Source of the DNA: Gluconobacter vitians
GTDB taxonomy: Bacteria; Pseudomonadota; Alphaproteobacteria; Acetobacterales; Acetobacteraceae
Direction: 5' to 3'
NCBI RefSeq assembly: GCF_015244565.1
Contig: NZ_JABCQG010000009.1
Span: 62,001-126,000, forward strand
Length of the DNA stretch: 64,000 nt
Position numbers and translations under genes: made by a program. Of the stretch, positions 1 through 64,000 are shown in pieces (within the stretch, counting starts at the first letter, position 1; each line of letters opens with the position of its first letter). Below the pieces are notes generated by a model. That model did no database searches, had not been told where the DNA came from, and was given only the letters and a program-made list of their open reading frames with translations.

Positions 1-1
1 C

Positions 2-259
2 GGCCACTTCTTCTGCCACGTGATGCACCAGGATTACGTGATCAAGAAGGGTTACAACGCCATGAAGGTGGAGCACGACATGCTTCCCGGACTGGATGCC
101 CGCGGGGCGCGCTATCCGGCGGAACACAATGTCGGACATCTCTACAAAGCGCCCGAGGAAATGGTCGAGCATTACCGCAGCCTCGACCCCTGCAACTGCT
201 TCAATCCGGGCATCGGTCTGGCGACAAAGAAGCGGAACTGGGTTGCCGAGAGCGTCTGA
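2..259 (+). CDS. dld: D-lactate dehydrogenase (quinone), C-terminal fragment
   Basis: This is the last 85 codons of a gene that begins before the window. The residues match the C-terminus of the membrane-associated FAD enzyme Dld, which oxidises D-lactate to pyruvate and passes electrons to quinone at the inner face of the cytoplasmic membrane. The diagnostic stretch is AEHNVGHLYKAPE followed by a DPCNCFNPGIG motif and a KRNW ending, close to the E. coli Dld tail. It converges on the TonB receptor, with only 30 bases between the stop codons. That gap ends in a T-run but holds no convincing hairpin. The FAD-binding domain lies outside the window, so integrity of the whole gene cannot be judged. 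Confidence 0.85.
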   Translation, partial: GHFFCHVMHQDYVIKKGYNAMKVEHDMLPGLDARGARYPAEHNVGHLYKAPEEMVEHYRSLDPCNCFNPGIGLATKKRNWVAESV

Positions 260-289
260 CGCGCTCCCGGTTCTCCCGGCCCGGTTTTT

Positions 290-2434
290 TCAGAATGAGG
301 CGGTCAGGTTCATGTTGAAGGACCGCCCCATTCCGGGCAACGGCCCCAGAACACCCGTGGCATCGTAATCACCCAGCGAGAGGCCGCCAAGCGGCAGGTA
401 ATATCGCTGGTTCAGTACGTTCGCCAGTTCGGCATTGAGCGTGAAATACCGCCAGCGATAGCTCCCCCCAAGCCCCAGCAGCGCGTAGCCCGGCGTGCGG
501 GGCTCGTTGCGCAGCCAGTCCACGGTGTCCTTGGATTTCACGAGCGTTACCTCGACGCGACCCGTCCAGTTCTCATAGGTCTCGTGCAGCCCGATCACGC
601 CATTTGCCGGCATCTGGTGATACAGGCCCGAATGCGTCACCAGATCCACGCCGCGCACCCAGTTGATGTTTCCGACAAGCTCGCCCCGTCCGTAAGCCGG
701 TCTGTCCCAGAGGCGTACGGACCCTGAGGCGTTGATGCCGTAGCTCTGCGCACTGTGGTTGACGAAACCCAGCATCGACAGCCCGTTCGAAAAGCTCTCC
801 AGTCGCCGGACGTTAATGTAGTTGTGCGTGTAGGTGTAAAACGGCTGGATTTTCAGGTCCCAGCGCTGCGTCGGGTTGGGGTCATGCCAGTTCACCGTCA
901 CGCTGGCCGTATTGGCGATTTCGGGCGACAGATTCAGGTTTCCCACATAGCCGTTGCCATCGCCAAACCAGCCGATCATGCGCGTCGCCATGCTGCCCAT
1001 GCCCCAGGCATAGCGCTCATACAGGTTCGGTGAGCGCGTCTTGCGGGCATAGCCCCCTTCAATGGACAGACTGTCCAGCGGCTTCCAGCGTCCTGTTGCC
1101 GTGACGTCGAAATTGACGTCCGTCCGGCCGCGTGACGTCTTGTTGAATGTCTCGGCTGCGGCCGCATCCGCCATCGACATCATGCTGCTCCAGGAATAGG
1201 GCGCGACTTTCCCGGTATTCATCATCACCACATCATTGCGGAACCCGAGCTGCGTGGAAAAGCGCGGCAGCCACTGCGCATCCCATTCCGCGAAATGTCC
1301 CAGCCGGTTCCGATGGCCGTTATTGATGTTGTGATAGGTGCCAGGTCCCATCATCATGCTGCGCTGCACAGGCGGCCACCAGTCGTTCAACCCGTTATGG
1401 TCGAAGGAACTGCCCAGCTTGAGCGTATGTTTAAGCCCGAGCGGAATGGTCGCCTTGATCGCATAGGCCGCCGTCCGCGCGTCCGTGTTCATCGGCATAC
1501 CCGTGGTGGCACTATGGCCGCCCTTGTCTGACAGCATATCCATGACATGCGTCACTCGCTGCCAGGATCCGCGCACATCCAGCGTGCCCCAGTTGAAATC
1601 GCCCTTGTACTTGCCGTTCACGAAAGTGGACCGGTTGTTCGTCATGTCCATATACTGGTTGGGAAAGCCCTCATACGGGATGTCCTGCTGCCCAAAGGTC
1701 AGGGCCAGCAGATGATTGGCTTTCTTCACGCCCAGCGTCACTGCATGGTTGAAGCTCAGATAGTCCGTGGACCGCACATGCTGCCCGTTCCCGCCAGCCT
1801 GATAGTCGCTGGCATGGGAATAAGACGCTGTATAGCGCAGGCTGAACATGTCATTGGCGACCGTCAGGGAACCCGAAGCCCCTGACCCGCCGCCATTGCT
1901 GCGATAATCGCCACGCACATGCCCCGTCACGAGGATATTGCCTGTCTTGGCGAATAGCGGGTCTTTCCGTTCGACCTCCACGGTGCCGCCGATACTGTCC
2001 CCGCCCAGACTGACAGGCGTGATGCCCGCAATCGCCACGGCATGGGACACGCTGTCCGGATCGACATAGGACATGGCCGGGTTCATGTGGTTCGGGCAGG
2101 CCGCATCGATCCGCATCCCGTCCACGAGTGTCGCCACGCGGTCATCGGCCATGCCGTTCAGGACGGGGAGGGCGGAAACACCGCCTGCGGAATAGGTGCT
2201 GTAGCCCAGCGCATGGTCCAGAAGATGCGCCGTATCCGCGCTGGTCGTTCGCGGCTGGCGCATGCCGATGACGCTCAACTGTTCGGCCTTGCCAGCTTCA
2301 ACAGACTCTGGCGGGGCAGCGTCATCCTGCGCAGACGCTGATGGAAAAGTGCTCAGGGAAAAAGCGATGGCGGCAAGAAGCGTGCAGGCACGGCATGCGC
2401 TTCCGTCTGCACGGACGCTGAAGAGAGGGAGCAT
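290..2434 (-). CDS. Copper-type TonB-dependent outer membrane receptor (OprC/NosA-like)
   Basis: An outer membrane beta-barrel receptor of about 714 residues. It has an N-terminal signal peptide ending near ASAQ, a plug domain with GGDSIGGTVEV, and a barrel ending in aromatic Phe (NLTASF). The ATG at 2434 is preferred because GAGG lies 9 bases upstream. In-frame ATG 2443 and GTG 2470 are alternatives, and residue numbers here count from 2470. The family is that of OprC, which takes up copper. The plug holds a CxxxM pair (Cys125, Met129) and the barrel an HVM triplet (His308, Met310), the spacing described for the OprC copper site. The protein is rich in Met and His. It lies downstream of the His-rich DUF2946 gene on the same strand, supporting a copper role. 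Transport itself is inferred. Confidence 0.85.
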   Translation of the reverse strand: MLPLFSVRADGSACRACTLLAAIAFSLSTFPSASAQDDAAPPESVEAGKAEQLSVIGMRQPRTTSADTAHLLDHALGYSTYSAGGVSALPVLNGMADDRVATLVDGMRIDAACPNHMNPAMSYVDPDSVSHAVAIAGITPVSLGGDSIGGTVEVERKDPLFAKTGNILVTGHVRGDYRSNGGGSGASGSLTVANDMFSLRYTASYSHASDYQAGGNGQHVRSTDYLSFNHAVTLGVKKANHLLALTFGQQDIPYEGFPNQYMDMTNNRSTFVNGKYKGDFNWGTLDVRGSWQRVTHVMDMLSDKGGHSATTGMPMNTDARTAAYAIKATIPLGLKHTLKLGSSFDHNGLNDWWPPVQRSMMMGPGTYHNINNGHRNRLGHFAEWDAQWLPRFSTQLGFRNDVVMMNTGKVAPYSWSSMMSMADAAAAETFNKTSRGRTDVNFDVTATGRWKPLDSLSIEGGYARKTRSPNLYERYAWGMGSMATRMIGWFGDGNGYVGNLNLSPEIANTASVTVNWHDPNPTQRWDLKIQPFYTYTHNYINVRRLESFSNGLSMLGFVNHSAQSYGINASGSVRLWDRPAYGRGELVGNINWVRGVDLVTHSGLYHQMPANGVIGLHETYENWTGRVEVTLVKSKDTVDWLRNEPRTPGYALLGLGGSYRWRYFTLNAELANVLNQRYYLPLGGLSLGDYDATGVLGPLPGMGRSFNMNLTASF

Positions 2435-2549
2435 GATCCACATCCTCGACTGGTCTGAAAACCCAGTCACGGCGGATCACGCCCTGAAGGCCCGCTTCAG
2501 AAAAGCAGACCGCAGAACCCTTTATCCTCCGCCATGACCACGATAGAGT

Positions 2550-2972
2550 TCAGACGAGGCAGGGAGGCCCTCGGGACGGGGGAAGCAGACGCCGGATCGC
2601 CGGCGGTGCACGTGGCGCACCGGGTTTCTGCCGGATCAGGCGTCCGACGGTTCCACAACCCGGCATGACAGGCAGGCTGGCAAGAATAACAGCCAGAAGC
2701 TGCAACAGAGGGCAGAGCGGACAACTGCCATCATGGGAATGGTGGTGAGAATGATGCCCGGACATCATACCCGGCATTGGTTCCGCCATCACCGCAGGTA
2801 ACGGCGCAATGTCGATTCCCGTCAGGCGCTCGATCGTCGCCCGTGGGCTTTCCTCGGGATAGGCACATCCCTGAAGAACCAGTTGCCCCAGAAATCCCAG
2901 CAACACCGCGACGATGACCGCAAGCGCACAGGCGCGGGACCGTCGGGTTGAAGGGAAAGGATGGGCAGACAT
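2550..2972 (-). CDS. DUF2946 family His-rich exported/membrane protein
   Basis: A 140-residue protein with an N-terminal hydrophobic segment (about residues 15-36), a Met/His-rich middle (GMMSGHHSHHHSHDG, about 67-82) followed at once by CPLC, and a second hydrophobic segment. This layout is typical of DUF2946 proteins, which often sit beside copper-type TonB receptors. The function is unproven. The His cluster and the CxxC-like pair suggest binding of a soft metal such as copper outside the cytoplasm. It precedes the receptor gene on the same strand with about 115 bases between them, so the two may be co-transcribed. The C-terminal 40 residues are rich in Arg and Pro and may be poorly conserved. 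Confidence 0.7.
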   Translation of the reverse strand: MSAHPFPSTRRSRACALAVIVAVLLGFLGQLVLQGCAYPEESPRATIERLTGIDIAPLPAVMAEPMPGMMSGHHSHHHSHDGSCPLCPLLQLLAVILASLPVMPGCGTVGRLIRQKPGAPRAPPAIRRLLPPSRGPPCLV

Positions 2973-3064
2973 GATGCCCGCATCTGGCGCCCGAGCTACG
3001 GCCCGGTCAAGGGAGCAGAATACGGCCCATCCCTATATTTCCGCCGGTTTTCAGCTGATGACGG

Positions 3065-3955
3065 TCAGTGCAGCGGCTTCTGCCGACCCGTCAGGACATT
3101 CCCGGCCGAAGCCGCGGCAATGCACAGCACGCCCATCCAGCGCATGATGGATAGCGCCTCATGCAGGAAAATGAATCCTGAAAGCGCACCCAGCATGGGC
3201 TCCATGCTCAGCAGGATGCCCAGATCACGCGGGCTCAGGTTCCGCATGGCCATCATGTCCAGGATATAGGGCACTGCCGAGGACAGGACCGCAACGCTCA
3301 GCGCGGCGCCGCCCTGCCAGGGATGGGTCAGAACCGTCGGGATCGTGGGGATCAGGCAGGGCAGCAGGATGATCGCCGCCGTGCTCATGCCCAGAGTGGT
3401 CGCAACGGGCGCAGGAAACATCCTGCCCATCCGCGTGCCCGTCAGGATATAGACCACCCAGCCGCACCCGCTCAGAAGAGCCGCCGCTACGCCGAACAGG
3501 TTGAGTGACGACAGGCCGACCGTCGCGCCTTCCGGTCGCAGCAGCAGAAACAGTCCCAGAACCACAAGCCCGGCCCAGCACAGATCCAGCCATCGGCGTG
3601 ACCCGACCAGTGCCAGCGTAAGCGGTCCTGTAAACTCAAGCGCGACAACAACGCCGAGCGGCAGCCGGACCAGTGCCACATAAAAACAGAAGTTCATGAC
3701 CGCAACAGATGCGCCATAGGGCAGGAGCAGCTTCACGCGCTCGACCGTCAGGGTCCCCCGCGTTGGTCGCCAGATGGACAGCAGGATCACGGCCGCCAGA
3801 CACACGCGCAGCCCCACCATGCCGGTCGGACCGAACAGGGGAAACAGCCCCTTTGCCAGCGTTGCGCCGATCTGAAAGGAGGAAATCCCTCCGATCAGAC
3901 ATCCGACGGCCTTGAGCTGGCTATGAGACTCCGTGGTACTGGCCGGTGACGACAC
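3065..3955 (-). CDS. EamA/DMT family transporter, RhtA-like exporter
   Basis: A 296-residue polytopic membrane protein with ten predicted hydrophobic segments in two EamA repeats. Characteristic stretches are GATLAKGLFPLFGPTG near residue 31, PLGVVVALEFTGPL near 98, and a second-repeat motif SLEPMLGALSGF (written here as SMEPMLGALSG). These match the RhtA/threonine-homoserine exporter branch of the drug/metabolite superfamily. The probable role is efflux of small amino acids or metabolites, but the substrate cannot be read from the sequence. It starts at a GTG only two bases after the parE stop codon, so it is probably co-transcribed with and coupled to parE. Confidence 0.75.
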   Translation of the reverse strand: MSSPASTTESHSQLKAVGCLIGGISSFQIGATLAKGLFPLFGPTGMVGLRVCLAAVILLSIWRPTRGTLTVERVKLLLPYGASVAVMNFCFYVALVRLPLGVVVALEFTGPLTLALVGSRRWLDLCWAGLVVLGLFLLLRPEGATVGLSSLNLFGVAAALLSGCGWVVYILTGTRMGRMFPAPVATTLGMSTAAIILLPCLIPTIPTVLTHPWQGGAALSVAVLSSAVPYILDMMAMRNLSPRDLGILLSMEPMLGALSGFIFLHEALSIMRWMGVLCIAAASAGNVLTGRQKPLH

Positions 3956-3957
3956 GC

Positions 3958-5973
3958 TCAGACGTCGAGCTCGTCAACGGACCGGGCATGTTCCTGAATG
4001 AAGCGGAAACGCAGCTCCGGCTTGCGGCCCATGAGGCTTTCGACACGCTCACTAGTTGCCAGACGGTCCTCGGCCGGGGTGATAACCCGCAGAAGCGTAC
4101 GCCGGGCCGGATCCATGGTCGTTTCCTTGAGATCCTTCACCGGCATCTCACCCAGGCCCTTGAACCGGGAGACCTCGACCTTCGCATTCGCCTTGAAATC
4201 GGTCTTGATGCGCCGGACGCGGTCCTGATCATCCATCGCATAGACCGTCTTGGGCCCATGCGTGATGCGATAGAGCGGCGGCTGCGCCAGATGCAGGTGC
4301 CCGTGACGGATCAGCTCCGGCATCTCGCGATAGAAGAACGTCATCAGAAGCGAAGCGATATGCGCCCCGTCCACGTCGGCATCCGTCATGATGATGACGC
4401 GCCCGTAGCGCAGACGGCTGATGTCGAACGATGCTCCGATGCCGCAGCCCAGAGCCTCGGTCAGGTCCCGAAGTTCCTGGTTGGCCCGCAGCTTGTCGGT
4501 TGTCGCGGAGGCCACGTTGAGGATTTTTCCCCGCAGCGGCAGCACGGCCTGCGTCTCGCGGTCACGGGCCTGACGTGCCGAACCACCGGCCGATTCGCCC
4601 TCCACGAGGAACAGTTCCGTCTCGGCTGCATTTTCGCGGGTGCAGTCCGTCAGCTTGCCTGGCAGGCGCAGCTTGCGCGTCGCGCTCTTGCGGGCCGTGT
4701 CCTTGACTTCGCGGCGGCGCAGACGCTCTTCCGCCCGCTCCACCATGAAGGCCAGCAGGGTGTCAGCCTGTTGCGGATTGCCGCCAAGCCAGTGATCCAC
4801 ACGGTCACGCAGTGCGCCTTCGACCAGCCGTGAAGCTTCCTGTGAGGTCAGCTTGTCCTTGGTCTGGCCCTGGAACTGCGGATCGCGGATGAAGACCGAG
4901 AGCTTGGCAGCCACGGAGCCAAGGACATCCTCGGCCGAGATCGCAGCAGCCCGTTTGACCTTGCGCTGGTCGCCCCAGGCGCGCAGCCCCTTGACCAACG
5001 CCGCCCGGAACCCGGCCTCATGCGTGCCACCCTGCGGCGTGGGAATCGTGTTGCAGAACGAGGAGAGCGAGGCCGTACCGCTCTCAAGAAATGCCACCGC
5101 CCATTCCACGCGCCCGCCTGTACGGCCGTCTGCCGCAATCGGCAGCTCGACGTCGCCGGCCCAGATCGGCGTCAGCAGATCCGGATCCGGTCCGAGCTCT
5201 GCCGAAAGGGCGTCTTCCAGACCGTTGGGGAACTGGATGGTGGCCTCGACCGGTGTCTCGTCCCCGGCCTTGATGAGGGACGGCTCGCATTTCCACTGAA
5301 TCGTCACCCCCCGGAACAGCGCGGCCTTGGAGCAGCACATCCGGTAGAGGCGCGCAGGGGAGAAATGATGATTGCCAAAAATTTCCGGGTCGGGCGTGAA
5401 ACGCACCGTCGTCCCGCGGCGGTTGGGCGCATTGCCGACTTCCGCCAGCGGCGCCAGCGAGACACCGCGCACGAAGTCCTGCCGGTACAGCGTCCGGTCC
5501 CGCGCGACCTCGACTTCCAGCTTCTCGGACAGCGCATTGACGACCGAACTGCCGACGCCATGCAGGCCGCCGGAGGTGTCATAGGCCTTGCCGGAGAACT
5601 TTCCGCCCGCATGCAGCGTGGTGAAGATCACCTCAAGCGCGGATTTCTTGGGAAATTTCGGATGGGGATCGGTTGGAATACCACGGCCATTGTCGCGCAC
5701 CATGAGCGTGCGCGGGCCTTCCAGCCGGACATCGATGGTCGTGGCGTGCCCCGCCACTGCCTCATCCATCGCATTATCAAGGATTTCGGAGGCCAGATGG
5801 TGATACGCGGTATCATCCGTGCCGCCGATATACATGCCCGGACGGCGCCGGACGGGCTCAAGCCCTTCCAGCACCTCGATGTCGTGGGCGCCATATTCCG
5901 TGTCGACCGTCCCCTTGCGGGTGCCGCCGGCCCGGGTTTTGCCTGTCTTTCCTGACTCGAACAGATCGCTCAT
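3958..5973 (-). CDS. parE: DNA topoisomerase IV subunit B
   Basis: A 671-residue type IIA topoisomerase ATPase subunit. With ParC it decatenates daughter chromosomes. The GHKL ATPase domain shows EILDNAMDEAVAG (about residues 63-75), DNGRGIP (about 94-100) and GGLHGVGSSVVNALS (about 135-149). The TOPRIM domain shows LFLVEGESAGG and the metal site DADVDGAHI. The C-terminal part has PLYR and RFKGLGEM. TEYGAHDIEVLEGLEPVRRRPGMYIG near the N-terminus is the usual start region. Length and the absence of the long GyrB insertion favour ParE over GyrB. The RhtA-like exporter follows immediately. Confidence 0.95.
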   Translation of the reverse strand: MSDLFESGKTGKTRAGGTRKGTVDTEYGAHDIEVLEGLEPVRRRPGMYIGGTDDTAYHHLASEILDNAMDEAVAGHATTIDVRLEGPRTLMVRDNGRGIPTDPHPKFPKKSALEVIFTTLHAGGKFSGKAYDTSGGLHGVGSSVVNALSEKLEVEVARDRTLYRQDFVRGVSLAPLAEVGNAPNRRGTTVRFTPDPEIFGNHHFSPARLYRMCCSKAALFRGVTIQWKCEPSLIKAGDETPVEATIQFPNGLEDALSAELGPDPDLLTPIWAGDVELPIAADGRTGGRVEWAVAFLESGTASLSSFCNTIPTPQGGTHEAGFRAALVKGLRAWGDQRKVKRAAAISAEDVLGSVAAKLSVFIRDPQFQGQTKDKLTSQEASRLVEGALRDRVDHWLGGNPQQADTLLAFMVERAEERLRRREVKDTARKSATRKLRLPGKLTDCTRENAAETELFLVEGESAGGSARQARDRETQAVLPLRGKILNVASATTDKLRANQELRDLTEALGCGIGASFDISRLRYGRVIIMTDADVDGAHIASLLMTFFYREMPELIRHGHLHLAQPPLYRITHGPKTVYAMDDQDRVRRIKTDFKANAKVEVSRFKGLGEMPVKDLKETTMDPARRTLLRVITPAEDRLATSERVESLMGRKPELRFRFIQEHARSVDELDV

Positions 5974-6040
5974 GTCTGCGTTGTCGCCGTCCCGTCACGG
6001 AACGTCAAGCGAACGCTTCGCGACAGGATCAGAGATTGGC

Positions 6041-6601
6041 TCAGGCGCGGTTCGTGCGACGGGTGGTGGCCCGCTTCGTTACGCCCTTGCGGGAGTGGCG
6101 ATCCACCGTGGCCGGGGCTTCACAGCTCTCATAAGAGGCCGGCTGGGCGACGTCCTTGGCTTCAGCGTAATGCGCCAGGTCGGACGCGGTTTCCAGCGCG
6201 TCGATCTCATCGAACATGGCTTCGCGCTGCTGGCAGAACACCGTGCCGGATTTCAGGCCACCCAGCGACTGGATGTCAGCAAGCTGCGTGATGTAGTCGT
6301 CATGCTCGACCTGGGCGCGACGGCCATAGGTCGTGCGGAAATAGCTGTTCAGACGCTCATCGGCGCTCAGCAGGGCCGGGCGGAACTTGCCGACAAAGGC
6401 ATTGTAACGCTCCTGCGCCTTGCAGGACAGCGCCGTCACCATCAGCTCGGACTTCAGGCCGGCCACATCGAAGGCTTCGTGAGCGGGCGAATTGCCACAG
6501 TCCGCAGCGCGGGCGGACAGGGGATGAACGGCAGCAAGCGTAGCGCAGGAAAGCCCGACAGCAAGCAGGCTCTTGAAGGAACGACGAAAGATCGACGGCA
6601 T
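6041..6601 (-). CDS. Exported protein of unknown function
   Basis: A 186-residue protein starting at the ATG at 6601, with GGAG 8 bases upstream. Residues 1-32 form a signal peptide with an RRSFK basic start, a hydrophobic core and cleavage near SARA-AD. The mature part contains four cysteines (in DCGN, LSCK, VFCQQ and YESCEA) that could form two disulfides in the periplasm, and it ends in a basic tail (KGVTKRATTRRTNRA). I do not recognise a family. The gene lies just upstream of parE on the same strand with 67 bases between. It is divergent from a lipoprotein gene. Confidence 0.7.
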   Translation of the reverse strand: MPSIFRRSFKSLLAVGLSCATLAAVHPLSARAADCGNSPAHEAFDVAGLKSELMVTALSCKAQERYNAFVGKFRPALLSADERLNSYFRTTYGRRAQVEHDDYITQLADIQSLGGLKSGTVFCQQREAMFDEIDALETASDLAHYAEAKDVAQPASYESCEAPATVDRHSRKGVTKRATTRRTNRA

Positions 6602-6913
6602 TGACAGACTCCACAAGACCGGATCGACCGGCCACAACCACTGGAACAGACTACCCGCGGTCGACCCCCTGCGAAAGCTGATTCTGCGTCTGAGGAACGT
6701 GCGGCAAGCCCTTAATCCGAAACATGATTTCGTGGCAGAAAATGGGCGCATACCCTCTCAACACCAATTTATCCGCCATCAGGCATAAAATACCGTCAAA
6801 ATGGTCGCTGTCCCTTCACGCAGTCTTTCGCCCCGTGCTGTCCTGTTCTACATCCGAACGTCTGTCCGCCGTGAAAACGCGGCATGTCCAGTCACGATGC
6901 GTTGGAGTTGACC
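6602..6913. other. Divergent intergenic region
   Basis: About 310 bases separate the start of the exported protein on the minus strand from the lipoprotein start on the plus strand. The stretch is more AT-rich than its surroundings around 6715-6800. It should hold two divergent promoters, but no hexamer pair is convincing by eye. No ORF with a coding character is seen. Confidence 0.5.
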
Positions 6914-7459
6914 GTGCGTCTGCGAGGTTCTGCCATTACCCTGGGTTCGGCACTTGTCGTATCCCTGCTTCTCTCCGGTTGTGCCCAGCAGCCGATCGTC
7001 CAGCGTTCCGTGGCTCCGAATCCCTTCGGCTACCAGCGGACCTCCGCTGTCTGTCACGTCTCCGCCGTCAAAAAGGCCGCTGACGGGACAATGAGTGTCG
7101 ACATGACGGTCCGCAGTGATGACGGACTGTGCTCCATCGCCATCCAGAAGCCGATGGGTGGCAACTATGCCTCCTTCGGTGTCAGTCCGGCGCCGACACA
7201 CGGCAAGGCCTTCCTCTACAATTACGATGGCAAGACCTACGTGGACTACACGCCGGCTACGGCCTATGCCGGAACGGATTCGTTCACGGCCGAGCTGATC
7301 CCCGGTGGCGGCCAGAAGCGCGAGCACCTGACGATCCACGCCACGGTCGACGCAACAGGCGTTGTTGTTCCAAAGCCGCCTGCCGTTGTCGCCCCGACAC
7401 CGACCAAGACGACCACCAAAAAGGCGACTGTCCGTCACACGGTGCGCCGCAAGAAATAA
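6914..7459 (+). CDS. Predicted lipoprotein with Ig-like/cadherin-like segment
   Basis: A protein of about 181 residues. The GTG at 6914 is preferred because GGAG lies 8 bases upstream. An ATG-type start 30 bases upstream is also open. The N-terminus is a lipoprotein signal with lipobox LLSGC, so the mature protein should be lipid-anchored. The middle contains YDGKTYVDYTPATAYAGTDSF, which resembles the repeated YTP..GFxGTDSFT pattern of bacterial Ig-like domains. The C-terminus is a Pro/Thr/Lys-rich tail (PTPTKTTTKKATVRHT). The function is unknown. An envelope structural or peptidoglycan-contacting role is a guess. A strong terminator follows. Confidence 0.7.
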   Translation: MRLRGSAITLGSALVVSLLLSGCAQQPIVQRSVAPNPFGYQRTSAVCHVSAVKKAADGTMSVDMTVRSDDGLCSIAIQKPMGGNYASFGVSPAPTHGKAFLYNYDGKTYVDYTPATAYAGTDSFTAELIPGGGQKREHLTIHATVDATGVVVPKPPAVVAPTPTKTTTKKATVRHTVRRKK

Positions 7460-7482
7460 GCGTCCATCCCGCTGATGGATCC

Positions 7483-7516
7483 AAAAGGGCGGAGAGATCT
7501 CTCTCCGCCCTTTTTT
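7483..7516 (+). terminator. Rho-independent terminator after the lipoprotein gene
   Basis: A perfect 11-bp inverted repeat (GGGCGGAGAGA and its complement) with a 2-base loop, flanked by A4 on the left and T6 on the right. It lies 24 bases after the lipoprotein stop codon. Confidence 0.9.
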
Positions 7517-7531
7517 CATGCCTGACAGTCA

Positions 7532-7566
7532 CAAAAAAAACCGGCGGCCTCACAGGAGACCGCCGG
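7532..7566 (-). terminator. Rho-independent terminator after the OmpA-family gene
   Basis: Read on the minus strand, CCGGCGGTCTC pairs with GAGGCCGCCGG (11 bp, one G-U) around a 4-base loop and is followed by a run of eight T. It lies 26 bases past the OmpA-family stop codon. It is separate from the plus-strand terminator at 7483-7516, so the two convergent genes each have their own. Confidence 0.88.
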
Positions 7567-7591
7567 CTGGCCGGATCGCGGATAGACCGTC

Positions 7592-8746
7592 TTACTTGAA
7601 GTCGATTTCTACCCGGCGGTTCTGGGGTTCGCGGGTATTGGGGCCGGTAACCACCAGCGGGTGGCTCTCGCCAAAACCCTGCGTCGTGATCAGCCCTGCG
7701 GCTACGCCATCACGTACCAGCTCTTCCTTGACCGTGTTCGCACGACGCTGCGAGAGCGCCATGTTGTAGGCCTCGCCACGGTGTCCGGGATGGGCGGCCG
7801 AGGTGTCGGTATAGCCGCTGACCTCGATATGCGTGACCTGCACGGACGTGGAATTGCGTGCCGCAGCAGCCACCACAGCTTTGGCGCGGGCGCTCAGCTC
7901 AGCCGAATCCCAGTCGAAGAACACCAGATAGGTGCGGGTGGGGGCCGGGGCAGGGATCGGCATGGGAGCGGCAACCGGTTTCGGCGGCGGGGGCGCCGGA
8001 TTGAACTCGTAGCGCAGCCCCAGCATCAGGGAATGATTGAAGTCCGTGCGGGTATCGCGGTTACCGCTGGAAACCCCGAATTCCTTGGTCTTGTCCCAGC
8101 CACCATAAATACCGGTTGCCGTGGCATGATGCCCGTTCGGGCCCATCAGCGTGTAGAAGCGGTATTCCGCCGTGGCCGACAGACCCACGACCCAGGGAAC
8201 AGGGAAGGACAGACCGAAGATACCCTGATAGGCAAAGTTCCCGGTCGTGCCGCCCACGTGCTGGTCAAAAGCGCCGTTCGGAGCATGAACATAGGTGTTC
8301 ATCGCCTGCCAGCCATAGCCGATACCGGCGCCAAAATACGGGAAAACCCAGGATTTGCCGATATCCATGTCGAACAGCGCATTGGCCATGACGCCATAGC
8401 CCTGCTGACGGCCACCGACGGATGACGGGAAGGTGCTGGAGCGGAACTGCTGCAGGCGGTTGTTGCGGTAGTTGCCTTCGACTTCGACCCGGAAACCGTT
8501 TCCAAGCCCATAGCCGAGGCTGCCAATCCCGGTTACGCCGGCCTGGTAATGGTCGCGTCCGCTCGGAAAGACAGGGGACAGGCGTGCGGTCTGGTCCTGA
8601 TTGAAGCTCGCACCGCCTTCACCTGCAACATACAGGCCTTTGACGGGCTGTGCGGTTGCGGCACCCATGACGAGAATCGAAACGCCTGCAGTGAACCCGG
8701 CGCGGGTAAGCCAGGTCCTGACAACGGATCGTTGCGTCATGTCCAT
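7592..8746 (-). CDS. OmpA-family outer membrane protein
   Basis: A 384-residue protein (ATG 8746; the ATG at 8740 is equally possible, both served by GGAG). It has a signal peptide ending near GAATAQP. An 8-stranded beta-barrel of the OmpA/OMP_b-brl type covers about residues 30-245, with aromatic-rich alternating strands such as GLYVAGEGGASF and GNGFRVEVEGNYR. After a Pro-rich linker (PAPPPPKPVAAPMPIPAP) comes a peptidoglycan-binding OmpA domain. Its marks are YLVFFDWDSAELS, IEVSGYTDTSA and LSQRRANTVKEEL, with NRRVEIDF at the end. The Asp and Arg of these motifs contact diaminopimelate in the family. It is probably a major structural porin-like protein linking outer membrane to cell wall. 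Confidence 0.9.
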   Translation of the reverse strand: MDMTQRSVVRTWLTRAGFTAGVSILVMGAATAQPVKGLYVAGEGGASFNQDQTARLSPVFPSGRDHYQAGVTGIGSLGYGLGNGFRVEVEGNYRNNRLQQFRSSTFPSSVGGRQQGYGVMANALFDMDIGKSWVFPYFGAGIGYGWQAMNTYVHAPNGAFDQHVGGTTGNFAYQGIFGLSFPVPWVVGLSATAEYRFYTLMGPNGHHATATGIYGGWDKTKEFGVSSGNRDTRTDFNHSLMLGLRYEFNPAPPPPKPVAAPMPIPAPAPTRTYLVFFDWDSAELSARAKAVVAAAARNSTSVQVTHIEVSGYTDTSAAHPGHRGEAYNMALSQRRANTVKEELVRDGVAAGLITTQGFGESHPLVVTGPNTREPQNRRVEIDFK

Positions 8747-8896
8747 TTCTCTCCAACCAGCCAAATCTGCCAACCTTATCTGTGTGTGTTCTTGCCGAAA
8801 GCTCGGACGATGGCAACGCATCACACAGCACAATGCCGCATCATGCGGTTTTCTTTATGACAGGTTCGCCATGTGCTGTGTCTTCCCTCCCACAGT

Positions 8897-9238
8897 TTAT
8901 GCCTCTTCGTCCAGATCGAGGCGCCGCGATCCGAGCGTCCGCTCCACGGGTTGGGAGACATCCCGCATCTCCAGTTCGATGATCCACAGGTCCGGGTCAT
9001 ATTTCTTCTGGCGCTCCAGATAGGCGTCCACACTGGCCGGATCGTGGGCGTCCACGCGGGCCCAGTCGGAGCCGTCTTCCCGCAGGACGCCGAGTCCGCC
9101 CGAACGGTCCGTCAGGACGATCAGAACCGCACCGGCGTCTTCGTCACCTTTCTTCAGGACCATGGCAGACGTGCCGTCCGAGGAAATACGGCGTAGGACA
9201 GCCCGTACCCACAGTCCCGTTTTCAATCGTGCGCCCAT
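8897..9238 (-). CDS. DUF1491 family protein
   Basis: A 113-residue cytoplasmic protein with no signal or membrane segment, beginning MGARLKTGLWVRAVLRR. The opening, the following MVLKKGDEDAGAVLIVL and the WARVDAHDPASVDAYLERQ region match the DUF1491 family, found mainly in Alphaproteobacteria, whose function is unknown. An upstream in-frame TTG at 9262 is possible but less likely. It lies just downstream (minus strand) of the S41 protease gene, with 26 bases between, so the two may be co-transcribed. Confidence 0.75.
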   Translation of the reverse strand: MGARLKTGLWVRAVLRRISSDGTSAMVLKKGDEDAGAVLIVLTDRSGGLGVLREDGSDWARVDAHDPASVDAYLERQKKYDPDLWIIELEMRDVSQPVERTLGSRRLDLDEEA

Positions 9239-9264
9239 GACTGTTTTCCGTTCATCCTGCAAGG

Positions 9265-11013
9265 TTAGTGGAGGGGCGCGCTGTTCTCGTCAGGAACAGA
9301 CTCCAGAGCCGCCCTGTAGGCGGCGGGGGAAGACAGCAGTGCCCTCGCTGCGTCGATGTCGGCGTCCGAACCGATGGCGGCCGGACAGTGCTTCCGGATC
9401 TCGAGGATTTTCGAAACCGGAACCGGGTAGCGGGCCGCGCGCGCCATCTGCACGGCTTCGGCCTGCAGGGTGTTTCCCTGCTTGAGCGCAGAGATCTGGG
9501 CCTGCAGGGAGTCCGTGCCGAGTGACGTGCAGAGTTGCGGCATGACGCCCAGCCCCTGGATCGGCCAGCCGAGAGGAGCCTGATTGCGACTCCACGTCAC
9601 GAAGAGTTCGCCCCCGTTCGGCATCTGTCCGATCACCTGCACGAGTCCCTTGCCCAGCGTCTCGCTGCCGATCACGACAGCGCGGCGATGATCGGCCAGG
9701 GCGGAGGCCAGGATTTCAGCAGCACTCGCTGTCCGTCCATCCACGAGAATTGCCACGGGTGTCCCATTGGTCATGTCCCCACCCTGAACGGCCCAGATGT
9801 GGTTGGCCAGAGGGTTTCGGCCATGCGTGGTCACGGCAACCCCGTGATCCAGCAGCAGGGCCGCCGTGGTCACGGCCTGCTGGAGGACGCCGCCACGGTC
9901 TCCGCGCAGATCGATGATGATTCCCGCGGCCTTCTTTCTGTCTGCAGTCTGTGAGGGCGCATCCGGCGTCGGCTCATCTACGACCTGATCAATGTACTGG
10001 CTGATTTCCTCGGCTGTCTGGGTCGAAAAGGAGGTGACGCGCAGAACGGTGAAGGGCCCGTCCGTCGAGGCAAACACGGTCTCGGGGGGCACCTGCGCGC
10101 GTTCCAGCCGAACGGTCGTCGTCCGGTGTCCCTTCGCGGCGATTCCCAGTGTAACGGACGTATGTTCGTCACCATCCAGCCATGCCTGGACCGTGGCGAC
10201 ATCCTGACCACGCGTCGTCCGCCCGTTGACGGAAACCAGACGCTCCCCCATGTCCACGCCGGCTTCCCAAGCGGGGCCGTTGGCATTGACGGCGGTGATC
10301 ACGATCGTCCGCCCGCTCTGTCCCAGGCTCAGACCGACCGTTCCCGTATTGCCCGTCCGCCGGGTGCGGTCCGACATGGCGGGCGAGGGGCCAAGATAGC
10401 GGGAATAGGGATCGAGATGATTGAAAAGCTCGTCAAAGAAACCCTGCAGAAGGGCATCTGATCCGGCGTCGCGCAGGGTGGAGGAGTGCTGCCAGGCTGC
10501 CTGCATGGCAGCCGTGACCAGATCGGCCCATGCGCCGTTGCTGTCTGCGGCAGGCATGGTCCGGCTGAATATGACCGTCTGCCCCTGAAGGACGTTCAGC
10601 ACAGCCGGTGTATGCGCGGATGCGTCAGCAGTCTTTTCCGCTGCCATGGCAGCACCCGGAGTATGCGCGGTTGCGGGTTCCGAAACTGCAGACTGCGTTT
10701 CGGTAACGGACAGCGTCGGGTCAATGGCTGTCAGACCATCCAGCCCCCAGACACAGAAATCCCGCGCGGAATGGGCTTCAAGCGTGCGTGGCTCCAGAAA
10801 GCCGAGGGCTGCAACCAGAACCTCCCGTGTGACGGAGGCTGAAAATGTAGGTGGGACAGGTGTGGGCGTGGCGGCGGACGCGGCCTGCCCAGCAGCAGGA
10901 GCCGGCTGTGATCTTGCGGATCCTGTCGGGGCTACCAGAAGAAACATGCAGACCACCAGACACAGGGCCGGGTGACATGCCGCCTCGCGGCTGCGCGGCA
11001 TGAAAAAGGTCAT
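9265..11013 (-). CDS. S41 family carboxyl-terminal processing protease (CtpA/Prc-like)
   Basis: A protein of about 582 residues starting at ATG 11013 (ATG 11001 is an alternative; neither has a clear ribosome site). A signal peptide ends near GSARSQ, so it acts in the periplasm. A PDZ domain (about 222-302) contains GTVGLSLGQ and AGVDMGERLVSVNG. The tail-protease domain carries the Ser/Lys dyad: Ser430 in GRTASAAE and Lys455 in SETLGKG. IIIDLRGDRGGVL is the usual core strand. Between signal and PDZ there is a low-complexity Ala/Thr/Pro stretch. Members trim the C-termini of periplasmic proteins. The substrate here is unknown. Confidence 0.85.
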   Translation of the reverse strand: MTFFMPRSREAACHPALCLVVCMFLLVAPTGSARSQPAPAAGQAASAATPTPVPPTFSASVTREVLVAALGFLEPRTLEAHSARDFCVWGLDGLTAIDPTLSVTETQSAVSEPATAHTPGAAMAAEKTADASAHTPAVLNVLQGQTVIFSRTMPAADSNGAWADLVTAAMQAAWQHSSTLRDAGSDALLQGFFDELFNHLDPYSRYLGPSPAMSDRTRRTGNTGTVGLSLGQSGRTIVITAVNANGPAWEAGVDMGERLVSVNGRTTRGQDVATVQAWLDGDEHTSVTLGIAAKGHRTTTVRLERAQVPPETVFASTDGPFTVLRVTSFSTQTAEEISQYIDQVVDEPTPDAPSQTADRKKAAGIIIDLRGDRGGVLQQAVTTAALLLDHGVAVTTHGRNPLANHIWAVQGGDMTNGTPVAILVDGRTASAAEILASALADHRRAVVIGSETLGKGLVQVIGQMPNGGELFVTWSRNQAPLGWPIQGLGVMPQLCTSLGTDSLQAQISALKQGNTLQAEAVQMARAARYPVPVSKILEIRKHCPAAIGSDADIDAARALLSSPAAYRAALESVPDENSAPLH

Positions 11014-11178
11014 AGGGCGGACGGCATGACGCAAGACGGGGTCCTTGGAGACGGGACGGCAAAAAACGGCTGCTCCCGTAACGTGACCACGCCACAAACT
11101 TCAGCCACGGTAAAGACTTGCCAGACCGAATGTGGGGTCGGGAGTGCCATCTGGCAACACTGCCGACCCGATCTGTTC

Positions 11179-13875
<2,697 letters not shown>

Positions 13876-13900
13876 CGCCACTCCGGTATTCCGCGTCACT

Positions 13901-15085
13901 TCAGTTCGGCAGCAACGCCACGCGTCCGCCGGGCACAAACTCCACGACCCCTCCGAGCTCCAGCTCGGCCAGCGTCGCAAGCACTGCCGACACGGAGAAC
14001 TGGCAGCGGCGCACCACCTCGTCAACTGCTACAGGTGTTACGGACAGAAGCGCACACACTGTTTTCTGGATCACATCCGGATCAATCCAGTCATCTTCTG
14101 GCGCCGCGCCCCATGCGACTGAAGGCTCGGAAAACCCCGTCAGAAGCGGGTTGTGGCCTGGCGCGCGCTGCCAGGGCGCCAGCTCACGCGGGGGAAGTTC
14201 TAGCGGCAGGGCCTGAAGAATATCACTGATATTTTCTGTCAGCGTCGCCTGGCCCGTTTTCAGTAACTGGTTTCCACCCCGTGACCGCGGATCAAGCGGC
14301 GAACCGGGCACAACCAGAAGTTCACGGTTATAGGACTGGGCGAGATCAGCCGTGATCAGCGTGCCGGATCCAAGCATTGCCTCGATGATCAGGCAGGCCT
14401 GCGACATTCCGGCAATCAGGCGGTTACGCCGCGGAAAATGGCGAGCCTGGGGTGCAGTGCCCAGCAGCGCTTCCGTTACCAGACAGCCCCGCTCGGCAAT
14501 CTGCTGCTGCAGGGAGGCGTTCTCAGGCGGATAGACATGATCCAGCCCACCCGCGATGGCCGCGACCGTCAGTCCGGGATGAAGAGCTGCGGCATGGGCC
14601 GCCGAGTCGATTCCCCGTGCCAGCCCGGAAATCACGCAAAGTCCGGCATGTGCCATCTCGGCTGAAAGGCTCTCCGCCATCCGGATCCCTGCAGCCGAGG
14701 CATTGCGCGCGCCCACAACTCCCACGGCGCGGACCGACAGTTTGCGCACGTCTCCAAGCGTGAACAGAACCGGCGGGGCATCGGGGACGCGGGACAGGAG
14801 AAGCGGGTAGTCCCGGTCGCTGCGGATCAGCATGTTTCCGCCCAGTTTTTCAAGGCGTTCCAGCTCCTCCGTCATGCGTGAAACGGATGGAATGACAGGC
14901 TCTTCCCGGCGCCCTGCCTTGCGCATCCGGGCAGGCAGGGCCGCCAGAGCTGCACCGGCGCTGCCATATTGCGTCATCAGTCGCGCAAAGTTGATGGAGC
15001 CGACACCGGGCGTCCGCGCCAGACGGAGTGCGTCGATTCGGTCTGTTGCGGACATGACGGGAAGGGGAGCTAGAGACGCTGTCAT
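13901..15085 (-). CDS. dprA: DNA processing protein DprA
   Basis: A 394-residue DprA/Smf protein. In the family it loads RecA on incoming single-stranded DNA during natural transformation. The Rossmann core shows VGVVGARNASAAG, VISGLARGIDSAAH, TVAAIAGGLDHVYPPEN, FPRRNRLIAGMS and LLVVPGSPLDPRSRGGNQLL, in the usual order. An N-terminal helix-hairpin region (RTPGVGSINFARL) and a C-terminal winged-helix region (VDEVVRRCQFSVSAVLATLAELELGG, in parts) are both present, so the gene is full length. It sits between plsY and topA, the common alphaproteobacterial order. comEC is also in this window. Confidence 0.93.
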   Translation of the reverse strand: MTASLAPLPVMSATDRIDALRLARTPGVGSINFARLMTQYGSAGAALAALPARMRKAGRREEPVIPSVSRMTEELERLEKLGGNMLIRSDRDYPLLLSRVPDAPPVLFTLGDVRKLSVRAVGVVGARNASAAGIRMAESLSAEMAHAGLCVISGLARGIDSAAHAAALHPGLTVAAIAGGLDHVYPPENASLQQQIAERGCLVTEALLGTAPQARHFPRRNRLIAGMSQACLIIEAMLGSGTLITADLAQSYNRELLVVPGSPLDPRSRGGNQLLKTGQATLTENISDILQALPLELPPRELAPWQRAPGHNPLLTGFSEPSVAWGAAPEDDWIDPDVIQKTVCALLSVTPVAVDEVVRRCQFSVSAVLATLAELELGGVVEFVPGGRVALLPN

Positions 15086-15129
15086 AAGATCTTTTTCTTA
15101 GGACAGATTCCTTAACAGGTACTTAAAAT

Positions 15130-15762
15130 CTAGCGCCGGGAAGCCTGATCCACGTTCACACGCGGCTCCCGTCCTGTCAGAAGCCGGGCGATATTACCTG
15201 AATGCCGGGCCCAGATCAGCAGCGAGACAAGAAGCGTCGCCACGGAGATCGGTGAATGCAGCGGATGACCCGATAACAGAACCATCAGCACGGGAGCCAG
15301 AAGGAACGCCGCCAGCGCCCCGGCTGAGGAAATCCGGCTCAGACGCGCGACCAGCAGCCAGACCGCGCAGCAGGCCAGCCCAACCGGCCAGGACAGAACC
15401 CAGATCGTGCCCAGTCCCGTTGCAACGCCCTTGCCGCCGCGGAAGCCGAGCCAGACCGGAAAGCAGTGTCCGATCACGACGGCCACGGCCGCTACGGCCA
15501 TGGTCGTCTCATTCGCCCCAGGAAAGAAAAACCGGGCGATCAGGACAGCCACTGCCCCCTTGAGGGCATCAAGAAGAAGCGTGGCCGCTGCCAGTCCACG
15601 GCGTCCCGTACGCAGGACATTGGTCGCGCCGATATTGCCCGATCCGATCTTGCGGATATCCCCGCCGCCGGCCAATGCCGTCAGAAGCAGACCGAATGGA
15701 ATGCTGCCGATGACATAGGCCACGAGAGACAGGAGGATCAGCTGTGCCTGAAAGCCGCTCAT
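15130..15762 (-). CDS. plsY: Acyl-phosphate glycerol-3-phosphate acyltransferase PlsY
   Basis: A 210-residue integral membrane enzyme with five or so membrane helices. It transfers an acyl group from acyl-phosphate to glycerol-3-phosphate, the first step of phospholipid synthesis. The three conserved cytoplasmic loops are visible: GSIPFGLLL near 19, IGSGNIGATNVLR near 39-51, and GHCFPVWLGFRGGKGVATG near 97-115. Its ATG overlaps the stop of the upstream dihydroorotase-like gene by four bases, showing translational coupling. Confidence 0.95.
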   Translation of the reverse strand: MSGFQAQLILLSLVAYVIGSIPFGLLLTALAGGGDIRKIGSGNIGATNVLRTGRRGLAAATLLLDALKGAVAVLIARFFFPGANETTMAVAAVAVVIGHCFPVWLGFRGGKGVATGLGTIWVLSWPVGLACCAVWLLVARLSRISSAGALAAFLLAPVLMVLLSGHPLHSPISVATLLVSLLIWARHSGNIARLLTGREPRVNVDQASRR

Positions 15763-17045
15763 GCAGCCGCATCCGGCTGGTTATCGGCCGTGAAGACCTC
15801 CACACCGCGTTTGAACGTGCGCAGGACACGGCCTTTCAGGTTCCGTCCATCAAAAGGCGTGTTCTGCGCCCGACCCGGAAGTTCCCCGGCTATGACGGTC
15901 CATGATTTGTCCGGATCGAACAGGCAGAGATCGGCATCGCTTCCGACTGCCAGCGTTCCGGCCTCAAGACCGAGCAGGGCTGCCGGAGCGGACGTCACCA
16001 GTCGCAACGCATCAACCAGTGGCAGCCCGGCGCCGAGCGTGACGCCCATCAGCGTGACCAGCCCCGTTCCACCGGCCCGCGCCTGTGCAAACGGCAGCCG
16101 CTTGTCGTCGGCGTCCGCCGGGGCATGATCGGAGGCTACGGCATCAATCGTCCCATCCGCCAGCGCAGCACAGACGGCCTTACGGTCCGCTTCGTTGCGC
16201 AGGGGAGGCGACAGTTTCGCATAAGTGCGGAAATCGCCGATATCGTCTTCCGTCATCGCGAAATAGGGTGGTGCTGTATCGCAGGTCACACGAATGCCGC
16301 GGCTTTTGGCCTCGCGGATCAGATCCAGTCCCTCCGCCGTCGAGACATGGGCAAAATGCAGGCGCGCACCCGTCATGTCCGCCAGACGCAGGTCGCGTGC
16401 GATCATGATGGCCTCGGCTGCTGCCGGAACCTGGGGCAGCCCCATCCGCACGGCGCGCGCGCCAGCCGTGGCACAGGCGCCCTTGGCCAGCGACGGCTCT
16501 TCCGGATGCTGAACGACGATGGCGTCAAGAAAACGCGAATAGGACAGCAGATTACGCATCTGCTTGGCATCAGCGATGGCCCGCGTTCCATCAGTAAACG
16601 CGACCGCTCCGGCGTCCCGCAGCAACCCGAGTTCGGCCATCTCGCCGCCCTCACAGCCGCGCGTCAGCGCACCGTAAGGATGGATCGAGACCATACCCGT
16701 CTCTTCGCCCCGAACGCGCAGCAGATGAACCAGCGCCGGATTGTCGATCGGTGGTGACGTATTGGGCAGAACCGCCATCGTCGTGATGCCGCCCGCTACG
16801 GCCGCTCGCGCGCCAGAGGAGACGCTCTCACGGTATTCCGAGCCCGGCTCCCCGAGCGCCACGCGCATGTCCACCAGTCCCGGACACAGGACTGCGCCCG
16901 CGCCATCGATGACCCGCGCTCCTTCGGGGACCGATCCATCTTCGCAGGCGACGATCTTCCCCTGACGCACCACAAGTCGTCCGGTCTCATCGCGACCCGA
17001 GGCCGGGTCGATCAGGCGGACATTTTCAAAAACGATATTACTCAT
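15759..17045 (-). CDS. pyrC: Dihydroorotase-like protein lacking the HxH metal site (PyrC-like/PyrX)
   Basis: A 428-residue amidohydrolase-fold protein of the class I dihydroorotase family. In active enzymes the stretch DxHxHxREPG supplies two metal-binding histidines and a substrate-binding arginine. Here it reads [10 protein letters not shown], so these positions are Arg61, Ala63 and Gly65. Later landmarks persist: [22 protein letters not shown] and [16 protein letters not shown]. This is the pattern of PyrC-like chains that form a structural complex with aspartate transcarbamoylase, as reported in Pseudomonas. If so, the active dihydroorotase is encoded elsewhere. Its ATG overlaps the pyrB stop by four bases, which fits a complex with PyrB. 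Confidence 0.85.
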
Positions 17046-17983
17046 ACCGGCATCCGTGCCCGGGACAGGCGGTCCAGAACCGCCATCCGCACGGCCACGC
17101 CCATTTCAACCTGTTCGGAAATCACACTCTGGTCCGAATCCGCCACGTCCGACGCGATTTCCACCCCGCGATTCATCGGCCCCGGATGCATGACGAGCGC
17201 GCCAGGTTTCGCCAGCGCCAGACGCCTGCGATCCAGCCCGAAGAAACGGAAATACTCGCGGGCACTAGGCACCAGACCGGCGCCCATGCGCTCTTTCTGA
17301 AGCCGCAGGGACATGATGACATCCGCGCCTTCAAGCGCCTTGTCCATGTCGGAATACAGCTCGACATTCCCGAGCTCCGCAATGGCGGCGGGCAGGAGCG
17401 TCGGCGGTCCAGCCAGACGGACCCGGTTTCCGAACGCCGTCAGCAGATGGATGTTGGAGCGCGCCACCCGGCTGTGCCCGACATCACCGCAGATCGCGAC
17501 GGTAAGGCCCTCAAGGCGGCCGAAATGACGGCGGATCGTCAGCGCATCGAGCAGCGCCTGTGTCGGGTGTTCATGCGTGCCATCGCCCGCATTGACGACA
17601 CTGGCCTCCACCTTCTGCGAGAGCAGGGCAGGGGCACCGGATTGCGCATGCCGCACGACCAGCAAATCGCAGCGCATGGCGTTCAGCGTTGCTGCTGTAT
17701 CCAGCAGCGTCTCGCCCTTGTTCACCGAACTCGTGGCGACGGACATGTTGATCACATCCGCGCCCAGCCGCTTGCCCGCGAGTTCGAAACTCGTGCGGGT
17801 GCGGGTGCTGTCTTCGTAGAACAGGTTGATGACCGTCCGTCCCCGCAGCGCATCACGCGGCGCAGAACGCGAGCGGCTCAGAAGCGCGTAGCTTTCCGCC
17901 AGATCGAGGAACGGCACGAGCTGTTCGGCCGACAGCCCCTCGATTCCCAGCAGATGCCGGGGGACGGAAGGCTGCTCAGGCAT
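17042..17983 (-). CDS. pyrB: Aspartate carbamoyltransferase catalytic subunit
   Basis: A 313-residue transcarbamoylase forming N-carbamoyl-L-aspartate in pyrimidine synthesis. The carbamoyl phosphate loop is [20 protein letters not shown]. Other landmarks are [13 protein letters not shown] and the aspartate-binding loop [19 protein letters not shown] 17983 is chosen; an upstream TTG at 18013 lies well inside gltX. The start overlaps the gltX stop by eight bases and its own stop overlaps the pyrC-like start, so translation of this run is coupled. No regulatory chain gene (pyrI) is present, as expected for class A enzymes that pair with PyrC-like chains. Confidence 0.95.
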
Positions 17984-19394
17984 CGACAGACCCGGAAGCG
18001 AGAACGGCGGCAATGCGGGCCAGGACCTCGTCCTGACCCAGAGCCGACAGCGTCAGGTCAATGCCCGGAGAGGTCGTAGAGCCCGTCATGGCAGCGCGCA
18101 GCGGCTGGGCCACGGAGCCGAGCTTGATTTCGTGCTTCTCGGCATAGGCGCGCAGCGTGGCGTCGATGGCTTCGGGCGTGAAATCCTTGAGAGCGGCGAG
18201 TTCCTTGCCGACGCCTTCGAGAACCCTGCGTCCATCCTCGCCGAGCAGCTTCTCGGCCTTGGGTGTGAAGGTCAGCGGCAGGGTGAAGCCTGCAAAAGCG
18301 GCATTATCCGCCAGTTCCACCAGCGTCTTGGCGCGTTCCTTGAGGCCCGGCATCATCGCAAGGATGCGCGCGCGGGTTTTGTCGTCCGTCCCCACACCTT
18401 CTCGGCCCTGAAGGCGCTCCATGACGTCATTCGTCAGGCGCGTATCATCAGCCTGACGCATCCAGATTCCATTCAGATGCGCCAGCTTGACGTAATCCAT
18501 GCGCGATGGGGACCGGCCCACGCCGTCTAGATCGAACAGCTTGATCTGCTCTTCACGGGAGAGGACTTCGGCATCGCCATGACCCCAGCCCAAACGCAGC
18601 AGGTAGTTGCACAGGGCTTCCGGCAGATAGCCTTCCTCGCGGAAATCCACGACTGACTGTGCGCCGTGACGCTTGGACAGCTTGGCGCCATCCGGTCCGT
18701 GGATCAGCGGCAGATGTGCGAAATGCGGCAGGTCCCAGCCCATGGCGCGATAGATCATGGCCTGACGGAACGTGTTCGTCAGGTGATCGTCACCGCGCAT
18801 GACATGGGTGATCTCCATGTCATGATCGTCAACAACCACGGCATGTAGATAGGTCGGCGTGCCATCGGAGCGCAGCAGGATCAGATCGTCCATCTCCGCA
18901 TTCGCCACGCGGACTTCGCCCTGCACCAGATCCTTGATGACGGTCTCACCTTCGCGCGGTGCCTTGAGACGTACCACATAAGGTGCGCCCTCGGGGGCCT
19001 CGGACGGATCGCGGTCCCGCCAGGTGCCGTCGTAACGGGGCGGGCGCTTCTCGGTCATGGCCTTCTCACGCATGGCGGTCAGCTCTTCCGGCGTGCAGAA
19101 GCACTTGTAAGCCTGCCCCTTTGCCAGAAGCTCCAGCGCGACTTCCGTGTGGCGGTCCTGACGTGCGGACTGGAAAACCGGCTCCGCATCTGCCTCGATC
19201 CCCATCCAGGCCAGACCGTCAAAGATCACGTCCACGGCTTTCTGGGTGGAGCGTTCCTTGTCGGTGTCCTCGATCCTCAGAAGGAATTCGCCGCCGTGGT
19301 GGCGTGCAAAGAGGAAATTGAACAGGGCGGCGCGGGCATTGCCGACATGCAGCAGACCCGTCGGGGAGGGGGCAAATCGCGTACGGATGGTCAT
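17976..19394 (-). CDS. gltX: Glutamyl-tRNA synthetase
   Basis: A 472-residue class I aminoacyl-tRNA synthetase that charges tRNA-Glu (and in many Alphaproteobacteria also tRNA-Gln, later amidated). The HIGH-type signature is [16 protein letters not shown] (His16-Asn19) and the KMSKS-type motif is [12 protein letters not shown]. The C-terminal anticodon-binding domain is present ([17 protein letters not shown] region). It is the first gene of the minus-strand run leading to pyrB, pyrC-like, plsY, dprA and topA. Confidence 0.95.
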
Positions 19395-19607
19395 GTCACC
19401 GTCATATCACGCTCTGCCCTGCGCTTCCATCCGCCAGCACAGGGTCCTGTTTGCGGCCCCTCGCTCCGCCGATCGCCGGATTGTCCGGGAAAACCGTCAA
19501 AACGCCGTGTCTTACAAAAAGCTAAGCCTCTTCAAGCGCGTGTGATTTCCTGTCCTTTCCCGAACCTGCCTATCCTGTACCTCAATAGTCCGGATGGTGC
19601 CTTTTCG

Positions 19608-20195
19608 ATGAACCGACGCGATTTCAACGCCCTGCTGGCAGGGCTGGGACTGACCTTCGGAGAGGGCAGGATCCATCATGCGAGCGCCACGACATCGCAC
19701 GTGGACGTCTTTACGCTGCACGCCAATGACTGGGTGCCGAACAATCCGGACCTTCCCGTCATTGTCTATCGCAATGCGCTGGAAGCAGGGCCGAACCGTG
19801 AATCGGTCTATGAGGATCTGTTTGCCCGTAACGGCTGGCCACCGCAGTGGCGGAACGGCGTTTATCCGTTTCACCACTATCACAGCCTGGGGCATGAAGT
19901 TCTGGGGTTCTCCAACGGCTCTGCCCGCCTCATGCTCGGTGGCCCGAAGGCCCGGACGGTCGAGGTGCGTGGTGGCGATATCGCCCTGCTTCCGGCGGGA
20001 ACGGGACACTGCAATCTTGGCTCGGATGAAGATTTCACTGTCATTGGCGCTTATCCGCCCAACCAGTCCTTCGACATTCTCCGTGCTGCGCCCACAGCAG
20101 AACAGAGCGCCCGCATCCATGACCTGCCATTCCCGAAAACCGATCCGGTTCAGGGCGGAGCAGGCGTCCTCGCACGGGAATGGCATCCCTCATGA
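19608..20195 (+). CDS. YjlB-type cupin protein with N-terminal signal
   Basis: A 195-residue cupin. The ATG at 19608 opens MNRRDFNALLAGLGLTFGEG, a twin-arginine-like or Sec-like signal. The body has WVPNNPDLPVIVYR and ARNGWPPQWRNGVYPFHHYH, followed by GHEVLGF and GGDIALLPAGTGHCNLG. This pattern matches COG4297/YjlB cupins. The clustered histidines (HHYHS, GHE) and the later GTGHC form the likely metal site. The reaction is unknown. Export is unusual for this family, where most members lack a signal. Its stop codon overlaps the start of the next gene (ATGA), so the two are coupled. Confidence 0.75.
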   Translation: MNRRDFNALLAGLGLTFGEGRIHHASATTSHVDVFTLHANDWVPNNPDLPVIVYRNALEAGPNRESVYEDLFARNGWPPQWRNGVYPFHHYHSLGHEVLGFSNGSARLMLGGPKARTVEVRGGDIALLPAGTGHCNLGSDEDFTVIGAYPPNQSFDILRAAPTAEQSARIHDLPFPKTDPVQGGAGVLAREWHPS

Positions 20196-20917
20196 CAGCC
20201 TTTCCTCTCAGACGACGTCCCTTTCTTGCAGCGCTCGCAGGTCTGGCCACGGTCAGCAGCGCCAGCGCGGTTGAGAGCACAGGCCAGAAAACCCGGATCG
20301 GCATCATCGGCACCGGCCATGTCGGCACGACGCTGGCCGAACTCTGGGTCCATGCGGGCTATCACGTCATGGTCTCGGCCCGTTCCCTGACCGAAGCGCA
20401 GTCGCTCGCAACGTCGCTTGGCCCGCTCGCTACCGCCGGAACCCCGGCCCAGGCGTCGGCTTACGGAGATATCGTGGTTCTCGCCGTGCCCTATGGCGCC
20501 ATTCCGCAGCTTGGCCCGCAGCTCAGCCGGACGCTGCTGGATAAGGTCGTGCTTGACCCGTCCAATCCCTACCCCTGGCGGGATGGGGCGATTGCGGATA
20601 CGGCGCAGAAGGATGGGGCGGGTGTGACGACCCAGCGTTATTTCCCGTCCGCGCATGTGGTGCGGGCGTTCAATTCCGTCGACATGACCACGCTCCGCTC
20701 CGAAGCCCATCGTGCGGCGCCTCTTCTGGCCGTACCGGTTGCGGGAGATGATGCGCAGGCCGTGTCGCAGGTGGTGGCGCTGGTAAGGGCGGCCGGATTC
20801 GAGCCTGTGGTGACCGGAAATCTTGCGACTGCAAAGCTGTTTCAGCCGGGCAACACCGGTTTTGAGCTGGAACAGGATGCCGCTGGTCTGAAACAGGCGC
20901 TTCACCTGTCGCAGTAA
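20192..20917 (+). CDS. Exported NADP-binding oxidoreductase, F420-dependent reductase-like
   Basis: A 241-residue protein starting at ATG 20192, which overlaps the cupin stop codon. Residues 1-30 look like a signal peptide (PLRRRPFLAALAGL... ending ASA). Then comes a Rossmann fold with GIIGTGHVGTTLAELW, and ILV-rich strands around DIVVLAVPYGAIPQL and VVLDPSNPYPW. The RAFNSVDMTTL and GFEPVVTGNLATAKLFQP stretches match the NADPH-dependent F420 reductase-like superfamily (COG2085). The natural cofactor partner is unknown; most bacterial members do not use F420. A dinucleotide-binding protein with a signal peptide is odd, unless it is exported folded by Tat. Confidence 0.7.
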   Translation: MTAFPLRRRPFLAALAGLATVSSASAVESTGQKTRIGIIGTGHVGTTLAELWVHAGYHVMVSARSLTEAQSLATSLGPLATAGTPAQASAYGDIVVLAVPYGAIPQLGPQLSRTLLDKVVLDPSNPYPWRDGAIADTAQKDGAGVTTQRYFPSAHVVRAFNSVDMTTLRSEAHRAAPLLAVPVAGDDAQAVSQVVALVRAAGFEPVVTGNLATAKLFQPGNTGFELEQDAAGLKQALHLSQ

Positions 20918-20992
20918 GGGAAGTCTGTTCGGGATGCGTCGGCCTCGAGTGAGGAGGCGCGTCCTGCGGAAAAATCCGTTACGGTCCTGTCC

Positions 20993-23194
20993 GTGAAAAC
21001 AGAGCCCCTTTCCGTTCCGGACCTTGATCCGCGCGAACTTCTGGCCAGCCCGGAGTCCCCTGACCCCGCATTGACGCCACCGCCTGCCATCATCCGGTCT
21101 TTTCTGGATCAGGGGCGGCAGATGATCTGCTGGCTTCCGGTCGCGGTTGGGCTCGGAGCCATGCTGTATCTGGTTCTGCCGTTCGAGCCTTCCATCCTGT
21201 CTGTTGTGCTCGTCACGGTTCTGCCGATCCTGATGGGGTCTGCCTGTTTCTGGTGGGGCTGGCAGCGGCTGTTTCCGCGTTTGCTGGGATTCGCGCTGCT
21301 CTCTGCGGCGATCGGGTTTGGCGATCTGGCGTTTCAGGCCCGGATGCAGCCGCCGATGCCGGCCCTGCCCAGCCATGCGACGGTTCTGACCGGGCGCGTC
21401 CAGTCGCTGGAAATCCTGCCGCCCCGCAATGATGACGAGGATGACGGTCATCGCGTGACACTTGCGGATGCTGTGTTTGACACGCCTGTCGATGCCGGGA
21501 TGGCGCCGTTGCGCCGGACGCTGCATATCCGTCTGCGCGATGATGACGATCTGCTTCCCGAGCCCGGAAGCACAATCCGCCTGCGCACCATGCTGCGCGC
21601 ACCGCCACCACCCTCCTGGCCCGGCGGGCGGGATCTTCGGCGGGAAGCCTGGTTCTCGGGGCTGGCCGGAAGCGGCTATGCGCTTGGTCCGGCCAGCCTT
21701 TCAGGCGCGCCCTCCCGCCAGTCCTGGATTGAATCCCTGCGCGAAACCGTGGCTCTGCGCGCCAATGCGGCGCTGTCTGACCAGACTGCCGCCATTGCCG
21801 CGACGCTTCTGGCGGGAGAGGCGGGGAGCATCGACCAGCATACGCGCGAGACGTTTTCCGCTTCGGGGCTGGCGCATCTTCTTGCTGTGGCTGGGCTGCA
21901 TCTGGGGCTTGTGATGGCGGCTGTCATTGTGACGCTGCGCTGTGGTCTGGCCGCCATTGAATATGTCGCCCTGCGCTGGCCGTGCCGGCAGATCGCTGCT
22001 GTTGCCGGCCTGCTGGCCGGGGCGGGTTATGTGATGCTGACAGGCGCGCATCTTCCCAGCCTGCGCGCGCTGGGCATGGCCAGTATCGTGACGCTGGCCA
22101 TCGTGACCGGGCGACGCGTGCTGTCCATGCGCTCGCTGTCCATCGTGGCGCTCCTGATCCTGCTGGTTTCGCCGGTCTCGGTTATCGATGTGTCGTTCCA
22201 GATGTCCTTTGCCGCCGTGATGGGACTGATCGCGGGCTATGGTGTCCTGCGTGAGCCGCTCATGCGCCTGCGGGGTGAAGGAGAGTGGTATCGTGTTGTC
22301 GCGTCCCATTGTGCTGCGCTTGTCCTGACCAGTCTTCTGGCCGGACTGGCGACCCTGCCGGTCAGCATGGCGCATTTCGGCGCGCTCCAGCCCTGGTTCG
22401 TGCTGGCCAATCTCGTGGCTGTGCCGCTGGCAGCGGTCTGGATCATGCCGGTCGGGCTTCTGGCGCTCGTGGCCATGCCGTTCCATGCCGAAGCGCCTTT
22501 TTTAAAGCTCATGGGGATAGGAATCCACATCGTGCAGGCGCTGGCGGAGCGTGTGGCGGCGTTTCCGATGGCGCATCAGCCTGTGCCCGCCATGCCGGGC
22601 TGGGGTCTGCTTCTGGTCATGCTCGGACTGTGTTTCCTGTGCCTGTGGAAGGGCAGGGTATGTCTTGCTGGTCTGCTGCCTATCGCGGTCGGGCTGGCCT
22701 CGATCTGGCTTGCGCCGAAGCCGGATATTCTTGTTTCTCCGGATGCGGGGCTGATGGCTGTGCGTCGTCAGGGTGTGCTTCTGGTCGGGCCTCATTCCAG
22801 CCTGCAACGCCGTACACTGGAAGACTGGCAGCAGGCTCTCGCCCTTCCCACGGCGCCGCTACCGTCAGACTGTCTGTCGGGTCCGTGCCGGATGTCTCTT
22901 GGTGCGCAGACCGTCCTGCTGCGTGTGCGTGATGCTTCGGATGGCAATAATCTTCCTACCGTGGAGCTGTGCGAGGGCGTGAGCTTGTTCATCAGTGCCT
23001 CGCCTGCGCGGAAAGGCTGCCCGGATGTGCCGTCTATCGACCGGTTTTCGGTCTGGCGGGATGGGGCCTACAGTGTGTTTGCAGGGCAGGATCTTAAGGT
23101 CATCTCGGACCGAAGCTGGCGGGGAAACCGGCTCTGGGTGCCGCCCGTGGGCTGGCATGGCATGCCCAACCTGCCTCTGGCCCAGTCTGAGTGA
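20993..23194 (+). CDS. comEC: ComEC/Rec2-family DNA channel protein, no metallo-beta-lactamase domain
   Basis: A 733-residue polytopic protein from a GTG start with no clear ribosome site. An N-terminal soluble part (DUF4131 region with VLTGRVQSLEI) is followed by the competence domain. Its landmarks are ETFSASGLAHLLAVAGLHLGL, TGAHLPSLRALGMA and VSVIDVSFQMSFAAVMGLI, then AHFGALQPWFVLANLVAVPLAA. In transformation ComEC carries single-stranded DNA across the inner membrane. The C-terminal 150 residues are short and show no HxHxDH motif, so the metallo-beta-lactamase nuclease domain of longer ComEC proteins is absent, as in many Alphaproteobacteria. dprA is 6 kb away. Confidence 0.88.
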   Translation: MKTEPLSVPDLDPRELLASPESPDPALTPPPAIIRSFLDQGRQMICWLPVAVGLGAMLYLVLPFEPSILSVVLVTVLPILMGSACFWWGWQRLFPRLLGFALLSAAIGFGDLAFQARMQPPMPALPSHATVLTGRVQSLEILPPRNDDEDDGHRVTLADAVFDTPVDAGMAPLRRTLHIRLRDDDDLLPEPGSTIRLRTMLRAPPPPSWPGGRDLRREAWFSGLAGSGYALGPASLSGAPSRQSWIESLRETVALRANAALSDQTAAIAATLLAGEAGSIDQHTRETFSASGLAHLLAVAGLHLGLVMAAVIVTLRCGLAAIEYVALRWPCRQIAAVAGLLAGAGYVMLTGAHLPSLRALGMASIVTLAIVTGRRVLSMRSLSIVALLILLVSPVSVIDVSFQMSFAAVMGLIAGYGVLREPLMRLRGEGEWYRVVASHCAALVLTSLLAGLATLPVSMAHFGALQPWFVLANLVAVPLAAVWIMPVGLLALVAMPFHAEAPFLKLMGIGIHIVQALAERVAAFPMAHQPVPAMPGWGLLLVMLGLCFLCLWKGRVCLAGLLPIAVGLASIWLAPKPDILVSPDAGLMAVRRQGVLLVGPHSSLQRRTLEDWQQALALPTAPLPSDCLSGPCRMSLGAQTVLLRVRDASDGNNLPTVELCEGVSLFISASPARKGCPDVPSIDRFSVWRDGAYSVFAGQDLKVISDRSWRGNRLWVPPVGWHGMPNLPLAQSE

Positions 23195-23258
23195 GCGCCT
23201 CTCAACCTTTTGGAAAGCAATCGCCCTGTAGGATCGCCGTACAAGGAGGTCCGCTATC

Positions 23259-23768
23259 GTGGCTTACAAACCCGCAACGGGCGTTCTGCTCGCGCTTGCA
23301 CTGACGGCAGCTGTTCCGGCGCAGGCCGCTCCCGCCGTGATCTGGGAAGGGCTGAGCCTGGGTATGAGCGTGCCGGAAGCAAAGTTCAGCCATCCGGAAA
23401 TGATGGCGCTTCCCGCGCCGGTGCCCCGGGCGGGTTTCGCGCGCTATGTCATGCAGGGGCCGTCGATCGGGTCGTGCCTGTCGAATGTGGATGTGAATTT
23501 TCTGGGCGGGCGTCTGGCTTCGGTGGAGGTCCATGCCCTGACGGATACGGATTCTGGCGATGTTCGCATCTGCGCCGAGGAATGGGGGCGTGCCGTCCGG
23601 CAGAAATACGGCCAGCCGCTTTTCGACGTGCGGACGCCCATGACGGAAAAGATTACCTGGAACGCCAATGGCTTTTCGGTGACGACGCATATGCGCGTGG
23701 TCAACACGATTGTGGTCTATTCCGTGTCCTATCAGGCCTCTCGCCGGACAGCGGCGCAGATCCTTTAG
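23259..23768 (+). CDS. Secreted protein of unknown function
   Basis: A 169-residue protein from a GTG start with a strong AGGAGG ribosome site 9 bases upstream. Residues 1-25 form a signal peptide ending AQAA-PAV. The mature part has two cysteines (GSCLS, RICAEEW). Two segments resemble a repeated beta-alpha unit: IWEGLSLGMSVPEAK, then WGRAVRQKYGQPLFD. The GMSxPEA pattern resembles periplasmic proteins in which a 'G-M-s-xx-ev' motif introduces a small alpha/beta fold, but I cannot name a family. It converges on nth with a 4-base overlap of stop codons. Confidence 0.7.
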   Translation: MAYKPATGVLLALALTAAVPAQAAPAVIWEGLSLGMSVPEAKFSHPEMMALPAPVPRAGFARYVMQGPSIGSCLSNVDVNFLGGRLASVEVHALTDTDSGDVRICAEEWGRAVRQKYGQPLFDVRTPMTEKITWNANGFSVTTHMRVVNTIVVYSVSYQASRRTAAQIL

Positions 23769-24463
23769 GTCGCAGCGGCTTTTCGTGCCGGCGGGGCCTG
23801 CATCCGCTTGTCGGGATAGAGGCACCATTTCGTCGCCGGGCAACGCCAGCATTCCGGTGCGCGCGCCTTGCAGACATAGCGTCCGTGCAGGATCAGCCAG
23901 TGATGCGCCGGGCGCAGCATGTCTTTTGGGATCCGCGCAACCAGCCCGTCCTCAACCTGTCGCACGGTTTTGCCCGGTGCCAGGCCGGTCCGGTTGCCGA
24001 TGCGGAAGATATGCGTGTCTACCGCCATCGTATCCGCCCCGAAGGCGACATTCATCACGACATTTGCCGTCTTGCGCCCCACGCCGGCCAGCGCTTCTAG
24101 CGAGGCCCGGTCGGACGGGACCTGTCCTCCGTGCCATTCCAGCAACTGTTCGCATAGCAGCATCACGTTATGCGCCTTCGCCCGCCACAGCCCGATCGTG
24201 CGGATATGCCGCGCAATGCCGTCCTCGCCGAGGGCTGCCATGGACGCCGGATCGGGCGCTTCCTCGAACAGGCCCTTCGTCGCCTTGTTGACGGATTTGT
24301 CCGTGGCCTGGGCCGAGAGCACGACGCTCACCAGAAGTTCGAACGGATTGCGGAACACAAGTTCGCTCTCCGCGTTGGGGTTGGCCTCGGCCAGTGCGGT
24401 GATGAAGGCTTTCGCGACTGCCTTGCTCATGGCCCGGCTTGCGGTTGCGGGGGCATCGGTCAT
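23765..24463 (-). CDS. nth: Endonuclease III
   Basis: A 232-residue bifunctional DNA glycosylase and AP lyase for oxidised pyrimidines. ATG 24463 has GGAG 8 bases upstream. The helix-hairpin-helix LEALAGVGRKTANVVMNVAFG contains the catalytic lysine (RKTA) in its usual place, and the catalytic aspartate lies in VDTHIFRIGNR. The C-terminus carries the [4Fe-4S] motif C-x6-C-x2-C-x5-C (CKARAPECWRCPATKWC). It overlaps the 3' end of the secreted-protein gene and is divergent from the ABC exporter. Confidence 0.95.
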   Translation of the reverse strand: MTDAPATASRAMSKAVAKAFITALAEANPNAESELVFRNPFELLVSVVLSAQATDKSVNKATKGLFEEAPDPASMAALGEDGIARHIRTIGLWRAKAHNVMLLCEQLLEWHGGQVPSDRASLEALAGVGRKTANVVMNVAFGADTMAVDTHIFRIGNRTGLAPGKTVRQVEDGLVARIPKDMLRPAHHWLILHGRYVCKARAPECWRCPATKWCLYPDKRMQAPPARKAAAT

Positions 24464-24623
24464 GACAGGCACTCCACTGGGATGTGTTACCGGGGCGTAT
24501 TGCGGGGCTGTTGCGTCCGGTTGGGACAGACAGCAAGATACGGCAAAGTTCTGAAAATTCCATGCCATCACACCGTGGCCTGCCCTGCATCACACCGCAG
24601 GCAGACAGACGGCGGAGCGTTTT

Positions 24624-26462
24624 GTGTCCGATACCACTCTTCCCATGACCACCCAGCAGCAGGAGGGCCGCAAGCAGGACGTCTCCTTTACCGAGGTCCT
24701 GTCTTTCGTCTCCAGCCGCTGGCGGGACCATCCCCTTCTGCTGTCAAAGACCCTGGGTGGCGTCGGCCTCGCCACCCTGGCCGATGTCTGCACGCCCATT
24801 CTGGCGGGTCGTCTGGTGGACGATATTTCCCGCCATGCTGCTGGCCCCGCCGTTGAGCAGACGGCCGAGCTTCTGCATCTGCGAGACGATGCGTTCCTTA
24901 TGGTCGGGGGGCTGATTGTTCTGGGACTGGTCGGATTGTTCGGGCGGCGCTCGTCCTTTATCGGGATTTCGCATCTCACGCTCGCCATCATGCACCGAAT
25001 TGCCAATCAGGCTTTTGATCGGGTGCAGCGTTTTTCGACGGATTGGCATGCCAACAACTTTGCCGGCTCCACCGTTCGCAAGCTGACACGCGGCATCTGG
25101 GCGATCGATACGCTCGACGACACGCTGCTGCTTCTGATCGCGCCGGAAGTGCTGGTTCTGGGCGGCACGACGGCCGTTCTGATGTTCCGCTCGCCACTTA
25201 TGGGCTCGGTGCTGGCGGTCTCGGTCGTGCTGTTTGCCTGGCTTTCCATCACCCTGACCCTGCGTTACGTCGCGCCCACCGCCCGTGCCTCCAATGAGTG
25301 GGATACGAAAATGGGTGCTGCGATGGCGGATGCCGTAACCTGCAACCCCGTCGTCAAGGCGTTCGGTGCGGAAGACCGGGAAGACGAGCGGCTCGACAGC
25401 ATCATTCACGGCTGGCGTCAGCGCACCCTCAAAACCTGGATCCGCGGGACCAACAGCGCCAATCTTCAGGCCCTGTCATCGCTCGCCATGCGGATGCTCC
25501 TGATCGGACTGGCCGTCTGGCTGTGGTGGGATGGCAAGGCGGGGCCGGGTGACGTGGCCTATGTGCTGACGATGATGTTCCTCGTGCAGGGCTATCTGCG
25601 CGATCTGGGCCAGCAGGTCAGCCAGGTGCAGCGTTCTGTCAACGAAATGGAAGAGCTGGTGGCGATTTTCCGCCGTGAGCCTGCCATTCGGGATGCTCCT
25701 GATGCCAAGGAGGCCCGTTTCTCGCAGGGTGCCATCCACTTCGAGCATGTGGACTTCCAGTATCCCGGACAGGACAAGCCGCTTTACCACGATCTGACGA
25801 TCGATATTGCGCCGGGCTCCCGCGTTGCTCTTGTCGGGCCGAGCGGATCGGGCAAGACGACCCTGACCAAACTGCTTCAGCGCCTTTATGACGTGAATGG
25901 TGGGCGGATTGTGGTGGACGGGCAGGATATTGCCCATGTGACGCAGGACTCCCTGCGCTCGCATATCGCCATCGTGCCGCAGGAACCGGTCCTGTTCCAT
26001 CGGACGCTTGCGGAAAACATCGCCTATGCACGCCCTGATGCCAGCCGTGCCGAAATCGAGGAAGCCGCGCGTTTCGCCAATGCGGCGCCGTTCATCGAGC
26101 GCCTGCCGGAAGGTTATGAAACCATGGTCGGTGAGCGGGGTGTGAAGCTCTCGGGTGGCGAGCGCCAGCGTGTGGCCATCGCCCGCGCTTTTCTGGCCGA
26201 TGCGCCGATCCTGATCTTTGACGAAGCGACGTCCAGCCTTGATTCCGAATCTGAAGCTCTTGTGCAGGACGCCATGCGCCGCCTCATGCAGGACCGGACC
26301 GTGATCGTCGTGGCGCATCGTCTTTCGACCGTCATGGAACTGGACCGCATTCTTGTCTTCAACCGGGGCGAACTGAAGGAAGATGGAACCCATGCCGAAC
26401 TGATCGAACGGGAAGGTGGCATTTATCGCCGGCTGTTCGAGCTTCAGTCGCTGGAAGTCTGA
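24624..26462 (+). CDS. ABC exporter, fused permease and ATPase
   Basis: A 612-residue half-transporter: a six-helix type IV membrane domain (about residues 35-340) and an ATPase domain. ATPase motifs are Walker A GPSGSGKTT, the signature LSGGERQRVAIARAF, Walker B ILIFDEATSSLDSE and the H-loop VVAHRLSTV. It starts at a GTG with GGAG 6 bases upstream. It should act as a homodimer exporting a lipid, peptide or drug. No partner gene adjoins it, so the substrate cannot be inferred. No peptidase or bacteriocin-type N-terminal domain is present. Confidence 0.92.
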   Translation: MSDTTLPMTTQQQEGRKQDVSFTEVLSFVSSRWRDHPLLLSKTLGGVGLATLADVCTPILAGRLVDDISRHAAGPAVEQTAELLHLRDDAFLMVGGLIVLGLVGLFGRRSSFIGISHLTLAIMHRIANQAFDRVQRFSTDWHANNFAGSTVRKLTRGIWAIDTLDDTLLLLIAPEVLVLGGTTAVLMFRSPLMGSVLAVSVVLFAWLSITLTLRYVAPTARASNEWDTKMGAAMADAVTCNPVVKAFGAEDREDERLDSIIHGWRQRTLKTWIRGTNSANLQALSSLAMRMLLIGLAVWLWWDGKAGPGDVAYVLTMMFLVQGYLRDLGQQVSQVQRSVNEMEELVAIFRREPAIRDAPDAKEARFSQGAIHFEHVDFQYPGQDKPLYHDLTIDIAPGSRVALVGPSGSGKTTLTKLLQRLYDVNGGRIVVDGQDIAHVTQDSLRSHIAIVPQEPVLFHRTLAENIAYARPDASRAEIEEAARFANAAPFIERLPEGYETMVGERGVKLSGGERQRVAIARAFLADAPILIFDEATSSLDSESEALVQDAMRRLMQDRTVIVVAHRLSTVMELDRILVFNRGELKEDGTHAELIEREGGIYRRLFELQSLEV

Positions 26463-26580
26463 ACGGGGAGGGAAAGGGTGCGTTTTTGCATCCTTTCAGG
26501 TCTGGCTGCGTTCCTCCGTTCATGGACCTTTCCGCCCGGACCACAGGATGCCCGACGGGAGCCACACAGGAGACCGCTGC

Positions 26581-27960
26581 ATGACCATCCGTTCCGCCTT
26601 CGCCGCCCTGCTGCTTGCAACGCCTGCCGCCCTGATCGTCGGGAGTGCGATGGCTGAACCGGTGGCGTTCGAACATGCGCGGCTGATCGACGGGACGGGC
26701 GCCCTGGCCCAGCCGGATGCCACGGTGGTCGTTGATAACGGCACCATCATCTCCGTGGGTATTCCCGCACCGGCCGATGCCCGTCATGTGGATCTGACGG
26801 GCAAGACGCTCATGCCTGCGCTCATTAGCGATCATAGCCATGTCGGGCTTGTGAAGGGTACGGGAGCCAGCCGCGATAATTACACCCGCGCCAATATTCT
26901 TGCGGCCCTGAAGCAGTATTCCGATTACGGTGTCCTGACCGTCACGGCGCTGGGTCTGAACCGCTCTCCGCTTTTCGATACGCTGCGTCAGGAACAGCAT
27001 GAAGGCCGCAATCCGGGCGCGGATCTGTATGGCGTGGATCAGGGGATTGGCGCGCCTGATGGTGTGCCTCCGGCTGCCATGGTCAATGGTATCGGTCCCG
27101 ATCAGGTTTTCCGCCCTACTTCGCCCGAAGAGGCCCGCAAGGACGTGGACCAGATGATCGCGGAGCATACGGATCTGGTGAAGCTCTGGGTGGATGATTT
27201 CCGCAATGACGTGCCCGACGGCAAGACCTATCCGATGCTGCCTCCGGCCATCTATCAGGCTGCGATCGACGAGGCGCATCAGCATGGCACGCGGGTTGCG
27301 GTTCATATCCATGATCTCGCCGTCGCCAAGGCCATCGTGGCCTCAAAAGCTGATATTCTCGCTCATGGCGTCCGGGACCAGCCGGTTGATCACGATCTGA
27401 TCGCCGCGATGCTCCGTCAGGGAACATGGTACATCGCGACACTGGATCTGGACGAGGCGAACTATCTTTATGCCGAACAGCCCGAACTGCTTTCCAACCC
27501 ATTCGTGCTGGCGGGGATGGATCCGGCCCTGCGCCGTCAGTTTACGGACCCGAAATGGCGTGCCGAGACGATGGCCAAGCCTCTGAGCAAGGCCTCGCAT
27601 TATGCGCTGTCCATCAATCAGAAGAATCTGGCCGTCCTGTATCGTGCCGGCGTGAAGGTCGGTTTTGGTACGGATTCCGGTGCTGCTCCGACCCGTATTC
27701 CCGGTTTTGCCGAGCATCGTGAACTGTACCTGACAGTGCAGGCGGGACTCTCGCCCGTGCAGGCCATCAGTCTGGCGACCGGCAATGCCGCGGCGTTGAT
27801 GCACCTGTCCGATCGTGGTGTGATCGCGCCGGGTCGTCGGGCCGATCTGCTGGTTGTGAATGGTAATGCCGATGAAAACATCGGTGCCGTGGACCAGATC
27901 GATCAGGTCTGGCAGCGGGGCACGCTTGTCAGCCACGGCCCCGTGCGTTCGAAGAACTGA
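26581..27960 (+). CDS. Exported amidohydrolase, imidazolonepropionase-like
   Basis: A 459-residue metal-dependent hydrolase. ATG 26581 has AGGAG 9 bases upstream. A signal peptide ends near SAMAEP, so it should be periplasmic. The amidohydrolase barrel has the metal pair His-x-His in SDHSHVGLV, a possible carboxylated Lys in DLVKLWVDDF, VAVHIHD and AHGVRDQPVDHD for further ligands, and the last Asp in FGTDSGAAPT. The C-terminal small beta domain ends GRRADLLVVNGN. Related enzymes include imidazolonepropionase, Xaa-Pro dipeptidase-like hydrolases and the secreted amidohydrolases of COG1228. The substrate is unknown. Confidence 0.82.
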   Translation: MTIRSAFAALLLATPAALIVGSAMAEPVAFEHARLIDGTGALAQPDATVVVDNGTIISVGIPAPADARHVDLTGKTLMPALISDHSHVGLVKGTGASRDNYTRANILAALKQYSDYGVLTVTALGLNRSPLFDTLRQEQHEGRNPGADLYGVDQGIGAPDGVPPAAMVNGIGPDQVFRPTSPEEARKDVDQMIAEHTDLVKLWVDDFRNDVPDGKTYPMLPPAIYQAAIDEAHQHGTRVAVHIHDLAVAKAIVASKADILAHGVRDQPVDHDLIAAMLRQGTWYIATLDLDEANYLYAEQPELLSNPFVLAGMDPALRRQFTDPKWRAETMAKPLSKASHYALSINQKNLAVLYRAGVKVGFGTDSGAAPTRIPGFAEHRELYLTVQAGLSPVQAISLATGNAAALMHLSDRGVIAPGRRADLLVVNGNADENIGAVDQIDQVWQRGTLVSHGPVRSKN

Positions 27961-27967
27961 GGAACGG

Positions 27968-29190
27968 TTATCCGGCGGTCTGGGGTCGGGAACGCCCTGA
28001 CACCAGCCGGAACATCGGTCCCGTCAGGGTCGTGGAAATCACGGCCAGAACCATCAGGGATGCGAAGGCGAATTCCGAAATCATGCCATGGGCATGGAGG
28101 ATGGTCGCTGCCACGATTTCCATCAGCCCTTTGCATTGCAGCAGCGAACCAATGCCCAGTGCCTGCCGGTGCGTCAGGCCCGGTGCTGGCGGGAAGATCC
28201 AGACGGCCAGGATCTTCGTGACAATGGCGATCACGACCAGCAGGAGCGAGGCTATGACCGACGGCCAGGTCAGCGCATCGCCGTCAATCCGAAGGCCGCT
28301 ATGGCCGAAGAACATGGGGGCCAGCCAGATCAGTGAGAACGTACCCACGGCCTCGACTGGCAGGCGACGGACCCAGCGTGGCGGCATGAGCGCACCTGCG
28401 AAATAGGCTCCGATCAGCTCATGCAGGCCCAGTTCATGGCTCGCCCAGGACCCGGCGGCGAGATAGGCGGGGACAGCTGCCCAGATCACCCAGATCGGCG
28501 GGTTTTTGAGGTTCCGCGTGGCCCAGCTGCTGAGAAAGGCCATGCCGATCAGCAGCAGGACGGCCAGCCCCTCGAAACCGGTCCAGCCATGCAGGGCGTC
28601 AGGTCCGCGTGCCGCAAACTGCAGGATGGCCAGACCGATCCAGAGCGCGGCATCGTCCACGACCGCGAGTTTCAGGGCGAGCTGTCCAACAGGGCGATAG
28701 ACAGGCTCCAGTTCGCGTACGATCCCGATCAGCACCGGCAGGGCACTGACGGAAATGCACAGCCCGATCGACATGGCGCCAATCCAGCCATTCCCATGGG
28801 GGGCCTGCCAGCCATGCAGCGGCAGGAAGAACAGTTTGACCAGAATGGTGCCGATGACGAATGGAATCCCCAGCGCCACAGTGCGCCGCACAGAAGGCGG
28901 CCCAGCGTCGGGGAGGGCAGGTTTGCGGCTTCGGGGGAATGGGTCGGGTTCTGCCACATTTCCAGCCCGGCAGTGAACGCCAGAACCAGAACGGCCAGCC
29001 AGCCGATATAATCGCCGTAGAGCGAGGGAATGCCGATGGTCGAGGCGGGAAAATGCAGGACCGCAAGAAGAATGCCGACCAGAATAGGCAGGATGGCAAT
29101 CGGAATGGAGCGTCTGAGCAGCTGCCACAGTCCCCATGGGATAAGGGCAAATATAAATGCATCCGCCAACAGTGCTTTCACATTCCCCAT
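27968..29190 (-). pseudogene. CPA2-type cation:proton antiporter, interrupted by a frameshift
   Basis: A monovalent cation/proton antiporter of the KefB/NapA branch, split across two reading frames. The N-terminal part starts at ATG 29190 and reads membrane helices through LAVLVLAFTAGLEMWQN to about 28900. From there the sensible protein continues in another frame as VALGIPFVIGTILVKLFF to the stop at 27968. Landmarks in the second part are AVVDDAALWIGLAIL, which carries the conserved Asp pair, HELIGAYFAGALMPP and LLQCKGLMEIV. The switch lies in about 28885-28940, next to G-runs, and fits a missing base. Upstream the second frame gives nonsense. If the shift is real, the antiporter is inactive; a sequencing error cannot be excluded. 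Confidence 0.75.
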
Positions 29191-29310
29191 GATGATCCCT
29201 TTTTTGTTTCTGGTCCGATCAGGGTAATATGAATCACAGAATTTGCGGTGATTTTTTGTTACTATGTATTTTGTGGATCTATGTTTGTGCTTTTTGGATC
29301 CAGAAATTCC

Positions 29311-29351
29311 AGAAAAAATAAACCCGGATTTTCCTCTTGGGAAAACCGGGT
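29311..29351 (-). terminator. Rho-independent terminator after rdgB
   Basis: Read on the minus strand, ACCCGGTTTTCC pairs with GGAAAATCCGGGT (one bulge), followed by TTATTTTTTC. It lies ten bases past the rdgB stop codon. Confidence 0.82.
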
Positions 29352-29360
29352 CTGTTCCAG

Positions 29361-29963
29361 TCAGGCTTCAATAAAGTCCTTCAGGAACTGCTCCAGCGCC
29401 CGCCCGCGATGACTGACGGCATTTTTCTCCGCTTCCGACATTTCCGCGAATGTCCGGCTTTCACCCTCGGGCACGAATATCGGGTCATAACCATGCCCGT
29501 GATCGCCCCGTGGCGGCCAGACGACCGTGCCGTGACATTCGCCCTGCACGGTCCGGGTCTCGCCATCCGGCCAGGCCAGACACAGGGCTGCGACAAAGAA
29601 TGCCCGGTGATCCGGGTTATCGCCCATCTCCCGGTGTACGCGCTCCATCGCGACCTGCATGTCCTTGGCCGGCCCGCCCCAGCGCGCGGAATAGACACCC
29701 GGCCGGTTATCCAGCGCTGAAACGCAGAACCCGGAATCATCGGCCAGCGCGGGCAGTCCGGAGACCCGGGCTGCGGCCAGAGCCTTGATGGCGGCATTGC
29801 CGGTGAAGGTCTCTTCCGTTTCTTCCGACTCGGCCAGATCCAGTTCTGCGGCCGAGAGCACGATGATTCCGCTCCTGGCCAGCAGGGTGGAGAATTCGCG
29901 AAGCTTGCCGGCATTGTGGCTGGCAAGCACGATCTTTGAACCGGGGGAAAGTTTACGCATCAT
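29361..29963 (-). CDS. rdgB: XTP/dITP diphosphatase (RdgB/HAM1)
   Basis: A 200-residue house-cleaning pyrophosphatase that hydrolyses dITP, XTP and similar deaminated nucleotides. Landmarks are [13 protein letters not shown] near the N-terminus, [22 protein letters not shown], and [18 protein letters not shown], ending [10 protein letters not shown]. Length is normal for the family. The start is one of two consecutive ATG codons, the first overlapping the rph stop codon, so rph and rdgB are translationally coupled. Confidence 0.95.
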
Positions 29964-30682
29964 GCAGTCTCCAGCGCCTTGTTCTGGGCTTCGAACAGCC
30001 GTGCCGTGCCGAGCTTCGCCAGCCGCAGGAGTTCGAAGAATTCGCTTTCCTGAAACGGCTTGTCCTCGGCCGTCCCTTGAATTTCGATGATGCCACCATC
30101 TGCCGTCAGGACGAAATTCGTATCGGCCTGTGCGCTGCTGTCCTCGATGTAATCCAGATCCAGCACGGCACCGGCCTCCGTCAGTCCGCAGGAGACAGCC
30201 GCGACCTGCGCCGTCAGGGCCTGCGAGCGCTTGGCTTTTTTCAGCGCCAGAGAGAGTGCCACCCAGGCGCCCGTGATGGACGCACAGCGCGTGCCACCAT
30301 CCGCATTCAGCACGTCGCAGTCGAGCGTGATGGTCCGCTCGCCGATCTTTTTCAGATCCACGCAGGCGCGCAGCGAACGTGCGATCAGGCGCTGGATTTC
30401 CTGGGTCCGGCCGGACTGTTTGCCCTTGGCGGCCTCGCGCTGGCCCCGGCTATGCGTGGCGCGCGGGAGCATCCCGTATTCCGCCGTGATCCAGCCCTGT
30501 CCCTTGTTGCGCAGGAAGGGCGGCACGCGGTCTTCGATCGTCGCCGTGCACAGAACTTCCGTCCCGCCCACACGGATGAGGGCCGAACCCTCGGCATGGC
30601 GGGCAAAGCCGGTCTCGATCGAAATAATGCGGTTTTCGTCCGGTGCACGCCCTGAAGGACGCTTGCCTGCGGTGTTGGTCAT
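29960..30682 (-). CDS. rph: Ribonuclease PH
   Basis: A 240-residue phosphorolytic 3'-5' exoribonuclease trimming tRNA precursors. The family pattern is complete: [54 protein letters not shown], then [14 protein letters not shown] and [18 protein letters not shown], which holds the phosphate site. ATG 30682 is preceded by AGGATC at 9 bases. The open frame continues far upstream on this strand as the antisense of hrcA and is not coding there. It is divergent from hrcA with 81 bases between starts. Confidence 0.96.
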
Positions 30683-30763
30683 GTAAAAAGATCCTGTGGT
30701 CGAATATGTCCCGCCTCTACCGCGTTTGACGCGAAGGCATCCAGCCCCGACAGTTGGTTTACC

Positions 30764-31834
30764 ATGATGCGACCACAGCCTCTCCTGTTCCGCCCCTCCA
30801 TCCCGATGCCCCACGGTCTGGGTGATCGTGAAGCTGCGATCCTGCGGGAAATCGTCGAGGAATATGTTGAAACCGGCGAACCCATCGGCAGCCAGACCCT
30901 GGCCCAGCGCCTGCAGCCCAGCCTGTCCCCAGCCACCATCCGCAATGTCATGGCGGAACTGGCCCGTGCCGGACTGCTGTTCAGTCCACACGTCTCGGCC
31001 GGACGGCTGCCAACTGAAAAGGGCGTGCGCCTGTTTGTGGACGGGCTGCTCCAGTTCAGTTCCCTGACCGAGGAGGATCGCGCCAGCATCGACAGCCGCC
31101 TCGATATTCATGGACGCTCCTATCAGGACATTCTCTCCGAAGCGTCCTCCCTGCTGTCGGGCCTGTCTTCGGCCGCCGGACTGGTGCTCGCGCCGAAATC
31201 GGACGCGACTCTCAAGCATATCGAGTTCGTGGCGCTGGGTCCGGGGCGCGTGCTGGTCATTCTGGTGGGTTCGGACGGGCAGGTGGAGAACCGTATTATC
31301 GAAACGCCGCCCGGTGTTCCGCCTTCGGCGCTGGTTGAAGCCGGAAACTATCTCAATTCCCGTCTCGGGGAGCTGACGCTGGGTAATCTGCGCGAACGGG
31401 TGCGGACGGAGATGGATGCCAGCCGTCACGAACTGGATGCCCTGACTGCCAGCGTCATCGAAAGCGGGCTGGCGACATGGGACGCCGATGGCGGGACGCT
31501 GTTCGTGAAAGGGCAGGGGAAACTGCTGGCTGACATTACCGAGATCGAACGCCTGACAACCATCCGCATGCTGTTCGACCATCTGGAGACGCAGGAGACC
31601 ATGCTCCAGCTTCTGCAACTGGCCGATGCGTCCGAGGGTGTGCGGATCTATATCGGGCGCGAAAGCGGCATGTTCGGCATGTCGGGCGTCTCCATGATCG
31701 TGGCCCCGGCCCGCAATGAGGCCCAGAAGATCGTGGGCGCCATTGGCGTGATCGGCCCGACCCGCCTGAATTACGGGCGGATCGTGCCGGTCGTGGACTA
31801 CACCGCGCGGATGGTCGGGCGCCTGCTTGGCTGA
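30764..31834 (+). CDS. hrcA: Heat-inducible transcription repressor HrcA
   Basis: A 356-residue repressor of class I heat-shock genes that binds CIRCE elements with help from GroE. The N-terminal winged helix reads [20 protein letters not shown], then [18 protein letters not shown] and [14 protein letters not shown]. The GAF-like middle ends with the usual C-terminal [25 protein letters not shown]. No CIRCE inverted repeat is visible upstream. The gene is not followed by grpE or dnaK, which is the common arrangement; an aldo/keto reductase comes next. The first of two adjacent ATGs is taken as the start. Confidence 0.95.
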
Positions 31835-31899
31835 AGTTTTCGGCAACCCTGACCCGTCCGGACTGTTGAACAGGGACCACGGAACATAGGAGCCTGCTC

Positions 31900-32784
31900 A
31901 TGTCTGGACCCGACGCCCGCAAATCCGGCACTTTTCTGATCGGTGGAGACCTCAAGGTCCACCGCCTCGGTTTTGGAGCCATGCGCATCACCGGCAAGGG
32001 AATCTGGGGTGAGCCGCCCGATCATGAGCAGGCTGTCCGAACGCTGGAAAGCCTGGAAAAATTCGGCATCGACTTTGTCGACACGGCGGATTCCTACGGC
32101 CCGTTCGTCTCGGAAAACCTGATCCGCGAAGTGCTGTACCCCTATAAGGGCATGGTCATTGCCACCAAGGGTGGCCTGACACGTCATGGTCCCGATATCT
32201 GGAAGCCGGTCGGCAATCCCGATTATCTGCGCCAGTGCGTCCTGATGTCCATGCGGCGTCTGGGCGTGGACCGGATCGATCTGTGGCAGCTTCATCGGAT
32301 TGGCCCCGACTGTCCGGCCGAAAAGCAGTTCGAGGCCATCGCGAAGTTCCGCGAAGAAGGCCTGATCCGGCATGTCGGTCTGTCGCAGGTGACCGTTGCC
32401 GAGATCGAAAAGGCCAGAAAGTGCTTCCCGGTCTCGACCGTGCAGAACCGGTTCAACCTCGTGGACCGCTCCTCCGAGGACGTGCTGGACTACTGCACGA
32501 AGGAAAATATCGGCTTCATTCCCTGGGCGCCTCTTGCCGCCGGTGATCTCGCCAAACCCGGCACCTCAATGGACCAGATCGCCCATCACCACCATGCCGA
32601 TGCCGGACAGATCGCACTGGCCTGGCTGCTGAAACGCTCGCCCGTCATGCTCCCCATTCCGGGGACCGGAAGTCCCGAGCATCTGGCATCCAACGTGCGT
32701 GCAGCGTCCCTGCATCTCAATGATGAAGAGTTTGCCGAACTCGACCGTCAGGGCCATGACACATGGAAAGCGTCGCAGCGCTGA
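31900..32784 (+). CDS. Aldo/keto reductase
   Basis: A 294-residue NADPH-dependent oxidoreductase of the aldo/keto reductase superfamily. The catalytic tetrad is intact: Asp61 and Tyr66 in FVDTADSYGP, Lys90 in VIATKGG and His132 in LWQLHRI. The C-terminal part has the phosphate-binding stretch PVMLPIPGTGSPEHL. The substrate is not known; members of this branch reduce aldehydes, ketones or pyridoxal. The gene stands alone between hrcA and the PBP1A gene, all on the plus strand, and could be co-transcribed with either. Confidence 0.9.
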   Translation: MSGPDARKSGTFLIGGDLKVHRLGFGAMRITGKGIWGEPPDHEQAVRTLESLEKFGIDFVDTADSYGPFVSENLIREVLYPYKGMVIATKGGLTRHGPDIWKPVGNPDYLRQCVLMSMRRLGVDRIDLWQLHRIGPDCPAEKQFEAIAKFREEGLIRHVGLSQVTVAEIEKARKCFPVSTVQNRFNLVDRSSEDVLDYCTKENIGFIPWAPLAAGDLAKPGTSMDQIAHHHHADAGQIALAWLLKRSPVMLPIPGTGSPEHLASNVRAASLHLNDEEFAELDRQGHDTWKASQR

Positions 32785-32873
32785 ACATGAGGTTCTCGGG
32801 TGGCGCCTCTGCCACGAAATGACCCTTTCAGACGGGGGCGACGGCGGATACGGAACAATGCTATGCAGGCCGC

Positions 32874-35519
32874 ATGACGCGACGTTCCTTCCGTTCCCGT
32901 AATTCTCAGGGCTCTGGCAATCCACATGGCCCGGGCGCCACGCCTCCACGTCCCCCACGCTTCCGCCGCTACCGGCAGTCGCTGGCGATCATTGCCGGCG
33001 TGGGGCTGGTGGGGATCGCCGGGGCTGGCATCCTGAGCTGGACGACCTATGCCAAGCTCGTGGCGGATCTGCCGAGCGTGGACAGCCTGCGCGCCTATCA
33101 GCCGCCGACCGTCAGCCGCATTTATGCTTCCGACGACCGGCTGATGGCGGAGCTGGCGAACGAGCGCCGGATTTTCGTGCCGATCAATGCCATCCCTGAG
33201 CGGGTGAAGGATGCTTTCATCGCGACCGAAGACCATAATTTCTACACGCATGGCGGTGTGGATTTCATGGCGATCGGCCGTGCGGGGCTGACGGATATCT
33301 TTGCGCGTCATGGTCGTCGTCCGCTGGGAGCCTCGACCATTACCCAGCAGGTCGCGAAGGTCATGCTGCTCAACAGCAATGTTCTGAGCTTCGACCGCAA
33401 GATCAAGGAAGCCCTGCTCGCCATGAAAATGGAGCAGGTGCTGTCCAAGGACAAGATCCTCGAAATCTACCTGAACGGCATCTATCTCGGGAACGGTGCC
33501 TATGGTGTTGCCGCTGCCGCCCAGAGCTATTTCAACAAGCCGCTGGATCAGCTTGATGATGCCGAGGCTGCCTCACTGGCAGCCCTTCCTAAGTCACCCA
33601 CGAATTATAATCCGTTCCTGCATCCGCAGGCCGCGATGGCGCGCCGTAATCTTGTTCTGGATCTGATGGTCGAGGCTGGTGTGCTGACACGCCAGGAGGC
33701 CGAACAGGAAAAGCAGGAGCCACTGGTCCCGCAGCAGAAGCAGCGTTTCGGGCCGCTGCCGGATTCCGAATGGTTCGGCGAGGAAGTCCGCCGCCAACTC
33801 ATCGCCCAATATGGGCAGGAGCGGGCGGCTCAGGGCGGGCTGGAAGTCCATACCAGCCTCGACCAGAGCCTTCAGGTCACCGAGACGCGCCTTCTGCATG
33901 AAGGCCTGATGAACTACGACCGCGTCCATAGCGGCTGGCGGGGGCCTCTCCGCAACCTGCCGAATATTCAGGATGACGGCTGGGAAAGCGTTCTCGATCA
34001 CGTCACGCCTCCGGGCGGTATGCTGCGTGAGTGGCGTCTGGCGGTCGTGCTGCCCGGTGGCACGCATGTGGGCTGGATCGAAGAAGGAACGGCCCGCAAG
34101 GGTACGCTTCTTGCAACGGATATTGTATGGGCGCGCCGGATGCATCCGCTCCGGGCCGGTGACGTCATCATGATCGAACCGCAGGAAAGTGGCTCCGCAG
34201 CCCTGCGCCAGATCCCGCAGGTCGAAGGTGCTGCTGTTACGCTGGATGTGCATACGGGCCGCGTTCTGGCGATGGTCGGTGGCTGGTCCTTCCATGAGAG
34301 CCAGTTCAACCGTGTGACGCAGGCGCTGCGTCAGCCTGGATCGTCCTTCAAGCCATTCGTCTATCTGGCTGCGATGGAGAAGGGGATTTCCCCATCCGAA
34401 CGCTTCGATGATTCGCCCGTCTCATACGGTGATTGGCATCCGCAGAACTACGAGCACGATAACTGGGGCCCAACGACCCTGCATGATGCGCTGCGTGAAA
34501 GCCGGAACCTCGTGACGATCCGCGTTGCCGCCCATCTCGGCATGAAGGCTGTTGCTGATACGGCCATCCGCGCCGGGCTGGTGGCGCAGATGCCGCATGT
34601 GTTGCCTGCGGCCCTTGGCGCTGTTGAGACGACTGTCATGCGTGAGGCCGCGGCCTATGCCACGATCGCCAATGGCGGGCATATCGTCACACCGACCCTC
34701 GTGGATGACATTCAGGACCGCTCCGGCAGTGTCCTGTGGCAGGCAGGCGGCCTGAAACTTGGCACCATCATGCAGGCCCCACCCAGTGAACAGCCTGCTG
34801 TGGATGATGGCACGACGCCTCCGGCCCCCGAAGCGCCGTCCGCTGCACCTGTTGCTCCGGCCACTCCCGTGCCCGGCAGCGTGTCCGTCCCGGCTCTGAC
34901 AGACATACGCCCGACCCTTGCAAGCGAGCAGAGCACGTTCCAGATCGTCAAGATGATGCAGGACGTGATTGCCCGCGGTACCGGTCGCATGGCCGGAGTG
35001 GGGATCGACCGTCCTGTTGCGGGCAAGACCGGTACCAGTCAGGATTTCCATGACGCCTGGTTTGCCGGCTTCTCGCCCGATATCGTCACGGTTGTCTGGG
35101 TCGGTTTCGACACGCCCCAGACGCTGGGTCGCAATTCGGATGGTGGCCGCGTTGCCGGACCGATCTGGAACAAGATCATGAAGGTCGCGCTCGCAAGCCG
35201 GCCGAAGCTGGATTTCCGGGTTCCGGACGGCATCACGCTGGCCAGCTACAACACAGGTCGCATTTCCGCGGTCGATGGCTTCAAAACCGATCAGGTTCCG
35301 GGTGCTTCCGTGGCACTGCATGGCTTTGGTGCAGGTACGGAAGCTCTGACCGCCGCCGATACCGGGGCCGATGCCGTGATTTCGGACTCCGAAAGTGACA
35401 TGGCCCAGACGCCCGGTCAGCCGGGAAGCGCTTCGGGCGGCAGCGGTCCGGCAACGCCGGGACAGGCCCAGAAACCTGCTGCGTCCGATGGTGACATCGG
35501 CGTGGGCGGCCTATACTAA
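32874..35519 (+). CDS. mrcA: Penicillin-binding protein 1A (bifunctional transglycosylase/transpeptidase)
   Basis: An 881-residue class A PBP. A basic cytoplasmic tail (1-35) precedes one membrane helix (about 37-58). The GT51 glycosyltransferase domain has the catalytic Glu119 in IATEDHNFYTHGG, GASTITQQVAK and a KIKEALLAMKMEQVLSKD motif. The transpeptidase domain has Ser490 and Lys493 in RQPGSSFKPFVYL, SRN in RESRNLVTIR and KTGTSQD. A Pro/Ala-rich insertion lies between the last two motifs (about residues 640-675). The protein makes and cross-links peptidoglycan at the outer face of the cytoplasmic membrane. prfB follows 60 bases later. Confidence 0.95.
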   Translation: MTRRSFRSRNSQGSGNPHGPGATPPRPPRFRRYRQSLAIIAGVGLVGIAGAGILSWTTYAKLVADLPSVDSLRAYQPPTVSRIYASDDRLMAELANERRIFVPINAIPERVKDAFIATEDHNFYTHGGVDFMAIGRAGLTDIFARHGRRPLGASTITQQVAKVMLLNSNVLSFDRKIKEALLAMKMEQVLSKDKILEIYLNGIYLGNGAYGVAAAAQSYFNKPLDQLDDAEAASLAALPKSPTNYNPFLHPQAAMARRNLVLDLMVEAGVLTRQEAEQEKQEPLVPQQKQRFGPLPDSEWFGEEVRRQLIAQYGQERAAQGGLEVHTSLDQSLQVTETRLLHEGLMNYDRVHSGWRGPLRNLPNIQDDGWESVLDHVTPPGGMLREWRLAVVLPGGTHVGWIEEGTARKGTLLATDIVWARRMHPLRAGDVIMIEPQESGSAALRQIPQVEGAAVTLDVHTGRVLAMVGGWSFHESQFNRVTQALRQPGSSFKPFVYLAAMEKGISPSERFDDSPVSYGDWHPQNYEHDNWGPTTLHDALRESRNLVTIRVAAHLGMKAVADTAIRAGLVAQMPHVLPAALGAVETTVMREAAAYATIANGGHIVTPTLVDDIQDRSGSVLWQAGGLKLGTIMQAPPSEQPAVDDGTTPPAPEAPSAAPVAPATPVPGSVSVPALTDIRPTLASEQSTFQIVKMMQDVIARGTGRMAGVGIDRPVAGKTGTSQDFHDAWFAGFSPDIVTVVWVGFDTPQTLGRNSDGGRVAGPIWNKIMKVALASRPKLDFRVPDGITLASYNTGRISAVDGFKTDQVPGASVALHGFGAGTEALTAADTGADAVISDSESDMAQTPGQPGSASGGSGPATPGQAQKPAASDGDIGVGGLY

Positions 35520-35541
35520 GACGCACCAGAACAGACCGAAT

Positions 35542-35564
35542 GGGGCGGCATGAAACCGCCCTTT
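35542..35564 (+). terminator. Short hairpin between mrcA and prfB
   Basis: GGGCGG pairs with CCGCCC around a 7-base loop, followed by TTTC only. It may be a weak terminator or attenuator between mrcA and prfB, which would otherwise share a transcript. Confidence 0.4.
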
Positions 35565-35578
35565 CAGTGGAGGACATT

Positions 35579-36710
35579 ATGTCGGCCGAAACCGAGGCCC
35601 TTTCAGAACAGATCAAGCAGTCGGTGGCACTGCTGAGGAGGCATCTTTGACTGGGATGTCGCAACAACACGCCTCGCGGAACTGAATCACCGCGTTGAAG
35701 ATCCCGACCTGTGGAACGATGCGGATGCCGCCCAGAAGCTGATGCGCGAGCGGACGACGCTGGCCAACCAGATCGAAGGCGTCCAGCAGATCGAAGCCGA
35801 GGTCGAAAGCACGCTCGAACTCGTCGAACTGGCGGAAATGGAAGGAGACGACAGTCTCGTCCAGGATGCCGTCCAGACCCTGCGGGGGATCGCCGAAGAC
35901 GTCCACAAGCGTGAAATCGAAAGCCTGCTCTCGGGCGAAGCGGACAGCAATGACTGTTACGTCGAGGTGAATGCGGGTGCGGGTGGCACGGAGGCCCAGG
36001 ACTGGGCCGAGATGCTCCTGCGCATGTACACGCGCTGGGCCGAGCAGCATGGCTACAAGGTCACCTTCATCGAAGGCAGCGAAGGCGAGCAGGCCGGCAT
36101 CAAATCCGCCACCATTCAGGTGAGCGGCCCCAATGCCTATGGCTGGCTCAAGACCGAGGCCGGCGTGCATCGTCTGGTCCGGATTTCACCCTTCGATGCG
36201 GCAGCCCGTCGCCAGACATCGTTCGCGTCTGTCTGGGTCTATCCGGTCGTAGATGATTCGATCGAGATCGACATCAACGATTCGGATCTGCGTGTCGATA
36301 CGTTCCGGGCGTCCGGTGCAGGTGGTCAGCACGTCAACAAGACGGATTCGGCCATTCGGATCACCCATGTTCCCACAGGGATCGTGGTGGCCTGTCAGAC
36401 AGACCGCTCGCAGCACCGCAACCGTGCCAAGGCCATGGAAATGCTGCGTGCGCGGATGTATGAGGCCGAGCTTCAGAAGCGCGAGGCGGCGGCGGCCCAG
36501 ACCGAGGCTTCCAAGACCGATATCGGCTGGGGACACCAGATCCGCTCTTACGTTCTTGCGCCGTATCAGCTGGTCAAGGACCTGCGGACGGGGGTGGAAA
36601 AGGGGAACCCGGGCGCCGTGCTCGATGGGGCCCTGGACGACTTCATGTCGGCTTCTCTGGCGCAGAGCGTGGGTGCTACCCGTTCGGAGGCCAGCGCCAC
36701 GGCCCAGTAA
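35579..36710 (+). CDS. prfB: Peptide chain release factor 2 with programmed +1 frameshift
   Basis: RF2 releases peptides at UGA and UAA. The gene opens at ATG 35579 and reads 23 codons to CTT followed by an in-frame TGA at 35648-35650. The true protein continues after skipping the T at 35648: CTT then GAC TGG GAT, read to 36710, giving 376 residues. The site matches the classic autoregulatory frameshift: CTT TGA C preceded by an internal AGGAGG (35637-35642) at the usual short distance. The main part has the catalytic GGQ loop in [21 protein letters not shown] and the family opening [19 protein letters not shown]. Low RF2 therefore favours frameshifting and more RF2. Confidence 0.96.
35637..35651 (+). 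promoter_or_regulatory. prfB programmed frameshift signal
   Basis: The Shine-Dalgarno-like AGGAGG at 35637-35642 stimulates a +1 slip at CTT TGA C (35645-35651), three bases downstream. The spacing and heptanucleotide equal those of the E. coli prfB site apart from AGGAGG for AGGGGG. Confidence 0.93.
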
Positions 36711-36724
36711 GGGCAGTCATTATA

Positions 36725-36750
36725 CCGCTCCCGATGATGTGCGGGAGCGG
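36725..36750 (+). terminator. First hairpin downstream of prfB
   Basis: CCGCTCCCG pairs with CGGGAGCGG around an 8-base loop, 15 bases after the prfB stop. There is no T-run, so it may only stabilise the mRNA 3' end. The stronger terminator follows at 36777. Confidence 0.45.
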
Positions 36751-36776
36751 GCGTATCCTGACCGGAACGGATTCGC

Positions 36777-36819
36777 TAGGGCGCCGGAACAGTTCTCTGT
36801 TCCGGCGCCCTATTTTCTT
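36777..36819 (+). terminator. Strong rho-independent terminator after prfB
   Basis: A perfect 16-bp inverted repeat (TAGGGCGCCGGAACAG and complement) around a TTCT loop, followed by TTTTCTT. This closes the mrcA-prfB transcription unit. Confidence 0.92.
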
Positions 36820-37130
36820 AAATCTGTCACGGTGCCATATCGTGAAATTGCGCTATGGTGATTTCCAGCGACATTTTCGTTTGGATGAAGTCATCCAGAA
36901 CCAAAGATTATGTCGTCAATATGAAAAAATCGTTTCGATAAAGGCAATAGCCGGCTTGACAGCATGGCGGTTAGACTGCCCAATCAGCATATCGGGTATG
37001 TCCTTACGGCATATGAAGGATTTCATGTGTTCGCAGTGAGGGACCCCGATGGAAACACAGAAATCGGGGGCACCGCACCCGGCAGATGTGGATCAACGCC
37101 GGTGTCAGTGAGGGGTAAGAAGGTTTCGAC
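36820..37130 (+). other. AT-richer leader region before tonB
   Basis: About 310 bases without a supported gene, clearly more AT-rich than the flanks. It should contain the promoter of the tonB-exbB-exbD operon. TTGACA at 36956-36961 is seen, but no matching -10 lies 16-18 bases on. A hairpin at 37044-37069 (CCCCGAT pairing with ATCGGGG, 12-base loop) sits in the presumed 5' leader. A 56-codon open frame (36964-37134) overlaps the tonB start but has poor codon character. Confidence 0.5.
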
Positions 37131-37799
37131 ATGAAGAGCTACGCCGCACAGCAGCGCAAGCCGACAGACTACATTGTCGCGATCGTCGTGGCCGTGCTGG
37201 CTATGGGCGCCGTGATCTATGCGCTCATGAGCGGTGCTGTGAGCAAACTGGTCCAGGAAAAGCCGCCTATCAAGACGGAAGTCATCAAGGAACAGCCCAA
37301 GCCACCGCCGCCACCGCCACCGCCGCCGCCGCCGCAGATGGAACAGCCGCCACCGCCGTACATTCCGCCGCCGAAGATCAGCGTTCCGCCGCCGCCGAAA
37401 GCGGTCCAGCGGGTCACGCACACCAAGCCGCCGCATCCGGTGCCGCCCAGCCCGACCCCGTCGCCAGAGCCCGTTCCGGCTCCGCCGCAGGGACCGCCAG
37501 CTGACGCAGTTCCAGATCATTCGGCTGGTGCACGACCGATCAACGGTGCGCAGGCGCAATATCCGGATGAAGCCATGGAAGAAAACCGCGAAGGTCACGT
37601 GACCGCATCGTGTGACATTCTTCCGAGCGGCAAGACGGCAAACTGTACCATTGTGAGTTCAAGCGGTGGTCACGAGTTCGTGGAAAGTGCACTCGACTTC
37701 CTTCGTCGAGCCCGTTACCAGCCTGCCGTCGTAAACGGCGCCCCGGTAACAGAGCATCACCACGTGCTGCACATCGACTTCACGATGGGTGACGACTGA
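37131..37799 (+). CDS. tonB: TonB energy transducer
   Basis: A 222-residue TonB-family protein. A short cytoplasmic start is followed by one membrane helix (about residues 14-34), then a long periplasmic Pro-rich spacer with an unbroken run of 11 prolines and many PPP blocks (about 50-130). The C-terminal TonB domain (about 140-220) has AQYPDEAMEENREGHVTA, CDILPSGKTANCTI and ARYQPAVVNGAPV. It transmits proton-motive energy from ExbB/ExbD to outer membrane receptors such as the one at 290-2434. AAGG lies 8 bases before the ATG. ExbB and two ExbD genes follow. Confidence 0.93.
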   Translation: MKSYAAQQRKPTDYIVAIVVAVLAMGAVIYALMSGAVSKLVQEKPPIKTEVIKEQPKPPPPPPPPPPPQMEQPPPPYIPPPKISVPPPPKAVQRVTHTKPPHPVPPSPTPSPEPVPAPPQGPPADAVPDHSAGARPINGAQAQYPDEAMEENREGHVTASCDILPSGKTANCTIVSSSGGHEFVESALDFLRRARYQPAVVNGAPVTEHHHVLHIDFTMGDD

Positions 37800-37927
37800 T
37801 CTTTCGACTACCGTCAAATAGAATTGTCCTGTCAGGGTCTCCAAACCTGGCAGGGCTCAGAAAAGGGCCGGTCTCCATATGGCCGACAACCCAGCAAGCT
37901 CCGAAAACGGGCATCTCTAACGAGGAT

Positions 37928-39022
37928 ATGGAGTTCATGACCAGACTGTTCCGCCTTCCTGCCCTTGCCGTTCCGACGAAGGCGCGTGCCGTCCGGGCCA
38001 GCGCACTGGCTCTGACGCTGGCCCTGGCTTCCGGTGCCGTTGCACCGGCCGTCGCTTTCGCCCAGCCGGCTCCGGCTGACCAGAGCGCTCCTGCAGCGGC
38101 TCCGGTGGATCCCTCTTCCAGCCCGGCTACCCCGACGACCTCCGCCGATCCGGCTGGCGCCCCGGCTGCTTCCGCTCCGAATGATGCTGGCGCACCTGCC
38201 GGCGCTCCGGCCGACAGTGCTGCTCCTGCCGATCAGTCTCCCGCCGCAGCCGCAACGCCGGGCGAGAGCGCAACCGCAACGCCGGAAGCACCTGCTCCGC
38301 AGGGCAACCCGTACGGCCTCGGCGCCCTGTGGGCCAATGGTGATGCGATTGCCCGTGGCGTTCTGATCATCATGGTGATCATGTCCGCTGGTACCTGGAT
38401 CATCATGGTCATGAAGTTCCTGGAACAGGGCCGCGTCTTCGCAGCGTCCAAGGAAGCTGCACGTGAGTTCTGGACCAAGCCGTCCGTTCACGATGGTGCT
38501 GCTGCGCTGAAGCCGTCTTCGCCGTTCCGCTACATCGCCGAGACGGGCATCGTGGCTGCCGAGCACCACGAAGGCTCCATGCGTGACTCGATCGACCTGC
38601 CGTCCTGGACCGAAATGTCCATCTCGCGCTCGGTCGACACCATCAACACCCGTTTGCAGGGCGGTCTCGCCTTCCTCGGTACGGTGGGTTCCACGTCGCC
38701 GTTCGTCGGTCTGTTCGGTACGGTCTGGGGTATCTATCACGCCCTGACGGCCATCGGTATTTCCGGTCAGGCCTCCATCGACAAGGTCGCTGGTCCGGTT
38801 GGTGAGTCCCTCATCATGACGGCCATCGGTCTCGCCACCGCTGTTCCGGCCGTGCTGGGTTACAACCTGCTCGTCCGCCGTAACAAGGGTGCCATGGATC
38901 GCGTCCGCAACTTTGCTGCCGACATCCAGTCCGTCCTGATCGGCGGTTTCCGTCACGGTGTTGCTCCGGCCGAGGGCGGCATGGCTGTCCCGACCACCAT
39001 CACCACCAGCGAGCGGATCTGA
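37928..39022 (+). CDS. exbB: ExbB/TolQ/MotA-family proton channel protein with long Ala/Pro-rich N-terminal extension
   Basis: A 364-residue member of the ExbB family. The core has three membrane helices, with LIIMVIMSAGTWIIMVMKFLEQG for the first and GLFGTVWGIYHALTAIG plus ESLIMTAIGLATAVPAVLGYN for the others. In front of it is a signal-like segment (about residues 15-40, ending AFA) and an 85-residue stretch made nearly only of Ala, Pro, Ser, Asp and Thr. This would lie in the periplasm. Long exported N-terminal extensions occur in some ExbB proteins but are not standard. A second ATG at 37937 is possible. It lies between tonB and two exbD genes and should form the motor with them. Confidence 0.9.
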   Translation: MEFMTRLFRLPALAVPTKARAVRASALALTLALASGAVAPAVAFAQPAPADQSAPAAAPVDPSSSPATPTTSADPAGAPAASAPNDAGAPAGAPADSAAPADQSPAAAATPGESATATPEAPAPQGNPYGLGALWANGDAIARGVLIIMVIMSAGTWIIMVMKFLEQGRVFAASKEAAREFWTKPSVHDGAAALKPSSPFRYIAETGIVAAEHHEGSMRDSIDLPSWTEMSISRSVDTINTRLQGGLAFLGTVGSTSPFVGLFGTVWGIYHALTAIGISGQASIDKVAGPVGESLIMTAIGLATAVPAVLGYNLLVRRNKGAMDRVRNFAADIQSVLIGGFRHGVAPAEGGMAVPTTITTSERI

Positions 39023-39026
39023 TACC

Positions 39027-39452
39027 ATGGGAATGAACGTCGGAGGAGGCGGCGGTGACGACGAGGTGGTGTCGGCAATCAACACCACCCCCCTCGTCGA
39101 CGTGATGCTGGTGCTGCTGATCATCTTTCTGATCACCATCCCCGTCGCCACACATACGGTGAAGGTCAAGCTGCCGGTTGATGCCAATCAGCCGACACAG
39201 ACCAAGCCGGGCAACGTTGTCCTGGCCGTGAATGCAAACGGTCAGGTGTTCTGGGACACGACACTCGTCCCGAACCACACCGAACTGCTGAACCGCCTCG
39301 TCGAGGCGGCCAAGCAGAAGCCGCAGCCGCAGATCCAGATCCGCGGTGACCAGGCTGCCAAGTATCTGGCAGTCGGCCAGGTGGTTGCAACCTGCCAGGA
39401 AGCAGGGATCGCCCACGTGGACTTCATTACCGAGCAGCCTCACTCGAACTGA
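39027..39452 (+). CDS. exbD: ExbD-family protein (first copy)
   Basis: A 141-residue ExbD/TolR-type protein. Cytoplasmic start with a Gly-rich stretch, then INTTPLVDVMLVLLIIFLITIP, which carries the conserved proton-relay Asp in the single membrane helix. The periplasmic domain follows with IQIRGDQAAKYLAVGQVVATCQEAGI. The start ATG 39027 lies four bases after the exbB stop. The name is shared with the next gene; the two ExbD chains may form a heterodimer. Confidence 0.92.
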   Translation: MGMNVGGGGGDDEVVSAINTTPLVDVMLVLLIIFLITIPVATHTVKVKLPVDANQPTQTKPGNVVLAVNANGQVFWDTTLVPNHTELLNRLVEAAKQKPQPQIQIRGDQAAKYLAVGQVVATCQEAGIAHVDFITEQPHSN

Positions 39453-39524
39453 GGTCGTGTCGGGCCGTTTTGAACGAAGCGGCTCGTTCCTGCTTTCACG
39501 TCACCCTTTTGGAGAACCGCCGTC

Positions 39525-39959
39525 ATGGGCATGAGCGTCGGATCTGACAGCACGCACGAAGACGAAGGCATTGTCGATATCAACACCACGCCGTTGATCG
39601 ACGTGATGCTGGTGCTGCTGATCATGCTGATCATCACCATCCCGCTTCAGACACACTCGGTGGCGATCGATCTGCCTCAGGGCAATCCTCCCCCATCGAC
39701 CGTACAACCTAAGCTCGTGACCGTCAGCATCGGCTACGACAACAGCATTTCCTGGAACAACGAGCCGATCACGTCCGAGGCCTCTCTTCAGGCCCATTTC
39801 GAAGCTGCCGCAGCAATGCCGGACCAGCCTGAAATGCATATCCATCCCGATCGTCTTGCTGACTACAAGACGGTGGCCCATGTTATGGCGGATGCACAGC
39901 GTCTCGGCATGACCAAGCTTGGAATTGTCGGTCTGGATCAGTTCATGGAAGGACAGTAA
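39525..39959 (+). CDS. exbD: ExbD-family protein (second copy)
   Basis: A 144-residue second ExbD. INTTPLIDVMLVLLIMLIITIP again shows the conserved Asp in the membrane helix. The periplasmic part ends MHIHPDRLADYKTVAHVMADAQRLGMTKLGIVGL. It differs clearly from the first copy outside the helix, with fewer than half the residues alike by eye, so it is an old duplication rather than a recent one. Paired exbD genes after tonB-exbB are known in Xanthomonas, where the second is needed for particular functions. The TPR gene follows three bases later. Confidence 0.92.
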   Translation: MGMSVGSDSTHEDEGIVDINTTPLIDVMLVLLIMLIITIPLQTHSVAIDLPQGNPPPSTVQPKLVTVSIGYDNSISWNNEPITSEASLQAHFEAAAAMPDQPEMHIHPDRLADYKTVAHVMADAQRLGMTKLGIVGLDQFMEGQ

Positions 39960-39962
39960 TTC

Positions 39963-41204
39963 GTGTCTTTGTCCCTTTACCGCCGTCTGAGCGCCCGTAA
40001 CCTTCTGCTGGCCGGTGTCTTCGGTATCGCCGCGCTTGCCGGCTCCGCCCATGCTGACGATGTCCTCGGCCAGGCCGTTGGCAAGGATCTGCAGCAGGCC
40101 CAGAGCGCCTTGGCATCCAAGAACTATGCCAAGGCAATGGAAGCCGTCGACGCCGCAGACGCGGTCAAGGGCAAGACTGATTACGAAGCCTACACCACGG
40201 CCCAGATGCGCGCGGCCATCGCCGCGCAGTCCGGCAACACGGATGCTGCGATCAAGGCCTATGATGTCCTGATCAACAGTTCCCGTACACCGAAGGCTGC
40301 CAAAGGCCAGATGCTGATGGCACAGGCCACGATGGCCTACAGCGCCAAGCAGTACGCCCGCGCCATCCCGGCGACCGAGCGCTATCTGAAGGAATACGGC
40401 GCCGATCCGCGCATGCAGACGATGCTGATCCAGTGCTACTACCTGCAGCAGGACTGGAAGGGCACGGCCAAGGCCGCGCAGGAGCAAGTCGATGCTACGA
40501 TCAAGGCAGGCAAGGTTCCGGCCGAAAACCAGCTTCAGATGCTGGCAACGGCCTATACGAATCTGAAGGACGCGGATGCCAAGACGCATGCTTATGTCCT
40601 GCTGGCCAAGTATTATTCCAAGCCTGACTACTGGTCGATGCTGATCCATGATCTGGTGGCAAATCCGAACCTTTCGCCGCCGCTCGTTTTCTATGTCGAG
40701 CGTCTGCGTCTGGCGACCGGTGTGCTCAAGGATCCTTCCGACTATCAGGACATGGGTGAGCGCGCCGTCCAGATGGGGCTGCCGCAGCTGGCACTTAACC
40801 TGCTGAACCAGGGTTATGCCAATCATTCGCTTGGCAATGGTCCGACCGCAGCGGCTGACGCGAAGTTCCATGCCTTTGTGGCCCAGCAGGCTGCAACGAA
40901 CCGGAGCCAGCTTGCCTCTGCCGTGACGCAGGCTGCTTCTGCTCCGAGTGCAGGCCCGGCTCTGACCGCTGGCTATAACCAGGTCCTGAATGGACAGGTT
41001 GATGCTGGTCTGGCTCTGATGAAGACGGGTTTGGGCAAGAACCCGCGCTATCCGGATCTGGCGCAGGTCGAATACGGCATGGCGCAGATGGATGGTGGCC
41101 AGAAAGCCGAAGCCATCAAGACGTTCTCTTCCGTGCAGGGCAATGGCCCGGCTAAGGATGTTGCTGAACTCTGGTCTCTGCTGCTGTCGCGTCCCGCGAA
41201 GTAA
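39963..41204 (+). CDS. Exported tetratricopeptide-repeat protein
   Basis: A 413-residue protein from a GTG start with a Sec signal peptide (about 1-31, ending AHAD). The mature part is rich in helix pairs typical of TPR or Sel1-like repeats, for example ALASKNYAKAMEAVDAAD, NTDAAIKAYDVLINSS and KQYARAIPATERYLKEYG. Its position at the end of tonB-exbB-exbD-exbD, with 3 bases from the last gene, implies a job with the Ton motor, perhaps as a periplasmic scaffold. That function is inferred from context. A terminator follows. Confidence 0.82.
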   Translation: MSLSLYRRLSARNLLLAGVFGIAALAGSAHADDVLGQAVGKDLQQAQSALASKNYAKAMEAVDAADAVKGKTDYEAYTTAQMRAAIAAQSGNTDAAIKAYDVLINSSRTPKAAKGQMLMAQATMAYSAKQYARAIPATERYLKEYGADPRMQTMLIQCYYLQQDWKGTAKAAQEQVDATIKAGKVPAENQLQMLATAYTNLKDADAKTHAYVLLAKYYSKPDYWSMLIHDLVANPNLSPPLVFYVERLRLATGVLKDPSDYQDMGERAVQMGLPQLALNLLNQGYANHSLGNGPTAAADAKFHAFVAQQAATNRSQLASAVTQAASAPSAGPALTAGYNQVLNGQVDAGLALMKTGLGKNPRYPDLAQVEYGMAQMDGGQKAEAIKTFSSVQGNGPAKDVAELWSLLLSRPAK

Positions 41205-41228
41205 GACATCCGTCTTGGAGAAGCATGG

Positions 41229-41256
41229 AAAAGCCGGGGTTCTGCCCCGGCTTTTT
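41229..41256. terminator. Bidirectional terminator between the TPR gene and flgH
   Basis: AAGCCGGGG pairs with CCCCGGCTT around a 5-base loop, with T6 on the plus side and TTTT on the minus side. It lies between two converging genes and can serve both. Confidence 0.88.
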
Positions 41257-41261
41257 TGTGT

Positions 41262-42008
41262 TCAGAACGGCAGGATCGCATCCATGACCTGCTGGCCATA
41301 GCGCGGGGTCTGAAGCTGGGTGAGCGTCCCGCGGCCTCCATAGGAAATCCGGGCTTCCGCCATGCGGTCATGCGTTACGGTATTGTCCGCCGTGATGTCC
41401 TGCGGACGCACAATGCCGCTGACTCCCAGTTCCCGCAATTCACTGTTCACCCGCACTTCCTGTTTGCCCATCACGACAAAATTGCCGTTCGGCAGAACCT
41501 GCGTGATGGTCCCTGCCAGACGCAGGGTTACGGTCTCGTTGCGGGTGATCTTGCCGGTCGCACCGGAATCACTGCTGCTGGCCGTGTTCAGACTGTCCGC
41601 GCCTGTGATCGAACTGATGACCTTGCCCTTGATGCCAAACAGATTGGGAATTCCAAATTTCTCGTCCGCGGTTCGGTCGGCCGTCGTCCCGTTGTTGAAG
41701 GCGGCGTTGTCCGTGATGTCCACGATGATCGTGACGAGGTCGCCGACCTGCGATGCGCGCTGATCCTTGAAGAATGCCTTGCTGCCGGAGCGCCAGAGAC
41801 TTGCTGCCTCATCAGGAGGGGCCTGCAGGGGCGGCATCGGCATGGTGACGGGGCGATAGGAGTTTGCCCGCGTCGGATCCGTGATCGATGTCATGCGGGG
41901 TGGTCGGCCGATCTCGGACATCTGCGCGAGGGAGTTGCAGGCTGACAGGACCGGCAGAAGGCCGAGCAGCCCCAGAGTGCGAGCAGAATGTCGAAAAGCG
42001 TGCCGCAT
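41262..42008 (-). CDS. flgH: Flagellar L-ring protein FlgH
   Basis: A 248-residue outer membrane lipoprotein forming the flagellar L-ring. The start is ATG 42008; no good ribosome site is seen. Signal peptide with lipobox VLSAC. Family landmarks are SLWRSGSKAFFKDQRASQVGDLVTIIVDI, then ETVTLRLAGTITQVLPNGNFVVMGKQEVRVN and the C-terminal GIVRPQDITADNTV with SYGGRGTLTQLQTPRYGQQVMDAI. FlgH is normally in a flg operon. Here the neighbours are a TPR gene and a sugar-nucleotide epimerase, so it stands alone. Confidence 0.93.
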   Translation of the reverse strand: MRHAFRHSARTLGLLGLLPVLSACNSLAQMSEIGRPPRMTSITDPTRANSYRPVTMPMPPLQAPPDEAASLWRSGSKAFFKDQRASQVGDLVTIIVDITDNAAFNNGTTADRTADEKFGIPNLFGIKGKVISSITGADSLNTASSSDSGATGKITRNETVTLRLAGTITQVLPNGNFVVMGKQEVRVNSELRELGVSGIVRPQDITADNTVTHDRMAEARISYGGRGTLTQLQTPRYGQQVMDAILPF

Positions 42009-42314
42009 GAGAAAGGTGAGATCCGTCTGTTCCGTGTGATCCCAAGCAAACACGAGACCGGTAAAAAACCTGTTAAGACGCTGCTGCCATCGTGCATTAG
42101 CAAGACTCGGACGAGGAATTGCTGTCGGCAGGCCTCCGTTCTGAATGTCCTGGGTTCCTGCTGCGCCCTTGCCCTGTCGGGAGATGTGGCCGAAAACAGC
42201 ATGGCGTGGGCTGACATTCCGGCCAGCCCGGGCCCATCCTGCCGGGAGACTGCCCCATGCCGACCGTTTCTGCCTCTTCCACCGCGGACAGGTTTTCCGC
42301 GTTCCAGTCCTGAG
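42009..42314. other. Divergent region between flgH and the epimerase gene
   Basis: About 305 bases with starts pointing away from each other. Open frames of both genes run on through it, but neither continuation looks conserved. Promoters are expected on both strands; I see no convincing hexamers. Confidence 0.4.
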
Positions 42315-43229
42315 ATGGGACTCCGGATTCTGCTGACCGGCGGGCAGGGATTTGTCGGCCAGCATCTCAAGGCCCGGCTTCAGGACCGCATTCCCGGACA
42401 TGTCCTGCTGGAAGACCCGATGGACATCCGCGACCGGGCTGCCGTCGAGCGTTTCGTGCGGAATGAAAAGCCGGATGCCTGCCTGCATCTGGCCGCCGTC
42501 TCCTCGGTCGCACGTGCAAAGGCGGAAAGCGCCGATGCCTGGACGGTCAATCTGGACGGGACGCTTATCCTGGCCGAGACCTTCGAGACCCATGCGCCTC
42601 AGGCGAGCTTCATCTTCGTCTCAACAGCTGAAATCTACGGGGCCAGTTTCTCTTCCGGCCAGCCCCTCGACGAATCCGCTGTGATCGCGCCGGTCAATGC
42701 CTATGCCTCCAGCAAGGCGGCGGCCGATCTGGCGATCGGCAATCTGAGCCGGGAAGGGCTGCACGGCCTGCGTCTGCGCTCTTTCACCCAGGTGGGAACA
42801 GGGCAGGATGAAGACGCCATCCTGCCGTTTCTTGCCGCTCAGGTTGCCCGGATTGAAGCCGGGCAGCAGGCGCCGACCATCAGAGTGGGCCATCCCGACG
42901 CGGGCTTCGACGTCACCGATGTGCGCGACGCCTGTGACGCCTATATCAATGCGCTGGCTCTTCCCCAGCCCCTGCCGAACGGAACCGCTTTGAACATCTG
43001 TTCCGGCGTGACCCGCACGGTCCGTTCCATGGCCATTGATCTTCTGGACGTGGCTGGCGTCTCGGCGACCATTGAGGTCGATCCAGACATTCCCTGTCCG
43101 TCCGGCCTGCCTTCCATGCGGGGCAATCCGGCCGCTGCCCGGCAGGCGCTGGACTGGAGCCCGCAGATCCCCTGGCATGAGACGCTGGTGAGTGTGCTTA
43201 ATGACTGGCGTTACCGGATCAAGCCCTGA
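42315..43229 (+). CDS. NAD-dependent epimerase/dehydratase, RMD-like
   Basis: A 304-residue short-chain-type sugar nucleotide enzyme. Nucleotide-binding motif LLTGGQGFVGQHL at the N-terminus, LHLAAVSSV as the second glycine-loop partner, FVSTAEIYG, then the catalytic YASSKAA (Tyr-x3-Lys) and the LRSFTQVGTGQ region. VTDVRDACDAYINAL is common to GDP-4-dehydro-6-deoxymannose reductases (RMD) and GDP-mannose dehydratases. The likely role is in deoxysugar formation for a surface glycan. No glycosyltransferase or partner dehydratase adjoins it, so the product is open. Confidence 0.82.
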   Translation: MGLRILLTGGQGFVGQHLKARLQDRIPGHVLLEDPMDIRDRAAVERFVRNEKPDACLHLAAVSSVARAKAESADAWTVNLDGTLILAETFETHAPQASFIFVSTAEIYGASFSSGQPLDESAVIAPVNAYASSKAAADLAIGNLSREGLHGLRLRSFTQVGTGQDEDAILPFLAAQVARIEAGQQAPTIRVGHPDAGFDVTDVRDACDAYINALALPQPLPNGTALNICSGVTRTVRSMAIDLLDVAGVSATIEVDPDIPCPSGLPSMRGNPAAARQALDWSPQIPWHETLVSVLNDWRYRIKP

Positions 43230-43370
43230 AAATACCGGTCCGGCATCGTCTGATGCTGGACAGTCCGCGAGTGGGCCGTCATTTTCTTTATGGCCTCCTG
43301 TGAATGTCATCGCACCGGCGGACAGGACAGGATTATGGTCAGCAAGGCAGAACCGGAAACCGGAGTTCGT

Positions 43371-43553
43371 ATGACGACAGACCCCCATGACAGTGAAATC
43401 ACGGTGCTCGCCGCTGCGAACGGCCTGACCATCCCGTCCGAGTTCCATGCCGGGGTACGGTCCAATCTTGAACTCCTGCGCAGCTATGGCGCGCTGATCG
43501 AAGGGCTGGAACTTCCGGACCGCCTCGAACCCGCTTTCCGGTACGAACCATGA
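43371..43553 (+). CDS. AtzG/HpxX-like small amidase partner
   Basis: A 60-residue peptide starting at ATG 43371 with GGAG 5 bases upstream. The stretch DSEITVLAAANGLTIPSEFHAGVRSNLELLRSYGALIEGLEL resembles AtzG and HpxX (DUF4089), small GatC-like chains that wrap around an AtzE-type amidase and stabilise it. Its stop overlaps the amidase start (ATGA), as expected for co-translated partners. It is too short to be certain by itself. The neighbour makes the call firm. Confidence 0.82.
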   Translation: MTTDPHDSEITVLAAANGLTIPSEFHAGVRSNLELLRSYGALIEGLELPDRLEPAFRYEP

Positions 43554-44884
43554 GCGGCCTTGAACAGCGCACGGTTGCGCTTGCCGCCAGCGTCCGCAAG
43601 GGCGAGCGCTCCGCACGCGATCTGGCCGTGAAGGCTCTGGCCGATATCGAAAGCCGGGACGGAAGCTATCACTGTGTCACGCGCCTGCTGATGCAGCGTG
43701 CTCTTGAAGCCGCCGAGAGGGTGGACCGTCTTGTGCTGCAGGGACGCGATCCCGGACCGCTTGCCGGTGTGCCGTTTGGCATCAAGGATCTGTTCGATGT
43801 CCGCGGCGAAGTCACGACCGCAGGCTCGAAAGTCCTCGCCAACGATCCGCCTGCCACGCAGGATGCCGTTGTGGTTGCGCACATGATTGCGGCCGGGGCC
43901 ATTCCCATCGCCCTGACGAACATGGACGAATTCGCTTACGGGTTCGCCACGATCAATGCCCATTACGGCAACACCCGTAATCCGCATGCTCCCGAGCGTC
44001 TGGCCGGCGGATCGTCAGGCGGTTCGGCAGCGGGTGTGGCTGCTCGGATGTTTTCGGTAGGTCTTGGCTCCGATACGAACGGCTCCATCCGTGTTCCGGC
44101 ATCGCTCTGTGGGGTGTGGGGTCTGCGGGCAACGCAGGGGCGGTTGTCCGTGGAGGGCAGCTACCCGTTCGTGCCGAGCCTCGATACGGTCGGCCCGTTC
44201 GCCGACAGTGCGGGCGGACTGAAAGCCTGTTTTGAAGCGCTCTGCGCCAGACCGTTGGCGGAAGTCGATGTCAGCAGCCTGCGCATTTCCCGGCTTGGCG
44301 GTTGGTTTGGCGAAAACATGTCGGCGCCGATGCAGACTGCGATCGATACGCTGTCCATGGCGCTGGGCGCTACGGATGTCGTGGAGATCCCCGAAGTGGC
44401 ACGTGCACGGGCTGCGGCGTTTGTCATTAGTGCTTCCGAAGGGGCGGGGCAGCATCTCGGACGTCTGCGCACCCAGGCTGCAGACTATGATCCTGCTGTC
44501 CGTGATCGGCTGCTGGCCGGGGCTCTTCTGCCGTCCACACTGATCTTTCAGGCCCATCGCCTACGGCACTGGTTCCGTGACCGGATGCATGAGGCATTTG
44601 CGAAGACGGACATTCTGCTGGCCCCTGCGCTGGTCGGCGAAGCTCCGCGTTTCGATCAGCCGGAAATCGAAATCGGCGGCAAGATGGTCTCTGCCCGCGC
44701 AAATCTGGGTCTTTACACGCAGCCGCTGACGCTGGCGGGTTTCCCGGTCCTGACGGTGCCGATGAAGGTGCCAGGACTGCCGCTCGGTGCGCAATTGATT
44801 GCGCGTCCGGGCCGCGAGGACCAGCTCTTTGCTTTGGCTGAAAAGCTGGAAACGGACGGACTGGCGGAAGCCCGTCTGATCTGA
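43550..44884 (+). CDS. Amidase signature enzyme, AtzE/HpxY-like
   Basis: A 444-residue amidase. The Lys-cisSer-Ser triad is intact: Lys79 in FGIKDLFDV, Ser155 in GGSSGGSAAG and Ser179 in GSDTNGSIRVPA. The spacing 79/155/179 equals that of AtzE, the 1-carboxybiuret hydrolase of cyanuric acid breakdown, and the upstream gene is AtzG-like. Klebsiella HpxY is the same type and sits in the urate/allantoin region. In this island the likely substrate is a ureido acid such as oxalurate, which resembles 1-carboxybiuret in carrying a terminal ureido amide. That is an inference. It converges on the symporter gene with no bases between the two stop codons. Confidence 0.85.
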   Translation: MSGLEQRTVALAASVRKGERSARDLAVKALADIESRDGSYHCVTRLLMQRALEAAERVDRLVLQGRDPGPLAGVPFGIKDLFDVRGEVTTAGSKVLANDPPATQDAVVVAHMIAAGAIPIALTNMDEFAYGFATINAHYGNTRNPHAPERLAGGSSGGSAAGVAARMFSVGLGSDTNGSIRVPASLCGVWGLRATQGRLSVEGSYPFVPSLDTVGPFADSAGGLKACFEALCARPLAEVDVSSLRISRLGGWFGENMSAPMQTAIDTLSMALGATDVVEIPEVARARAAAFVISASEGAGQHLGRLRTQAADYDPAVRDRLLAGALLPSTLIFQAHRLRHWFRDRMHEAFAKTDILLAPALVGEAPRFDQPEIEIGGKMVSARANLGLYTQPLTLAGFPVLTVPMKVPGLPLGAQLIARPGREDQLFALAEKLETDGLAEARLI

Positions 44885-46144
44885 TTAACGTCCCAGTGCC
44901 TCGGCCATCTTTGCGTGGTCGAGGCGCTTTTCCCGGGCTGCGATCAGAACCGGGGCGACGCAGTTTCCTGCGAAATTGCCCACGGCCCGCGCGATCCCTG
45001 CAAACCAGTCCACTGCCAACAGCATCACCAGACTTGCGGGCGGGATGGATGGCACGCTTGCCAGTGTTGCCGCCAGAATGACGATCGCAAAACCCGGAAT
45101 GCCGTGCGCGCCTTTGGAGGTGATCAGCGCTGTCACCAGCAGGGTTGCGATCTGCCAGACCGGCAGATGCGTTCCGGTAGCGTTGGCCAGAAAGATGACC
45201 GCCAGTCCCAGATAGATCGACAGTGCATCCAGATTGAGCGAATACCCGGCCGGCACCACGATCCCTACGACCTGACGCTCCACTCCGAGTTTTTCGAGCT
45301 TGGTCATCAGGCTGGGCAGAACCGCGTCCGATGCCGTGGTTGTGGCGACGATCAGCAGTTCTTCGCGGAAATAACGTGCAAACCGCAGTGGACTGACGCC
45401 CGCAAGCCGTAGCCCACCGCCCAGCGCGCCAATGATAAAGAGACCCACCAGCAGGAAATACAGTGCTGTGAACCCGGCCAGATGCCCGATCGTCTCCAGT
45501 CCGTAACGCGCCGTTGTTGTTACCATCGCGCCGAACACGCCCAGAGGAGCCACGCGGATGATGATACCCATCATGCGCGAAAACAGTTCGGAGATGCTTT
45601 CGATCAGCCGGACCAGAGGTGTGCTGCGTTCTCCCATGCCGCTCAGGCAGCATCCGGCAAAAATCGCGAAGACCAGGATTTGGAGGACGTTCCCCTGTGC
45701 GAAGGCTTCCGCTGGGGTGCGCGGCACGAGTGAGAGCAGGAATCCGCTGATGCCGCCCGCCCGCAGGCTCTGCGCATGGCCGCCATAGGACGCGATCATC
45801 TGCATATCTTCGACGCTCGGCACGAACCCGACGCCCCGACCGATTCCGAGCCCCATCGCCACCAGAACTGCTACGCCGAGCGCGAGTGTTGTCATGATCT
45901 CGAAATAGAGCAGGGCCTGTCCCCCCAGTCGCCCGACCGTTTTCAGCGATCCGGCCCCAAGAATCCCAAGTGTTACGATACAGAACAGCAGCGGCCCGAC
46001 CGCCATGATGATGAGGCGCATGAACAGCGCCGTCATCCATCCCACATCATCTGCGAGGCCTGGGAAAAACAGTCCGGCGCCAAGCCCGAGTACCGTTGCC
46101 AGAACGACCTGCGCGAACAGATTTCCGGCCAGAGTTCTCACCAC
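44885..46144 (-). CDS. Dicarboxylate/amino acid:cation symporter (DctA/GltP family)
   Basis: A 419-residue DAACS transporter with about eight membrane helices and two re-entrant loops. Landmarks are TTTASDAVLPSLMTKLEKLGV (re-entrant loop 1 region), VPAGYSLNLDALSIYLGLAVIFLA (the NxDG-like sodium and substrate site) and SKGAHGIPGFAIVILAATL. The start is one of two GTG codons; the first is taken. It overlaps the 3' end of the HpxW-like gene, so the two should be co-transcribed. Context suggests import of an anionic substrate of this pathway, such as allantoate, oxamate or a dicarboxylate. The substrate is not proven. Confidence 0.9.
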   Translation of the reverse strand: MVRTLAGNLFAQVVLATVLGLGAGLFFPGLADDVGWMTALFMRLIIMAVGPLLFCIVTLGILGAGSLKTVGRLGGQALLYFEIMTTLALGVAVLVAMGLGIGRGVGFVPSVEDMQMIASYGGHAQSLRAGGISGFLLSLVPRTPAEAFAQGNVLQILVFAIFAGCCLSGMGERSTPLVRLIESISELFSRMMGIIIRVAPLGVFGAMVTTTARYGLETIGHLAGFTALYFLLVGLFIIGALGGGLRLAGVSPLRFARYFREELLIVATTTASDAVLPSLMTKLEKLGVERQVVGIVVPAGYSLNLDALSIYLGLAVIFLANATGTHLPVWQIATLLVTALITSKGAHGIPGFAIVILAATLASVPSIPPASLVMLLAVDWFAGIARAVGNFAGNCVAPVLIAAREKRLDHAKMAEALGR

Positions 46145-47730
46145 GCGGCAACGGCTCCGTCACTGCGTGGATCAGTGGCGCCTTCGAGACGTCCGTTTTC
46201 GTGGCGGATCAGCGCGCCGGCGTGACCCATGATGATGGACTGTTCGGGGAGTGCTTCAACCGTATGCCCGGCCGCTTCAAGCTGCGACATGACATTCGGA
46301 CTGAATCCCGGTTCCACCTTGAGCGACAGGCTCTCGTCTCCCCAGGTGCGCCCGAGCAGCCAGCGAGGACGGCAGATTGCTTCCTGAAGCGGTACCCCAT
46401 AGCGGACGTGACGGCTGAAGATCGCGGCCTGTGTCTGGGGCTGGCCTTCGCCGCCCATGGTGCCATAGACCATTGTGCGCCCGTCCCGCAGGCGTGCGGC
46501 AGCCGGGTTGAGCGTATGAAACGGCTTGGCTCCGGGGCGCAGAATGTTCCAGCCCGAATGGGCCAGCCGGAAGGACGATCCCCGGTTCTGCCAGAACAGT
46601 CCGCTCTGCGGCAGCATCACGCCGGAGCCGAATTCGAAATACAGGCTCTGGATCATGCTGACCGCAACGCCATCGCGGTCGATCGCCCCCATCCATGTCG
46701 TGTCGCCCCACTGCGTCTGCTCCGTCCAGGGCAGGGCATGGGTCATGGAAATGCGGGACGCCATCGCTTCCAGCCGTGCCGGATCGGCCAGCAAAGCCCG
46801 GGCCCGGGATTCCGAATGTTCGCTGCCATCCGTATAGCGGTTGCGGTAGAGGAACGCCTGTTTGGTGGCTTCGACCAGACCATGCACATGCGCAAAGCTC
46901 TCCGGCCCGTCCGCACGGCTCAGATGATCCGACAGGGCCAGGATCAGAAGCGAGGCCACGCCCTGTGTGGGCGGGGCGGTATTATAAAGGAAGCCATCGC
47001 TGGTCTGCACATGCAGCGGTTCCTTGACCTCTGCCCGATGCGCCAGAAGATCCAGTGACCGGACCGGACTGCCAGCCGCTGCCAGATCGGCGGCCAGACT
47101 GCGCGCCAGCGGCCCATTATAGAAACTGCGCAGTCCGTCCCGGTTCAGCATTCTCAGTGTCTGCGCCAGTTCGGGCGATTTGCGGATACTGCCCGCTGTC
47201 CAAGGTTTGCCTTCTGGAAAACAGATGCGCGCCAGTGTCGGATCCGACATGAGTTCCGGTTGCTTCTGGGCCAGAAGGGCCGCCTCGCTCTCTGAGACCA
47301 CACGCCCATTCTCAGCATAAAAGATGGCGTCCCGCAGAAGCCGGTCCAGCGGGAGGGGCTCGCGGATATCGCTGCTCAGTTCCAGCGCCTTCTCCCAGCC
47401 CGAGACCGTCCCGGCCACCGTATTGGCCGCAAGCCCGCCACGCCAGGGAATGACGTTGTGCCCGGCCTCGGCATACACCGCATGATCCGCGCCCATGGCC
47501 AGCGCCCCGCAGGCGTCAATGGCCACAGTCCGTCCATCAGGATAGCAGATCAGCCAGAACGCATCCCCGCCCAGTCCCGTCATGTGCGGATAGACGACTG
47601 CCAGCGTGGAGGCCGTGGCCACGATCGCTTCAATCGCCGTTCCGCCCTCGCGCAGGACATCCAGCCCCGCCTGACTGGCCAGATGATGCGGAGACGTTAC
47701 CATTCCGCCGAGAGCATTGGGTGTCAGCAT
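46138..47730 (-). CDS. Gamma-glutamyltransferase-fold hydrolase, HpxW-like (oxamate amidohydrolase)
   Basis: A 530-residue N-terminal nucleophile hydrolase. It has no signal peptide, unlike most GGT enzymes, so it is probably cytoplasmic. The self-cleavage and catalytic threonine should be Thr344 in QWGDTTWMGAIDRDG, where true GGTs have TTH. It also has LREGGTAIEAIVATA at the start, HMTGLGGDAFWL, and SLYFEFGSGVMLPQSGLFWQNRG, with TMGGEGQPQTQAAI later. Klebsiella HpxW, a GGT-fold protein, hydrolyses oxamate to oxalate and ammonia in urate breakdown. The adjacent AtzG/AtzE-like genes parallel hpxWXY. Plain GGT activity on glutathione remains an alternative. Confidence 0.8.
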   Translation of the reverse strand: MLTPNALGGMVTSPHHLASQAGLDVLREGGTAIEAIVATASTLAVVYPHMTGLGGDAFWLICYPDGRTVAIDACGALAMGADHAVYAEAGHNVIPWRGGLAANTVAGTVSGWEKALELSSDIREPLPLDRLLRDAIFYAENGRVVSESEAALLAQKQPELMSDPTLARICFPEGKPWTAGSIRKSPELAQTLRMLNRDGLRSFYNGPLARSLAADLAAAGSPVRSLDLLAHRAEVKEPLHVQTSDGFLYNTAPPTQGVASLLILALSDHLSRADGPESFAHVHGLVEATKQAFLYRNRYTDGSEHSESRARALLADPARLEAMASRISMTHALPWTEQTQWGDTTWMGAIDRDGVAVSMIQSLYFEFGSGVMLPQSGLFWQNRGSSFRLAHSGWNILRPGAKPFHTLNPAAARLRDGRTMVYGTMGGEGQPQTQAAIFSRHVRYGVPLQEAICRPRWLLGRTWGDESLSLKVEPGFSPNVMSQLEAAGHTVEALPEQSIIMGHAGALIRHENGRLEGATDPRSDGAVAAW

Positions 47731-47740
47731 GGCGGCGTCC

Positions 47741-48625
47741 TCAAAGGGGCATGAGATCGGGTTGCAGGCGTGGAATATGAGCGCAGAGCGTCCGGATCAG
47801 CAGTTCTTCCGGCCCCTGCGCCACCTGATGGCGGGTGGACGCAATGAACTCGACCTGTGGCATTTCCGGCAGCAGTCCCGACGCACAATGCGACAGATGC
47901 TCCACGTTGCGCAGGAAAGCCGGCTGCGGGGTTACACCATATCCGGCGCGCACAGCCGCCAGAAGCGCGCCGAGACTGCCGCTGGTAAAGGCCAGATGCC
48001 AGGCGCGCCCGGCCTTGTTGAGCGTTTCGATCGCCAGCCGCCGTGTGACGCTGCCATCGGGGAATGTCACGAGCGGAATGGACTGCTCGGCCGGAAACTC
48101 TGTTCCCGCAGGCGCATACCAGCGCATGTCCTCGGTCCACAGCTTCTGTCCGCGTGTCTCCGTCGTGCGCCGCATCCCGCACCAGACGTCCAGTTCTCCC
48201 TGTTCCAGAAGCTGCGCCAGATAGGCCGATAGCCCGACTGTCATGGTGATCTGAAGCGAGGGATGAGACGCGCGGAATGTTCCGAGGATTTCGGGAAACC
48301 GCGTCAGAAGCAGATCTTCCGTTACTCCCAGACGGATCGTCCCCCTTGGAGCCTCCTGCCGGAAACGGGACAGGATACTGTCCTCACACTGAAGAAGCTG
48401 CCGTGCCAGACCAATCAGTGCCATGCCGTCTTCCGTCAGCCGCACACTCTTGGTGCTCCGGGCCAGAAGGCGCGTTCCAAGCTGTTCCTCCAGCCGGCTG
48501 ACATGCTGGCTGATCGTGGACTGGCTTACTCCCTGACTCTGCGCGGCCGACGTGAAATGCAGCGTTTCCGCGACCGCGAGAAAGGATTGCAGATGGAACG
48601 GGTCGAGATGCATCTGATCTTTCAT
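47741..48625 (-). CDS. LysR family transcriptional regulator
   Basis: A 294-residue regulator starting at ATG 48625 (48613 and 48712 are alternatives). The helix-turn-helix reads LQSFLAVAETLHFTSAAQSQ, then STISQHVSRLEEQLGTRLLAR. The effector-binding domain begins at about residue 90. It is 10 bases upstream of the HpxW-like gene on the same strand and divergent from the allantoate amidohydrolase-like gene. It probably senses a pathway intermediate and controls both directions from the shared region at 48626-48729. Confidence 0.88.
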   Translation of the reverse strand: MKDQMHLDPFHLQSFLAVAETLHFTSAAQSQGVSQSTISQHVSRLEEQLGTRLLARSTKSVRLTEDGMALIGLARQLLQCEDSILSRFRQEAPRGTIRLGVTEDLLLTRFPEILGTFRASHPSLQITMTVGLSAYLAQLLEQGELDVWCGMRRTTETRGQKLWTEDMRWYAPAGTEFPAEQSIPLVTFPDGSVTRRLAIETLNKAGRAWHLAFTSGSLGALLAAVRAGYGVTPQPAFLRNVEHLSHCASGLLPEMPQVEFIASTRHQVAQGPEELLIRTLCAHIPRLQPDLMPL

Positions 48626-48729
48626 CCCGATATGTGGGACCATATTTATTGGCAGGTCAACTTGATCTGACTCCGTTATGAGAGCACAGTTCCACTCGTC
48701 TTGACACATCATCCCTAACAGGAGCCCCC
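48626..48729. promoter_or_regulatory. Divergent promoter region of the nitrogen-salvage island
   Basis: A 104-base gap between the LysR gene and the M20 hydrolase gene. A dyad GTCA-N8-TGAC lies at 48656-48671 and could be a LysR-type operator. The plus-strand gene has AGGAG just before its ATG. A TTGACA at 48694-48699 is present but lies too close to the start codon for a normal -10. Confidence 0.4.
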
Positions 48730-49965
48730 ATGACAGCCCACGGAGCCCGCGCCGTCGAGCGGTGCCGTATTCTCGCGGATGTCCCTTTCAGCGAGACACC
48801 GGGCAGTCTGTTCCGCTTCTGGCTCGGTCCTGCCTATCAGCGCACACTCACGCAGGTTGCGCAGTGGATGGAGGAGGCCGGTCTGACCACCCGTCTGGAT
48901 GCGGCCGGGAGCCTGATCGGTCGTTATGAGGGCCTGACGCCCGGCGCTCCGGCGCTGATGATCGGCTCCCATCTCGATACGGTTCGTAATGGCGGGGCCT
49001 TTGACGGCAATCTCGGTGTCATGCTGGGGATCGAACTGGTCTCCGCCCTGAATGAAGAGGGCACGCGCCTGCCATTCGCCATTGAAGTCATGGGCTTCGG
49101 AGACGAGGAAGGTTCGCGCTTTGCGGCTCCCATGATCTGCTCCCGTGCCATGGCCGGGCTGATTGAGTCCGTTCCTGAAGGCATGACGGATGCGTCCGGT
49201 GTGACCGTGGCGGAAGCCATGATCCGTTACGGCCTCGATCCCGCCGGTCTGAGCGAAGCCGCCCGTCGCCCGGATGAACTGATCGCCTATATCGAACCCC
49301 ATATCGAACAGGGCCCGGCCATCGAAAGCGCGGATGGTGAGATCGGCGTCGTGACTGCCATCGCCGCCCAGACCCGTCAGCGCGTGACCGTTACCGGCCA
49401 GTCCGACCATGCGGGCACGACGCCCATGACCATGCGTCAGGATGCCCTGACGGCGGCTGCTGAAATGATTCTTGCGGTCGAACGCAATGGTGCGTCAGGG
49501 GGTGCCACGCAGGTCGCTACGGTGGGCCAGATCGACGTGACGCCAAACACATCGAATGTCATTCCCGGCGAAGTCCGCTTCTCGCTCGACATGCGGGCCG
49601 AAACCAACGAAGCCCGTGATGCCATGGCCGATGCGATCCGCACGGATTTGCGTGCCATCGCTGACCGGCGCGGTCTGGGCATTGCGTTCGATACCCCGCA
49701 ATACCTGCCTGCCGCCGCCTGTGCGCCCGCACTGGTGGACGGTCTGGCGCGGGCCGTCACAAGCGTCACCGGTCGCCCGGCCCAGCGTCTTTTGAGCGGT
49801 GCGGGGCATGACGCCATGGCCATGGTCGATCTGTGTCCGATGGGGATGCTGTTCATCCGCAGCCCCGGCGGCCTGAGCCATCATCCCGATGAAACCGTCC
49901 GCGTGGGAGATGTCGATCTCGCCCATCGCGCGCTGCTTGCCTTCGTCAAGGAGTTCCAGTCATGA
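48730..49965 (+). CDS. M20-family amidohydrolase, allantoate amidohydrolase-like (AllC/HpxK type)
   Basis: A 411-residue zinc/manganese amidase of the hydantoinase/carbamoylase group. Metal ligands are visible in order: GSHLDTVRNGG (His), AFDGNLGVMLG (Asp), GDEEGSRF (Glu), EPHIEQGP (His) and GGLSHHPDETV (His). The dimerisation domain carries GQSDHAGTTPMTMRQDAL. The family includes allantoate amidohydrolase, ureidoglycolate hydrolase and N-carbamoyl-L-amino acid hydrolases. Because a ureidoglycine aminotransferase overlaps its stop codon (ATGA), allantoate to ureidoglycine, ammonia and CO2 is the best reading. Substrate is inferred from context. Confidence 0.87.
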   Translation: MTAHGARAVERCRILADVPFSETPGSLFRFWLGPAYQRTLTQVAQWMEEAGLTTRLDAAGSLIGRYEGLTPGAPALMIGSHLDTVRNGGAFDGNLGVMLGIELVSALNEEGTRLPFAIEVMGFGDEEGSRFAAPMICSRAMAGLIESVPEGMTDASGVTVAEAMIRYGLDPAGLSEAARRPDELIAYIEPHIEQGPAIESADGEIGVVTAIAAQTRQRVTVTGQSDHAGTTPMTMRQDALTAAAEMILAVERNGASGGATQVATVGQIDVTPNTSNVIPGEVRFSLDMRAETNEARDAMADAIRTDLRAIADRRGLGIAFDTPQYLPAAACAPALVDGLARAVTSVTGRPAQRLLSGAGHDAMAMVDLCPMGMLFIRSPGGLSHHPDETVRVGDVDLAHRALLAFVKEFQS

Positions 49966-51194
49966 CCCATCCCGCAACTTTCGCCCAGCTTGATCCGCCG
50001 TCCCGTCTGCTGATGGGTGCGGGACCGACGAACGTCCATCCGCGTATCCTCCGCGCCATGTCCTATGACGTGATCGGCCAGATGGACCCGGAAATGACCG
50101 CCTATATGGACGAGGTCATGGCCCTGTATCGTGAGGTCTTCCGCACGAAGAACCACTGGACGCTGCTGGTGAACGGTTCCGCCCGCTCGGCCATTGAGGC
50201 CGCGCTGGTTTCGCTGGTTTCGCCGGGCATAAAGGTCGTCATTCCGCGCTTTGGCCGCTTCGGTCTGCTGCTGACGGAAATCGTTCATCGCTGTGGCGGC
50301 GTGCCCTGCACGGTGGATGTGGAATGGGGGCAGGTCGTCGATCCGGCCGCCATTGAAGCTGCTATTATCGAGCATAAGCCCGGTCTGGTCGCCTGTGTTC
50401 ATGGTGATACCTCCACCACGACCGCTCAGCCGCTCGAAGAGATTGGCCGCATCTGTCGCAAACATGATGTGCTGTTTTATGTGGACGCCACGGCCACGCT
50501 CGGCGGCATGACGTTCGAGACCGACGCCTGGAACATCGACGTTGCCACGGCCGGTCTGCAGAAATGCCTGAACGGCCCTCCGGGCTCGGCACCCATCACA
50601 CTGTCCGAACGCGCCGTTGCCGCTATCCTCAAGCGCCGCCATGACGAAGCTGGCATTGCCACCGGCCAGCCGCAGGGTGATGGTCCGGTTATCCAGTCGA
50701 ACTATTTCGATCTGGCGATGCTGATGAACTACTGGTCCCCGGCGCGGATGAACCATCATACCGAAGCCACGTCCATGCTGTACGCCGCCCGTGAAACAGC
50801 GCGCCTGGTCGTGGAAGAGGGTGTGGAGGCCCGGGTTGCCCGTCATGTACGGGCAGGGCGCGCCATGGTCGCCGGGCTGCGCGCCATGGGCCTGAAGGTT
50901 TATGGGGACGATGCCACGCGCATGAGCAATGTCACGGGCGTCTGGGTGCCGGAAGGTGTGGACAATACCCGCATTCGTCAGCTTATGCGTGATGATTTCG
51001 GGATCGAGATCGTCTCGTCCTTTGGTCCGCTGACCGGAAAGATCTGGCGTATTGGGGCAATGGGCATCAATGCCCGCAAGGACAAGGTCCTGCTCACGCT
51101 TGCGGCCTTCGATTCCGTGCTGGCCGGCGAGGGTGTAAAACTCAACCGCGGCTCAGGCGTGGATGCAGCCCGCGCCGCCTGGGACGCTGCCTGA
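49962..51194 (+). CDS. Pyridoxal-phosphate aminotransferase, ureidoglycine:glyoxylate type (PucG/HpxJ-like)
   Basis: A 410-residue class V aminotransferase. The PLP lysine is in ATAGLQKCLNGPPG, preceded by FYVDATATLGGM with the ring-contacting Asp. VIGQMDPEMTAYMDEV near residue 40 has Gln where alanine:glyoxylate and serine:glyoxylate enzymes usually have His or Leu. A Gln here is characteristic of ureidoglycine:glyoxylate aminotransferases. The reaction is ureidoglycine plus glyoxylate giving oxalurate plus glycine. It is coupled to the upstream hydrolase through ATGA. An alternative is a serine/alanine:glyoxylate aminotransferase. Confidence 0.83.
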   Translation: MTHPATFAQLDPPSRLLMGAGPTNVHPRILRAMSYDVIGQMDPEMTAYMDEVMALYREVFRTKNHWTLLVNGSARSAIEAALVSLVSPGIKVVIPRFGRFGLLLTEIVHRCGGVPCTVDVEWGQVVDPAAIEAAIIEHKPGLVACVHGDTSTTTAQPLEEIGRICRKHDVLFYVDATATLGGMTFETDAWNIDVATAGLQKCLNGPPGSAPITLSERAVAAILKRRHDEAGIATGQPQGDGPVIQSNYFDLAMLMNYWSPARMNHHTEATSMLYAARETARLVVEEGVEARVARHVRAGRAMVAGLRAMGLKVYGDDATRMSNVTGVWVPEGVDNTRIRQLMRDDFGIEIVSSFGPLTGKIWRIGAMGINARKDKVLLTLAAFDSVLAGEGVKLNRGSGVDAARAAWDAA

Positions 51195-51215
51195 TCGGTC
51201 TTCGGACCGGAAGTT

Positions 51216-51404
51216 CTATTCCTTCGGATGGTTCTTCCGGCCCGATCCGCTTTTCTTTCCGCCACCGTCTTCCTTGTTGACGGTGGCCCAGGCTCGGCGC
51301 TCGGCTTCCTTGTCGGAGACGCCACGCTTTTCGTAGCCTTCCTCGATATGCTCTGCCTGACGTTTCTGCTTGTCCGTATAGGCTGACTTGTCTCCACGAG
51401 GCAT
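51216..51404 (-). CDS. Small basic/charged protein, 'plasmid stabilisation'-type family
   Basis: A 62-residue hydrophilic protein on the strand opposite its neighbours. It reads SAYTDKQKRQAEHIEEGYEK, then GVSDKEAERRAWATVNKEDGGG and a KKSGSGR tail. This is a widespread small family often labelled plasmid stabilisation protein; its role is unknown, and stress protection or nucleic acid binding is a guess. It is inserted between the aminotransferase and the glyoxylate reductase genes and probably is not part of the pathway. Confidence 0.75.
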   Translation of the reverse strand: MPRGDKSAYTDKQKRQAEHIEEGYEKRGVSDKEAERRAWATVNKEDGGGKKSGSGRKNHPKE

Positions 51405-51560
51405 GATCCTGCCCTCCTGTATGAGATCCAGCCTCCTCTACGCCCGAACCCGGCGCGCGTTCCCGGTAGTCGGCCATACACAAACAGGTGTGCGGGGTTG
51501 ATCCGAACTCCCCGTGGCGCGAGCATTCCCGCACATCTTTCCGGCTGGAGAACACGCAGA

Positions 51561-52487
51561 ATGTCGATCGTCTTCCATCACACGCCCGAACGCGCGAAGG
51601 TCTGGGGCGAGAAGTTCGCGAAGGCTCGGCCTGACATGCCGTTTTATGTCTGGCCCGAAACCGGCCCGAAAGAGGATGTCCGCTATCTCGCGGCCTGGAA
51701 GACACCGGACGACCTCGCCACGCTTTTTCCCAATCTTGAAGTTCTGTTCTCGCTGGGCGCAGGGATCGATCAGCTCAATCTCGCCAATGTGCCTCCGGGC
51801 GTAAAGATCATCCGGATGGTGGAGAGCAGTCTGGTGGAGGGCATGATTGAATATGTCCTGTGGGCGGTTCTGTCCTTTCACCGGGACATGTTCCGCTATG
51901 CCCGCCAGCAGCGCGAACATGTCTGGGATGGTTCGCATAACCGCCCGGCGAAGCTCTACCGTGTTGGCCTCATGGGTATGGGAGAACTGGGCAGTCCGGT
52001 TCTGGAGAAGCTCGTTTCCTTCGGATACGAGTGCCGGGGCTGGAGCCGCAGTCGCCGCGAGGTTCCGGGCGTAAAGTCCTTTGCCGGGGCAGGGGAGCTG
52101 GATGCGTTTCTGGCGGAAACCGACATTCTGGTCTGTCTCGTTCCGCTGACGGACGCTACGCGCGGCATCCTCAATCGCAGCCTGTTTGAAAAGCTGCCGA
52201 AAGGGGCCTGCCTCATCAACTGTGGCCGTGGTGGCCATCTGGTGCAGGACGATCTGATTCCCGCTCTCGACAACGGCCAGCTCTCACAGGCCGTGCTCGA
52301 CGTTGCCACACCCGAACCATTACCGCCCGAACATCCGTTCTGGGATCATCCGCGCATTTTCCTGACCCCGCATATCGCCAGCGCCGCCCAGTCGGACACT
52401 GCAGCCGAGGCCGTTCTGGCCAATCTGCGGCGCTACGAAGCCGGTGAACTCATGACCGGCGTCATTGATACCGGACGCGGCTATTGA
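51561..52487 (+). CDS. ghrA: 2-hydroxyacid dehydrogenase, glyoxylate/hydroxypyruvate reductase A-like
   Basis: A 308-residue D-2-hydroxyacid dehydrogenase of the GhrA branch. ATG 51561 is chosen. The nucleotide-binding loop reads VGLMGMGELGSPVLEKL. Catalytic residues are the Arg in LINCGRGGHLV, the Glu in DVATPEPLPPEHPFW and the His in LTPHIASAAQ. GhrA reduces glyoxylate to glycolate and hydroxypyruvate to glycerate with NADPH. In this island it would remove excess glyoxylate or balance the aminotransferase. It is the last gene before tRNA-Thr. Confidence 0.85.
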   Translation: MSIVFHHTPERAKVWGEKFAKARPDMPFYVWPETGPKEDVRYLAAWKTPDDLATLFPNLEVLFSLGAGIDQLNLANVPPGVKIIRMVESSLVEGMIEYVLWAVLSFHRDMFRYARQQREHVWDGSHNRPAKLYRVGLMGMGELGSPVLEKLVSFGYECRGWSRSRREVPGVKSFAGAGELDAFLAETDILVCLVPLTDATRGILNRSLFEKLPKGACLINCGRGGHLVQDDLIPALDNGQLSQAVLDVATPEPLPPEHPFWDHPRIFLTPHIASAAQSDTAAEAVLANLRRYEAGELMTGVIDTGRGY

Positions 52488-52566
52488 GGTCTCGAAGCGG
52501 TTTTTGCATTTTCCGGCTTGCCAACCCCCAAGGGCTCGGTTAGAACGCGCCCACCTTGATGGGTGC

Positions 52567-52642
52567 GCCGGTGTAGCTCAGCTGGTAGAGCACGTCATTC
52601 GTAATGATGGGGTCGGGAGTTCGAATCTCTTCACCGGCACCA
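52567..52642 (+). tRNA. tRNA-Thr (CGT)
   Basis: A 76-base cloverleaf with acceptor GCCGGTG/CACCGGC, anticodon loop TTCGTAA (anticodon CGT), T-loop TTCGAAT and encoded ACCA end. It follows ghrA by 79 bases. Confidence 0.95.
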
Positions 52643-52668
52643 TCAAGGTCTTCCGAAAATCCGGATCT

Positions 52669-52704
52669 GTTATGGTTGTGTCCACTATACTGGACACAGA
52701 TAAC
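52669..52704 (+). terminator. Hairpin downstream of tRNA-Thr
   Basis: GTTAT/ATAAC and TGTGTCCA/TGGACACA form an interrupted 13-bp stem around a CTATAC loop, followed by a pyrimidine-rich stretch (GGTCTTTCTCTCC). It probably ends the tRNA transcript, although the tail is weak. A protein-binding dyad is an alternative. The rest of 52705-52884 holds nothing I can support. Confidence 0.45.
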
Positions 52705-52884
52705 GGTCTTTCTCTCCAGGATCCGGATCTTCACAATTTTTCAAAATATTGCGGATACAACCGGCTTCCTCTGGGCAATCCGCCTGTGATGGGACTACGA
52801 TGGATGTCGATATCCCGATGCAGAGGGCTGCCCGACAAGGGCGGACTGTCAAAAGACGGCTCCCTGCGTTAGGTTAGGAGCCCG

Positions 52885-54369
52885 ATGTCTGACCGTTTCC
52901 ATAAACGACTGTGGCGCAACGCCGTCAGCTTTTCCCGCAGTCAGGAGCCTCATGCTTCCATCCATGCGGTGGAAGGCCTGCGCGAATGCCCGACCTGCGG
53001 CCTTTTCCAGCACGTCCCGCGCCTGAAACCCGGACATCTCGCTGAATGCCTGCGCTGCGGCTGCCAGCTGGCCCGCCGCCGCAGGACGTCCCTGATCGGC
53101 GCTCCGGCGGCTTTCTGCATCACATCGGCTGCGCTCTACATCACGCTTCTCATCAGCTCCCTCATGACGCTGAACGTCTACGGGCGTGAAAACACCGTCT
53201 CACTGATGAGCGGTCCGATCGAACTCGGACATCAGGGCTATGGCGCAATCGGGGTTCTCGTCGCACTGGTGACGATCCTCATGCCGGGCGTCATTATTGG
53301 TCTGATGGGCGCCATTCTCTATGGCGCTTCCCGCCCGCACATGCCCGACTGGACCCCGCGACTGCTCACCTGGTACGACCGCCTGCGCGGCTGGTCGATG
53401 GTGGAAGTCTACGTCCTCGGCGTGCTTGTGGCCTACACCAAACTCGTGGATCTCGCTCTCGTCATCCTTCAGCCCGGCGTCTATCTTCTGGGCGGCCTGA
53501 TGCTGAGCATGGCCGCCGTGGACTCGACCTTCGATGCCGAGCGGATCTGGCGCAGCCGCGACATCAGCCCCACGCTGGATGATCACCAGGGCCATCTGCT
53601 GGATGTCGCCCATCTCGATGCCCGTAACGGTGTCATCCCGCCTGTAGAACACATGCTCTCCTGCCATGCCTGCAATCTGGTGCTGGCTTTCGACCATGCC
53701 GTGCCGCAGGAAGAGGACATGGGAGACTGTCCCCGCTGTGGCCAGATCCTGCGCCGGCGCAAACCCCAGAGCCTCTCTTCGGCCACCTGCCTTCTCGTGG
53801 CCGGTGTCGTGTTCTATCTGCCGGCCAATCTGCTGCCGGTCATGACCTACACCAAGGTCGGGCATGGCGCGCCCAGCACCATTACCAGTGGTGTGATCGA
53901 GCTGTGGCAGGCCGGGATGATCCCGCTGTCCCTGCTGGTGCTCTTTGCCAGTATCACTGTCCCGGTGCTCAAGATCATCGCCCTGACAATCATGATCATC
54001 TGTACCCGGCTCAGATCCAGCTGGCAGCTGCGGCATCTGGCGAAGCTCTATCGCCTTGTCGTCATCATCGGTCGCTGGTCCATGATCGACGTTTTCATGA
54101 TTTCCATCCTCGTTGCCGTCGTGCATTTCGGTTTTCTGGCCAATGTCACGGCCGATCCGGGGATGGTCTGCTTTGCGCTGGTGGTGATCCTGACCATTTT
54201 CGCCGCAGAGCTGTTTGATCCCCGCGGAATGTGGGATGCCGCCGGCCTGAATGGTGCGGTCGCCAGTCCCGCGACGGGCAACCGGGAGCCGGAGACACCG
54301 TCTTCGGACGCTCCCGTTCCCCATCTGCCTTCTTCTGACCCTACTGACATGGAGCCTGGACGCGCGTGA
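52885..54369 (+). CDS. pqiA: Paraquat-inducible protein A-like membrane protein
   Basis: A 494-residue membrane protein in two PqiA repeats. Each repeat starts with a zinc ribbon: CPTCGLFQHV with CLRCGCQLARRR (about residues 33-62), and SCHACNLVL with CPRCGQILRRRK (about 260-295). Four membrane helices follow each ribbon. AGGAG lies before the ATG. In E. coli, PqiA with PqiB and PqiC forms a trans-envelope lipid transport system involved in membrane homeostasis. Its stop overlaps the start of the next gene, giving coupled pqiA-pqiB. Confidence 0.9.
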   Translation: MSDRFHKRLWRNAVSFSRSQEPHASIHAVEGLRECPTCGLFQHVPRLKPGHLAECLRCGCQLARRRRTSLIGAPAAFCITSAALYITLLISSLMTLNVYGRENTVSLMSGPIELGHQGYGAIGVLVALVTILMPGVIIGLMGAILYGASRPHMPDWTPRLLTWYDRLRGWSMVEVYVLGVLVAYTKLVDLALVILQPGVYLLGGLMLSMAAVDSTFDAERIWRSRDISPTLDDHQGHLLDVAHLDARNGVIPPVEHMLSCHACNLVLAFDHAVPQEEDMGDCPRCGQILRRRKPQSLSSATCLLVAGVVFYLPANLLPVMTYTKVGHGAPSTITSGVIELWQAGMIPLSLLVLFASITVPVLKIIALTIMIICTRLRSSWQLRHLAKLYRLVVIIGRWSMIDVFMISILVAVVHFGFLANVTADPGMVCFALVVILTIFAAELFDPRGMWDAAGLNGAVASPATGNREPETPSSDAPVPHLPSSDPTDMEPGRA

Positions 54370-56048
54370 GCGATTCCCGAAACAACCGGGGGGAGCCAAC
54401 GGTCTCGCCGAAGGAAGCCCCGGTGCGCCGCACCCGCTTCTCCCTTATTCTGCTGATTCCGGTGGTGGCCATCCTCATCGCCGGATGGCTGGCGTGGGAG
54501 CATTTCGCAACGCGTGGTCCCGTCATCACCATCACGTTCGAGACCGCGGACGGCCTGACTCCCGGCCAGACGCAGGTCAAGAACAAGGCCGTGACCCTGG
54601 GTACCGTGCAGGACATCACCCTGAGCGACGACATGAAACATGTCGACGTGACGGTCCAGATGAACGCCAACAGTTCCCATATCCTGACCGATCACACCCG
54701 GTTCTGGGTCGTGCGTCCGCGGATCAACGGCGCCAGCATCACCGGTCTCGATACGCTGTTCTCGGGCGCCTATATCGCTCTGGACCCCGGCACGGATGAC
54801 GGCCATTACCAGAAAGCCTTCAAGGGCCTGGAATCACCTCCCGGCGTCCGCTCGGACCAGCCGGGCGAGACGTTCTGGCTGGTATCCCCGTCGCTGGGCT
54901 CGCTTGGTCCGGGGTCGCCGGTGTTCTTCCGCGACCTGCGGGTGGGTGAGGTGCTCGGCTATACGATGCCGCAGGGCGGCAAGGGGCCCATTGTTATCCA
55001 GGCTTTCGTCAAGGAGCCGTATGACCACTACTTGCGCACGGACAGCCGCTTCTGGAACGTCTCCGGCGTTCAGGTGGGTCTCGGGGCCGGCGGCCTGAAG
55101 GTTCATCTCAAATCGCTTCAGGCGCTGTTTTCGGGCGGTATCGCCTTTGGACTGCCGGAGCGTCGTCGCAACATCGATCTGCCGGACGCGCCCGCCAATT
55201 CGGTCTTCAAGCTTTATGCCAGCGAGGCTGACGCCGACAACGCCCGTTATCACAAGCGCCTGCGTGTCGTGACTTACATCAACTCGTCCGTCAAAGGCCT
55301 CACGAGCGGCAGCCAGGTCACCATGTTCGGTCTGCAGATCGGCACGGTCAACGATGTCCGCCTTCTCCTCGAAGGCCCTACGAAGCTCCCCCGTGTCCGT
55401 GTGGACATGGAACTCGAACCCGAGCGTATGCTGTCAAACTGGGATGACCGGATCGAGAACAGCAAGGAGCCGCCCGTCGAGAAATATCTTCAGGCCTTTG
55501 TCGCTGACGGAATGCGCGCCTCGGTCCAAAGCGCCAGCTTCCTGACCGGCGAATCCATGATTGCTCTGCAGTTCGTCAAGAATGCGCCTGCCACCACCCT
55601 GACCTATGAAGGTGACGTTGCGGTGCTTCCAAGCCAGGCTGGCGGAATGGATGGCATCATGGAGTCTGTCTCCACCATTACCGACAAGATCGCAGCCATG
55701 CCGCTGACCGAAATCGGTGGTCATGTGAACGATCTTCTGGCGCATGCGGATGGCCGTCTGAACAGTCCTGAAGTCACGCAGTCCCTCGCGGCCCTGCGCG
55801 ATTCGCTTCAGAACCTGAGCAAACTGACGAAGAATGCCAACCAGAACCTGCCGGCGCTGATGAAGGGCCTGCAGGGCACGCTGACCAATGCCCAGTCGGT
55901 TCTGGGTGCTTATGGCGGCGATACGGATTTCCACCGCAGTCTTCAGAACATGATCACCCAGCTGACCCAGATGTCCCGCTCCCTGCGGTTCCTGACGGAT
56001 TATCTGGATCACCATCCTTCCGCTCTCATCACCGGCCGCAGGAACTGA
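54366..56048 (+). CDS. pqiB: MCE-domain protein PqiB
   Basis: A 560-residue single-pass protein from a GTG start. A membrane helix (about residues 25-45) is followed by three MCE domains, beginning near TITFETADGLTPGQTQVKNK, FWLVSPSLGSLGPGSPVFFRD and VTYINSSVKGLTSGSQVTMFG. These are the lipid-tunnel rings of PqiB. The C-terminal region is helical (QSLAALRDSLQNLSKLTKNANQN), as in the needle part of PqiB. It shares an overlap with pqiA and is 3 bases from pqiC. Confidence 0.93.
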   Translation: MSDSRNNRGEPTVSPKEAPVRRTRFSLILLIPVVAILIAGWLAWEHFATRGPVITITFETADGLTPGQTQVKNKAVTLGTVQDITLSDDMKHVDVTVQMNANSSHILTDHTRFWVVRPRINGASITGLDTLFSGAYIALDPGTDDGHYQKAFKGLESPPGVRSDQPGETFWLVSPSLGSLGPGSPVFFRDLRVGEVLGYTMPQGGKGPIVIQAFVKEPYDHYLRTDSRFWNVSGVQVGLGAGGLKVHLKSLQALFSGGIAFGLPERRRNIDLPDAPANSVFKLYASEADADNARYHKRLRVVTYINSSVKGLTSGSQVTMFGLQIGTVNDVRLLLEGPTKLPRVRVDMELEPERMLSNWDDRIENSKEPPVEKYLQAFVADGMRASVQSASFLTGESMIALQFVKNAPATTLTYEGDVAVLPSQAGGMDGIMESVSTITDKIAAMPLTEIGGHVNDLLAHADGRLNSPEVTQSLAALRDSLQNLSKLTKNANQNLPALMKGLQGTLTNAQSVLGAYGGDTDFHRSLQNMITQLTQMSRSLRFLTDYLDHHPSALITGRRN

Positions 56049-56051
56049 GCC

Positions 56052-56669
56052 ATGACACAGTCTTTGACGTCCCGCCTTCGTGTCCTGTCCCTGATGGGGG
56101 CTCTGGGTCTGACGGGCTTTCTTTCGGCCTGCAGCAGTGATCCGACGCTCTACACACTGGCGCCTCTGCCAGGCGTCTCCCAGGCGGGAGGGCCGGTCGT
56201 GGTCGAGGTCCGTACGCCCGTTGTCAGCGCCCGTCTGGATCGCGATACGATCGTGAAGGCCAGTGAGGATTACCAGACCAAGCTGGCCTCTGGCAGCAGC
56301 TGGAGTGAAGCGCTGCCGGACATGCTCGGCCATACGCTGATGACCGATCTGGCCCAGCGTCTGCCGGGTACGACCGTGTTTGCTCAGGGGGATGCGGTCA
56401 CAACGACACCCACAGCCTATGTCGAACTGACCATTCGCAATTTTGAAGCCGATTCGGCCGGACATGCCCTCGTAACCGGCATGCTGTCTGTCCACCCGGC
56501 CGGAAAGATGATCGGGCCCGTTGTGACCTCGCCTGTGGTCTGGCAGTCGGCGGAACCTGTGGCCTCCAGCACGTCAAAGTTGACCGCAGCGCTTAGCCAG
56601 GGTGTTGCGGCCATTGCCGATCAGGCGGCTGCAAAACTGCGCGTCCTGCCGCCTCCCGTGACGGACTGA
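56052..56669 (+). CDS. pqiC: PqiC-like outer membrane lipoprotein (ABC-type transport auxiliary)
   Basis: A 205-residue lipoprotein with lipobox FLSAC after a signal peptide. The mature part begins SSDPTLYTLAPLPG, the YTL opening of the PqiC/DUF330 family. It then has VVEVRTPVVSARLDRDTIVKA and SEALPDMLGHTLMTDLAQRLPG. It forms the outer membrane end of the Pqi system. It starts 3 bases after pqiB and ends before a shared terminator. Confidence 0.9.
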   Translation: MTQSLTSRLRVLSLMGALGLTGFLSACSSDPTLYTLAPLPGVSQAGGPVVVEVRTPVVSARLDRDTIVKASEDYQTKLASGSSWSEALPDMLGHTLMTDLAQRLPGTTVFAQGDAVTTTPTAYVELTIRNFEADSAGHALVTGMLSVHPAGKMIGPVVTSPVVWQSAEPVASSTSKLTAALSQGVAAIADQAAAKLRVLPPPVTD

Positions 56670-56690
56670 GAGGCGTAGGCCATACAAACA

Positions 56691-56720
56691 AAAAAGGCTC
56701 CCGAAGAGGGAGCCTTTTTT
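56691..56720. terminator. Bidirectional terminator between pqiC and nusG
   Basis: AAAAAGGCTCCC pairs with GGGAGCCTTTTT around a 5-base loop. A-runs and T-runs on both sides make it work for pqiC on the plus strand and nusG on the minus strand. Confidence 0.92.
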
Positions 56721-56746
56721 GTAGGTAATTCAGGGGCTGAAAAGCG

Positions 56747-57277
56747 TCAGAGCTTTTCGACCTGCGTGAAGTCCAGATCGACAGGTGTGGAGCGTCCGAA
56801 GATGGAGACGCTGACCTTGAGGCGCTGGCGCTCGTCGTCGACGTCTTCGATCATGCCGGTGAAGGACGTGAACGGACCATCGGCCACGCGAACCTGCTCG
56901 CCAATCTCGAAGGACAGGCTGGAACGGGGGCGCTCAACGCCTTCCTGGGCCTGCTTCATGATCCGGTCGGCTTCGGCGGCCGTGATGGGGGTCGGACGGT
57001 TGCGCGTTCCGAGGAAGCCCGTGACCTTGGGGGTGTCCTTGACGAGATGCCAGGCTTCGTCCGTCAGTTCCATTTTGACGAGAACATAGCCTGGGAAAAA
57101 CTTGCGCTCTGCATTGACCTTACGGCCGCGGCGCATTTCCGTCACATCTTCGGAAGGAACAAGGATCTGCTCGAAATGGTCGGAAAGGCCTTTCTGTGCT
57201 GCCTGCTCCTGAATGTGACTCGCGATCTTTTTCTCGAATCCGGAATAGACATGCACAACGTACCAACGCTTCGCCAT
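56747..57277 (-). CDS. nusG: Transcription termination/antitermination factor NusG
   Basis: A 176-residue NusG. The N-terminal domain has RWYVVHVYSGFEKKIASHIQEQA and KFFPGYVLVKMELTDEAWHLVK, then VTGFLG. The KOW domain shows GEQVRVADGPFTSFTGMIEDVD near residues 125-147. It binds RNA polymerase and couples transcription to Rho or to ribosomes. It follows secE. A terminator sits just after it, so the usual rplKAJL genes are not downstream here. Confidence 0.96.
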   Translation of the reverse strand: MAKRWYVVHVYSGFEKKIASHIQEQAAQKGLSDHFEQILVPSEDVTEMRRGRKVNAERKFFPGYVLVKMELTDEAWHLVKDTPKVTGFLGTRNRPTPITAAEADRIMKQAQEGVERPRSSLSFEIGEQVRVADGPFTSFTGMIEDVDDERQRLKVSVSIFGRSTPVDLDFTQVEKL

Positions 57278-57286
57278 GGTGCGAAC

Positions 57287-57541
57287 CTAGCCTCCAACGC
57301 CAAATAGTTCGCGGACGCCGAGGCCGATCACCTGGTCCACGATGAAGAAGAAGATGCAGGTCACGGTAACCATGACGAGCACGGCACCTGACGTGATCAG
57401 GGTGTTACGACGAGTCGGCCACGTGACGCGCTTGGCTTCGGCGCGGACATCACGAACGTATGCGACCAGGTTGAAGCCGGATCCGTTCTTTTGAGGCGCC
57501 GTTTTCCGCGACTCGTCTTTCGGGGTACTGACCGACACCAT
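57287..57541 (-). CDS. secE: Preprotein translocase subunit SecE
   Basis: An 84-residue SecE with one membrane helix. The start is ATG 57541. YVRDVRAEAKRVTWPTRRNTL is the amphipathic helix and conserved Trp-Pro turn of SecE. The membrane helix is GAVLVMVTVTCIFFFIVDQVIGLGV. SecE clamps the SecY channel. The order tRNA-Trp, secE, nusG on the minus strand is widely conserved. Confidence 0.94.
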   Translation of the reverse strand: MVSVSTPKDESRKTAPQKNGSGFNLVAYVRDVRAEAKRVTWPTRRNTLITSGAVLVMVTVTCIFFFIVDQVIGLGVRELFGVGG

Positions 57542-57603
57542 CGTCCTCGAATCAAGTGAAAAACCCGCTCCCGGTGTCGGGAAGGACATCCGGCGAGAAG
57601 GAG

Positions 57604-57680
57604 TGGCAGGGGTGGAGGGTCTCGAACTCTCAACCTCCGGTTTTGGAGACCGGCGCTCTAGCCAATTGAGCTACACCCCT
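57604..57680 (-). tRNA. tRNA-Trp (CCA)
   Basis: On the minus strand it opens AGGGGTGTAGCTC. The anticodon loop is TCTCCAAAA-like with anticodon CCA, the T-arm has GTTCGAG, and the gene includes the encoded 3' GCCA. It lies upstream of secE and may share its transcript. Confidence 0.95.
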
Positions 57681-57851
57681 ATCATCGGACAGGACGTTTT
57701 TCAGGACGTCATGCCAGCGACAGTGGCCGCAAAAGAGAATGTTCGGGGACAAAAGTCAAGTGCCCCGAACATCTTTGTTGTGGAATTTCCATTTTGGCTT
57801 TTCCCCTCTTGCGGGCGCCAAAAAAAATGGAGTAAGGACTGCCTCACCTGA

Positions 57852-57925
57852 GCGGGCGTAGCATAGTGGTAATGCAGTAGCCTTCCAAGCTTCTGAGGAG
57901 GGTTCGATTCCCTTCGCCCGCTCCA
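57852..57925 (+). tRNA. tRNA-Gly (TCC)
   Basis: A 74-base cloverleaf with acceptor GCGGGCG/CGCCCGC, anticodon loop with TCC, T-loop GGTTCGATTCC and encoded TCCA end. A 6-bp CCAGGC/GCCTGG hairpin with a T-containing tail follows at 57923-57960 and may end its transcript. Confidence 0.95.
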
Positions 57926-57957
57926 GGCTTTCCCTAAAAAATCTGATGCCTGGGCCT

Positions 57958-58494
57958 TTATTGCCATTGACAGGACACATGCGATGGCGTGGCCTCTCCA
58001 AACTGGAGAATCTGCAACGCGACTGCGGCATCGCCAACATTGCCTGACAGATGGCCCTTCGGATCCGAGCCGTGCGACGCGGGTGCCACATCTTCACTAA
58101 GCAAGATGTCGCCCGGGTTCAGTTCCACGCTGGTCCCGTCCATCGCCTTGACGAAATAGATGCCGGAAAGCGGCACGATCCACTGAACCTGATGGCTTAC
58201 GTTCCATCCGCCTTTCCAGTGAGGCGGCTGAACGCGCATCGTCACGGTTGCCGGTCCGTCATGCGGACTGCTGAGCATGATCTTGTCACCGTCCGGCGCG
58301 ATTGAGTCCTCATGGAATGTCGACATCTTGCATTTCGTCAGATGTGTGACGCCCTGAGGGTCGGTCCAGTTGTCCCAGTAGGAAATGGTCGGGAAGGACG
58401 GCTTGTCCTCAACAGGGATGGCGCGGGCTGTTGTGAACAGGGCAGGGACGGACAGGGCGCCCAGCAGGAAAAAGAGGCGCTTTCGGGTGGACAT
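57958..58494 (-). CDS. Exported cupin-domain protein
   Basis: A 178-residue protein with ATG 58494 and GGAG 5 bases upstream. A signal peptide ends near TTARA-IPV. The body contains a cupin barrel with PPHWKGGWNVSHQVQWIVPL, SGIYFVKAMDGTSVELNPGD and ILLSEDVAPASHGSD, which together supply several histidines. The function is unknown; related exported cupins are found in acetic acid and other Proteobacteria. It converges on tRNA-Gly and is divergent from the ATP synthase operon. Confidence 0.72.
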   Translation of the reverse strand: MSTRKRLFFLLGALSVPALFTTARAIPVEDKPSFPTISYWDNWTDPQGVTHLTKCKMSTFHEDSIAPDGDKIMLSSPHDGPATVTMRVQPPHWKGGWNVSHQVQWIVPLSGIYFVKAMDGTSVELNPGDILLSEDVAPASHGSDPKGHLSGNVGDAAVALQILQFGEATPSHVSCQWQ

Positions 58495-58673
58495 CGGGTC
58501 TCCATGGTTGGTTGCGGGGTTATCTGCGCATAGCATCGTAAGGATGTGATCGACGGGACGAAATCTCCCGAAAAATCACTGCAGAACCCCTGTCATGCCA
58601 GCCCGGGCGGGCAAAACGCAAACCCACGTCATGATCCCGGAGGGTTGCGCGGGTAATTTGAGTATCGTCTCGG

Positions 58674-58803
58674 TTGCGCAGGAACCGGACAGCGTGCTAG
58701 AGGCGGCGCCAAGTGGAGGACCGGGTTTCAGACGAATCCTGCGCAGGAACGTGTATGCCCGGTCCGGACAGTTTTGATGCAAGGAACCGGATAAGCCGGT
58801 TCC
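58674..58803 (+). promoter_or_regulatory. Leader of the ATP synthase operon
   Basis: A possible promoter TTGCGC (58674-58679), 17 bases, then CTAGAG (58697-58702); the match to consensus is poor. A hairpin GGAACCGG/CCGGTTCC with a 5-base loop lies at 58783-58803 in the presumed 5' leader. Confidence 0.3.
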
Positions 58804-58844
58804 GGCCGCACTCTGCGGCGGATTTAGTGAGACGGAACACGCGT

Positions 58845-59416
58845 GTGACGGTGACACAGGTGCCGCAGGTTGGACATACAGGGGGCTTGGCCCAGCGCTA
58901 TGCCCGTGCGCTTTATGACCTCGCTTCGGAGCAGGGAAATCTTTCCGACGTTCTGGGTGAAGTAAAGGCGCTGCGTGCCGCCATTGCCGACAGCGATGAT
59001 CTGCGGAAGTTCCTGGCTGATGCCCGGATGGACATCCGTCAGGGCCGGACGGTTTCGAACGTTCTGATGTCGAAGCTCGGTTTCGGAGACGTCCTGCGCC
59101 GTTTTGTTGGCGTTATTGCCGATAATCGCCGCCTGCCTGATCTTGCATCCATTCTGGACGGTGTCCTGGCGCTTGATTCCGCCCTGCGTGGTGAAGTCGT
59201 TGCCGAGGTCCGCTCCGCACAGCCTCTGACCGACACGCAGCGCAGCCAGCTTCAGGCCCGTCTGGCCGAAGCCGGTTACAGCCGCGTGTCCATGACCGAA
59301 CATACGGATGCCGCCCTGCTTGGCGGCATGACCGTACGGATCGGTTCCACACTGTTTGATACTTCGATCGCCGGGCGCCTGACCCGCCTGCAGAACGCCA
59401 TGAAGGGAGCCGCGTG

Positions 59417-59417
<1 letters not shown>
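58845..59417 (+). CDS. atpH: ATP synthase F1 delta subunit
   Basis: A 190-residue delta subunit (bacterial OSCP homologue), linking F1 to the peripheral stalk. GTG 58845 is taken; another GTG at 58851 and longer forms are open. Landmarks are [19 protein letters not shown] at the N-terminus, [20 protein letters not shown] and the C-terminal [22 protein letters not shown]. Its stop overlaps the atpA ATG (TGATG), so they are coupled. It is the first gene of atpHAGDC. Confidence 0.93.
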
Positions 59418-60952
<1,535 letters not shown>

Positions 60953-60961
60953 GGATAGCCC

Positions 60962-63338
<2,377 letters not shown>

Positions 63339-63342
63339 TCCG

Positions 63343-63759
63343 ATGCCGCTTCGCATCGAGATCGTCAGCCCGGAAAAGCGCCTTGTCGAACGTGAAGTCG
63401 ACATGGCCGTGGTCCCGGGCATGGAGGGCGATATTGCAGCCATGCCGGACCGCGCACCGCTGATGCTTCAGCTGCGGGGCGGCGTTGTGGCCCTTTATCA
63501 GGGTGACAAGATCGTAGACCGTTACTTTGTAACGGGCGGTTTTGCGGATATGGGCGCTGATCACTGCACCATTCTGGCCGATTCTGCACAGCTCATGAGC
63601 GAGCTGTCGGTGGACGAGGCCAAGAGCCGTCTGCGTGATCTGGAAAGTCGTTGGGCCGAAATCGGTCCGAACGACGTGGACATGCACGATCAGATCAGCC
63701 GCGAACTGCAGTCAGTTCGCGCCGAGCTGGAAGCCGTTCAGGAACATGGTCCGGCCTGA
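63343..63759 (+). CDS. atpC: ATP synthase F1 epsilon subunit
   Basis: A 138-residue epsilon subunit. It begins PLRIEIVSPEKRLVEREVDM and continues AVVPGMEGDIAAMPDRAPLM, the beta-sandwich part with the conserved G-x-G loop. The C-terminal helices are DEAKSRLRDLESRW and VRAELEAVQEH. Its start is 4 bases after the atpD stop. A strong terminator closes the operon. atpI, atpB, atpE and atpF are not in the window, as is normal for this group. Confidence 0.95.
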   Translation: MPLRIEIVSPEKRLVEREVDMAVVPGMEGDIAAMPDRAPLMLQLRGGVVALYQGDKIVDRYFVTGGFADMGADHCTILADSAQLMSELSVDEAKSRLRDLESRWAEIGPNDVDMHDQISRELQSVRAELEAVQEHGPA

Positions 63760-63782
63760 GCCGACTTTTCAGATTCGGTTTG

Positions 63783-63820
63783 AAAAAACCCGCTTCATCG
63801 CAAGGTGAAGCGGGTTTTTC
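63783..63820 (+). terminator. Terminator of the atpHAGDC operon
   Basis: AAAACCCGCTTCA pairs with TGAAGCGGGTTTT around an 8-base loop, followed by TTTC. It lies 25 bases past the atpC stop. The remaining 180 bases of the window show no gene I can support. Confidence 0.92.
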
Positions 63821-64000
63821 TTTGCCATTTTTCGAGACTCTAGATTCGCACGTATGTGCCGCTGCCTTGAATGACGTCGCGTCTAAGCACCAAGCATATC
63901 ATCTGGCTGGTTCCTGAGCTGTTGTGAGGTGAGGGTGCTGGCTGCCTTCTACTCAGAAATTCCTTAGCTTTGCTTGGTCACCTACTTTGGAGCGGAGGGA

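Follow-up and report, generated by a model that had tools for sequence, protein, structure and literature searches.

Both hpxWXYZ operons and Gluconobacter urate genes have been described in earlier publications. HpxW is presented as an oxamate amidohydrolase in an excerpt of PMC5270733, which cites Hicks and Ealick, and 1-carboxybiuret is given as the substrate of AtzE in an excerpt of PMC6219798. According to part of PMC8358223, fruit flies excrete nitrogen mainly as urate and are among the hosts of Gluconobacter; part of a further paper, on host allantoin in flies (PMC7520893), was set aside as off-topic.

Here, we analyzed a stretch of 64,000 nucleotides from Gluconobacter vitians (the window), which holds a cluster of genes of this kind. 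The window probably (with a probability of about 0.78) carries the genes for the lower half of an HPX-type nitrogen pathway that leads from urate to oxalate and is complete in this Gluconobacter genome, where it is spread over three loci. We infer every reaction in the organism, and above all the substrate of AtzGE, from gene content, neighbourhoods and conserved residues.

Results

Profile scans recovered all the genes that an earlier sequence-only reading had named, each where it had been placed and mostly under the correct name (Table 1). The amidase pair was also found to converge on the symporter as described, the ends of the AtzE and DctA genes meeting with zero spacer.

Table 1. Features of the cluster, with their positions in the window and the evidence for each assignment.
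Feature	Position	Strand	Evidence
AtzG/HpxX-like small subunit, 60 aa	43371-43553	+	PF13318, 31 bits (cut-off 24); 4-bp overlap with atzE
AtzE/HpxY-type amidase, proposed oxalurate amidohydrolase	43550-44884	+	TIGR02715, 535 bits (cut-off 426); NF006631, 596 (461); tree
DctA-family (SDF) carrier	44885-46144	-	PF00375; both DctA cut-offs missed (456/570 and 409/513 bits)
HpxW-type oxamate amidohydrolase, GGT fold (predicted)	46138-47730	-	Best PDB match 5hft, both chains; Thr344 at subunit junction
LysR-type regulator	47741-48712	-	PF00126 and PF03466
Putative LysR operator: motif conserved without change in the divergent LysR/M20 promoter	48655-48669	.	15 bases, 9/9 Gluconobacter sequences
M20 hydrolase, allantoate amidohydrolase type	48730-49965	+	NF006775, 599.7 bits (cut-off 479); 4-bp overlap with the next gene (aminotransferase)
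(S)-ureidoglycine:glyoxylate aminotransferase, HpxJ/PucG type (predicted)	49962-51194	+	3nnk 489 bits, 3isl 406; Gln40 and Asn264
GhrA-like 2-hydroxyacid dehydrogenase; neighbour, probably outside the pathway	51561-52487	+	PF02826; GhrA cut-off missed

By its sequence, the aminotransferase is of the HpxJ/PucG type rather than the AGT type. Its PDB matches score 489 bits for 3nnk, which we take to be Klebsiella HpxJ, and 406 bits for 3isl, whereas AGT-type chains reach at most 260 bits; its closest homologue is not of the serine:glyoxylate type. What had been read as a PucG-type Gln is Gln40. In the alignment, Gln40 and Asn264 are present in the window enzyme, 3nnk and 3isl and absent from the three AGT/HKT chains 1vjo, 2ch1 and 2huf, which carry His or Asn at the first position and Tyr at the second. 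In these aminotransferases the Gln and the Asn set the specificity.

The GGT-fold protein matches the two chains of 5hft with 275 and 262 bits; the PDB names this entry only gamma-glutamyltranspeptidase, but presumably it is HpxW. The next chains score 198 bits, and the best other chain named gamma-glutamyltranspeptidase, 2e0w, scores 162 bits, so that a true enzyme of that name is not the closest relative. The nucleophile Thr344 aligns with residue 1 of 5hft chain B, where the small subunit begins, and the N-terminus, MLTPNALGGMVTSPHH, shows no signal peptide by eye, as had been remarked before. Three further matches to the GGT family occur in the same genome, two of them listed at 32% and 30% identity.

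The proposal that the M20 enzyme is an allantoate amidohydrolase stands in part: it passes the cut-off of one NCBIfam model of that name, NF006775, but scores 229.6 bits with the AllC model TIGR03176, whose cut-off is 597.75. Among solved structures it is closer to an L-carbamoylase than to AllC, the best match being an N-carbamoyl-L-amino acid hydrolase (295 bits) and the best chain named allantoate amidohydrolase scoring 184 bits.

A shortened pathway starting from allantoate had been proposed, urate oxidase and allantoinase being missing from the window. The genome search for allantoinase that had been suggested found PuuE on contig C8 (538 bits, cut-off 424.6), where the HpyO-like match of the genome also lies; with PuuE, UraD, UraH, the HpyO-like protein and HpxZ all encoded elsewhere in the genome, the shortening does not hold. 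Contig C8 carries UraD, UraH, a purine permease and, adjoining PuuE, the HpyO-like flavoprotein, which has FAD/NAD(P)-binding domains. UraD, UraH, an NCS2 xanthine-permease-type carrier and a guanine deaminase pass their cut-offs in this genome, and HpxZ (NF033625, 156.5 bits, cut-off 135) lies on contig C16, unlinked to the window cluster. A classical allantoinase (TIGR03178) was discarded as a candidate: its five matches in the genome all fall below the cut-off, which none of 37 genomes reaches, and better models identify the three strongest as dihydroorotases, including the one that lies in the window (15777-17024).

Since neither classical uricase (PF01014; 37 genomes searched, all 23 genus members included) nor PuuD (PF06181; 23 genus members searched) gave any match, the search turned to the HpyO-like gene. 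Its product is 65-72% identical to those in named Acetobacter, Gluconacetobacter, Novacetimonas and Komagataeibacter loci and 43-45% identical to a Xanthomonas protein encoded between UraD and UraH; because its paralogues within the genus match it just as well (41-46%), the link to HpyO rests on synteny. The lack of PF01014 in all 23 genus members contrasts with the uricase gene reported in Gluconobacter in an excerpt of PMC8358223. At the other end of the pathway, no oxalyl-CoA decarboxylase match exceeded the cut-off in the 23 genus members, so that oxalate is probably an end product.

The searches for HpxW, PuuE, the HpyO-like protein and HpxZ covered the same 23 genus members, and each protein is present in 22, counting a broken HpxW in G011 and an HpyO-like frame with an internal TGA in G016; all four are absent from G004. 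In a wider sample, 58 named aminotransferase loci of at least 19 kb were drawn from the best 80 of 589. These encode PuuE in 42 cases, UraD in 41, UraH in 33 and HpxW in 35, with AtzE in 34 of the 35 HpxW loci; AtzE is not nearby in 16 of the 58, and M20, AtzE and HpxW are all missing in 8. The aminotransferase was found in 25 of 398 sampled genomes, its own included, with M20 near it in 24 of the 25, HpxW in 20, and an amidase within about 10 kb in 23 (0.40 expected).

These distributions bear on a first alternative, a stand-alone island into which allantoate would be brought by the DctA-like carrier and broken down to oxalate independently of urate. Such an arrangement is suggested by the Zymomonas plasmid pZM33, on which LysR, a porin, DctA, M20, the aminotransferase, AtzH, AtzG and AtzE lie together and no PuuE or urate gene is annotated within the 17 kb shown, and by DctA-like genes in the flanks of 6 of the 80 named loci (the best 80 of 589), the carrier being an optional member of the cluster. 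We consider it unlikely in Gluconobacter, given that the upper half of the pathway is present in the window's genome, that G004 lacks HpxW and HpxZ along with PuuE and the HpyO-like protein, and that upper and lower half lie side by side in certain related genera.

The pathway reading would next require a step that acts on oxalurate. Pfam and NCBIfam scans show an AtzE-family amidase paired with a small AtzG/HpxX-like partner, which has no NCBIfam match at 0.001, the HpxX model NF033624 included, and is recognized by the Pfam AtzG-like model only. The best PDB match of the amidase is 6c62 (359 bits), named biuret hydrolase, which we take to be AtzE; the genome has two PF01425 amidases only, this one and another taken for GatA. 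An oxalurate carbamoyltransferase had been listed as a missing step, but the need for it finds no support: an amidase lies near the aminotransferase in 23 of the 25 genomes, whereas AllG occurs anywhere in the genome in 5 of them, and AllG (PF06545) is absent from the window's own genome (G000) and from the other two genus members searched (G001 and G005). Oxalurate and 1-carboxybiuret are alike in bearing a ureido group at one end and a carboxylate at the other. Most likely, AtzGE (HpxXY) deaminates oxalurate, which yields CO2 and oxamate, and oxalate is formed by HpxW.

AtzGE might instead split oxalurate into oxalate and urea, which would pass to urease or be excreted. HpxW is not nearby in 8 of the 42 AtzE loci (best 80 of 589), where oxamate need not be the product, but the near-constant company of AtzE at HpxW loci would be hard to explain without oxamate formation. 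AtzE also releases ammonia from 1-carboxybiuret, according to an excerpt of PMC6219798, and the urea-forming split is thus improbable.

Two points were less expected. At ten sampled loci, an amidase of another subfamily (PRK08310 type) takes the same place, with no HpxX or HpxZ nearby. In the AtzE tree, the root of which is not fixed and in which the long GatA branch joins inside, with a long-branch warning, the cyanuric-acid AtzE groups with enterobacterial HpxY. We tentatively propose, as a possibility with the odds somewhat against it, that oxalurate is broken down by hydrolysis and that two or more kinds of enzyme have come to do so, one being the HpxXYZ (AtzGEH) trio and another a single-chain PRK08310-type amidase in other Gammaproteobacteria-like genomes; the cyanuric-acid AtzGEH would then have been recruited from this urate enzyme, the trio, with its chemically close substrate, and not directly from GatCA.

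A cluster for another ureido substrate (such as biuret, a creatinine derivative or an N-carbamoyl amino acid), with an aminotransferase of the alanine:glyoxylate type, would fit the best PDB match of the M20 enzyme and the co-occurrence of AtzE relatives with ring-opening amidohydrolases in other contexts, but is highly improbable in view of the aminotransferase score gap and Gln40/Asn264, of PuuE and UraD beside the aminotransferase (42 and 41 of the 58 named loci from the best 80 of 589), and of the absence of AtzD- and AtzF-like proteins among the ten scanned at 43371-54369.

The two divergent units had been said to share one promoter region, and this is supported by the 15-base motif GGTCAACTTGATCTG, which is unchanged in 9/9 aligned Gluconobacter sequences, near-identical strains among them. 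It has one exact match in the window and, within three mismatches, four matches against 1.43 expected. With the LysR start at 48712, only 17 bp separate it from the start of M20; perhaps the true start is the later MKDQ codon, 29 codons on, which would give a gap of about 105 bp and make the motif intergenic. A LysR motif common to all three loci was rejected, as none occurs within three mismatches at the other two urate loci of the genome (L049 and L225). The GhrA-like reductase, which had been counted in the pathway, scores 222.5 bits against a cut-off of 403 (NF012013) and does not regularly accompany the cluster: in six named Gluconobacter/Neokomagataea loci its gene is close to the aminotransferase in two, about 5 kb off in one and not found in three.

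Discussion

The enzyme families assigned by the sequence-only reading are supported by our results, as are the direction through allantoate, ureidoglycine, oxalurate, oxamate and oxalate and the release of nitrogen as the purpose of the cluster. In the complete pathway that we propose, (i) the HpyO-like urate hydroxylase, UraH, UraD and PuuE encoded on contig C8 would lead to allantoate, (ii) the M20 enzyme would convert allantoate to ureidoglycine, (iii) the aminotransferase would pass the amino group of ureidoglycine to glyoxylate, yielding glycine and oxalurate, (iv) AtzGE (HpxXY) would remove the terminal ammonia from oxalurate to give N-carboxyoxamate, (v) this would lose CO2 to become oxamate, perhaps with the help of HpxZ from contig C16, and (vi) HpxW would convert oxamate to oxalate and ammonia.

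A gene group that looks truncated in one window may thus be half of a complete pathway. The role of oxalurate amidohydrolase, already assumed by database and published names, now has numbers behind it; the literature that we searched contained no assay and no enzymology of oxalurate hydrolysis by HpxXYZ. The amidase pattern suggests an origin for AtzE, an enzyme of herbicide degradation, and the presence of Gluconobacter in urate-excreting fruit flies, as described in the cited excerpt, means that the pathway would bear on nitrogen recycling there.

The Klebsiella hpx (HPX) pathway has the same allantoate-to-oxalate enzyme set (allantoate amidohydrolase, HpxJ, HpxW and HpxXYZ). The K. pneumoniae record annotates the aminotransferase, HpxX, the AtzE family and HpxZ, and the M20 and HpxW matches fall in unannotated gaps, that of HpxW in two pieces in different frames. 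Klebsiella has the RpiR-type HpxU and an amino-acid ABC transporter, whereas Gluconobacter has LysR and the DctA-like carrier, with HpxZ unlinked, a urate step apparently of the HpyO type, and a different gene order and strand arrangement. The atzDGEHF operon for cyanuric acid in Pseudomonas sp. ADP shares the AtzG-AtzE pair (AtzE identity 43.7%) and an HpxZ/AtzH homologue in the genome, although no AtzD- or AtzF-like protein is found among the ten scanned in Gluconobacter; PucG of B. subtilis (3isl) is farther from the aminotransferase than is 3nnk. The same genes are found at urate loci of sphingomonads, Xanthomonas and other Acetobacteraceae, many of which include HpyO-like, PuuE, UraD and UraH; in several of these bacteria, some other acetic acid bacteria among them, the genes lie in one cluster, whereas in the Gluconobacter of the window they are spread over three loci.

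Results

Identity and layout of the window genes

The genes listed in the sequence-only reading were all recovered in the window by profile scans, and its reading of the enzymes was judged correct. The window lies within contig C9 of a 3.16-Mb genome of 93 contigs, and the ends of the AtzE and DctA genes abut in convergent units. The aminotransferase, 95-97% identical to those of Gluconobacter sphaericus, G. aidae and G. albidus among the matches listed, scored 489 bits in the PDB search against 3nnk (named ureidoglycine-glyoxylate aminotransferase), which we take to be Klebsiella HpxJ, and 406 bits against 3isl (PucG), with AGT-type chains at 260 or below. In the alignment, its Gln40 and Asn264 are common to 3nnk and 3isl; three aligned AGT/HKT chains have His, Asn or His at the first position and Tyr at the second. 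The GGT-fold protein, with Thr344 at the subunit junction, matched the 5hft chains (275 and 262 bits), followed by 2i3o and 2nlz (198 and 197) and 2e0w (162); 5hft, named gamma-glutamyltranspeptidase in the PDB table, is presumably HpxW. AtzE scored above the AtzE-family cut-offs of NCBIfam, and its small partner matched the Pfam AtzG-like family only, no NCBIfam model matching. The M20 enzyme lay above the cut-off of NF006775 ('allantoate amidohydrolase') and below that of TIGR03176 (AllC), its best solved relative in the PDB being an L-carbamoylase; its predicted role as allantoate amidohydrolase rests on that one model and the gene neighbourhood. Neither DctA cut-off was reached by the DctA-like protein, nor that of GhrA by the GhrA-like protein. 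The 62-aa ORF (MPRGDKSAYTDKQKRQAEHIEEGY...) next to the GhrA-like gene is 90-98% identical in three other loci of the genus (L060, L061, L065) and matched nothing in Pfam or NCBIfam at 0.001.

Features of the Gluconobacter vitians genome and of other loci
Feature	Location	Strand	Remarks
atzG-atzE	window	+	one unit by layout; 4-bp overlap
lysR-hpxW-dctA	window	-	one unit by layout; hpxW/dctA overlap 7 bp
M20-aminotransferase	window	+	one unit by layout; 4-bp overlap
62-aa lysine-rich ORF	window 51216-51404	-	between aminotransferase and GhrA-like gene
Dihydroorotase, PRK09060 type	window 15777-17024		third copy
Dihydroorotases, PRK09060 type (L050, L051)	G000:C1 ~287859; C27 ~5553		outside window
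PuuE allantoinase	C8:65050-65940		TIGR03212 538 bits, cut-off 424.6
Broken HpxW (L030)	G011:C1:2127171-2128753		two pieces in different frames, stop in one
Acidithiobacillus caldus plasmid (L236)	1259-8897		
Zymomonas mobilis pZM33 (L233)	2663-11160		

The stretch between the LysR and M20 genes contains GGTCAACTTGATCTG, which includes the palindrome TCAAcTTGA, is unchanged in all nine Gluconobacter sequences aligned and has a single exact match in the window. Since it found no match within three mismatches on the fetched stretches of contigs C8 and C16, LysR probably controls the local units through this putative motif, and not the C8 and C16 loci.

Putative upper-pathway genes elsewhere in the genome

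The sequence-only reading had proposed a shortened, stand-alone route from allantoate to oxalate. This was judged wrong: PuuE, UraD, UraH and an HpyO-like protein are encoded on C8, and HpxZ (AtzH) stands alone on C16 (NF033625, 156.5 bits, cut-off 135). Adjoining PuuE are UraD, UraH, a xanthine-permease-type transporter and guanine deaminase, each above its own cut-off, and the HpyO-like protein, of 485 aa with FAD/NAD(P)-binding domains. The C27 dihydroorotase copy lies near a polysaccharide-deacetylase-family gene that is weakly PuuE-like (58 bits).

Uricase (PF01014) was matched in none of 37 genomes, and PuuD in none of the 23 genus members searched; a passage of PMC8358223 mentions a uricase gene for Gluconobacter. 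HpyO is described in PMC4562309 as a flavoprotein urate hydroxylase that takes the uricase role in Xanthomonas. The Gluconobacter flavoprotein has a homologue (43-45% identity) in Xanthomonas loci, placed between UraD and UraH, downstream of the aminotransferase and PuuE. Identity by itself does not settle the assignment, because other genes of the same genus are equally similar (41-46%), and we regard the protein, with reserve, as a putative HpyO. These flavoproteins at 41-46% identity, distant from urate genes, occur in genomes G009, G010, G019, G005, G013 and G020.

Counting the own genome, HpxW, PuuE, the HpyO-like gene and HpxZ each occur in 22 of 23 genus members, and all four are absent from G004; the HpyO-like frame of G016 contains a TGA. 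The genome with a broken HpxW, G011, still has the aminotransferase, M20, AtzE, PuuE and HpxZ.

Gene neighbourhoods of the aminotransferase

PuuE directly adjoins HpxW in four genomes (G001, G008, G011, G022). The order HpyO-like, AtzE, HpxW, M20, aminotransferase, PuuE, UraD, UraH was found in four Komagataeibacter loci (L139, L140, L141, L143), and also in Gluconacetobacter (L130, L150), Novacetimonas (L133) and Acetobacter (L132, L136). A wider set comprised the best 80 of at least 589 confirmed places of the aminotransferase, and is biased to close relatives; 22 loci shorter than 19 kb were left out. The criterion for presence of a gene was a best tblastn piece spanning half of the query with 35% identity, raised to 40% for guanine deaminase. 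The 58 loci counted had M20 in 49, AtzE in 42, PuuE in 42, UraD in 41, HpxW in 35, UraH in 33, the HpyO-like gene and HpxZ in 28 each, guanine deaminase in 16 and AtzG, short and easily missed, in 15. HpxW and AtzE occurred together in 34 of these, AtzE alone in 8, HpxW alone in 1 and neither in 15; 8 of the 58 had no M20, AtzE or HpxW nearby.

Sampling 398 genomes spread across the phylum gave 25, the own genome among them, with the aminotransferase at E 1e-90. In the sequence surrounding it, at most 20 kb per genome, M20 was present in 24, an amidase in 23 and HpxW in 20. Together the 25 genomes amount to about 104 Mb (sizes rounded), with 76 amidases at E 1e-20, so that chance would place an amidase within 10 kb in about 0.40 genomes, versus 23 of 25 observed. 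AllG, a subunit of the alternative oxamate carbamoyltransferase, was found in 5 of the 25; four have AllG together with the amidase, and the fifth (G250), with a weaker AllG match (108 bits versus at least 300), is one of the two without an amidase near the aminotransferase. A passage of PMC11326118 describes Klebsiella pneumoniae without allFGH.

The amidase was of AtzE type at 12 of the 24 non-own loci, with HpxZ at all 12 and detectable HpxX at 11. At 10 others (L097, L098, L105, L111-L117) an amidase of about 400 aa from another clade stands in AtzE's place, with HpxX and HpxZ at none of the 10 within the fetched stretches; the two scanned (L097, L111) exceeded the NF006169/PRK08310 cut-off, and three of the ten sit on long branches, flagged by the tree program. 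L096 and L109 had no amidase in the fetched stretch. Both patterns fit an amidase that would act on the aminotransferase product ahead of HpxW.

Relationship of AtzE and HpxY

Of 126 loci tried, 36 yielded no usable 370-aa ORF; the others and the window made up the 91 rows of the tree, whose root was not fixed. The label 'urate-linked' covers every row outside the other lists, including a plasmid gene of Serratia symbiotica located about 41 kb from its aminotransferase. The AtzE of pADP-1, that of a Pseudomonas putida plasmid, which adjoins a ring-opening amidohydrolase, and one Paraburkholderia sequence group with 13 HpxY rows, Klebsiella and Serratia among them, in this unrooted tree (16 rows, support 100/99); within it, the group of the first three has support of only 90/11. 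A third sequence from an AtzD-like context (L236) falls elsewhere. Its plasmid stretch combines genes of urate-like and of cyanurate-like character, namely ureidoglycolate lyase, ring-opening amidohydrolase, XdhC, AtzG-like, AtzE, HpxZ, a gamma-glutamyltransferase-family gene and LysR.

Among the positions where at least 95% of 78 AtzE-type rows agree, 25 have a residue that differs from the commonest of three GatA rows, taken for GatA from Pfam scores. Arg287, Gln391 and Asp105, three of the 25, moreover lie outside the two commonest residues of PRK08310-type rows and, speculatively, could serve the shared carboxylate.

Discussion

Oxalurate has the same terminal ureido group as 1-carboxybiuret, with a carboxylate at the far end. 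PMC6219798 reports that AtzE deaminates 1-carboxybiuret to 1,3-dicarboxyurea, and that AtzH probably decarboxylates the corresponding product of the cyanuric pathway. By analogy, AtzE would deaminate oxalurate to N-carboxyoxamate, which would then lose CO2, perhaps aided by HpxZ. Published statements on hpxY vary within one source, PMC12625717, where one passage, citing Huynh and Stewart 2023, gives oxalurate amidohydrolase and a figure legend oxamate carbamoyltransferase; HpxW is called oxamate amidohydrolase in a passage of PMC5270733 citing Hicks and Ealick 2016. NCBI names both HpxX and HpxZ 'oxalurate catabolism protein'. No HpxXY assay was found in the literature searched, most subscription papers lying outside that search. 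What makes the cluster interesting is the amidase step, now readily testable.

The joint clusters of relatives, together with the upper genes in the own genome, lead us to conclude, with a probability of about 0.78, that the window cluster forms the lower half of a single pathway, split over three loci in this lineage. Our confidence was lowered to this value because the same-genus paralogues weaken the HpyO assignment.

On the small plasmid pZM33 of Zymomonas mobilis, LysR, porin, DctA, M20, aminotransferase, AtzH, AtzG and AtzE are consecutive, and the stretch shown has no annotated HpxW-like gene; this is the nearest match to the stand-alone allantoate cluster first proposed. In 2013, PMC3560190 examined the contexts of hpxW, hpxWXYZ structures included, across 22 alpha- and gammaproteobacteria. 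The kind of pathway is already known, and it is the three-locus layout that sets the Gluconobacter case apart.
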